Source of the DNA: Lachnospiraceae bacterium
Lineage (GTDB): Bacteria; Bacillota; Clostridia; Lachnospirales; Lachnospiraceae
Assembly (NCBI GenBank): GCA_017622875.1
Contig: JAGAQG010000060.1
Span: 1-40,585, forward strand
DNA: 40,585 nucleotides
Reading direction: 5' to 3'
The position numbers and the translations under genes are program-made. Below are positions 1 to 40,585 of this stretch, in pieces. The notes beneath the pieces are model-generated. The model was not told the DNA's origin. It did no database searches and saw nothing but the letters and a program-made list of their open reading frames with translations. Every line of letters starts with the position of its first letter. Within the stretch, counting starts at the first letter, position 1.

Positions 1-162
1 GTTTTATTTCGTATACCCAAAACCAGCTATTTTCGTACCAGATACAGAGAAATATCCATGACAGTTGCTCATTTATCTGAGATAGAAACTAAAAAAACCT
101 TTATTTTAAAGGAAAAAAGACTTGATTTATTAGGGAGGAAAGTCATGCCATGGAGTTAACCT
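1..162 (+). promoter_or_regulatory. Upstream region of the sensor kinase gene
   Basis: AT-rich leader. TCGT half-sites at 9-12 and 33-36 resemble the TCGT pairs upstream of the binding-protein and permease genes, but here they are 24 bp apart instead of 20, so the link is weak. A short inverted repeat (CCTTTA, three-base loop, TAAAGG) lies near 98-112. A strong Shine-Dalgarno (AGGGAGG, 132-138) precedes an ATG at 145 that reads four codons and stops at TAA 157-159, in frame with the kinase start at 163. Confidence 0.35.
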
Positions 163-1917
163 ATGAAAAAGATTATTAATTACAAAAACTTAAGTATTGG
201 AAAAAAGTTTACAGTAACATTTTGCTTATGGCTGCTGGTGCCATTGCTGTTAATGTTTTTATGGATCAACAAAAGCGTAACAGATCAGATTGTTGAAGAA
301 AATTGTAAAACCAGATTAGAAATATTAAAACAGACTGAATATGGTATTACAAACATGATTGAGAATGTTACATCAGTAACGTTAGACATCATTGGAGATG
401 GAGAGATTCAAAATTATCTGAAAATATCAGATACTGAGGACGAAGAGGCGGATAACCTGAAAAACGACATTGCATATAACTTGGGAAAAATAACCAGTTT
501 AAAAACTTATCTTTCAAGAATATCCATTTTTACAGAAGAAAAGATTGTGTTTCAAACTGGAAAATATATGGTAGAAGAAAAGGCAATTGAGATTTCTGAT
601 GTTGCGCAGCAAGAAGGTCGTATTGTATGGGATGCTGCTAAAAAGGATGAAAACTACTTATTAAGTCGAGACAGAGATAATTATGAAGTGTCCGCATATC
701 GTGCAATTGTCAGCTATTATGATTTTGAAAATGTTTTGGCATATGAAAGGATTACGATTGATGAGGATTATATCTGCAGCATTTATTCGGGGATTGCAAC
801 AGATACGACAGAACAGTTTTTTATTATAAATAAGCAGGGAGAAATTATTTCCTCCCTAAACAAAGAATTGTTAGGAAAGCCTTATGAGGAAGAAGCAGTT
901 TTAAAAAAGGTTATCCGCAACAAAGAAGGGTACTATATTGACCAGGAGAAGCAGCTTGTGGTCAGTTACTACTGCCTGCCAAAGGTACAATGGTATGTTG
1001 TGAAGATAGACAGACAGGAGGAAATCATTGGTCAGGGACTGCTGAAAACAATTACCCTTGTATGTATGTTTTTATCTATGGCGTTTGCATTGGCCTTTCA
1101 TAACGTACAAAAGAAACGAATTGTAATGCCGATTGTTCATTTGGCCAAGGATGTCAGCAATTTCCACGAAGGAGAGTACAAGATTGGAGTTTATTCCAAT
1201 GCCCAAGATGAAATTGGAGAATTAAACAACAACTTCATTGAGATGGCAAATTATATTCAGGAACTGATTGAACATGTTTACAAGAGTCGTTTGAAAGAAA
1301 AAGAGGCACAGCTGCAGTATTTGCAGTCTCAGATTAATCCGCATTTTCTATATAATACGCTGGATTCTATGCGATGGATGGCAGTGAAAGCAAAACAATA
1401 TGAATTGGCAGAGCAGATAGAAGCGCTGGCAAATCTGTTCCGTCATGCGCTGAATCAGGGAAAACACCTGACTACTGTGGAAAAAGAGATTGCTCATTTG
1501 AAAGATTATCTGACAATTCAGAAGTGTCGATTTGGAGAACGCATTAAGACAACCATTGAAGCAGATGCGCAGGTATTGAAATGTACGGTGTTAAATTTGA
1601 TTCTCCAACCATTGGTAGAAAACGCAATTGTTCATGGTCTGGAAACTAAAATTGAAGGCGGAAACATTCATATCAGAGTAAAAAAAGAGGGAGAAAATCT
1701 TCTGTATATCGTGGAAGATGATGGAGTTGGAACAGAACAGGAAAATATCCGAAGATGCCTGATGGAAAGGACTAACTCCAATAATGCGTTGGCATTGGAC
1801 AACATCAATCAGCGAATTAAGCACCAGTATGGAGAAAAATACGGACTCTTATTTTATAGTAAAATCGGAGCAGGTACAAAAGTAGAGGTAAGAATGCCTT
1901 TAGAATGCGAGGAATAG
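163..1917 (+). CDS. YesM-type sensor histidine kinase
   Basis: Membrane sensor kinase of the LytS/YesM class, 584 aa, which would phosphorylate the response regulator encoded 1 bp downstream. A first membrane segment lies at about residues 17-36, an extracytoplasmic sensor region at about 40-290, a second segment at about 293-312, then a HAMP linker. The His_kinase box QINPHFLYNTLDSMRW places the phospho-acceptor at His394. The HATPase domain shows the N-box LVENAIVHGL and a G-box EDDGVG. ATG 163 is used, with GGAG about 9 bases upstream. An upstream in-frame ATG at 145 with a better ribosome site is cut off by TAA at 157-159, so the N-terminus may once have been six residues longer. YesM kinases usually sense carbohydrate through a binding protein, which matches the ABC genes downstream. 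The frame is intact. Confidence 0.92.
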   Translation: MKKIINYKNLSIGKKFTVTFCLWLLVPLLLMFLWINKSVTDQIVEENCKTRLEILKQTEYGITNMIENVTSVTLDIIGDGEIQNYLKISDTEDEEADNLKNDIAYNLGKITSLKTYLSRISIFTEEKIVFQTGKYMVEEKAIEISDVAQQEGRIVWDAAKKDENYLLSRDRDNYEVSAYRAIVSYYDFENVLAYERITIDEDYICSIYSGIATDTTEQFFIINKQGEIISSLNKELLGKPYEEEAVLKKVIRNKEGYYIDQEKQLVVSYYCLPKVQWYVVKIDRQEEIIGQGLLKTITLVCMFLSMAFALAFHNVQKKRIVMPIVHLAKDVSNFHEGEYKIGVYSNAQDEIGELNNNFIEMANYIQELIEHVYKSRLKEKEAQLQYLQSQINPHFLYNTLDSMRWMAVKAKQYELAEQIEALANLFRHALNQGKHLTTVEKEIAHLKDYLTIQKCRFGERIKTTIEADAQVLKCTVLNLILQPLVENAIVHGLETKIEGGNIHIRVKKEGENLLYIVEDDGVGTEQENIRRCLMERTNSNNALALDNINQRIKHQYGEKYGLLFYSKIGAGTKVEVRMPLECEE

Positions 1918-1918
1918 T

Positions 1919-3487
1919 ATGAAATTATTGATTGTAGATGATGAAATTCAAATTCGGAATGGGTTACAGGAGGGGCTTCCCTGGGATGAAATCGGCTTTG
2001 AAGAAGTCTATACTGCACAAAATGGAATTGAAGCACTGGAAATCTGCAATCAATATAAACCGGAGGTTGTAATTACAGACATTCAGCTTCCCGGGATGAG
2101 TGGTCTGACCCTTGGTAAGAACATTAAAAGCAGCTATGAGCCGGTAGAGGTGATTTTATTAAGCGGCTACTCTGAATTCGAATATGCCAAAGAGGCCATT
2201 GCGATTGGAGTGTTCCGGTATCTCTTAAAACCTATTCGTGTAAGTGAACTGATAGAGTGTGTGAAGGGTGCGCTTGAAAAGATAGAAGAATATGAAAAGG
2301 AAAATCTGGTTAAAGATAAATACTATGCGTTAAACAGAACTCGTATTTTACAACAGATGTTGATGAGCAACCTGCTTCTTAACAATGAAGATGAACAAAT
2401 ATTTCATGAGCAGTTCAGGAATAAGATGTCAAAAGAAATTGCTGTTGGCGTATTTAGCGTAGACGTTTTATTGGATAAGAAATTAGACCGATTTGGTCGT
2501 CTGCTTGAAGCGAACCTGCATTAGATATTGATAAAGAACAATGCCCAGGAACTGTTTTGGGAGCGTGGCAATCTGTTCTTTGTAATGGACGTGTTTTCGA
2601 GACATGACAGAAAAAGAAAACTGAATGCTCTGAAAGGCGAAGTGGAAAGCTTTAATGAATTGTTGAAAGAAGAGTTCCATAACACGATTTCTCTGGCTGT
2701 CAGTGATGTTGGTTCTGTGAAGGAAGCAGCTGTCTTGTTTAGGGAAGCAGAAAATATTTTGAAAAAAAGAATGTATGTTGGTGCGGCTGCTTTTTTAGAG
2801 AAGGAAGATAATGATGATATTCAAAAAATCACATTGAACCCGATTGATGTAAAGGAAGTTGAGGCGCGGATTGAGAGTCTTGACTCTTCTCATGTATGTC
2901 GGTACATCCAAAAGGTATTTCAAGAACTTGAAGAGAAGCAGGTAACTTCTGTTGAATTTGTGAAGAGCGTATGTGAACAACTGAAAAATATATTGCTGCA
3001 GACAATGATGAATAAAGGGATTGATTTGGAAGGAATTTTTGAACATAACCAAGCGCTTTTGAATGAAATTCCGGAATATTTTACATTGAAGGAATATGAG
3101 ACATGGATCGAAAATCTTTATCAGGTAATTTTGCAGGGACTATCGGCTTTAAGCGGAACATCGCATAGCCGCATTATTTTACAGGCTGTTGATTACATTT
3201 CTAAAAATTATGCGGCAGATATTGATCTTGAAATGACCGCAGATTATGTGAATAAGTCGAAAAATTATTTCAGTTATCTTTTTAAAAAAGAAATGGGAGT
3301 TAGTTTTGTGGAATATTTAAATCAGGTCAGAATAGAGGAAGCAAAAAAACTTTTAGAAACAACTGATGAAAAGAGCTATGAAATATCAAAAAGAGTCGGA
3401 TATAGCGACAATAAATACTTTTCGATCGTTTTCAAGAAGTACACAGGTATGTCTCCGGCGCAATATAGAAATATGTTGAAATCGTAA
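1919..3487 (+). pseudogene. YesN-type AraC response regulator, broken by an in-frame TAG
   Basis: Partner of the kinase; the full reading would be 522 residues. The N-terminal receiver domain has the phospho-acceptor Asp54 (VVITDIQLPGMSG) and the conserved Lys in YLLKPI. The C-terminal 100 residues are an AraC-type double HTH (IDLEMTADYVNKSKNYFSYLF, and the end motif YKGMSP-like YTGMSPAQYR). TAG at 2522-2524 (codon 202) lies in the linker between receiver and DNA-binding domain; the same frame stays open from 2525 to the normal end. A CAG (Gln) to TAG change would explain it. As read, the product is a receiver with no DNA-binding domain. TTG at 2528 could in principle restart translation of the C-terminal part, but no good ribosome site is visible there. 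Sequencing error cannot be excluded. Confidence 0.88.
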
Positions 3488-3546
3488 AAATTTAGAAGTT
3501 TTCGTAAAATATTCGGCTATATAAAAAAAGTTTCTATTTTTATAAT
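3480..3546 (+). promoter_or_regulatory. Candidate response-regulator operator and promoter of the binding-protein gene
   Basis: Two TCGT half-sites 20 bp apart (3482-3485 and 3502-3505) lie in a 26-bp stretch (3480-3505) that recurs with one mismatch at 4966-4991. TATAAT follows at 3541-3546, with no good -35 box 17 bp upstream of it, as expected for an activator-dependent promoter. The direct repeat at about two helical turns fits a pair of AraC-type DNA-binding domains. The assignment to the adjacent YesN-type regulator is inference. Confidence 0.6.
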
Positions 3547-3579
3547 GTTAATATCAAATATATCGAAGGGAGATATTCT

Positions 3580-4869
3580 ATGAAAAGAAAATTAATCAGT
3601 GCATTTCTTTTAGCAACTTTGACACTGGGTCTTTTAGCGGGATGTGGACAGAAAGAAGAAGCATCTACAGCAGAAGTTACAACAGAAGAAGCCTCTACAG
3701 AAGAAGCTGCAACAGAAACAACTGGAGAAAAAATTTCAATCAAATTCTATGGCAAATGTGTGGAATACACATCAGGTCCTCTGATGACAGATGCTCTGGA
3801 AGAAAAACTTGCAGATACTTATGACATCGAGTCTATTCAGATTGACTGGGCAAATCAGGACAAAGTAATCCGTACAGGTCTTGCATCCGGCGAACCATGT
3901 GATGTTTATAATTATACTCCAGGTAGTACAATTGCAAACTTTGCAGATATGGCTTTAGACTTAACACCTTATTTTGAAGCTGATCCGGAATGGAAAGCAC
4001 AGTTCAAAAAGTCAGACCTTGCAGCGTGTACAACATCAGATGGAAAGATTGTTAATGTTCCTTGGGAATTAAACTTCTCTGTAATCCTTGCAAACAAAAC
4101 ATTATTAGAAGAAGTAATCGGCGAAATTCCTGAAAGCTGGACATATGTAGAATTTCTTGATGCTTGCCAGAAGATTAAAGATGCTGGTTAATGGCCATTT
4201 GCAAACGGAACAGACAATACTCGTTCTGACTGGGTATTCAGAAATGCAATGCTCTCAGAAGTAGCAACATCTGGTAAAGAAGCAGAATATTTATCAGGCG
4301 AACTTTCATATGACTGCGAAGAAACAAGACGTGCATTAGAAAACGTAAAAACTCTGTATGACAATGAATATATGTATCCAGGTGAAGGTGCAGTTACAGC
4401 AAAAAATGACGAAATTAAGGCAGCATTTTATCAGGGCAAGCTCTTAATGATGCCAGAAATCGCAGCAGGTGCAAAAGTGACAGCTTCTGAAGCTGATTTC
4501 GAAGTTGTAGCAATCCCATGGCCATCTTCAAACACAAAAGCAGCAGTATTAGGTTCCTTTAATGGATTCTTTATTCCATCAAACTGTGCGAACCCAGATG
4601 CAGCTGTAGAAGTATTAAAAGCATTTACAGAAGCTGATATTCAGGGAATCCATGCATCAGAAGGATATATTCCTGCAAACGTAAATGTTGAAGTTGAAGA
4701 TGAGTTTGTTAAATCAGTCGTAGAACAGTCTGCTGCATTAAATACAAATGAACCGTTTACAATTGCTATCAATGATTATAGAGTAAATCAGTTAATGGCT
4801 GACTTGATTCTTAATGGTGGTGTTGAAGTGGCTGTAGAAGGTCTTGAAGCAGCAAGATTAGCTGAATAA
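3580..4869 (+). pseudogene. ABC transporter solute-binding lipoprotein, broken by an in-frame TAA
   Basis: Extracellular sugar-binding protein of the family-1 type; the full reading would be 429 residues. A lipoprotein signal peptide ends in LLAGC with the lipidated Cys at residue 22, followed by a Glu/Thr/Ala-rich linker. TAA at 4189-4191 (codon 204) interrupts the mature protein after QKIKDAG; the same frame continues directly with WPFANG and stays open to 4869. A Tyr codon (TAT or TAC) changed to TAA is the simplest origin. The second half has no start with a ribosome site, so no functional binding protein is expected unless the stop is read through or is an assembly error. It has its own upstream operator-like site and is followed by a strong terminator, a layout usual for highly expressed binding proteins. 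Confidence 0.88.
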
Positions 4870-4911
4870 GAAGGCAGAACTAACAGGTACATATAGTTGC
4901 CTCTAAATGAC

Positions 4912-4955
4912 AGTCTCTGCATACGTAGAAATGCGTATGCAGAGACTATTTTTTT
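4912..4955 (+). terminator. Intrinsic terminator after the binding-protein gene
   Basis: A perfect 14-bp stem (4912-4925 with 4934-4947), an 8-base loop and a following run of T (4949-4955). It separates the binding-protein transcript from the permease transcript, which starts from its own promoter just downstream. Confidence 0.9.
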
Positions 4956-4965
4956 AAAACTGGAA

Positions 4966-5032
4966 AATCGTAATAATTTAGAAGTTTTCGTTTTTTTGTA
5001 GGATTTATTCTATATTCATGCTTTTTTATAAT
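4966..5032 (+). promoter_or_regulatory. Second copy of the candidate operator, with the permease promoter
   Basis: The stretch 4966-4991 matches 3480-3505 in 25 of 26 positions, with TCGT at 4968-4971 and 4988-4991. TATAAT is at 5027-5032. The distance from the last base of the second TCGT to the first base of TATAAT is 36 in both copies, while the 35 bases between are unrelated. The -35 position is again poor. This supports one activator controlling both transcripts. Confidence 0.62.
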
Positions 5033-5062
5033 TAGGCTATAAAGCTTAGGAGGTCAATAAAA

Positions 5063-5950
5063 ATGAAGAGAAAAAAATCTTCAGTTACGATTACAGGTAT
5101 CATTTATTTATTACCTGCATTGATATTTGTAATTGGATTTAACGTAATACCATTTGTATGGAATATGATTTTATCATTACAGAACTGGAATGGATTTTCA
5201 CAGGCAGAGTTTGTAGGCCTGGAAAACTTTAAGGCTGTCCTTGCAGATTCTGCATTTTTGCACTCTTTGTGGAATTCTATTTTGTATGCTGCATGCTCAA
5301 CAGTAGGTGGAGTGCTTCTTGGATTAGTTCTTGCCACATTTATTTACAAATTAGGTGATAAAGAAGGTTCAGTGTTCAGACTGATCTTATATAGCCCGGC
5401 AATGGTGCCGACAGCGGTTGTTGGTTTGATGTTCGTATTCTTCTTTAATCCTGAAATGGGATTGCTTAATAATTTTTTGAAAATCATTGGATTGGAAAGT
5501 CTGCAGCATGTTTGGCTGCAGGATAAAGCAACCGCTATGGCGTGTCTTGTTTTTGTTGCGATCTGGAAATGTGCCGGATCAGTTATGATGATGTGTTTTG
5601 CTTCTATGCAGACACTTCCACCATCTCTTTATGAGTCCGCAAAATTAGATGGTGCTTCCTTCTGGCAGCAAATGTTTCAGATTACTTATCCGCTGATCAA
5701 ACCTATGATTCTTTTGTCTACGATCAATACATTAGGAAGTCAGTATAAGAGCTACGACCTGATTCAGACAATGACACAGGGAGGGCCGGGAAACTTAACC
5801 TCAACTGTTCCGATCATTATGACAAAGACAGCATTTACTTATGGAAAATTTGGACGAGCGGCAGCTCAGGGCGTTATTTTTACAGTTATAGTTGCGATTA
5901 GCATTATTCTTGTAAGACGTGTGTTAAGGAGTGAAGAATATGAGTATTAA
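5063..5950 (+). CDS. Sugar ABC transporter permease (MalF/UgpA type)
   Basis: Inner-membrane subunit of a carbohydrate importer, 295 aa with about six hydrophobic segments. The cytoplasmic EAA loop that contacts the ATPase is seen as ESAKLDGASFWQQMFQITYP. ATG 5063 has a strong AGGAGG site at 5049-5054. The stop overlaps the start of the second permease gene by 11 bases, so the two are translationally coupled. No ATPase gene lies in the locus; in this group such importers commonly share one MsmK-like ATPase. The frame is intact, unlike the binding-protein gene upstream. Confidence 0.93.
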   Translation: MKRKKSSVTITGIIYLLPALIFVIGFNVIPFVWNMILSLQNWNGFSQAEFVGLENFKAVLADSAFLHSLWNSILYAACSTVGGVLLGLVLATFIYKLGDKEGSVFRLILYSPAMVPTAVVGLMFVFFFNPEMGLLNNFLKIIGLESLQHVWLQDKATAMACLVFVAIWKCAGSVMMMCFASMQTLPPSLYESAKLDGASFWQQMFQITYPLIKPMILLSTINTLGSQYKSYDLIQTMTQGGPGNLTSTVPIIMTKTAFTYGKFGRAAAQGVIFTVIVAISIILVRRVLRSEEYEY

Positions 5951-6806
5951 AATATCGGGAAACACATCCGCGGGTGTGAAAAAACATGATTTGAGAGCTC
6001 AGTGGATTATTAGAATCGTATTATTGATATTTGCAATGATTACGATTGTCCCTATGTTGTTTGTTATTTTGACATCTACAAAAACAAATAGTGAGTTTTA
6101 TCAAAATATCTGGCTTTTGCCGGAAAGATTTGCATGGGAAAACTATGAGTATGCATGGAATATTGCAAAAATTGGTGAGTATTTTGGGAACAGTATCATT
6201 ATTGTATTAATTACAGTAGTTCTGACGCTGATATTAGGTGCTTTTGCGGGCTATGCACTGGCAAAATTGAATGTACCTCATGCTGATCTGATTATGCTCC
6301 TGATTTTCCTTCTTACCATGCTGCCATCGGAATCCATCCTGATGCCGACATACATTATGATGGGTAAACTGAAAATTACAGGAACTTTTGCATCAATGAT
6401 CCTGCCTTATACTGGCTGGGGAATGGCACTTACCATTTATATTTATCGAAATTTCTTTAAAACACTTCCAACAGAAATTATTGAAGCTGCAAGAATTGAC
6501 GGATCTTCAGAAACCAGAACCTTCTTTAAGATTATTTTACCAATGATGCTTCCGGCAACCGCGACGAATGCAGTCTTTACCTTCCTTGGATGGTGGGGAG
6601 AAATGCTTTGGGCATCTGTTGAATTATCAACTTCTTCATTAAAAACTTTGCCGCTTGGCATTACTGCATTTGTGCAGAGTTCCGGAACAAACTGGGGACC
6701 ACTTTGTGCAGCAAGCTGTATCATTTTAATTCCGGTAATTATTTTCTTCCTGTTTGCACAGAAATATATGGTGGCAGGATTAACAGGTGGAGCTGTCAAA
6801 GGTTAA
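5940..6806 (+). CDS. Sugar ABC transporter permease (MalG/UgpE type)
   Basis: Second membrane subunit of the importer, 288 aa from ATG 5940. A GTG at 5931 is in frame, but AAGGAG at 5926-5931 is well placed for ATG 5940, so that start is preferred. The EAA loop reads EAARIDGSSETRTFFKIILP, typical of MalG-type subunits, and there are about six membrane segments. The gene overlaps the first permease gene and is 13 bp upstream of the glycoside hydrolase gene, so the three form one operon. Intact. Confidence 0.93.
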   Translation: MSIKISGNTSAGVKKHDLRAQWIIRIVLLIFAMITIVPMLFVILTSTKTNSEFYQNIWLLPERFAWENYEYAWNIAKIGEYFGNSIIIVLITVVLTLILGAFAGYALAKLNVPHADLIMLLIFLLTMLPSESILMPTYIMMGKLKITGTFASMILPYTGWGMALTIYIYRNFFKTLPTEIIEAARIDGSSETRTFFKIILPMMLPATATNAVFTFLGWWGEMLWASVELSTSSLKTLPLGITAFVQSSGTNWGPLCAASCIILIPVIIFFLFAQKYMVAGLTGGAVKG

Positions 6807-6819
6807 TGTGGAGTAGAGA

Positions 6820-9807
6820 ATGACTGACTTTAGAAAAGAATTAAAAAATCCTGCAAATGAATATCGCAGCGCGCCATTCTGGGCATGGAATGGAAAAATG
6901 CAAAAAGAGCGTATCCAAAAACAGATTGCAGACATGAAAGAACAGCACATGGGAGGCTGTTTTGTACATTCCCGTGAAGGGCTGGAAACAGAATATTTAT
7001 CAGAAGAATGGATGGACAGGATAGAGGATGCCATTATTGCTTCTAACCAAAAAGAATTGGATGTTTGGATTTATGATGAGGATAAATGGCCATCCGGTAT
7101 GGCTGGAGGAATGATCACTCGTGATTACCCGGAGTTTCGCGCAAAGGCACTGACCTTACAGATAAATGAGGACGGGACCCATAGCTTTCAGATTGAAACA
7201 ACCGGTGACAGCGAGTGGTACAATGGATATGGTCCTGCCAATAACTTAGAACCGGAATCAGTAAAAAAATTCATCGAAATGACCCATGAAACGTATCGTC
7301 AGAAAATTCCGGCAGTGGCAGAGGGAAAAGTTCGGGGATTCTTTACTGACGAACCGAATGTATGTGACTTTTTCTCCACATTTACAGAAGGCAGACCTTG
7401 GCTTCCATGGTCAGACCATTTTGAAGATGTATTTGAAAAAAACAGAGGATATGACATTAGAGAGCATCTGGAAGAGTTATTCTTTGAGAGCGAAAATGCA
7501 GGGAAAATCCGCCATGATTACTGTAAAACAATTTCCGAAGTATTCAGTGAATGTTATTTTGAACAGATCAGTGAATGGCTGCATAAGAATGATATGCTCT
7601 TTACAGGTCATCTGATTTTTGAAAATGACTTAGGCTATAATTCCAGAACAAGCGGTTCGGTAATGCCTCATTATCGATTTTTTGATATACCAGGCATTGA
7701 TATTTTGGGAGAGCAGGATCAGGAACTGCTGACGGTAAAACAATGCACCAGTGTGGCAAACCAGTTTGGGAAAAAGCATGTAATGTCTGAAACCTATGGC
7801 TGTACCAAATGGGATTTTGGTCTGGAAGGTCAGAAGTGGCTGGCAGACTGGCAGTTTGTTATGGGTGTGACTATGAGATGTCAGCATCTGTTTATGTATT
7901 CCATCAAAGGGCTTCGTAAGCGAGACTATCCGCCGATTTTTAGTGAACAGACCACATGGTGGGAAAAATCACATATCTTAGAAGATTATTTTGCAAGATT
8001 TGCAGTCTGCAGTACCTATGGGAAGGTAAAAAGAGATCTTCTGGTGCTTCATCCACAGTCTACTGCATGGTTATATGCCGGCGGCAGAGCAGATGAAGAT
8101 CTGACAAACTGGGATGATAATATGGGCTGGCTGGATACTCACTTTTTAAAAGGGAACAGCATCGGAACTGAGTTTAGCAGAATGATTCAGAGTCTGCTTA
8201 ATAGCCACAGAGACTGTGATCTCGGAGATGAAATGCTCATGGAAAAATTCGGACGCATCGAGGAAAAGAAACTGTATATTCAGGAGGCAGGCTATAAGAT
8301 GATGTTTGTTCCGCCTGTTGAAAATATCTTTTCATCGACGGTTCGGCTTTTGACTGAATTTCTGGAGAAGGGTGGAAAAGTAATCCTTTCAGGCAAAGTA
8401 CCAGCATATGTGGACGGTGTTTTATCAAATGAGGCAGAAAAACTGTATCAGCATGAACGTGCGGAATGGTACGCAACTGCAAAAGAAGCATTATGCGCGA
8501 TCAAGGCACTTGAAAATGATATAGAAGTTGTAAATGAATACGAAATAGAAGATGCAGATATCATGACGATGTATCGTGAAATTCCGGAAGGTACAATGCT
8601 GATCTGCTGTAATCATGACAGAACAAAAACTCATGAAATCTGTGTTCGCATGAGGGGAAAGGGTGCCATCGAAAGAATTGATCTGGTGACAGGAGATTCT
8701 AAATTTATCCCAACACATTACAATGAACATCTGGAAAAGATGGAATTTATAGAAAAGTTGGGGGCAGTAGAAACAGCAGTTTACATTTTACATAACAATT
8801 TGCCATGGAAAGAAACAGCCCTTTCATTTACCTATACACATCCTCACGCAGCGAAACCGGTTGTGGAAGGATTGAATATTAGAACCGAGATATCAAGAGA
8901 ACTGCCAAACATCCTCCCTCTTGATGTGTGTCGTTATTGTCATGCCGGCGAATGGTCCGAAAAGATGCCGGTATGGCAGGCACAAAGAGAACTTCGTGAA
9001 AAACTTGAAATGCAGGCAAACTGGTATAACGGGGCTCCACAGCGCTATACATGGGTAGATGTACCTCATAAAAATGATGGTGCATGCGTTCAGATGGAAT
9101 TCGAGTTCATGATTGCAGAAACTGGTGTGAAGAATCTGAAAGTGGCGATAGAGGATTTGGAACAGTTTACAATTCTTTGTAATGGAACTGAAATTTATTG
9201 CAAAGGTGATGCACTAACGGGAGAATTTTTCCTTGATCCTGACTTTAAAACTTTTGAAATTCCGGCTGGGGTACTCTCTTTTGGAAAAAACACTCTTACA
9301 ATGCAGATGAATTACGAGCAGTGTATGGAGTTGGAAGATATTTATGTATTAGGCGATTTTGCAGTAAATACAGACCGCGAGCTTGTTAAGGAAGAAGGCA
9401 GCCTGAAAATCGGTGACTGGTGCAGCCAGGGATATCCATATTATGGCGGTGGCATTACCTATCATTTCAAGACAGGAAAAATTGAAACAGACGGAAGAGT
9501 TGGTCTGTTCTTGCAGGAATGGAAAGCTGCAGTTATAAAGGTAAGCGTAAATGGAAAGCTTGCTGGTCATATCGGCTGGAAGGGACAGGATGGATTAGAC
9601 ATTACAGATTATTTACAGGATGTAAACGAAATTGATGTGAAAGTCATTACTACACCGAGAAACATCTTTGGTCCATTCCACCAGAAATATGATTCCTGTG
9701 TCAGAAGCAGTTTTAAGGACTTCCGTACAGAGGGAAAAGACTACACAGAAGAATACTTATTAGAGCCTCAAGGACTATTGAAACCTGTAACATTACAAAA
9801 AATATAG
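6820..9807 (+). CDS. Large glycoside hydrolase, GH106-like (possible alpha-L-rhamnosidase)
   Basis: A 995-aa protein without signal peptide, so probably cytoplasmic. The N-terminal part (RSAPFWAWNGKM, then MGGCFVHSREGLETEYLSEE) resembles the catalytic start of GH106-like enzymes, in which a W-N-G motif is followed by a helix and an MGG segment. Acidic motifs typical of a barrel-type hydrolase follow (FFTDEPNVCDFF, VMSETYGCTKWDFGLEGQKW). Residues beyond about 740 look like beta-sandwich, galactose-binding-type domains. It would remove terminal sugars, perhaps rhamnose, from oligosaccharides brought in by the adjacent importer. The GH106 label rests on motif memory; specificity cannot be read from sequence. 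The frame is intact and co-oriented with the permease genes. Confidence 0.65.
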   Translation: MTDFRKELKNPANEYRSAPFWAWNGKMQKERIQKQIADMKEQHMGGCFVHSREGLETEYLSEEWMDRIEDAIIASNQKELDVWIYDEDKWPSGMAGGMITRDYPEFRAKALTLQINEDGTHSFQIETTGDSEWYNGYGPANNLEPESVKKFIEMTHETYRQKIPAVAEGKVRGFFTDEPNVCDFFSTFTEGRPWLPWSDHFEDVFEKNRGYDIREHLEELFFESENAGKIRHDYCKTISEVFSECYFEQISEWLHKNDMLFTGHLIFENDLGYNSRTSGSVMPHYRFFDIPGIDILGEQDQELLTVKQCTSVANQFGKKHVMSETYGCTKWDFGLEGQKWLADWQFVMGVTMRCQHLFMYSIKGLRKRDYPPIFSEQTTWWEKSHILEDYFARFAVCSTYGKVKRDLLVLHPQSTAWLYAGGRADEDLTNWDDNMGWLDTHFLKGNSIGTEFSRMIQSLLNSHRDCDLGDEMLMEKFGRIEEKKLYIQEAGYKMMFVPPVENIFSSTVRLLTEFLEKGGKVILSGKVPAYVDGVLSNEAEKLYQHERAEWYATAKEALCAIKALENDIEVVNEYEIEDADIMTMYREIPEGTMLICCNHDRTKTHEICVRMRGKGAIERIDLVTGDSKFIPTHYNEHLEKMEFIEKLGAVETAVYILHNNLPWKETALSFTYTHPHAAKPVVEGLNIRTEISRELPNILPLDVCRYCHAGEWSEKMPVWQAQRELREKLEMQANWYNGAPQRYTWVDVPHKNDGACVQMEFEFMIAETGVKNLKVAIEDLEQFTILCNGTEIYCKGDALTGEFFLDPDFKTFEIPAGVLSFGKNTLTMQMNYEQCMELEDIYVLGDFAVNTDRELVKEEGSLKIGDWCSQGYPYYGGGITYHFKTGKIETDGRVGLFLQEWKAAVIKVSVNGKLAGHIGWKGQDGLDITDYLQDVNEIDVKVITTPRNIFGPFHQKYDSCVRSSFKDFRTEGKDYTEEYLLEPQGLLKPVTLQKI

Positions 9808-9851
9808 ATTGAAATTTGTAAGATAAAAGAGAATAAGGTTGATATAAGGCT

Positions 9852-10550
9852 ATGAAAAATGAAAAAATATTGACTTTTAGCTTTGATGATGGAGTGACTC
9901 AGGATATCCGTCTGATTGAATTATTCAATAAATATGGTATGTAGGCCACATTTAATTTAAATTCTCTCCTGCTTGGAAAAAAGGGGGAATTAAATTTTCC
10001 AGGGAAAAAAATAGTGCATAATAAGGTGAAGCGGGAAGATGTCAGGAGTATCTATGAAGGACATGAAGTAGCTGCACATACATTAACACATCCAAATTTG
10101 ACTGAGATTCCAGATAAAAAGGAAATCATTCGACAGGTAGAAGAAGATCGCGTGAAATTAAGTGAATTATGTGGATATGACGTTGTTGGGATGGCATATC
10201 CATGCGGCGGTGTAAACTATAATGCGGTTGTTTCTGAGATAATCAGAAAAGATACAAAAATTCAGTATGCCAGAACAATTGTGTCTAATAGGAATTTTTC
10301 TAGACAGATTAATTTATATGAGTTTAAACCGACCGTTTATTGTTATGAAGAATTTGAGGAAATGTTTCAATTAGGGAAATATTTCCTTAATCTTAAGCCG
10401 GAAAAAACGCAGATTTTTTATGTTTGGGGACATTCTTATGAATTTGATATGAATGATGGTTGGAAACGATTTGAAGAATTTTTAGAAATGATGAGTGGAA
10501 GAACAGATATTTGTTATTGTACAAATCGTGAAGCCTTGCTGGATGTGTGA
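9852..10550 (+). pseudogene. NodB-type polysaccharide deacetylase, broken by an in-frame TAG at codon 31
   Basis: Carbohydrate esterase family 4 fold; the full reading would be 232 residues, with no signal peptide. Motif 1 is seen as LTFSFDDGV (metal-binding Asp-Asp) and motif 2 as HEVAAHTLTHPNL (His-x3-His). TAG at 9942-9944 sits between FNKYGM and ATFNLN; family members usually have Lys or Arg in this KATF/RATF position, so AAG to TAG would explain it. Everything after the stop stays in frame to 10550. A GTG-initiated fragment from within would lack motif 1 and so be inactive. The gene lies between the GH106-like and GH9-like genes and would deacetylate an imported N- or O-acetylated sugar. 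Confidence 0.85.
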
Positions 10551-10574
10551 TGAAAAAGAAGGGGGAGATTCTAT

Positions 10575-12320
10575 TTGTATAAGAGTGACTTTTTGATAAA
10601 TCATGTGGGATTTTTACCGGTTTCAGCGAAACATTTTGTTTATACAGGTAACTGTGAAACATATAAGGTCAATCGCATGCACGATTTGAAGCTGATTCCA
10701 GTTTATAGTGGAAAATTTGAAAAATATGATGATATATATCAAATAGGTGATTTTACCGAAATAACAGAAGAAGGTATTTATCGTATCAGTACGGAAGAAG
10801 GAAACAGCAGATGTTTTATCATCAGTAATGATGTTTACAAAACTCCAGCAAGAGTATTGACGAATTATTTTACATGGCAACGTTGTGCAGATGATTTGGG
10901 ATGAAATGGAAAGTGTCATATTGATGATCAGATTACATTAAAAAATGGCGAAATCAGAGGATTGTCTGGAGGGCATCATCAATCCAGTGATTTGAGAAAA
11001 TGGACATTTGGGACAGCAATCGGAATTGAAGGTCTGGCTGAATATGCGACAGGGAACTGCATTCCATGGGATAAAGGAATTATTGCAGAAGAGTTATGGC
11101 ATAGTGCGAAATATTATTTGTCACTGATTACAGACGAAGGGTGGCTTTTAAATTGTACGTGGGTTCCGGAAGATTACAATACTGAATGTGCAGGGAAAGG
11201 ATATGGAGACTATCAGGCTGCATGGAGAAAAAGGAAATACTTCGAAACTCCAGACAGTGAACATTCTCATTGGCAGGTTATTAAAACCTTAGCTGCTGTT
11301 GCGAAATATTTTAAAGGAATTAATGCCAAGATTTACAAAGCATGCTTAACTGGTGCAGAAAAGGTATGGAATTATATGCAGAATGAGGGAAAAAGCCTGC
11401 ATGGTTATCAGCTTCCTGTTTTTCCTCCATTAGGACATGATGGTATGCCAAAGATGTTTCAAGGATTTTATGAAGGCTCTGCTTTGCGTTATGCGTCATG
11501 TGCGTTAGCTGCATGTAAACTTTTTGAATTGACAGGAAAAGAAGAATACAAAATGACTGCATATGAGATGTTGGATAATTTGTGTGATCTGCAATTAGAG
11601 GGCGAGTCTTTAGATTCTTGTGTGAGAGCCTGCTTCTGGGAAAGTAAAGAATCCAATATTTTAGCAAATAATTATTACTATTTTTATTGTATCAATGTTC
11701 CAATGGCGTTTGCGGATGCGGCGGAATTATGGACTGATGCAAAAAATAGAGATCAATGGTTGGAGTGCATGAAAACTATAGCGGATCAGTATCAGAAACT
11801 TAGTAATAAAAGTCCGTTTGGACGCATTCCATCATCCTTTTATACGGAAAATAATGATGTATTTTCAAAGGCTGCATTATTTAGTTTTAGTATTACTTCA
11901 GATAATGAGAGAAAAAATGCTTCCATTGGTCAGACGCAACATAATGGACAAACTTTTTCTGTATTCAGCGAATATTATAATTTTTGCTATAACCTTGACT
12001 TGATTGCAGCAGGTATTTTTTTGCTTAAAGCAGCAGAACTGACTGGTAATAATAATTATAGAATTACAGCGCAGTCTCAGTTGGATTGGATTATGGGAGC
12101 AAACCCATTTGATGCAAGCAATATTGAAGGGGTAGGATATAATCAGCCTCACAGGGGAATTTTGGGGGGATTTTTTCCGCCGGTTCCGCAAATTCCGGGA
12201 GCGGTATTCACAGGGATTACAAAAGAATGTTTTGAAGAAGCATCGTTAGGTTACGATTGTGAATATGATATGCCAATGGTAGGCTGGTTGTTGTATTTAT
12301 ATTCACAAATCGAGCATTAG
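10575..12320 (+). pseudogene. GH9-like glycoside hydrolase, broken by an in-frame TGA at codon 110
   Basis: Full reading of 581 residues from TTG 10575, which has a GGGGGAG site upstream. An N-terminal immunoglobulin-like domain (about 1-95) precedes an alpha/alpha-barrel of GH9 type: ending motifs DWIMGANPFD and PHRGIL, and CEYDMPMVGWL where GH9 enzymes carry the acid Glu. TGA at 10902-10904 lies between CADDLG and NGKCHIDD; a Trp TGG to TGA change is the simplest origin. The usual DAGD catalytic-base motif appears as QSSD (GGHHQSSDLRKW), keeping the second Asp but not the first. No signal peptide is seen. The stop removes the catalytic domain from the product. Confidence 0.82.
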
Positions 12321-12338
12321 AGTTTTGTGTGAAGGAGG

Positions 12339-13667
12339 ATGCGATTCAGGTGGTTAGAAATGTTAAGAAAATTGTTTTATGAACCTACACCACAGAATGA
12401 AAAAGATTATGCTGACGGAAGACGTCTTTATATTGTGGCAGAAAGTGCCAATGCATTGATTAATGAATTGGCTGGAGGAACATTTCTGGTTGCAGTCTTG
12501 AGTACAATTCAAATAACAGACGGAATGAGCGGATTTATTCGTTCCTGTGGAACAATTGCTATGTTGTTCCAACTTCTGACTATGATTCACGTGCAGAAGA
12601 TGAAAAAAAAGAAACTGTTTATGTTTCTTTGTGCATTGCAAAAAATTTGGTTTGGGATACTTTTTTTCATACCAACTATGAACTGGAAGGTTCAGACAAA
12701 GTGTATTTTAGTAATTTTAATTTATTTTCATGGTCAGATTACAAGTCAGTTGGCAAACCCTGCAAGGATAAATCTGATTGCCGATTTGGTTCCGGAAAAT
12801 ATAAGAGGAACTTATTTTGGAAAGAAAGATTCTATAAGTGTTTTTGTCACCTACGTTACAGTATTTTTTGCAGGAATTTTATTTGATCATACAAATAAGA
12901 ACAATATAAATGCAGGTTTTCAGATTTTTGGAAGCATCCTGATTCTTTTAGCGATTATAGATGCGGTTGCTATTGCGTTTATAAAAGAACCGGAAAACCT
13001 TACCGTTGCGCAAAAAGAAAGAGTTTACTTGTGGAAAGAAATTATAGACGCTTTTAAGCATAAAGGTTTTCAAGAAGCATTGATTTTGAATGGCATTTGG
13101 ACAGCAGCCGTATATTTCACAGTTCCGTTTAATGCCAGTTATCAAATAAAAGAACTGGGGTTGTCTTATACATATATTACCGCAATCGGGTTAGCAACTA
13201 TGTTGCTGCGAGCGTATTTAATGCCCCGGCTTGGAAAAGTAGTAGACAAAATTGGAAATGAAACGATGTTAATACATCTTTTTTCCATCATGGGATTTCA
13301 TTATGTGGTCATGATGTTTACCGTTCCGGAGAATGGTAAAGTATTTTTTGTAATCGCATCACTCTTATCTGCAATTGCACATGGCTTTATTAGTCAAGGA
13401 TTGCTGGGAATTCAGTTGAAAGTTTTGGATGAAAGAAAGAGAACTATACAATACAGTATATTGTCAGCTGCATCGGGAACAATAGGGTTTGCTGTTTCTG
13501 TAGTGGCTGCAAGATTATTAGAAATGTTACAAAGTATGGAACTTGCTGTTGGTACAAGAAAACTTTATGCTCAGCAATTTATGAATCTTTTGGGATTGAT
13601 ATTTATTTTGATAAATATTGGATATTTACTGATGAGAGTCGATAAAGCAAAAACTGGATGTATATGA
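12339..13667 (+). CDS. Major facilitator superfamily transporter
   Basis: A 442-aa membrane protein with about twelve hydrophobic segments and a basic cytoplasmic loop after the second or third (VQKMKKKKLF). A loop segment reads NLIADLVPENIRGTYFGKKDS, which resembles the conserved loop of MFS carriers related to sugar and peptide transporters. AGGAGG touches ATG 12339 directly, so ATG 12360, in frame and just before LRKLFYEPT, is an alternative start although it lies far from the ribosome site. It begins 19 bp after the GH9-like gene and probably belongs to the same transcript. Substrate unknown; intact. Confidence 0.82.
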   Translation: MRFRWLEMLRKLFYEPTPQNEKDYADGRRLYIVAESANALINELAGGTFLVAVLSTIQITDGMSGFIRSCGTIAMLFQLLTMIHVQKMKKKKLFMFLCALQKIWFGILFFIPTMNWKVQTKCILVILIYFHGQITSQLANPARINLIADLVPENIRGTYFGKKDSISVFVTYVTVFFAGILFDHTNKNNINAGFQIFGSILILLAIIDAVAIAFIKEPENLTVAQKERVYLWKEIIDAFKHKGFQEALILNGIWTAAVYFTVPFNASYQIKELGLSYTYITAIGLATMLLRAYLMPRLGKVVDKIGNETMLIHLFSIMGFHYVVMMFTVPENGKVFFVIASLLSAIAHGFISQGLLGIQLKVLDERKRTIQYSILSAASGTIGFAVSVVAARLLEMLQSMELAVGTRKLYAQQFMNLLGLIFILINIGYLLMRVDKAKTGCI

Positions 13668-13924
13668 AAGTACCGATTTGACGACCTGGACACTTATCTT
13701 AAAATCGGACAGCCCTAAAGGAACTTTTATACCTCACAGCAGTTTGCCTCTGACACCTGCTGACTGGGAGTGTCTGGATGGAACCTTATACATTGACTGC
13801 AATGAAGATCCCTATCTGGTCTTTTGTCACAGACGGTCCATTTTTATATCGACTGTCTAATGGACGGCTTGCCATGATATGGTCCAGCTTTTCCAAAGGA
13901 GATTACGTGGAAGCATTTTATTGA
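13660..13924 (+). pseudogene. GH43 glycoside hydrolase remnant made of three conserved blocks
   Basis: About 265 bp remain of a gene that is usually near 1 kb. Block 1 (13660-13683) reads VYESTDLTTW; block 2 (about 13700-13830) reads SDSPKGTFIPHS, DWECLDGTLYID and DPYLVFCH; block 3 (13829-13924, shifted by one base) reads TDGPFLYRL and MIWSSF. In intact GH43 relatives these blocks are separated by roughly 40-50 residues each, so at least two internal deletions are inferred. The first block overlaps the stop of the MFS gene. The 3' end is also missing. This would have been another enzyme of the sugar locus, possibly a xylosidase or arabinofuranosidase. Confidence 0.72.
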
Positions 13925-13943
13925 AAATTTATAAAAAGTTTAT

Positions 13944-14020
13944 TTGAAAATGAAGATGGTGAATGCTATACTCGTTTTATCGAGATGGTGTTCACCATCT
14001 TGTCTTTTAGGCGATTCGCC
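13944..14020 (+). promoter_or_regulatory. Promoter and structured leader of the Rpn-type gene
   Basis: TTGAAA (13944-13949), a 17-bp spacer and TATACT (13967-13972). An 11-bp inverted repeat (13953-13963 with 13991-14001, arms AAGATGGTGAA and TTCACCATCTT) spans the -10 box, with an inner CTCG/CGAG pair. A second small hairpin GGCG-ATT-CGCC follows at 14010-14020. The large repeat could be an operator, since it covers the core promoter. Confidence 0.55.
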
Positions 14021-14071
14021 ACATTTTCCAGCTCCAGCAAATTAATAAAACGAAAGAAGAGGTAACAATCT

Positions 14072-14921
14072 ATGGAAAATCAAAAAGTTTTATCTTTTAT
14101 GTCAGCTACCGGAAAAATTGACTACAATATGACGAATAATTATATGTTTCGTTATATCCTGCAAAAGAATGAAAAGGTATTAAAAGGCCTGATTTCTTCG
14201 CTGCTGCGGTTAGATCCTGTTATGATAAAGTCCATTGTCATTAAAAATCCAATCAATCTTGCAGGGGATGTAAGTGGGAAAGAGTTTATTTTAGACATCA
14301 ATATTATGCTGAATGATAACACATTGATCAATCTTGAAATGCAGGTAGCGAATGAATCTAACTGGGCGGAACGATCGTTGGCATATTTGTGTCGTGCGTA
14401 TGATCAGCTCTATAAGGGGCAGAAGTATGAGGAGGCACTTCCGGTAATTCACATAGGATTTCTTGATTTTACACTTCATCCCGAACATCCGGAATTTTAC
14501 GCAACTTACCAAATGCTGAATATTAAAAATCACTTACTGTTATAGTAGCAAATTTACACTTTCCGTGGTAAACTTAAATCAAATAGAACTGGCAACGGAG
14601 GAAGATAAAGCCCATCACATTGATTATTGGGCAGCACTCTTTAAAGCTGGAACATGGGAGGACCTTAGGATGTTGACGAAGGATAATGAATATTTACAGG
14701 AAGCAGCAGAATCTCTTTATGTGGCAAATGCGGATGAGATCGTTCGTCAGCAGTGCGTAGCCAGAGAGGATGCGGAGAGAAGAGAGAGAACACTGGAACG
14801 AGATAAAAGGCTGTTACAGCAGGCTTTGGAAGAACAAAACGTTAAAATCAAAGAACAGACAAAGGAAATTGAAAGGCTAAGAGCAATGCTTGCTCAGAAT
14901 GGAATCGAGTTAAAAAAGTAA
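14072..14921 (+). pseudogene. Rpn-family nuclease (PDDEXK type), frameshifted
   Basis: Member of the Rpn / PDDEXK_2 transposase-associated nuclease family. The N-terminal half (14072-14545) contains the start YNMTNNYMFRYIL and the nuclease core EFILDINIMLNDNTLINLEMQ, with Asp and the ExQ residues. After NIKNHLL the frame meets TAG TAG at 14543-14548. Shifting by one base restores the usual continuation (YSSKFTLSVVNLNQIEL) to a C-terminal coiled coil rich in Glu, Arg and Lys that ends at 14921. One extra T at 14540-14541 explains the break. The gene has its own promoter and AGAGG ribosome site. Rpn proteins are abundant in this family of bacteria and often found at mobile sites. Confidence 0.85.
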
Positions 14922-14942
14922 TAAATAAGGTTAAAGTCTTAT

Positions 14943-15060
14943 ATTAAGAAGTAAGAAATATTTTCCAAGTTCAAAAGTTCCATAGATAAAGATTAAAATC
15001 TATCTATGGAACTTTTTTGTCCTTTGACAATGTTTATTAAAAGAAAGTGATGGTGAACTG
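14943..15060 (+). repeat. Hairpin-bearing repeat, copy A
   Basis: About 118 bp that recur at 16829-16950. It starts TTAAGAAGTAAGAA, contains AAAAGTTCCATAGATA pairing with TATCTATGGAACTTTT (16-bp stem, 14972-15017 region) followed by T residues, and ends AAGAAAGTGATGGTGAA just before the XRE gene. The hairpin with its T-run would work as a terminator for the Rpn gene, but conservation extends well beyond the hairpin on both sides. Confidence 0.75.
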
Positions 15061-15063
15061 GAA

Positions 15064-15411
15064 ATGAAGAAATTTGCACAGCGGTTAAAAGAATTACGAG
15101 AATATTATGATATGACACAGGCGGAAGTAGCGGCAGCTTTAAACTTCTCATCCGCTGCAATCAGCAATTATGAATGCGGAGCACGAGAGCCGGGAATTGA
15201 AGAACTAATATTGCTGGCAGATTTCTTTCATGTTTCAATGGACTATCTTGTTGGGAGAATTGATTATTCGATCCAACGCGGAAAAAAGAAAATAATTCGC
15301 TATGCGGTTACAGAGAGCATGAAAGTTCCGGCATCATTGAACGAGAAAGAACTTGATATGATTGTTCACATTATTGCCAATGGGAAGAAATATTCTTGGT
15401 ATGAAGTATGA
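15064..15411 (+). CDS. XRE-family transcriptional regulator
   Basis: A 115-aa DNA-binding protein. Residues 6-61 form a Cro/C1-type HTH (RLKELREYYDMTQAEVAAAL, then SSAAISNYECGAREPGIEEL), followed by LADFFHVSMDYLVGR, the usual end of such domains. The C-terminal 45 residues (LNEKELDMIVHIIANGKKYSW) are a short helical tail. ATG 15064 is used; the upstream ribosome site is weak. It stands alone between copy A of the hairpin repeat and a stretch of palindromes and transposase debris, so no partner or target can be assigned. Intact. Confidence 0.88.
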   Translation: MKKFAQRLKELREYYDMTQAEVAAALNFSSAAISNYECGAREPGIEELILLADFFHVSMDYLVGRIDYSIQRGKKKIIRYAVTESMKVPASLNEKELDMIVHIIANGKKYSWYEV

Positions 15412-15460
15412 AGCAAGATAAAAATGCGAATAAGATGGAAAAAGATTTTCGGAAAACATA

Positions 15461-15590
15461 GCGTCCGAAGGACGCGTAGCCACTGCCCTGACAGTGTTTT
15501 TTATGGGTTTGGGAAATTTTCCCAACAAGCAAAAATGTCTTGGTACGTACCAAGGCACTGCTTGCAAAAATTATCAGGAATTCCCGATAA
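15461..15590. repeat. Run of five consecutive palindromes
   Basis: Five inverted repeats in 130 bp: GCGTCC-GAA-GGACGC (15461-15475); CACTG, six-base loop, CAGTG and six T (15481-15502); TTGGGAAA-T-TTTCCCAA (15509-15525); the perfect 16-bp palindrome CTTGGTACGTACCAAG (15539-15554) nested in CAAGCA/TGCTTG arms (15526-15531 and 15559-15564); and an 18-of-20 palindrome around GGAATTCC (15571-15590). The second could act as a weak terminator for the XRE gene. Short open frames here (for example 15424-15633) show no family features. The spacing suggests a protein-binding or transfer-type site of a former mobile element; function unknown. Confidence 0.6.
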
Positions 15591-15718
15591 CAGAGCAAAG
15601 TTATATCAAGGTTTTGACACCACCAATATCTGAAAAATCAGACATATTAAAAGTTTCTAAATATGCAATTCAAACAATGTTTGAGAACCAGAGTTTATAA
15701 AATGCTATTTGTTATAAA

Positions 15719-15850
15719 TATAACAACGGACTGGCAGAAGGTAGTGTTAACAAAATAAAATTAATTAAGCGGATTATGTATGGTAGAAATAGCTTTCAGC
15801 TATTAAAAGCTAAGCTGTTGCTGAATGAATATTTTTATCAAATCAACTAA
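15719..15850 (+). pseudogene. C-terminal remnant of an ISL3-like transposase
   Basis: A 43-codon stretch reading NGLAEGSVNKIKLIKRIMYG followed by RNSFQLLKAKLLLNEYF and TAA at 15848-15850. The motif NG-x-EG-x-NK-x-K-x-IKR-x-YG is the C-terminal signature of ISL3-type DDE transposases. Nothing upstream in this frame continues the transposase, so about 90 percent of the gene is missing. It marks an old insertion and deletion event. Confidence 0.75.
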
Positions 15851-15998
15851 GTTTGGAAAGAACCTATGGTGCGTTTACGAAAATGCAAAGGAAAGATTTT
15901 GGAAGATTTTACTAGGAAAGAAATCCTTTTAGAGAGAGGAAGAAGGACAGAAAATGACAATGCTATAAGAAAAACATGACATCGAAGAGGTGTTGCGA
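15851..15998. other. Unassigned spacer
   Basis: Non-coding debris between the transposase remnant and the next promoter. The forward frames are interrupted by stops. One frame has a short Lys/Arg/Glu-rich stretch ending EEVLRLRNNEKYGRI at about 16030, with a TAA inside it; I do not recognise it. Confidence 0.4.
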
Positions 15999-16027
15999 TT
16001 GAGAAATAATGAAAAGTATGGTAGAAT
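15999..16027 (+). promoter_or_regulatory. Promoter of the GNAT-like gene
   Basis: TTGAGA (15999-16004), a 17-bp spacer and TAGAAT (16022-16027), about 37 bp before ATG 16064, which has a strong AGAGGAGG ribosome site. Confidence 0.6.
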
Positions 16028-16063
16028 ATAATCACAAAAAGAAGCAGTGTAGAGGAGGATTCT

Positions 16064-16623
16064 ATGTCAACAATCGAACAAGGATGTATTGATATTTGGA
16101 TAGATGAAATTGTTCCTTGCTTAAAAGATACGGAAACCGGAGATATCAAGGAAACAGTGGTTTTCAAAATTGAAAGTCGTGCATATTTGAAAAAATTCAA
16201 AAAATCTAACGGTTGGCATATTAACTGGAATGAAATTCCAAAGGATGTGGAAGTGTACGCACTTGCACTGAAAGACGACAATACAATCCAAGGACTGGTT
16301 GGCGTAAGAAATGATAAAGATTCTCATGCGGCATATCTTCACTGGGCATGTACTGCACCACATAACAACAAACATGAGTATGGAAAGCAAAAATATATTG
16401 GAGGGGCGGTCATCTTTTTGCAATTGCAGCGGATAAATCTATTGAATGGGGATATGAAGGTGCAATGCATGGATTTGCAGCAGATGAAAAGTTGTTAGAT
16501 CACTATATAGAGAGTTTTCATGCAGAGTATTTAGGAATGCTTCATCAATATCAGTTTTTTGTTGATGAAGAACAGGCAAAAAAATTATTGGAGGTGTATC
16601 ATTATGAGTGGAACGAAACCTAA
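16064..16623 (+). pseudogene. GNAT-like acetyltransferase-type protein, frameshifted
   Basis: The intact reading would be about 186 residues. The first 113 codons run to KYIGG, where the frame passes into an unrelated ending at 16498. Restoring one G in the GGGG run at 16403-16406 gives a glycine loop followed by HLFAIAADKSIEWGYEG, GFAADEKLLDHYIESFHAEY and a stop TAA at 16621-16623. The layout (beta strands YALALKDDNTIQGLVGV and AYLHWACTAP, then a GxGGHLF loop and helix) fits a GNAT fold with an acetyl-CoA loop, but this is a fold-level guess. Its 3' end overlaps the next gene by 20 bp. Loss of a base in a homopolymer can be a real mutation, a slippage site or a sequencing error. Confidence 0.68.
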
Positions 16624-16792
16624 ATTTTTGGAAGACACGAAAGTTCACCCAAGTTATTATGAAAAACCAAATCCATATGTAAATGCACCATCTTGCCATG
16701 TGAATTTACTTGAACTATCAAGATATGCAAAACAATGTGGAAAGAAATTGATTGAATTAACACAGGAAGAAGTAAAAATGTTTACTCTCTAA
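16604..16792 (+). CDS. Small conserved-looking protein paired with the GNAT-like gene
   Basis: A 62-aa protein from ATG 16604 (GGAGG at 16590-16594) to TAA 16790-16792. It is polar, with a Pro/Tyr/Asn-rich first half (SYYEKPNPYVNAPSCHV) and a helical second half (LLELSRYAKQCGKKLIELT, then QEEVKMF). No signal peptide, membrane segment or DNA-binding motif is visible. Its start overlaps the end of the GNAT-like gene, so the two are translationally coupled and probably act together; an antitoxin-like or partner role is possible but not shown. I do not recognise a named family. Confidence 0.65.
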   Translation: MSGTKPKFLEDTKVHPSYYEKPNPYVNAPSCHVNLLELSRYAKQCGKKLIELTQEEVKMFTL

Positions 16793-16828
16793 ATCACAGC
16801 AACATAAGTAAAAATACCTATGATCAAT

Positions 16829-16950
16829 ACTAAGAAGTAAGAACAATTACCAAGTTAAAAAGTTCCATAGATAAAGATTAAAATCTTTACCTATGGAACT
16901 TTTTCGTTTTTTGAAAAGAATTATTTAAAGAAAGTGACAGTGTGAAAATT
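16829..16950 (+). repeat. Hairpin-bearing repeat, copy B
   Basis: Second copy of the element at 14943-15060, roughly 80 percent identical by eye, again starting CTAAGAAGTAAGAA and ending AAGAAAGTGACAGTGTGAA. The hairpin is kept: AAAAAGTTCCATAG pairs with CTATGGAACTTTTT, and an inner stem TAAAGAT/ATCTTTA replaces the longer outer arm of copy A. It lies just left of the IS66 end, and terminates the 62-residue gene. Confidence 0.75.
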
Positions 16951-16984
16951 TGACGCTTACGAACATTTTTATAATTTCTTTAGT

Positions 16985-17007
16985 GTAAGCGCCTTATAAT
17001 CCGGCGG
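16985..17007. repeat. IS66 inverted repeat, tnpC end
   Basis: Starts GTAAGCGCCTTATAATCC and continues GGCGG. It pairs with the repeat at 19644-19666. Confidence 0.88.
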
Positions 17008-17064
17008 TATATATAATTATCCTCGCATCCGCAGCAATTATCGCGAGGATGCGAGAAGTTTACT

Positions 17065-18696
17065 CTAGTTATTATTGCAAAGTGATCTCACTTCGCTGCT
17101 CCATGGAGCAAGTTTTTCAAGCTGTTCATCAGACCATGCGTTGGATGGTCTGTGTTCCAACAGTAAATTCAAATATTTATAAATGTTAAGGTCATGTGCT
17201 TTTGCCATTTCTACCATGCTGTAGACAGTGGCACTGGCTTTGGCTCCTTCTGGTGATTCGCTGAACAGCCAGTTTTTGCGACCGACGGTAAATGGTCGGA
17301 TAGCATTTTCACTCAAGTTGTTGGAAAAACTACAGCGACCATCTTCCAGATAAGTTTCCAATGTATCACGGCGATTTTTGATGTAGGTAATCGCTTTATC
17401 CATACGTGAATTCTTAATCGGATTTTGTAATTCAAGCCACGACCAAAAAGCCTCCAGGATTGGGTTTTCCTTTTGGAGACGAAGCGTTTTTCGATCTTCA
17501 TATGAGACGTGTTTCTTGTTGATCCAGTCTTCATACTCAAAGAGTTTGTTGCAATACTGTACACCTTGAACTGCCGGATTGCTATAATCGTATTGCCTGC
17601 CTTTCGGTACAGCATCTATCAGGTACCTTCTGACATGAGCCCAACATGAGCATCGCTTAATGTCAGGAACCTTGTTATAGCCTTAATATCCATCGCATTC
17701 CAGATAGCCTTTAAAACCTTTCAGAAATGTTTTGGCATTATCTCTGGCTCTGGTTTCAGAGTAGCCATAAAGGATTATCACGGGTTCTCCATCCTCTCCT
17801 GTGCGGTAAAGCCACATGTAGGATTTAGACTGCGGGCGACGACCTGGCTCATCTAATACTTGCGTTGTTGTTTCGTCTGCCATTAAAAACTCTCTTTCCA
17901 GAAGTTTTCGATGGAAGAATTCATACATCGGTTCAAAGTAGTGTGATGCACAATAGATAATCCAGTTGGCAAGTGTGGAACGGCTTAGGTCAATGCCATA
18001 CTGTTTCCAGTCTTTTTCCTGCCTGTAAAGTGGAATACTGTTTGCATACTTCTGATACATTGTCCATGCTACAGAAGATGGGGAAGCAAGACTGTGCTTC
18101 ATCAATGGTTTGTATTCTGTTGTAGCTTTTATGATGTATGGCTCATCTGTTTCTTTACATTCAGGACAGCCATAATGTAAACTGATATACTTTTTGACCT
18201 TGACCTGCGCAGGGATATATTCAATTTCATGACGGATTGTTTCCCTGCCGATTGGTTCCAACTCAGTTCCGCATTGAGGGCATATTTTATCTTCAGCAGG
18301 TACATCAATAATGACTTCTTCAACAGGAATTCCTTTTAGTTTTTCTGCTAAAGTAGTCTTTGCCTTACGTGTATGAGATTTTACGGTGGTTTCGATATCC
18401 GGAACAGATGATTCTTCATTCTGGCAGCATTCTGCTTCATTGAAAAGATTCAATTGCCCTTCGATATCATCTGTTCTTCGTTCACTGGAGCTTCCGAACA
18501 GTTTCTTTGTCAAGAAGTCAATCTGTTCTTTTAATACTGCATTCTGTTTTGCCTGTTCAGCTTCACGTTCTTTTGCTGCATTTAATGTTTCCTGCAGTGA
18601 AACTATGAGCTGTGTTTGTGCGGCTATTGTAGTATTAAGTTGTGAGATGGTATCTTTCAGTTCACGGAACTGGATATCTTTTGTATCTCTGACCAC
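17065..18696 (-). pseudogene. tnpC: IS66 TnpC transposase, broken by an in-frame TAA at codon 338
   Basis: DDE-type transposase of IS66; the full reading would be 543 residues from ATG 18696. An N-terminal coiled coil (TISQLNTTIAAQTQLIVSLQ) leads to a zinc-ribbon-like segment (CPQCGTEL, then CPECK) and the catalytic domain, with the first Asp in MADETTTQVLDE and the second near YLECDGY. TAA at 17685-17683 directly follows ECDGY; the frame then continues GYNKVPDIKRCSCWAHVRR, the usual next segment, through NLSENAIRPFTVGRKNWLFS (catalytic Glu) to 17065. A CAA (Gln) to TAA change explains it. The product lacks the last catalytic residue and should be inactive. Confidence 0.9.
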
Positions 18697-18780
18697 TGTT
18701 TTTCTCCTTAAATCTGGTGCTTTTATTATACCAGATTTGAGGCATATATTAAACCAAAAGACGTGAAAAACCTTGTAAAA

Positions 18781-19122
18781 TCAAGGGTTCCCAATGGCTT
18801 TGGGCTGCTCGATATCGAGCCCTGACATCAGCCAGTCGAACTGCTTCCAAGTCAAAGGACGTACTTCTGATTGATTACGCGGCCACTGGTATCGGCCTTC
18901 GACAGCAAGCTTTTTATATAAAAGTACGAAGCCGTCACTTTCCCATAGCAAGGCTTTGATTCGATCATTTCTTCTTCCGCAGAAGAGATAAAGTGCACTC
19001 CGCCGGGGATCCATGTGCAGCTCATTCTCCACAAGCGCACAAAGACCATCTATGGACTTACGCATATCGGTGTATCCACAAACGATATAGATTTCATCAA
19101 CGAGAGAAATATCACCTAGCAT
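18781..19122 (-). CDS. tnpB: IS66 accessory protein TnpB
   Basis: A 113-aa protein with the family signature VCGYTDMRKSIDGLCALVE, then LYLFCGRRNDRIKALLWESDGFVLLYKKL. TnpB (IS66 Orf2) is needed with TnpA and TnpC for transposition, but its biochemical role is not settled. It overlaps the end of tnpA by 7 bp, the usual coupled arrangement, and is 84 bp upstream of tnpC. Full length and intact. Confidence 0.93.
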   Translation of the reverse strand: MLGDISLVDEIYIVCGYTDMRKSIDGLCALVENELHMDPRRSALYLFCGRRNDRIKALLWESDGFVLLYKKLAVEGRYQWPRNQSEVRPLTWKQFDWLMSGLDIEQPKAIGNP

Positions 19123-19526
19123 GGCACACCTCGAAGAAAACGTAGCACGGATACCAGAAGTTCCGGATTAACATCCTTTGGGATTTCAAGTTTTGCACCA
19201 TTTAATTCTAATTTTAAAGTAGAACTACTTTCTGATTTCGGTAATGGAAATCTTTGTGTCGGAACCGATTCAACAAATGACGTATCTGGTATTAAATCCA
19301 CTTTCACTACATCCTGATGTGGCAATGGCAGGAATTCTTCCTTGCCTGCTGGATCTGGGATTTCACAGCCTTTCTTACGAAGTCTTGATACCCAGTTATA
19401 AAATGTACTGGCTTGAATCCCATTTTCTTCACACCAGCGAGCATCAGACAAACCACTTTGACGACATTCCATAACAAGCCGGTATTGTTCTGCTGGGGAT
19501 GTACGCGGTCTACGCATAAATAGCAA
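19116..19526 (-). CDS. tnpA: IS66 protein TnpA (HTH, IS3-Orf1-like)
   Basis: A 136-aa protein whose first 55 residues form a transposase-type HTH (SPAEQYRLVMECRQSGLSDA, then WCEENGIQASTFYNWVSRLR), with a less conserved C-terminal half. In IS66 it is the first gene and probably binds the element's ends. It starts at ATG 19526, about 140 bp inside the inverted repeat, on the minus strand. Intact. Confidence 0.9.
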   Translation of the reverse strand: MLFMRRPRTSPAEQYRLVMECRQSGLSDARWCEENGIQASTFYNWVSRLRKKGCEIPDPAGKEEFLPLPHQDVVKVDLIPDTSFVESVPTQRFPLPKSESSSTLKLELNGAKLEIPKDVNPELLVSVLRFLRGVPC

Positions 19527-19643
19527 CCTCCATAATAAAGTGTAGTAAAATGCTCACTAATTCACATCCTGTCAATACGAAACTGGAGTGAAGTTTTCGC
19601 ATCCTCGCTATTTATTATGGAAAATTTTTGAATTTTGCACAAG

Positions 19644-19666
19644 CCGCTGGATTATAAGGCGCTTAC
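19644..19666. repeat. IS66 inverted repeat, tnpA end
   Basis: Reads CCGCTGGATTATAAGGCGCTTAC, the complement of the repeat at 16985-17007 with one mismatch. The unrecognised long gene begins within a few bases outside it. Confidence 0.88.
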
Positions 19667-19672
19667 TCTAAA

Positions 19673-21156
19673 TCTGTGCAGAAAAAAGAATGGGAAAGCG
19701 TATATGAAGAAACATTACAATTAGTAAAAGCATTTCCACTTGCAGACAAAAGAAAAGTAAACTGTAGAGGAATTAATACGATTTGTTTAGTTCCTACAGA
19801 AGAAAGAGAAGAATGCTATGGGTGGAATCACGAAAAAAAGAGAACAGTTTGGAGAGTGGTCGGAGATTATGAAACAATGCATACTGCAGAAGAATATTCT
19901 TTGGAAAGAGAGTTGATTGAAGACGAAGATATTGAAACTGATGCAGGAGATGCTTTGCTGGGAGTGTTGCCGGCCTATTTGAATTATGACTGGGAAGATC
20001 CGCTATGCAGCCATATCTACGAGATATGGGGTGCTAAAACACAAGGAGAACCTTATCATATATATCTTCTTGCGATTGCATGTTTGATTGAGTCTCGTTT
20101 GAAAAATAAAGCATTTGTATATGGAGACATTACAAAAGGTCAGTGTAAGCATGCGGTAGCATTGGCTAATAAATACCTCAAAGAACCGATTGATATTCCG
20201 GATCGCTGTGACATGGAACGATTATGGAAAAGGATAATGAACTTACCACTTAGTAAGCGTGAACAAATTAAGGCATTTGAACGTTTTTATCTGGGAATGA
20301 AAGGAGCAGAATTCGGAGACTCTGTTCGTAATTTGTGTTCTAAAACAGTGTGGGATGAGTATTGGAGAGAAGAATTTAAAAACGTCAGTATTGGTACCTA
20401 TGGCTTTGATGAAATGATCAAGAAATATCTTTTATGGGGATTTAGTCTGGAAGAACTATGTTCTTTTGTTGACTATAATGATGAAAAGAATAATCCGCAG
20501 TATGATAAATTTGTGAAAATAATAATGGATTCTAAGCTTCATCTACAAGAGAAAAATTGTGATGATATATTAGAAATAGATCAGGATGAATCTCAGCCAT
20601 ATAGTATTTATACTCTCATGGCCCAGTTTGCATTTATGGGAGCAAGAAATAAAAAAGTTGACAGGTATATTCCTATTGAAGATATCCGAGCTGCATTGAA
20701 GAGAGGAATGCCTGAATGCAGTAACATTGATTTGATGATAGATGAGTATCTTGAAAAAGAAACGTCTGTTGTTACAGAGGCAGAAGGCGAGAAGAGTGAA
20801 GAAGATGCATCAGAAGTTTTTCGTGAGTTTATGGATATACAGCGTCAAACTGTTATGGATACTAAAAAGAAGTACGATATATCTGATTACGAGGAGGATT
20901 ACATAGCGCGGAATATAACGATTTTTGCAAACAATACCCAGAATGTAAAATTGAATTAAAACAGACTGGAAAGAAATATCATGACCGTTATATCGTAATA
21001 GATTATGGTACAGAAAAGGAAAAAATATTTCATTGTGGTCCATCATCTAAAGATGGTGGGATGAGAATCGGGTCCATAGTTGAAATCAGGGAACGGGAAG
21101 CGTATCATACATTAGTGGATGAATTACTCAAAATGCCAGTGTTACAATTAGCCTAG
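19673..21156 (+). pseudogene. Large unrecognised protein, start lost at IS66, frameshifted near the end, with an HDR-type tail
   Basis: The first 427 codons (from GTG 19676 to 20959) encode a soluble, acidic protein without a family I can name; conserved-looking segments are GDALLGVLPAYLNYDWEDP and AFVYGDITKGQCKHAVALAN, followed by a Glu-rich C-terminus. No ribosome site precedes GTG 19676 and the frame is open back to the IS66 end, so the true N-terminus is probably gone. Near 20929-20931 a missing A shifts the frame; in the next frame the reading goes on as KQYPECKIELKQTGKKYHDR, IVIDY, FHCGPSSKDGG and LVDELLKMPVL to TAG 21154-21156. That HDR...SSKD tail resembles the phospholipase-D-like C-terminus of ORF6N-type proteins. 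Whether the two parts were always one gene, or were joined by deletion, cannot be decided here. Confidence 0.55.
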
Positions 21157-21175
21157 AAGTGAAACGACTGCATTT

Positions 21176-21292
21176 ATGGATGTTTCAGAAGATAGCAAAG
21201 ATTATAAAAAACAGTTGAAAAAACTGGAAAGTATGATAAAATTTAAAATTGCGAGTGGATAACCATTCCCTAAGCGGGGGTGGTTATTTTTA
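21176..21292 (+). promoter_or_regulatory. Intergenic region before parE: short ORF, promoter and terminator-like hairpin
   Basis: A 28-codon open frame (21176-21262, with KKQLKKLESMIKFKIASG) has no ribosome site and may be debris. Over it lie TTGAAA (21215-21220) and TAAAAT (21237-21242) with a 16-bp spacer, a candidate parE promoter. The inverted repeat AACCATTCCC/GGGGGTGGTT (21261-21285, two G-U pairs) followed by ATTTTTAT is a terminator for the upstream gene, or, if the promoter is used, an attenuator in the parE leader. Confidence 0.5.
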
Positions 21293-21312
21293 TATAGAAA
21301 AGGAGAAGGCAT

Positions 21313-23235
21313 ATGGCGAAGAAACAGACCTATGATGCTGGAAGTATTTCGGTATTAGAAGGCCTTGAGGCAGTAAGAAAACGTCCGGGGATGTATATCG
21401 GAAGTGTTTCCAGAAAAGGTTTAAACCATTTGATTTATGAAATCGTAGACAATGCGGTGGATGAACATCTGGCAGGACACTGTAACACAATTGAAGTATA
21501 TCTGGAAAAAGACGGTTCCTGTACTGTCAATGACGATGGACGAGGAATTCCGGTAGGAATGCATGAAAAAGGGATGTCAGCGGCGCGTCTTGTATTTACC
21601 ACATTGCATGCAGGCGGTAAATTTGATGATTCCGTATATAAGACAAGCGGTGGTCTGCACGGTGTCGGTTCGTCAGTAGTCAATGCCCTGTCTACCTATA
21701 TGGATGTTCAGATCAGCAGAGAAGGTGCCATTCATCATGACCGTTATGAACGAGGAATTCCGGTCATCGAGCTGGAAGACGGACTTTTGCCGATCATTGG
21801 AAAAACAAGAAAAACAGGGACAAAGGTAAATTTCCTGCCAGACCCTGAAATTTTTGAAAAGACAAAATTTAAAGAAGACGAAGTTATCAGCCGACTTCAT
21901 GAAACAGCCTATCTGAATCCGGAATTGACGATTATTTTTGAAGACCGTCGTGGAGCGGAAGTGAACCACATGGAATTCCATGAACCGGACGGTATCATTG
22001 GATTTGTAAAGGATATTAATAAGAAGAGCGAAGCGCTTCATGATGTCATTTATTTCAAAGGAGAATCCGAAGGAATCACAGTGGAAGGTGCGTTCCAGTA
22101 CATTAATGAGTTCCATGAAAATGTACTCGGCTTCTGTAACAATATTTACAATGCAGAGGGCGGTACTCATTTAACTGGTTTTAAGACAGCATTTACCACA
22201 ATCATGAACAGCTACGCCAGAGAAATCGGTGTATTAAAAGAAAAGGATGCGAACTTTACAGGTGCGGATATCCGTAATGGTATGACTGCGGTGATCTCTA
22301 TAAAACATCCGGCACCGCGTTTCGAAGGCCAGACAAAGACAAAACTGGACAATCAGGATGCATCAAAAGCGACAGCGAAAGTGGCTTCTGATGAGCTTCC
22401 AAGATTTTTTGATAGAAATTTAGAAACATTAAAGAACATTTTAAGCTGTGCGGAAAAAGCAGCCAAAATCCGTAAATCTGAGGAAAGAGCAAAGACCAAC
22501 CTGCTCACGAAGCAGAAATATTCCTTTGATTCCAATGGAAAGCTGGCAAACTGCGAAAGCCGCGATGCTTCCAAATGTGAAATCTTCATCGTCGAAGGGG
22601 ATTCTGCGGGCGGTTCTGCAAAAACAGCCAGAGACCGTAACTATCAGGCAATCCTTCCGATCCGCGGTAAGATTTTGAACGTAGAAAAAGCAAGCATTGA
22701 CAAAGTCCTTGCAAATGCGGAGATTAAAACAATGATCAATGCATTTGGCTGTGGCTTCTCAGAAGGCTACGGAAACGACTTTGATATCACAAAGCTTCGC
22801 TATGACAAGATTATCATTATGGCCGATGCTGACGTGGATGGTGCACATATCAGCACACTTTTGCTGACCTTGTTCTACCGTTTTATGCCGGAACTGATCT
22901 ATGAAGGCCATGTTTATATTGCGATGCCGCCTCTTTATAAGGCAATGCCAAAGGTAGGGGAAGAAGAATACCTCTACGATGACAGAGCATTGGAAGAGTA
23001 CCGTAAACGCCATAAGGGCAGCTTTACTTTACAGCGTTACAAAGGTCTTGGTGAAATGGATGCAGACCAGCTTTGGGAAACTACATTGAATCCGGAAACC
23101 CGTATTTTGAAACGTGTGGAGATTGAGGATGCCAGAATGGCTTCTGACGTAACAGAGATGCTCATGGGTACGGATGTTCCGCCGCGTCGTGCATTCATTC
23201 ACGAGCACGCAACCGATGCGGAATTAGACTTTTAA
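21313..23235 (+). CDS. parE: DNA topoisomerase IV subunit B (ParE)
   Basis: ATPase subunit of a type IIA topoisomerase, 640 aa. The GHKL ATPase part shows EIVDNAVDEH, DDGRGIPVG and TSGGLHGVGSSVVNAL; the TOPRIM domain shows EGDSAGGSAK and DADVDGAHI; the end reads LQRYKGLGEMD. The length of about 640 and pairing with a ParC-like subunit 12 bp downstream, away from dnaN and recF, favour topoisomerase IV over the oriC-linked gyrase. It decatenates daughter chromosomes. AGGAGAAGG precedes ATG 21313. Intact, first gene of the core region. Confidence 0.88.
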   Translation: MAKKQTYDAGSISVLEGLEAVRKRPGMYIGSVSRKGLNHLIYEIVDNAVDEHLAGHCNTIEVYLEKDGSCTVNDDGRGIPVGMHEKGMSAARLVFTTLHAGGKFDDSVYKTSGGLHGVGSSVVNALSTYMDVQISREGAIHHDRYERGIPVIELEDGLLPIIGKTRKTGTKVNFLPDPEIFEKTKFKEDEVISRLHETAYLNPELTIIFEDRRGAEVNHMEFHEPDGIIGFVKDINKKSEALHDVIYFKGESEGITVEGAFQYINEFHENVLGFCNNIYNAEGGTHLTGFKTAFTTIMNSYAREIGVLKEKDANFTGADIRNGMTAVISIKHPAPRFEGQTKTKLDNQDASKATAKVASDELPRFFDRNLETLKNILSCAEKAAKIRKSEERAKTNLLTKQKYSFDSNGKLANCESRDASKCEIFIVEGDSAGGSAKTARDRNYQAILPIRGKILNVEKASIDKVLANAEIKTMINAFGCGFSEGYGNDFDITKLRYDKIIIMADADVDGAHISTLLLTLFYRFMPELIYEGHVYIAMPPLYKAMPKVGEEEYLYDDRALEEYRKRHKGSFTLQRYKGLGEMDADQLWETTLNPETRILKRVEIEDARMASDVTEMLMGTDVPPRRAFIHEHATDAELDF

Positions 23236-23247
23236 GGAGGAAGGCAG

Positions 23248-25479
23248 ATGGAAGAGAGAATTATCAGAACCGAATATTCGGAAGTTATGCAGAAGTCGTA
23301 CATCGACTATGCTATGAGCGTTATCATCGCCAGAGCCCTTCCGGATGTAAGAGACGGTTTAAAGCCGGTTCAGCGTCGTACCCTGTACGATATGCATGAA
23401 CTGGGAATTAAATATGACAAACCATACAGAAAATGTGCCCGTATCGTCGGAGATACTATGGGTAAATATCACCCACATGGCGACAGTTCCATTTATGATG
23501 CACTGGTTGTCATGGCACAGGATTTTAAAAAAGGAATGCCGCTGGTAGACGGTCACGGTAACTTCGGCTCTATCGAGGGTGACGGAGCTGCGGCAATGCG
23601 ATATACAGAAGCGAGACTTCAAAAGGTAACACAGGAAGTGTTCTTAAATGATCTCGATAAAGATGTGGTAGATTTCATGCCAAACTTTGACGAGACAGAA
23701 AAAGAGCCGACAGTGCTTCCGGTACGTGTACCGAACCTGCTGATCAACGGTACAGAAGGTATCGCGGTAGGTATGGCGACCAATGTGCCGCCTCACAACT
23801 TCGGAGAAGTCATGGAAGCTGCCAAAGCATACATGAAAAATCCAAAGATTACTACAGAGGAATTGCTTGAAATCATGCCGGGACCGGATTTCCCGACAGG
23901 TGGTATCGTTATTAACAAAGACGAGCTGAAAGATATCTACGAAACCGGTATGGGTAAGATTAAAATCCGCGGTAAAGTAGAAGTGGAAAGCTTAAAGGGC
24001 GGTAAGGAACGTCTGGTCATTACAGAAATTCCGTACACCATGATTGGTAACAATATCGCGAAATTTTTGAATGATATTGTAAGCTTGATTGAAACGAAGA
24101 AAACAACGGACATTGTAGATATTTCCAATCAGTCATCCAAGGAAGGAATCCGCATTGTTCTGGAACTGAAAAAAGGCGCAGATGTTAACAATTTAAAGAA
24201 TTTGCTCTATAAAAAGACAAAACTGGAAGATACCTTTGGTGTTAATATTCTGGCGGTAGCAGACGGAAGACCAGAAACATTGGGACTTCGAAAAGTGCTG
24301 GAGCATTACGTGGACTTCCAGTATGAGCTTGCCGGAAGAAAATATAAGACTCTGCTGAACCGTGAACTGGATAAGAAAGAAATTCAGGAAGGTCTCATTA
24401 AAGCATGTGACGTTATCGACCTGATCATCGAAATCTTACGAGGCAGTAAAAATGTCAAAGATGCCAAGGCATGCTTGACACGAGGGGAAACGAAAGATAT
24501 TAAATTCCGTTCGAAAGCATCGGAAGAGGATGCCAAGAAGCTTCATTTTACAGAGCGCCAGACCCAGGCAATTTTGGAAATGAGACTGCAGAAGCTGATC
24601 GGTCTGGAAGTAGAAGCGCTGATTCGTGAGCATGAAGAAACATTGAAGAAGATTGCCTTCTATATGGATGTATTGGAAAACCATAAGACCATGACAAAGG
24701 TTCTGTTAAAGGAAATGGATGGATATAAGAAAGAATATTCCCGTCCAAGAAGAACAGTCATTGAAAATGCAGAGGCTGCAGTTTACGAGGAAAAGAAAAT
24801 CGAAGAAGCACCAGTTATGTTCTTAATGGACCGTTTCGGTTACGCAAAGACCATCGATATGGCGACTTATGAACGTAACAAAGAAGCTGCGGACAATGAA
24901 AATCGTCATGTGATTCAGGTGATGAATACCGGACGTCTGGCAGTATTTACAGATACAGGTAAAATGCATCAGATCAAAATGATAGATGTTCCATTTGGAA
25001 AATTCCGTGACAAGGGTGTACCAATCGACAACTACAGCAATTTTGACAGTGCAACAGAACGTGTCGTTGGTGTGTTTGCACTCAGTGATATTCTTGAAGA
25101 AAAACTGTTATTTGCAACTAAGACTGGTATGGTCAAGATTGTAGCAGGTGCAGAATTTGATGTGGCGAAGAAAACAATCGCATCTACAAAACTGGCAGAT
25201 GGCGACGAGGTGATCGGTGTATTTAAGCTGGAGGCAAGTGAATTTGTCGTTCTCCAGTCAAAAGCAGGCTATTTCTTAAAACTTGCCCTTTCGGATATTC
25301 CGGAAATGAAAAAGACCGCAGTAGGTAACCACGGTATCAAGCTTGGCGCAAAAGATGAGATTGAGCTGGCTTATGTATTTAATAAAGAAACTTCCCCGAC
25401 CATTACCTATAAAGAAAAGGAAATGGTACTCAGCAACTTAAAGGTCGCTGCGAGAAATTCTAAGGGAACGAAAAAATAA
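23248..25479 (+). CDS. parC: DNA topoisomerase IV subunit A (ParC)
   Basis: DNA-cleaving subunit, 743 aa. The catalytic Tyr is Y119 in [10 protein letters not shown]. The quinolone region reads [12 protein letters not shown] with Ser80 and Asp84, the positions where quinolone-resistance changes occur in ParC; both are of the susceptible type. The C-terminal domain lacks the QRRGGKG GyrA box; the equivalent place reads [12 protein letters not shown], which argues for ParC and against GyrA. It starts 12 bp after parE with AGGAGG upstream, so the two are co-transcribed. Intact. Confidence 0.87.
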
Positions 25480-25487
25480 GAATTCCC

Positions 25488-25515
25488 TTGCATTTTAGGT
25501 ATTTTGTGCTATAAT
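25488..25515 (+). promoter_or_regulatory. Promoter of the rimP-nusA-infB operon
   Basis: TTGCAT (25488-25493), a 16-bp spacer and TATAAT (25510-25515) with TG one base upstream (extended -10). It begins 9 bp after the parC stop. An AAGGGAA/TTCCCTT inverted repeat (25462-25489) around the parC stop overlaps its -35 box and may end the parC transcript. Confidence 0.75.
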
Positions 25516-25539
25516 ATATGCGTAACATAGTAGACCTTG

Positions 25540-25567
25540 CAAAGAGTGGACGAAAGTCCACTCTTTG
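25540..25567 (+). ncRNA. Leader hairpin upstream of rimP
   Basis: A perfect 12-bp stem (CAAAGAGTGGAC with GTCCACTCTTTG) capped by a GAAA tetraloop, about 20 bases downstream of the expected transcription start and 53 bases before rimP. Only a short broken T-run follows, so it is more likely a leader element (processing, stability or NusA-linked attenuation) than a full terminator. Confidence 0.6.
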
Positions 25568-25620
25568 TTGCTGTAAGAAAACATGTTACAACTACAACTG
25601 AATAAAGGAGGAGATTTTTC

Positions 25621-26088
25621 GTGTCAAAGAGAGAAATCTATGAAGCGAAGGCGGAAGAACTGGTTCTGCCATTAGTGGAAGCAAATAACTTTGAACTGGT
25701 CGACGTAGAATATGTCAAGGAAGCCGGCACATGGTATTTGCGCATTTACATTGACAAGGAAGGCGGTATCAATATCAACGACTGCGAGCTTGTCAGCAGA
25801 GCATTTTCAGAAATTCTGGATAAAGAAGATCCAATTGAAGATGCTTATATTTTAGAGGTAAGTTCTCCGGGACTTGGAAGACCATTAAAGAAAGATAAGG
25901 ACTTCCAGAGAAACTTAGGAGAAGAAGTAGAAGTTCGTACCTATAAGCCAATCAACAAACAGAAGGAATTTGTCGGTCTTTTGGACGCATGGGACAAAGA
26001 ATCCGTAACATTACAGTTAGAAAGCGGAGAAATGCTTACCATCGCCCGCGCTGACATTGCACTGATCAGACAATATATTGAGTTTTAA
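25621..26088 (+). CDS. rimP: Ribosome maturation factor RimP
   Basis: Assembly factor for the 30S subunit, 155 aa. Two domains: the N-terminal part (LVDVEYVKEAGTWYLRIYID) and the central motif EVSSPGLGRPLKKDKDF, which is the RimP signature, then an SH3-like C-terminus (TYKPINKQKEFVGLLDAW). The start is GTG 25621 behind AAAGGAGGAG. First gene of the conserved Firmicutes operon running to ribF. Intact and of usual length. Confidence 0.96.
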   Translation: MSKREIYEAKAEELVLPLVEANNFELVDVEYVKEAGTWYLRIYIDKEGGININDCELVSRAFSEILDKEDPIEDAYILEVSSPGLGRPLKKDKDFQRNLGEEVEVRTYKPINKQKEFVGLLDAWDKESVTLQLESGEMLTIARADIALIRQYIEF

Positions 26089-26139
26089 AATATAGATGGG
26101 CCATGCGCCCGCCATACAAAATTTGGAGGAAAAAGGAAA

Positions 26140-27285
26140 ATGAATAACGAATTATTAGAAGCTCTCAACGTCTTAGAAAAAGAAAAAGATATCAGCAAAG
26201 AAACAATGCTGGAAGCAATTGAAAATTCCTTATTAACAGCATGCAAAAACCATTTCGGTAAAGCAGATAACATCAAAGTAGTGATGAACCACGAAACATG
26301 TGACTACAAAGTAATCGCAGAAAAAACTGTTGTAGAAACTGTAGAAGATGACGTTATGGAAATCAGCCTTGCAAAAGCAAAAATGATGGACAGCAAATAT
26401 GAACTGGGCGATATCGTACAGATCGAAGTAAAATCCAAAGAATTCGGCCGTATCGCTACTATGAACGCGAAAAACGTAATTTTACAGAAGATCCGTGAAG
26501 AAGAAAGAAAAGTGCTCTTCAATCAGTACTACGGAAAAGAAAAAGACATCGTAACAGGTGTTGTTCAGAGATATATCGGCAAGAATGTAAGCGTAAACTT
26601 AGGTAAAGTAGATGCAATCTTAAACGAAAACGAAATGGTAAAAGGCGAAGTATTCATGCCTACAGAACGTATCCGTGTTTACATCTTAGAAGTTCGTGAT
26701 ACAACAAAAGGACCACGTATCCTTGTATCCAGAACACATCCGGAACTCGTTAAGAGATTATTTGAATCCGAAGTAACAGAAGTAAAAGAAGGAATCGTAG
26801 AAATCAAGAGCATCGCTCGTGAAGCAGGTTCCAGAACAAAGATTGCTGTTTGGTCAAATGATCCTGACGTAGATCCAGTAGGTGCATGCGTAGGTTTAAA
26901 CGGTGCAAGAGTTAACGCAATCGTAGAAGAACTCCGCGGTGAAAAAATTGATATTATCAACTGGGATGAAAACCCGGCTATCTTAATTGAACATGCTTTA
27001 AGTCCTGCAAAAGTAGTTGCAGTATTGGCTGATCCGGACGAAAAGACAGCAAAAGTTGTTGTTCCTGACTACCAGTTATCTTTAGCAATCGGTAAAGAAG
27101 GTCAGAACGCTCGTCTTGCGGCAAGACTGACAGGATTCAAGATCGACATTAAGTCTGAAACACAGGCAAAAGAAATCGAAGGATTCCTTGATTACGATGT
27201 ATATGAAGAAGAGGAAGAATACGAAGAAGGATACGACGATTACGATTACGAAGAAGACTACGAAGAAGCGCCTGTAGAAGAATAA
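26140..27285 (+). CDS. nusA: Transcription termination/antitermination factor NusA
   Basis: RNA-polymerase-binding factor, 381 aa. Domains in order: N-terminal polymerase-binding domain (1 to about 125), S1 domain (about 130-200, DIVTGVVQRY), and two KH domains (about 200-345; VGACVGLNGARVNAIVEELR, and LAIGKEGQNARLAARLTGF). The last 30 residues are almost entirely Glu, Asp and Tyr; this replaces the acidic repeats found in proteobacterial NusA. A ribosome site GGAGGAAAA precedes ATG 26140. NusA often regulates its own operon, which fits the leader hairpin upstream of rimP. Intact. Confidence 0.96.
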   Translation: MNNELLEALNVLEKEKDISKETMLEAIENSLLTACKNHFGKADNIKVVMNHETCDYKVIAEKTVVETVEDDVMEISLAKAKMMDSKYELGDIVQIEVKSKEFGRIATMNAKNVILQKIREEERKVLFNQYYGKEKDIVTGVVQRYIGKNVSVNLGKVDAILNENEMVKGEVFMPTERIRVYILEVRDTTKGPRILVSRTHPELVKRLFESEVTEVKEGIVEIKSIAREAGSRTKIAVWSNDPDVDPVGACVGLNGARVNAIVEELRGEKIDIINWDENPAILIEHALSPAKVVAVLADPDEKTAKVVVPDYQLSLAIGKEGQNARLAARLTGFKIDIKSETQAKEIEGFLDYDVYEEEEEYEEGYDDYDYEEDYEEAPVEE

Positions 27286-27302
27286 TTATAGGAAGTGATA
27301 GA

Positions 27303-27575
27303 TTGAGTACAGTAAAAAAAATTCCGATGCGAAAATGTACCGGATGTAACGAAATGAAAGAAAAGAAGGCAATGATGCGTGTCTTAAAATGCGAAGAAGG
27401 CATTGTGCTGGATACCACAGGAAAGAAAAATGGCAGAGGAGCTTACCTTTGTAAATCAGCAGAATGCTTAAAGCTTGCTGTGAAGAACAAAGGATTAGAG
27501 CGTTCTTTGAAGGTTCAGATTCCAAAGGAAGTATATGAAGCTTTAGAAAAGGAGTTTAGCGAGATTAATGAATAA
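27303..27575 (+). CDS. rnpM: RNase P modulator RnpM (YlxR)
   Basis: A 90-aa RNA-binding protein of the YlxR/DUF448 family. The signature PMRKCTGCNEMKEKKAMMRV and GRGAYLCKSAECL are both present, with the Cys residues typical of this family. Start TTG 27303 behind GGAAGTGA. In Bacillus the protein binds the RNase P RNA and tunes its activity. The gene overlaps ylxQ by 8 bp. Intact. Confidence 0.94.
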   Translation: MSTVKKIPMRKCTGCNEMKEKKAMMRVLKCEEGIVLDTTGKKNGRGAYLCKSAECLKLAVKNKGLERSLKVQIPKEVYEALEKEFSEINE

Positions 27576-27894
27576 AATATTTTCAATGATCGGTATGGCG
27601 ACCAAAGCTGGAAAAACTGTCAGCGGCGAATTTGCCACAGAAAAAGCAGTCAAGACCGGCAAGGCATTTCTGGTAATCGTATCAGAAGCGGCGTCAGATA
27701 ATACAAAGAAGATGTTTCGCAATATGTGCTCCTATTATGAAGTGCCAATGTATACTTACGGTACAAAGGTGGATCTGGGACATTCCATGGGAAAAGAGTT
27801 TCGTGCCTCCCTGGCAGTGACAGATGAAGGGTTTGCGAAATCTATCGAAAAGAGACTTATAGAGGCAGAGAGAATAGCGGAGGTAGCAGAATAA
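27568..27894 (+). CDS. ylxQ: L7Ae/L30e-family RNA-binding protein YlxQ
   Basis: A 108-aa protein of the L7Ae/L30e family, members of which bind kink-turn RNA. The family pattern is visible as MIGMATKAGKTVSGEFATEK, then FLVIVSEAASDNTKKMF and TYGTKVDLGHSMGKEFRASL. It overlaps rnpM at its start and is directly followed by infB with no gap (TAA 27892-27894, then ATG 27895). Its precise cellular role is not well known. Intact. Confidence 0.92.
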   Translation: MNKIFSMIGMATKAGKTVSGEFATEKAVKTGKAFLVIVSEAASDNTKKMFRNMCSYYEVPMYTYGTKVDLGHSMGKEFRASLAVTDEGFAKSIEKRLIEAERIAEVAE

Positions 27895-30600
27895 ATGGCG
27901 AAACAGAAAATACATGAATTAGCAAAAGAGTTAAATAAACCAAGCAAAGATATTGTAGAGTATTTAAATAAGAACGGTGTGGAAGTAAAAAGCCATATGA
28001 GTGTCATCGAAGATGCACAGATCGATATGGTAAAGAAAGCATTCGCACCAAAGGTGGAAGCACCAAAAGCAGAAGCTCCAAAGGCTGAGGCTCCCAAAGC
28101 GGAAGCACCAAAAGCAGAAGAAGCTCCAAAGAAGAAAAAAATCGTTGCATTATATAATGCACAGAACAGCAGAGGCGGTGTAAAACCAAATCCACAGAAG
28201 AGAGAAAATGAAAGACGTCCACGTCCGGAAAACGGAGAAAGACGTCAGCGCCCACAGGATGGAGAGAGACGCCCGCGTCCTGAGAATGGCGAAAGAAGAC
28301 CACAGCAGGACGGCGAAAAACGTCAGTTCAACAGAGACGGCCAGCAGAACAATGGAGAAAGACGCCAGTTCAACAGAGACGGTCAGAACAATGGAGAAAA
28401 ACGTCAGTTCAATAGAGACGGTCAGAATAATGGAGAAAGACGTCCATATAACAGAGATGGCCAGCAGCAGAACGGAGAAAGACGCCAGTTCAACAGAGAA
28501 GGTCAGAATAATGGAGAAAGACGTCCATTTAACAAAGATGGTCAGCAGAATGGTGACAGAAGATCATTCAACAAAGACTTTAACAAAGATAAAGACAACG
28601 ACAGAAACGATAACAGACAGGGCGGCGGAAGACGCGATAATAACAGACGCGGCGGCTTAGACATTCCGGCACCTGAAAAACCATTAGAAAAGAATCGTGA
28701 TAACAACAGACACAACCAGAACCAGCAGGCAAAATCCAATAAGAAGGTTGTGGATAAATTCGAAGAAAAAGAAGCAAAAATGAACAAAGCCGGAAAATTC
28801 CAGAAACCAGTGAAAACTGTTCAGGAAGTAAAGAAGGATGACAATGAACCAAAAACAATCCAGATTCCGGAAAAAATCTCTGTTCAGGATCTTGCTGAAA
28901 AAATGAAAATGCAGCCATCTGTCATCATCAAGAAAATGTTCTTAGCAGGAAAGATCATGACAATCAACACTGAACTTGACTTTGAACAGGCTGGTGAAAT
29001 TGCCATGGAATACAACTTCGAACCGGAAGCAGAAGTGGTAGAAGATGTAATCGAAAAATTCCTGGAAGACGTGGAAGATGCAGAAGAAACATTGATCACA
29101 AGACCACCAGTAGTCTGTGTTATGGGTCACGTTGACCATGGTAAAACATCCTTACTGGATGCAATCCGTCATACAAATGTAACAGACAGAGAAGCAGGCG
29201 GTATTACACAGCATATTGGTGCTTATACTGTAAATATCAATGGCCAGAAGCTGACATTCTTAGATACACCAGGTCACGAAGCATTCACAGCAATGCGTAT
29301 GCGTGGTGCGAACTCTACAGATATCGCAATCCTTGTAGTTGCAGCAGACGATGGTGTTATGCCACAGACAATCGAAGCAATCAGCCATGCAAAGGCAGCA
29401 GGCGTTGAAATTATCGTAGCAATCAACAAGATTGATAAAGAAGGTGCAAATCCAGACCGTGTTATGAAAGAACTTGCAGAGCACGAATTGATTCCAGAAG
29501 ATTGGGGCGGTTCTACAATCTGTGTACCAGTGTCTGCAAAGAAACGTCAGGGTATCGAAAACCTTCTTGAAATGGTTCTGTTAACAGCAGAAATGATGGA
29601 ATTAAAAGCAAATCCTAAGAGAAGAGCAAGAGGTCTTGTTATCGAAGCAGAGCTTGATAAAGGTAAAGGACCTGTTGCAACAGTGCTTGTACAGAAAGGT
29701 ACGCTCCGTGTTGGTGATGCAATCACAGCAGGATGTGCTCATGGTAAAGTACGTGCGATGATTGATGATAAGGGACGCCGTGTGAAAGAAGCAGGTCCAT
29801 CCACACCAGTAGAAATCCTTGGTTTCTCTGATGTACCAGCAGCTGGTGATATCGTAATCGCTCCTGAAACAGAAAAAGAAGCAAGATCTATGGCAGAAGC
29901 TTTTATCGCCCGTGGCAGAGAAAAGATGTTAGAGGATACAAAGCTTACAATGTCTTTAGACGATCTGTACTCACAGATTCAGTCTGGAAACTTAAAAGAA
30001 TTAAAACTGATCATCAAAGCAGACGTTCAGGGTTCTGTAGAAGCTGTAAAACAGAGTTTAATGAAGCTGTCTAATGAAGAAGTTGCAGTGCGTGTCATCC
30101 ACGGCGGCGTTGGTGCGATCAATGAATCTGACGTTATGCTTGCAAATGCATCCGGTGCGATCATTATCGGCTTCAATGTAAGACCTGATGTAACAGCAAA
30201 AGCAAATGCAGAACGCGATAAAGTAGAAATCAAACTCTACCGTGTCATCTACGATGCAATCGCAGATGTAGAACGTGCGATGAAGGGTATGCTTGATCCA
30301 ATCTTTGAAGAAAAAGTGATCGGCCATGCAGAAATCCGTCAGATCTTCAAAGCTTCAGGTGTTGGTAACATTGCTGGTTCTTATGTACTTGACGGTACAT
30401 TACAGAGAGGATGCTCTGTAAGAATTACCCGTGAAGGAAAACAAATCTATGAAGGACCTTTAGCATCACTGAAACGATTCAAAGATGATGTGAAGGAAGT
30501 AAAAGCAGGATACGAATGTGGTCTTGTATTTGAAAAATTCAATGACATTCAGGAACTGGATATTGTAGAAGCTTATATTATGGTTGAGGTTCCTCGATAG
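27895..30600 (+). CDS. infB: Translation initiation factor IF-2
   Basis: GTPase that places initiator tRNA on the 30S subunit, 901 aa. The N-terminal IF2_N motif ([20 protein letters not shown]) is followed by four or five EAPKA repeats and a long Arg/Asn/Gln/Gly repeat region (about 104-230). A second IF2_N-like domain lies near 325-375 ([20 protein letters not shown]). The GTPase has G1 GHVDHGKT at 411-418, G3 DTPGHE and G4 NKID. The beta-barrel and C-terminal fMet-tRNA domain complete the protein ([14 protein letters not shown]). The length is normal for Clostridia with an extended linker. Intact. Confidence 0.97.
28205..28590 (+). repeat. In-frame tandem repeats in the IF-2 linker
   Basis: About ten imperfect units of 27-42 bp, encoding variants of [12 protein letters not shown]. 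Early units are Pro/Arg-rich (NGERRPRPE), later units carry FNRDGQ or FNKDGQ. The reading frame is kept throughout. The result is a positively charged, disordered linker between the N-terminal domain and the GTPase part. Confidence 0.85.
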
Positions 30601-30613
30601 GAGTATTTAATAA

Positions 30614-31000
30614 ATGAGAAAAAACAGTATTAAAAATACTAGAATCAATATGGAAGTTCAGAGAGAACTTTCCAACATTATCCGCAGCGAAATCAAAGAC
30701 CCAAGAATCAGCCCGCTCACTACTGTAGTAGCAGTAGAAGTGGCGCCGGACTTAAAAACAGCAAAAGCTTATATCAGTGTTCTTGGTGATGAAGAAGCGC
30801 AGAAAAACACATTGGCAGGATTAAAGAGTGCAGAAGGCTATATCAGAAGAGAACTGGCAAGAAGCGTAAATTTAAGAAATACACCGGAAATCAAATTTGT
30901 GGTAGACCAGTCTATCGAATATGGTGTAACAATGTCAAAATTAATCGACGATGTTAGAGCAAACGACGGCGATTTTAATGAAGGTGAAGCGGATGCTTAA
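30614..31000 (+). CDS. rbfA: Ribosome-binding factor A
   Basis: A 128-aa KH-type 30S maturation factor. Family segments: NMEVQRELSNIIRSEIKDPR near the start, VAVEVAPDLKTAKAYISVLG, and RELARSVNLRNTPEIKFVVD. ATG 30614 with TAGGAG upstream, 13 bp after infB. The last 8 bases overlap nrnA. Intact. Confidence 0.95.
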   Translation: MRKNSIKNTRINMEVQRELSNIIRSEIKDPRISPLTTVVAVEVAPDLKTAKAYISVLGDEEAQKNTLAGLKSAEGYIRRELARSVNLRNTPEIKFVVDQSIEYGVTMSKLIDDVRANDGDFNEGEADA

Positions 31001-31952
31001 TTTAAAAGAAGTATTGCAGGAAGCAAAATCAGTTGCCATCTTAGGTCATATCAGACCGGATGGCGACTGCATCGGTTCCTGTTTATCACTTTATAATTAT
31101 ATTGAAACTTATTTTCCAAATATTGAAGCAAAGGTTTATTTACAGGATTTTATGCCTGAATTTCTGATGCTTAAAAATGCTGACAAAATCGAGCATGATT
31201 ACAGCGAAGATAAGGTATATGATGTATGCTTTTCTTTAGACAGTGCAGATAAAGCACGCCATGGAGAATATGTAAAATATTTTGATACAGCAAAGAAAAC
31301 GATTGGAATTGACCATCATATCAGCAATCAGGGATTTGCAGAGGAACATTTGATCATCAGTGATGCAAGTGCCACAGCGGAAATCATGAGTGAGCTGATT
31401 GGAAAAGAAAATCTGACAAAGGACATTGCAGAATGTCTGTATCTTGGAATTGCCCATGATACCGGAGTGTTTCAGTATTCCAATGCATCACCAAAAACAT
31501 TCCGTGTTGTAGCTGATTTACTGGAAACAGGCATTGAAGCCAGCAGAATCATTGATGAGACATTCTATCAGAAGTCTTATGTACAGAATCAGATTCTGGG
31601 CAGAACTCTGATGGAAAGTATTATGCTCATGGATGATAAAGTCATCGTAGGTGCAGTAAAACTAAAAGATATGGAGTTTTACGGAGTAACACCAAAGGCA
31701 CTGGATGGAATTGTCAGCCAGCTTCGTTACACAAGAGGCGTGGAAGTAGCGATCTTCTTATATGAACTGGAGCCACAGCGATATAAAATAAGTATGCGTT
31801 CCAACGGTAAAGTGGATGTAAGCAAAGTAGCAGGATATTTTGGCGGAGGCGGCCACGTAAAGGCAGCAGGTTGTGAAATGTCGGGAAATTTCTATGATGT
31901 AGTAAATAACCTGACCCTGCATATCGAAGCACAGCTGCAGGAGAATGAGTAG
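30993..31952 (+). CDS. nrnA: DHH-family oligoribonuclease / pAp phosphatase NrnA
   Basis: Phosphoesterase that degrades short RNA and pAp, 319 aa from ATG 30993, the start at the MLNLKEVLQ beginning, just behind GAAGGTGAAG. Metal-binding motifs are GHIRPDGDCIGS (DHH motif I), SLDSADKAR, GIDHHISN and the C-terminal DHHA1 motif GGGGHVKAAGCE. It overlaps rbfA by 8 bp and truB by 1 bp, so the operon is tightly coupled. A longer reading from 30951 is possible but would overlap rbfA by 50 bp. Intact. Confidence 0.93.
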   Translation: MLNLKEVLQEAKSVAILGHIRPDGDCIGSCLSLYNYIETYFPNIEAKVYLQDFMPEFLMLKNADKIEHDYSEDKVYDVCFSLDSADKARHGEYVKYFDTAKKTIGIDHHISNQGFAEEHLIISDASATAEIMSELIGKENLTKDIAECLYLGIAHDTGVFQYSNASPKTFRVVADLLETGIEASRIIDETFYQKSYVQNQILGRTLMESIMLMDDKVIVGAVKLKDMEFYGVTPKALDGIVSQLRYTRGVEVAIFLYELEPQRYKISMRSNGKVDVSKVAGYFGGGGHVKAAGCEMSGNFYDVVNNLTLHIEAQLQENE

Positions 31953-32854
31953 TGAAAAGCGGAATTATCAATGTATACAAAGAAAAAGGCTTTACCTCCT
32001 TTGATGTGGTAGCAAAGCTTCGGGGAATATTAAGAACAAAGAAAATCGGTCATACGGGAACGCTGGATCCTGACGCGGAAGGCGTGCTCCCGGTATGTAT
32101 CGGAAGAGCCACAAAGGTCTGCGATATTCTGACCGATAAAGATAAAATCTATGAAGCAGTGATGCTTCTTGGTGTAGAAACAGATACGCAGGATACTTCC
32201 GGTGAGGTCTTAAAAGAACTGCCGGTAAATGTATCAGAAAAGGTGGTAAGAGAAGCAATTCTTTCCTTCGTGGGAGAATACGCCCAGGTTCCACCAATGT
32301 ATTCCGCACTGAAAGTAAATGGCAAAAAGCTTTATGAGCTTGCCAGAGAAGGAAAGACCGTAGAGCGTAAGGCAAGAAATGTACAGATTTTTTCCATTGA
32401 GATTTTGGAAATGAATCTGCCAAGAGTCCGTATGAGTGTTCATTGCTCGAAAGGAACCTATATCAGAACTCTGTGTCATGATATTGGACAAAAGCTTGGG
32501 AGCGGCGGCTGTATGGAGAAACTGCTGCGTACCAAAGTTGGTGTTTTTGAATTAAAAGACACCTTAAAGCTTTCTGAAATTGATGAACTCGCAAAGGTAG
32601 GAGTGGTGGAAGAAAAAATCATTTCTGTGGATGAACTGTTCGAAGATTACGCAAAGGTGTGGACAAAGCAGGCATTTGACGTGGTAGTACATAATGGAAA
32701 CCGCATTGAAAAAAGGATGCTTGAGGAAGAACTTCCTGCAAATACAGAAAGGCTGCGGGTTTATGATTCTGAGGGGACGTTCATTGGAGTTTATGAATAT
32801 TCCATGGAGCGTAAGGATTTTAAACCTGTGAAGATGTTTTATGAAAATAATTAA
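31952..32854 (+). CDS. truB: tRNA pseudouridine-55 synthase
   Basis: Makes pseudouridine 55 in tRNA, 300 aa. The catalytic motif GHTGTLDPDAEGVLPVCIG has the active Asp at residue 39. Other family segments: YEAVMLLGVETDTQDTSG, PPMYSALKVNGKKLYELAR and CSKGTYIRTLCHDIG. A C-terminal PUA-like extension follows. Start GTG 31952 shares its first base with the nrnA stop. Intact. Confidence 0.96.
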   Translation: MKSGIINVYKEKGFTSFDVVAKLRGILRTKKIGHTGTLDPDAEGVLPVCIGRATKVCDILTDKDKIYEAVMLLGVETDTQDTSGEVLKELPVNVSEKVVREAILSFVGEYAQVPPMYSALKVNGKKLYELAREGKTVERKARNVQIFSIEILEMNLPRVRMSVHCSKGTYIRTLCHDIGQKLGSGGCMEKLLRTKVGVFELKDTLKLSEIDELAKVGVVEEKIISVDELFEDYAKVWTKQAFDVVVHNGNRIEKRMLEEELPANTERLRVYDSEGTFIGVYEYSMERKDFKPVKMFYENN

Positions 32855-33767
32855 TGACACACTGGACTTTACGATTCCAGAGGAAAGTGCCATAACATTA
32901 GGTAAATTTGATGGGATTCATAGAGGCCATCAGAAACTGATGAAAATGATCCTGGCGAAAAGGGAGCAGGGCCTAAAAAGTGTTGTCTTTACCTTTGGTC
33001 AGATGCCGGGAACGGTCTTTTTTGGGAAGGGCCGCACGATTTTAACAAGAGTTGAGAGACAAAAACATCTGGAAAAGATGGGAATCGACTATATGGTAGA
33101 ATGCCCGTTTATCCCTCAGATCATTCAGATGGAGCCGGAGCGTTTTATAGAAGAAGTTCTGGTAAAACAGCTTCATGTAAAATATATTGCGGTGGGACCG
33201 GATTTCAGATTTGGGCATGACCGTAAAGGTGATATCTGCCTTTTAAAAAAAATGGCACAGGTCTATGGATATGAAGTACAGGTTTTCCAAAAGGAATGTC
33301 TGGAGGATAAGGTCATCAGCAGCACTTATGTCAGACATATGCTGGAGACCGGAGAAATGGAAACTGTGCAGGATCTGCTGGGCTATCCGTACTATGTGTC
33401 AGGAACTGTGGTGCATGGACATGCCATCGGCAGAAAGCTTGGGATTCCAACCACAAATATTTTGCCCGATGATGAAAAAATGCTTCCGCCGAACGGGGTC
33501 TATCTTACAAAGACCATTTTTGGTGATAAAGAAATCTTTGGAATTACCAATATCGGCGTAAAGCCGACCATCAGTGGCGAGGAGGCAAAAGGGATTGAAA
33601 CTCATTTGCTGGATTTTGAGGGAGATTTATACGGTGAGGAGCTGACCGTTGAATTTTATGCTTTTGAACGAACAGAGAGACGTTTTGATTCGCTGGAAGA
33701 GTTAAAAGAGCAGCTTTCCAGAGATGTACAGTGGGGCAGAACACTGATTGTCGAAAAAGGGCTCTAA
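32841..33767 (+). CDS. ribF: Bifunctional riboflavin kinase / FAD synthetase
   Basis: Converts riboflavin to FMN and FAD, 308 aa. The N-terminal nucleotidyltransferase domain has GKFDGIHRGHQKLM and GPDFRFGHDRKGD with SSTYVRHMLETG; the C-terminal kinase domain has GHAIGRKLGIPTTNI, PNGVYLT and GVKPT. ATG 32841 overlaps the truB end by 14 bp. Last gene of the operon; a strong hairpin follows. Intact. Confidence 0.96.
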   Translation: MKIINDTLDFTIPEESAITLGKFDGIHRGHQKLMKMILAKREQGLKSVVFTFGQMPGTVFFGKGRTILTRVERQKHLEKMGIDYMVECPFIPQIIQMEPERFIEEVLVKQLHVKYIAVGPDFRFGHDRKGDICLLKKMAQVYGYEVQVFQKECLEDKVISSTYVRHMLETGEMETVQDLLGYPYYVSGTVVHGHAIGRKLGIPTTNILPDDEKMLPPNGVYLTKTIFGDKEIFGITNIGVKPTISGEEAKGIETHLLDFEGDLYGEELTVEFYAFERTERRFDSLEELKEQLSRDVQWGRTLIVEKGL

Positions 33768-33798
33768 TGTAAAATCTATGTTAAGTAAAGAAAATTAC

Positions 33799-33871
33799 TT
33801 GTAAGAAACATAAAAATGGTGTAAAATGCAATTAAGCGTATGTTGATTAGATAATCAACATACGCTTTTTT
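33799..33871 (+). terminator. Strong hairpin with T-run after ribF, overlapping a promoter for the phosphate symporter
   Basis: A perfect 15-bp stem (33834-33848 with 33853-33867), AGAT loop and a following T-run make an excellent intrinsic terminator for the ribF operon. TTGTAA (33799-33804), a 17-bp spacer and TAAAAT (33822-33827) point to a promoter whose start would be at or just before the first stem base. If so, the hairpin is also an attenuator within the leader of the downstream symporter gene. Confidence 0.8.
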
Positions 33872-33899
33872 CGACAAAAGGGAAAAAGGAGAAAAAACG

Positions 33900-35699
33900 A
33901 TGGACATAGTTATGATGGCCGTAAAACTTCTTGGCGGACTCGCCATGTTCCTTTACGGTATGGAAATCATGGGCGACGGTTTAAAACAGGGCTCAGGAAC
34001 AGCTTTGAAAAATGTTCTCGGTAAATTGACACACAACATAGTATTAGGAGTTCTTACGGGTGCGCTGGTAACAGCGATCATTCAGAGCTCTACAGCTACC
34101 ATTGTATTAACAGTTGGTCTGATTGGCGCAGGAATCTTAAACTTACGTCAGGCAGTCAGCATCGTAATGGGTGCGAACATCGGTACAACTGTAACAGCAC
34201 AGATCATTCGACTGATGGATATTGAATCCGGCAGCGGTTCAATTCTTTCATTCTTTAAACCTGACTTTTTAGCTCCATTGGCATTGATCATTGGTATCGT
34301 TCTGATCATGTTCGTAAAAAAAGAATCTTTAAAGAATATTGGTCTTATTGCAATGGGCTTTGGTATTTTATTCATGGGTCTTTTATCCATGACAGATGCA
34401 GTAGAACCATTATCATCCTCACCAGCATTTGCAGCGATTATTTCACGCTTTAGTGATATGCCGCTCTTAGGCATCTTAACAGGTCTTGTACTGACAGTTA
34501 TCGTACAGAGCTCTTCTGCGATGGTAGGTATTTTGCAGGCGTTGTCTTCTACAGGAGTTATGACCTTTGAACTGGTTTATCCAATCATCATGGGTATCAA
34601 TCTTGGTACTTGTGTAACAACTGCGATGGTATGTTCTATTGGATCTTCCAAAGATGCAAAGCGTACGGGTATTGTACACATTGTATTCAATACGATTGGT
34701 ACAATCCTTTTCATGATCGTAATGACGATCATCCGCAGTGCAGGTGGTTTCGCTGGATTATGGGAAAGCGTGGTAGACAGTGGTGTGATCGCTAACTTCC
34801 AGACAATCTTTAACCTGATCACAGCAATCGTGCTTCTTCCATTTACCAACTTCCTTGTATGGATAGCATGTAAGTGCGTGAAGGATGATGAAGAACCGGA
34901 AGCTGTATATCTGGAACTTGCAGCGCTGGATAAAAAGTTAATGGCTGTTCCGGCTGTTGCTCTTGGTGGCGTTACAAAGGTTGCAGCAAGCATGGCAGCC
35001 ACAGCAAAAGAAAATATCGAACTGAGCTTGGCACAGTTCAGTAAATATGATGAAAAACGTGCGGAAGTGATTGCCGCTAACGAAGAACGTCTGGACGTAT
35101 TCACTGACAGAGCTGATAACTATATGATCGAATTATCCGGCAATATTGAAGCAGACAGCGATAACCGTCAGAGAAGCGTACTTATGAGATGTATCCGTGA
35201 CGTAGAGCGTATCGGTGATTATGCAACAAACTTCGATGAAATGGCGAAAAAATTCCAGGATGAAGAGCTTTCTTTCTCAGAAGGTGCAAAGAAAGAACTT
35301 GAAATCATGACAGATGCAATTCAGGAAATACTTCGTCTGACAGTAGAAGCAATCGAAACAGATAATGAATATGTTGTAAGAAGAATTGAACCATTAGAAG
35401 AAGTTATTGATGATATGGTACTTCTTTTGAAAGACCGTCATACAGCTCGTCTGTGTCAGGGAATCTGTTCTATCAATTCAGGTTTGATCTTTATGGATAT
35501 CTTAACTTATTTTGAAAGAACAGCCGATCAGTGTTCAAACATTGCAATGTTAATGCTGGCAAAAGATAATGAAGAAATCATGAAGAACCATCACCTGTAT
35601 TTACAGGAACTTCATGCATCCACAGATCAGTCCTACCTTGCTGAACAGGCAAACCGCAGAGACCAGTATCTGGAACCATTAAAGGAAATTAAATGCTAG
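33900..35699 (+). CDS. Na+/phosphate symporter with PhoU-like C-terminal domain
   Basis: A 599-aa NptA/PNaS-family protein. Two inverted membrane halves each carry a QSS motif (IIQSSTATIVLTVGLIGAG and VIVQSSSAMVGILQAL), the signature of Na+-coupled phosphate carriers of this family. After about residue 345 the protein is cytoplasmic and helical, with PhoU-like segments (RCIRDVERIGDYATNFDEMA and YFERTADQCSNIAML). ATG 33900 with AAAGGAG upstream. It stands alone between two terminators. Intact. Confidence 0.92.
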   Translation: MDIVMMAVKLLGGLAMFLYGMEIMGDGLKQGSGTALKNVLGKLTHNIVLGVLTGALVTAIIQSSTATIVLTVGLIGAGILNLRQAVSIVMGANIGTTVTAQIIRLMDIESGSGSILSFFKPDFLAPLALIIGIVLIMFVKKESLKNIGLIAMGFGILFMGLLSMTDAVEPLSSSPAFAAIISRFSDMPLLGILTGLVLTVIVQSSSAMVGILQALSSTGVMTFELVYPIIMGINLGTCVTTAMVCSIGSSKDAKRTGIVHIVFNTIGTILFMIVMTIIRSAGGFAGLWESVVDSGVIANFQTIFNLITAIVLLPFTNFLVWIACKCVKDDEEPEAVYLELAALDKKLMAVPAVALGGVTKVAASMAATAKENIELSLAQFSKYDEKRAEVIAANEERLDVFTDRADNYMIELSGNIEADSDNRQRSVLMRCIRDVERIGDYATNFDEMAKKFQDEELSFSEGAKKELEIMTDAIQEILRLTVEAIETDNEYVVRRIEPLEEVIDDMVLLLKDRHTARLCQGICSINSGLIFMDILTYFERTADQCSNIAMLMLAKDNEEIMKNHHLYLQELHASTDQSYLAEQANRRDQYLEPLKEIKC

Positions 35700-35710
35700 G
35701 AAAGCTTGAA

Positions 35711-35740
35711 AGACTCCACGAAAAGCGTGGGGTCTTTTTG
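35711..35740 (+). terminator. Intrinsic terminator of the phosphate symporter gene
   Basis: A 10-bp stem (AGACTCCACG with CGTGGGGTCT, one wobble pair) followed by five T, about 12 bp after the stop. Confidence 0.88.
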
Positions 35741-35793
35741 CGTCTGAAGAACAAAATCCGGGAATAAAATTTTTAAGCTGGTAAAGTAATAGA

Positions 35794-35822
35794 TTGTTAA
35801 CGCATCAAACTTGTGATAAAAT
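35794..35822 (+). promoter_or_regulatory. Promoter of the nhaC-iadA-transaminase operon
   Basis: TTGTTA (35794-35799), 17-bp spacer, TAAAAT (35817-35822), 54 bp before the start codon at 35876, which has AAAGGAGAG in front. Confidence 0.7.
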
Positions 35823-35875
35823 ACTAAGCATAATCAAATGTGTAAGAGGTTAAAAAATACAAAGGAGAGAAGAAT

Positions 35876-37324
35876 ATGGCAAAAAAAGAAAAGGCAAAAA
35901 AAGTCAGAGAAAAAAGAAAACCGGCATTTTGGGAAGCGATTCTTCCAATCATTGCAATGCTGGTAATTCTGACGATTGGTAAAGGTGTTTTGGGATACAG
36001 TACAGAACCACTTCTGATTCTGGTATCCTGTGTTGCAGCATTTATCGCATTCCGCGTAGGGGTTACATGGGATGAAATGCTGGACGAAATTTCAAACAAG
36101 ATCGCAAAAGGTATGCCTGCGATTTTAATTCTTGTAACTGTAGGTGCTATGGTTGGTACATGGATGGCAGCAGGAACTATCCCACTGATGATCTACTATG
36201 GTGTTCAGATCGTAAACCCTAAATTCCTGCTTGTTACAGCATTCCTGATTACAGCGGTTGTATCTGTTGTTACAGGTACATCCTGGGGTTCCGTAGCAAC
36301 TATGGGTGTTGCCCTGATGGGTATCGCAAGTACACTTGGCGTGTCTCTTCCGGCAACAGCTGGTGCAGTTATTGCAGGTTCCTACTTTGGTGACAAGATG
36401 TCTCCTCTTTCTGATACAACAAACCTTGCGCCAATCGCAGCAGGAAGTAAATTATACGAACATATTGGACATATGTTCTATACAACAGTTCCGGCAACAA
36501 TTGTTTCTCTTATCATATACGCGATTGCAGGTATGAATGCAAATGTATCCGCTGGTGTAAACTCAGAAACAGTAACAGCAATGCTTGCGCAGCTTGATAC
36601 AATGTTCAACTGGAACATTTTACTGCTTCTTCCGGTAATTATCGTATTAGCAGGTTCCCTGTTACAGAAACCTACAATTCCAGTTATGTTATTATCTACT
36701 ATCGTGGCTGGTATTGAAGGCGTTATCTTCCAGGGTGTTTCGCTGAAAAACGTTCTTTCTGCAACAGTAAGCGGATTTGATGTATCCATGATCGTAAGAG
36801 ATGGATTTGATCCGGCAACAGCAACAGCTGAAATTACAAAATTATTAAATCGCGGTGGTATGAACGGTATTATGAGCACAACTCTTTTAGTATTCTGTGC
36901 ATTCTGCTTCGCAGGTATCATGAGCCGCGCAGGCTGCCTTGATGTTGTACTTGAAAAGATTTTAAGCATTGCAAAGAGCACAGGTGCATTAATTACAGCA
37001 ACTGTAGCATCCTGTATCGTAATGGCATTAACAACAGGTAACTCTTACCTTTCTATCCTGATTCCTGGTGAAATGTTCCGTGATGCATATAAAGCGCGAG
37101 GACTTGCAGCGAAGAACCTTTCCCGTACACTGGAAGATGCCGGTACAGTATTCGTTCCATTAGTACCATGGTCAGCAGCAGGTGCTTATATGGCATCAAC
37201 ATTAGGTGTAGAGACAATGGCTTATGTTCCTTGGGCGGTTCTTTGCTACACAGGATTTATCTTTGCTATCATCTGGGGATTCACAGGATTTGGTATTGCC
37301 AAATTAGAAGATGAGGAGAAATAA
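35876..37324 (+). CDS. NhaC-family Na+/H+ antiporter-type transporter
   Basis: A 482-aa membrane protein with about eleven or twelve hydrophobic segments and a Lys/Arg-rich N-terminus. The family motifs VTGTSWGSVATMGVALMG and GSYFGDKMSPLSDTTNLAP are both present. NhaC-type carriers exchange Na+ for H+, and some relatives (MleN) exchange an organic acid as well. The gene is 12 bp upstream of iadA and shares its promoter, so the carrier may serve amino-acid or dipeptide metabolism. That last point is inference. Intact. Confidence 0.88.
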   Translation: MAKKEKAKKVREKRKPAFWEAILPIIAMLVILTIGKGVLGYSTEPLLILVSCVAAFIAFRVGVTWDEMLDEISNKIAKGMPAILILVTVGAMVGTWMAAGTIPLMIYYGVQIVNPKFLLVTAFLITAVVSVVTGTSWGSVATMGVALMGIASTLGVSLPATAGAVIAGSYFGDKMSPLSDTTNLAPIAAGSKLYEHIGHMFYTTVPATIVSLIIYAIAGMNANVSAGVNSETVTAMLAQLDTMFNWNILLLLPVIIVLAGSLLQKPTIPVMLLSTIVAGIEGVIFQGVSLKNVLSATVSGFDVSMIVRDGFDPATATAEITKLLNRGGMNGIMSTTLLVFCAFCFAGIMSRAGCLDVVLEKILSIAKSTGALITATVASCIVMALTTGNSYLSILIPGEMFRDAYKARGLAAKNLSRTLEDAGTVFVPLVPWSAAGAYMASTLGVETMAYVPWAVLCYTGFIFAIIWGFTGFGIAKLEDEEK

Positions 37325-37336
37325 AAAGTAAGTAAT

Positions 37337-38494
37337 ATGATCAAGTTATTAAAAAATGCGAATGTATATGCACCGGAGTTTCTCGGGAAAAAAGATATTT
37401 TGATCGTAGATGAAAAAATCTGTCGAATCGATGATGCGATTGAAGGCTACGAAGGTCTTCCGGATGTTGAAACCTTTGATCTGGAAGGAAAAACACTGGT
37501 TCCAGGATATATAGATCTTCATGTGCATATCACAGGCGGCGGTGGAGAACAGGGACCTGCATCCAGAGTTCCGGAGTCTCAGCTGAGTATTTTTACTACA
37601 AATGGTATCACGACAGTGGTAGGTCTTCTGGGAACAGATGGTGTTACAAGAAGCGTGGAAAATCTTGTTGCAAAAGCAAGAGCCCTGAACGATGAAGGTA
37701 TGACAGCGTACACCCTTACAAGTGCTTATGGGTATCCGCCAAGAACTTTGACAGGAAGTGTGGAAGAGGATATTATGATGATCACTCCGATGATCGGGGT
37801 AAAAGTTGCAGTATCTGATCACCGCAGTTCGAACCCGACAGGTGAGGATCTGATTGCACTGGCAACAGAAGCACGCCGCGCAGGACTTTTAAGCAATACT
37901 CCAGGGCTTGTAACCATGCATATGGGAAGCGGTAAAGGACGTTTGAATCCGATTTTCTATGTGCTGGATCATTCCGATGTATCACCGAAGAACCTGCTTC
38001 CGACCCATATGCTCCGTACACCAGAGCTTATTGACGATGGAACAGAGCTGGTAAGAAGAGGCGGATATATGGATTGTACGGTTGGATGTACACCGGAAGA
38101 TATGGTATCAGATGCAGAGCTGCTTTTTGAGCTGCTTGGACGTGAAGGTGTTACAACAGATCACGTGACAATGTCTACGGATGCTTTTGGAAGCCAGCCG
38201 AGATTTAATGAAATCGGAGAATGCATCGGCCTTACTTATGCATCACCGAAATATTTACATGAGACGGTTCGATACCTTGTAAAAAAAGGTCTTCCATTAG
38301 AGGAAGTATTGAAAATGGTCACTTCGACTCCGGCAGATCTTCTGGCGAAAAAAGGTGTCAAGGGCTGCGTGGCAGCAGGCGCAGACGCAGATTTGTTGAT
38401 TCTTGGAGAAGATTTGAAAATTGAAAGCCTTTTTATGAGAGGAAAGACTGCAATCTGGAAGGGCGAAGTTCTGATGAAAGGCAGATTCGAATAA
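37337..38494 (+). CDS. iadA: Isoaspartyl dipeptidase (beta-aspartyl-peptidase)
   Basis: Amidohydrolase-superfamily zinc enzyme, 385 aa, that splits beta-aspartyl dipeptides. Metal-binding HVHITGGGGEQGP near residue 67-75; further family segments TSAYGYPPRTLTGSVEEDI, SDHRSSNPT, VTMHMGSGKGRLNP, LLPTHMLRT and MSTDAFGSQP. Only a weak ribosome site (AAAAGTAAG) precedes ATG 37337, so translation may be coupled to the antiporter gene. The length is typical. Intact. Confidence 0.93.
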   Translation: MIKLLKNANVYAPEFLGKKDILIVDEKICRIDDAIEGYEGLPDVETFDLEGKTLVPGYIDLHVHITGGGGEQGPASRVPESQLSIFTTNGITTVVGLLGTDGVTRSVENLVAKARALNDEGMTAYTLTSAYGYPPRTLTGSVEEDIMMITPMIGVKVAVSDHRSSNPTGEDLIALATEARRAGLLSNTPGLVTMHMGSGKGRLNPIFYVLDHSDVSPKNLLPTHMLRTPELIDDGTELVRRGGYMDCTVGCTPEDMVSDAELLFELLGREGVTTDHVTMSTDAFGSQPRFNEIGECIGLTYASPKYLHETVRYLVKKGLPLEEVLKMVTSTPADLLAKKGVKGCVAAGADADLLILGEDLKIESLFMRGKTAIWKGEVLMKGRFE

Positions 38495-38497
38495 ACA

Positions 38498-39340
38498 ATG
38501 AAAGATTTAGCATATTATAATGGAAATATTGCACCGATTGATGAAATGATGGTTCCTATGAACGACAGAGTCTGCTATTTCGGAGATGGTGTATATGAAG
38601 CAACGATGGTAAATAACCATAAGATCTTTGCTTTGAAAGAACATTTGGAACGTTTATATAACAGTGCCGGTCTGATTGGAATTGCAATTCCATATACCAA
38701 AGATGAACTGGCGGACATTTTAAACAATTTGGTACAGAAGGTAGATTCCCCGGAACAGATGCTTTACTGGCAGGTGACAAGAGGAACAGCACCTAGAAAT
38801 CATATATATCCTTCTAAGGATGTAAAAGCGAACTTATGGGTCACAATAAAGCCGATGAAATTAAAGGACCCGAAAAAGATGCTGCATGTGACTGACATGG
38901 AAGATACCAGATTTTTACACTGTAACATTAAAACACTGAATCTGTTAGTAAACTGCATGGCCGCACAGAAGGCAGAAGAACAGGGATGTGATGAATGTGT
39001 ATTCCATCGTGGCGAAATTGTTACAGAGGGTGCCCACAGTAATATCAGTATTCTGAAGGACGGAGTATTTATTACACATCCGACAGATCATTATATTTTA
39101 CCTGGTATTACCAGAATGCATATGATTCAGATCTGTAAGGAACAGGGAATTCCGGTAGATGAGACACCATTTACTATGAAGGAACTGATGGAGGCAGATG
39201 AAATTTTTGTTTCCAGTGCAACACAGTTATGTCGAAGAGTAGAAAGCCTGAATGGCATTTCCATCGGCGGAAAAGACCCTGAACGGGCGGAACTCATTCA
39301 GGACTGTTATATGGAAAAGTTTTTAAATGAAACAAGATAA
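38498..39340 (+). CDS. Class IV aminotransferase, D-amino-acid transaminase type
   Basis: A 280-aa PLP enzyme of fold type IV. The start YYNGNIAPIDEMMVPMNDR and FGDGVYEATMV, the PLP-binding Lys in HCNIKTLNLLVN, and the acidic GCDECVFHRGEIVTEGAHSN segment are of the D-alanine transaminase type more than the branched-chain type. It would interconvert D-alanine, D-aspartate and D-glutamate with their keto acids. It starts 3 bp after iadA; a terminator follows, so it ends the operon. The substrate range cannot be fixed from sequence. Intact. Confidence 0.88.
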   Translation: MKDLAYYNGNIAPIDEMMVPMNDRVCYFGDGVYEATMVNNHKIFALKEHLERLYNSAGLIGIAIPYTKDELADILNNLVQKVDSPEQMLYWQVTRGTAPRNHIYPSKDVKANLWVTIKPMKLKDPKKMLHVTDMEDTRFLHCNIKTLNLLVNCMAAQKAEEQGCDECVFHRGEIVTEGAHSNISILKDGVFITHPTDHYILPGITRMHMIQICKEQGIPVDETPFTMKELMEADEIFVSSATQLCRRVESLNGISIGGKDPERAELIQDCYMEKFLNETR

Positions 39341-39344
39341 TTTG

Positions 39345-39380
39345 AAAGAACTGTGGAGTAAAATCTGCAGTTCTTTTTTT
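39345..39380 (+). terminator. Intrinsic terminator of the transaminase operon
   Basis: GAACTGTGGA (39348-39357) pairs with TCTGCAGTTC (39364-39373) with two wobble pairs, extended by AAA/TTT, and a seven-base T-run follows. Confidence 0.85.
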
Positions 39381-39411
39381 GTGGAAATATTAGATAAAAA
39401 TTAATAGATGG

Positions 39412-39500
39412 TTGACAAATAAGAAAAAACTGTTATACTTAGTTAATGGAATGTAACAATTTTGTAATAAATATTGTTGAAAATTGTAACAAACAGTAAC
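39412..39500 (+). promoter_or_regulatory. Promoter and WalR-like repeat array of the wall hydrolase gene
   Basis: TTGACA (39412-39417), 16-bp spacer, TATACT (39434-39439). Downstream, TGTAAC-5 bp-TGTAAT (39452-39468) matches the published WalR (YycF) box form TGTWAH-N5-TGTWAH exactly. Three more TGTAAC-like half-sites follow at 39475 (TGTTGA), 39485 (TGTAAC) and 39495 (AGTAAC), so five half-sites occur every 10-12 bp. Their position after the promoter suggests repression by bound WalR, unless a further promoter lies downstream. Confidence 0.65.
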
Positions 39501-39522
39501 GTTTTGGGTTATGGGGTAAAGA

Positions 39523-40368
39523 ATGAAGTATAGTAGTTTTAGAAATATGATGTTGATTCTCGTTTGCGCAGGAACATTTTTAGTTCCGGCAATGACTTCT
39601 GAGGCAGCTGAACTTTCAGAGGTAGTAAGCGCAGGCGTGGCAGCAGCGATGGAACAGGTAGATGATGAAACCGTTCTTGCAGCAGCAGTAGCTCCTTCGG
39701 TAGTAGAAGGATACTCACTTCTCGGTGTGGTAAATGCAGAGAGTGGTTATATCAATATCCGTGAAGAAATGAGTACAGAATCTGATGTTGTTGGAAAGAT
39801 CAGAAAGGATGCAATCTGTGAAGTCGTTTCCATCGAAGACGGATGGTGCGAGATCGAATCAGGTGAAATAAACGGATATATCAGCAGTGACTATCTTTTG
39901 ACAGGCGCAGAAGCCAATGAAAAAGCAGAAAGCATGATGGCAGAGGGAAAAGAATTTGAAACTGCGATTACCATGATGGAATACCGTTACGGAAAAGGTG
40001 TGACAGATATTCAGATGGAAATTTGCGAATATGCCAGCCAGTTTGTAGGAAATCCATATAGATGGGGCGGTACAAGCCTTACAAAGGGAGCTGATTGCTC
40101 CGGATTTACAATGGCTGTTTATGCAAACTATGGAGTATCTTTACCGCATTCTTCCAGTGCACAGGCAAATTGTGGAGAACGAATTGATATTTCTGAAGTT
40201 CAGCCGGGAGATCTGGTTTTCTATGGCGGAAAGAGCATTCATCACGTAGCAATGTATATTGGAAATGGCCAGGTTGTTCATGCGCAGAGCAGTGATACTG
40301 GAATCGTAGTTTCCAGCATGTATTATAATACACCGACAAGAGCGGTACGAATTTTACAAGCAAATTAG
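39523..40368 (+). CDS. Secreted SH3b-NlpC/P60 peptidoglycan endopeptidase
   Basis: A 281-aa exported wall hydrolase. A signal peptide (MMLILVCAGTFLVPAMTSEA) ends near residue 29. An SH3b domain lies at about 68-130 (GYINIREEMSTESDVVGKI, then GWCEIESGEINGYISSDYL). After a short helical linker, the NlpC/P60 domain occupies about 162-281 with catalytic Cys192 (GADCSGFTMAVY), His241 (HHVAMYIGNGQ) and a third polar residue in VVHAQS. Such enzymes cut gamma-D-Glu-diaminopimelate or related peptide bonds. The ribosome site is GGGGTAAAG. WalR-like sites upstream fit control by the wall-homeostasis system. Intact; followed by a terminator. Confidence 0.93.
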   Translation: MKYSSFRNMMLILVCAGTFLVPAMTSEAAELSEVVSAGVAAAMEQVDDETVLAAAVAPSVVEGYSLLGVVNAESGYINIREEMSTESDVVGKIRKDAICEVVSIEDGWCEIESGEINGYISSDYLLTGAEANEKAESMMAEGKEFETAITMMEYRYGKGVTDIQMEICEYASQFVGNPYRWGGTSLTKGADCSGFTMAVYANYGVSLPHSSSAQANCGERIDISEVQPGDLVFYGGKSIHHVAMYIGNGQVVHAQSSDTGIVVSSMYYNTPTRAVRILQAN

Positions 40369-40370
40369 GA

Positions 40371-40397
40371 AGAGGAGCAAAAGCTCCTCTTTTTTTG
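40371..40397 (+). terminator. Intrinsic terminator of the wall hydrolase gene
   Basis: AGAGGAGC-AAAA-GCTCCTCT with seven T following, 2 bp after the stop. Confidence 0.93.
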
Positions 40398-40410
40398 CTT
40401 TATAGGAAAG

Positions 40411-40472
40411 TTCGCAAATTATAAAAGATAGTGTATAATGAATAACTCAAACTTCCCACATTAAAAAGTGGG
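40411..40472 (+). promoter_or_regulatory. Rightward promoter and small hairpin near the window end
   Basis: TTCGCA (40411-40416), 17-bp spacer, TATAAT (40434-40439). A small hairpin CCCAC, eight-base loop, GTGGG follows at 40455-40472. The gene it serves would lie beyond the window. Confidence 0.45.
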
Positions 40473-40515
40473 TTCGCACCTTGAAAAATCAATACTTTAG
40501 CTCACAAAACAGCAA

Positions 40516-40584
40516 CTACGCAGCACATTCTCCGTATAACATGGCATTTTGCATATATTTTGGAAGTCTCTGAATAAAGTTGGC
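40516..40584 (-). CDS. Possible C-terminal end of a gene entering from the right
   Basis: On the minus strand an open frame of 22 codons runs from the window edge to TAG at 40518-40516 and reads ANFIQRLPKYMQNAMLYGEC then AA. The composition is protein-like, but the piece is too short to identify. It could equally be chance. Confidence 0.25.
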   Translation of the reverse strand, partial: ANFIQRLPKYMQNAMLYGECAA

Positions 40585-40585
40585 A

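Follow-up and report, generated by a model that had tools for sequence, protein, structure and literature searches.

Single in-frame stops in four of nine adjacent glycan-uptake genes of a Lachnospiraceae draft genome: a probable case of recent operon decay

Results

A glycan-uptake cluster with one stop in each of four genes

Four of nine adjacent, co-oriented genes in the genome of a Lachnospiraceae bacterium were found to carry an inactivating in-frame stop codon, one in each gene, which is the pattern of a pseudogene cluster. These genes probably form an operon that serves ABC uptake and glycan breakdown under two-component control, and of which the selective value has recently been lost in this lineage (we put the probability of this reading at about 0.64). 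The window, i.e., the whole stretch of DNA analyzed, consists of one entire contig of 40,585 bases belonging to a draft genome of 2.74 Mb (69 contigs, 87.7% complete).

Based on the open reading frames and their Pfam matches, the nine genes span positions 163-13,667 and are all located on the plus strand. The first one encodes a sensor histidine kinase (163..1917) with His_kinase and HATPase_c domains, which shows 34% identity over 576 aligned positions to its counterpart on L096, a contig of another genome of the same family (G181). It is followed by a response regulator with an AraC-type DNA-binding domain (1919..3487), an extracellular solute-binding protein (SBP_bac_1, 3580..4869) and two ABC permeases (BPD_transp_1, 5063..5950 and 5931..6806) showing 49 and 54% identity, respectively, to those on L096. 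The enzymes encoded downstream are a GH106-like (alpha-L-rhamnosidase-like) protein (6820..9807, Glyco_hydro_106 at residues 195-408), a polysaccharide deacetylase-like protein (9855..10550, Polysacc_deac_1) and a GH9-like protein (10575..12320, Glyco_hydro_9), and the series ends with an MFS transporter (12339..13667, MFS_1). The GC content is low in the deacetylase gene (0.336) and in the MFS gene (0.347).

The four stops noted in the first-pass annotation all proved to be in frame at the positions given there: TAG at 2522-2524 in the regulator, TAA at 4189-4191 in the binding protein, TAG at 9942-9944 in the deacetylase and TGA at 10902-10904 in the GH9-like gene. The same annotation held that the interrupted genes were otherwise recognizable and that the other five were open, and this was confirmed: when the genes are read with an X at the stop, Pfam matches flank or cross each stop, and the frames of the kinase, the two permeases, the GH106-like enzyme and the MFS transporter are free of stops. 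The stop in the regulator is codon 202 of 522 and falls between the receiver domain (Response_reg, 4-115) and the DNA-binding domain (HTH_18, 441-518), while the others lie inside the domain matched: codon 204 of 429 in the binding protein (SBP_bac_1, 82-355), codon 30 of 231 in the deacetylase (Polysacc_deac_1, 2-124) and codon 110 of 581 in the GH9-like enzyme (Glyco_hydro_9, 89-526). The deacetylase, which also shows a weak PdaC match, has its FDDG motif 5' of the stop and its His motif 3' of it. No frameshift was detected in any of the nine genes, all four lesions being nonsense changes. That three different stop codons are used is to be expected of random single-base changes, and calls for no further explanation.

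Can the interrupted genes still be expressed?

It is very unlikely that the interrupted genes still work by read-through, by restarting past the stop or in the form of split proteins. Read-through of in-frame stops has been argued to be common across prokaryotes (PMC7918605). In the regulator, the second codon past the stop is a TTG (2528), which makes a separate DNA-binding half conceivable, and the genome carries a tRNA-Sec gene along with a probable selenocysteine codon in a formate dehydrogenase gene. However, three kinds of suppression would be needed for a cluster with three different stops, and no suppressor tRNA other than tRNA-Sec was detected in the 734 kb scanned, which amount to about 27% of the genome. 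If translation restarted past the stop, the deacetylase would be devoid of the FDDG motif and the binding protein of its signal peptide.

Recoding or suppression of stop codons was rejected, given that three stop codons occur in four genes and that internal stops are rare elsewhere: no single stop was found to be reassigned across genes along with a matching tRNA, the only candidate in the 27% of the genome scanned being tRNA-Sec. Nor is selenocysteine favored at the TGA at 10902, since a standard amino acid is aligned with this site in the GH9-like homologue on L096 and the 61 nucleotides starting at the TGA fold no better than shuffled sequences (z = -0.72), although this test does not discriminate, the formate dehydrogenase gene used for comparison giving z = -0.54. 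The latter gene (L157, minus strand) has an in-frame TGA at 11682 with molybdopterin domains on either side, at what we take from the motif to be a selenocysteine site. This codon and the tRNA-Sec gene (L066, 17622-17719) indicate that the lineage probably makes selenoproteins.

Uninterrupted relatives of the cluster

A partly syntenic cluster free of internal stops is present on L096, where the binding protein comes first, followed by the kinase, the regulator, the two permeases and the GH9-like gene; it has the same core gene set as the two-component-regulated ABC importer studied here. The binding protein on L096 is uninterrupted (41% identity), as is the GH9-like homologue (48% identity by search and 46% by tblastn), which extends past the end of the contig. 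The L096 regulator is only 281 amino acids long and does not extend over the position of the stop, about which it is uninformative. The GH106-like, deacetylase and MFS genes had no match within 20 kb on this contig.

Lesion-free homologues thus exist on L096 and elsewhere for the binding protein and the GH9-like gene. None of the 13 other binding-protein matches has an internal stop, and this count is the fair test, because the sense residue which all 13 homologues show at the aligned site comes from frames chosen to be stop-free. Internal stops were likewise absent from the 10 other GH106-like matches and from the one other GH9-like match. The GH106-like protein has 27 related loci, and its highest-identity matches (about 43%) are in Clostridia, e.g., Clostridium citroniae and Faecalicatena orotica. 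For the deacetylase, the loci compared contained no homologue. At the DNA level, 4.1 kb of the cluster compared with 41 genomes gave matches of at most 140 bases outside its own genome, and patterns with N at the stop for two cluster sites (other than those of the regulator and the deacetylase) and for the IS66 transposase gene described below gave no matches in viral_contigs.

Internal stops in the rest of the genome

Among the protein families of the cluster, one of the 15 SBP_bac_1 matches in the genome carries a stop, namely the cluster binding protein itself, as compared with none of the 35 BPD_transp_1 matches and none of the 31 HTH_18 matches, the latter count being blind to the stop in the cluster regulator, which falls outside that domain. 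The background was assessed on 39 further usable stretches (734 kb, 644 coding segments, about 27% of the genome) with a filter retaining stops with coding signal on both sides and no start plus ribosome-binding site nearby. This yielded 24 rows, which were judged by eye (7 on longer translations and 17 on a 31-residue strip) and gave about two convincing nonsense genes, both of them probable: a MerR-type regulator (L062, near 16437, minus strand) and a protein without any Pfam match (L163, near 1185). A third row was the probable selenocysteine codon of the formate dehydrogenase gene on L157. A further candidate in a stricter survey covering the window and 20 stretches (L061, 8295) was judged to be a gene start.

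Applied to the cluster, the same filter recovered three of the four stops, the one in the deacetylase being lost, and it passed over the stop in the IS66 transposase; it also kept one ordinary gene boundary in the window (38492), which was excluded from the count. The filter gives a lower bound, since 80 rows with a nearby start were dropped (six of them in the window, including the deacetylase), and lesions with a nearby start and ribosome-binding site would be missed in the sample as well. Stops within the gene were seen in three of the nine cluster genes versus about two of the 644 sampled segments (Fisher P = 2e-5). With the frequency found in the sample, 13.5 kb would be expected to contain 0.037 such genes, and the Poisson probability of at least three is 8e-6; correcting for the 203 tiles of cluster size in the genome raises it to about 0.002, or to 0.013 if the background is taken to be 4 instead of 2. 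The clustering of the lesions in comparison with the genome background is strong, although the count is approximate.

Surroundings of the cluster and the state of the assembly

The DNA adjoining the cluster between 13.6 and 20 kb is also worn. It includes a probable relic of a GH43-type gene (13666..13932, plus strand; Glyco_hydro_43 fragment, E = 3.5e-5, under the curated cut-off), which is perhaps what is left of another enzyme gene belonging to the cluster, and an Rpn-type PD-(D/E)XK nuclease/transposase gene (14072..14921, plus strand) frameshifted near 14545. The latter gene has a T_den_put_tspse match, and its first part matches PDDEXK_2; no Pfam match was obtained with the second part by itself. 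Beside this mobile debris lies an RstR-like phage-type repressor gene (15064-15411; 59.9 bits as against a curated cut-off of 80). An IS66-type element follows at 16979..19672 on the minus strand (transpos_IS66, E = 6e-114, with inverted end matches), present as a single copy in the assembly. Its transposase gene (17065-18696) has one internal stop, TAA at 17683-17685, which is unremarkable because 7 of the 29 IS66 matches elsewhere, in a search of 200 genomes of the family, carry one or more stops; for this reason, and because there is only one copy in the assembly, the element was dropped as an internal yardstick. The IS66 region gave no match with plasmids, and the region from 13.5 to 21.3 kb matched three phage records at 67-78% identity. 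At the edge of the element begins an open frame of 427 amino acids (19676-20959) without any Pfam or NCBIfam match, perhaps a gene that lost its 5' end to the IS66 insertion.

These neighbors have a bearing on the idea that an older, foreign cluster was already broken before it arrived next to mobile elements, which the adjoining IS66, Rpn and phage-type repressor genes and the low GC of the deacetylase and MFS genes might suggest. However, with a single lesion per gene and no frameshift the decay looks young, and the regulator, the binding protein and the GH9-like gene score as coding around their stops in a model trained on the genome itself, window included; we regard this origin as the least credible of those considered.

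From 21.3 to 40.4 kb, all 15 genes tested are open and have Pfam matches: ParE, ParC, RimP, NusA, an L7Ae-family protein, IF-2, RbfA, a DHH protein, TruB, RibF, two transporters, an amidohydrolase, an aminotransferase and an NlpC/P60 protein; the comparison of length with relatives covered ParC only. The search with ParC (23248-25479) gave one match in its own genome, as compared with at least two in 15 of the 18 other genomes of the family, and the gene for GyrA may be among those absent from the draft.

The first-pass annotation had also proposed a mixed or erroneous assembly. The stops might indeed be errors in the consensus or reflect a mixture of strains in this part of the contig, with substitution-type miscalls where depth was low or sites were polymorphic, and the draft state of the assembly, in 69 contigs and 87.7% complete, would favor this, as would the fact that the four lesions are all substitution-type stops in a set of nine genes without any frameshift. 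If indels are assumed to make up 10% of mutations, about two frameshifts are expected per nonsense change, and four nonsense changes out of four have a P of about 0.013; with assumed shares of 5 and 2%, P becomes about 0.07 and 0.29. The all-nonsense pattern therefore leans toward substitution-only error or strain mixture. No ratio of nonsense changes to frameshifts to set beside the four out of four was found in the parts consulted of four studies (PMC7918605, PMC11078800, PMC3218036, PMC3542869).

Two features of the contig speak against such an error: the 15 genes tested in its second half are all open, and none of the five single-stop genes, the IS66 transposase included, lies beyond the first 21.2 kb (P of about 0.04 by position). 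So does the finding by eye of only about two such genes in the 734 kb sampled elsewhere. The private changes of ParC, i.e., changes at otherwise invariant alignment columns, are also ordinary (6 in 250 invariant columns, as compared with 2-16 in 12 others), although this test has little power. Given the 734-kb sample and the housekeeping genes, which are open, miscalling throughout the genome is unlikely, and error along the whole contig is less likely as well; a local error or mixture at the cluster is a genuine though rather unlikely alternative to decay.

Discussion

Relaxed selection as the probable course

If, as we infer, the stops are present in the DNA of the cell and the nine genes form one operon, a first inactivating mutation in one of them would have made the rest useless, and single-base nonsense mutations would then have piled up in the regulator, the binding protein, the deacetylase and the GH9-like enzyme, the uptake trait presumably being lost. 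The suggestion that sensing, capture and two enzymatic steps were lost at once was not borne out, a first lesion followed by the others being the simpler course. The proposal that selection was recently relaxed fared better: it agrees with the clustering of the lesions, with there being only one per gene, with the partly syntenic cluster free of stops in another genome and with a neighborhood that is worn while the housekeeping genes next to it are open, but the private changes gave no independent sign of it.

Since 2,116 of the 39,294 possible single-base changes give a stop, four nonsense changes correspond to about 0.57% neutral change (95% range 0.15-1.5%), from which it follows that the decay would be young. 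The numbers of private changes were 2 in the binding protein (0-3 in 13 others), 1 in the GH106-like protein (at most 4 in 30 others), 0 in permease 1, 4 in permease 2 (0-14 in 5 others) and 5 in the regulator (0-16 in 4 others). They thus appear not to be clearly raised in the cluster, which would be in keeping with youth and provides no independent proof of relaxed selection.

We give scarcely any credence to the idea that the cluster is kept silent but recoverable, each gene being one mutation away from function and off and on forms alternating in the population, the one point in its favor being the absence of indels. Decay by relaxed selection would, if reads confirm the stops, provide a young example of the loss of a glycan niche operon by operon, caught before deletions, and automatic annotation could then credit the genome with an uptake system which probably does not work. 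No general idea is changed by the decay of this cluster.

Comparison with known systems

With glycoside hydrolases next to its kinase, AraC-type regulator, binding protein and pair of permeases, the cluster resembles an ABC oligosaccharide importer with its two-component system, which we liken to YesMN; the present cluster differs in that its regulator and binding protein are interrupted. As regards the mode of decay, the nearest parallel is with Shigella, where, according to one study, decayed genes concentrate in operons and genes for carbon use and transport are prone to decay (PMC3218036). As in the present cluster, several carbon-use and transport genes of the decayed operons described there are inactivated while others are open, and operon decay is explained in that study by relaxed selection after a first hit, raised Ka/Ks values being significant in one strain only (PMC3218036). 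The Shigella lesions scored there, by comparison with close reference genomes, include frameshifts, nonsense changes, truncations and indels, whereas here only nonsense changes occur, in a single draft genome. This kind of gene decay is already known and ordinary, and the present cluster is a further example of it.
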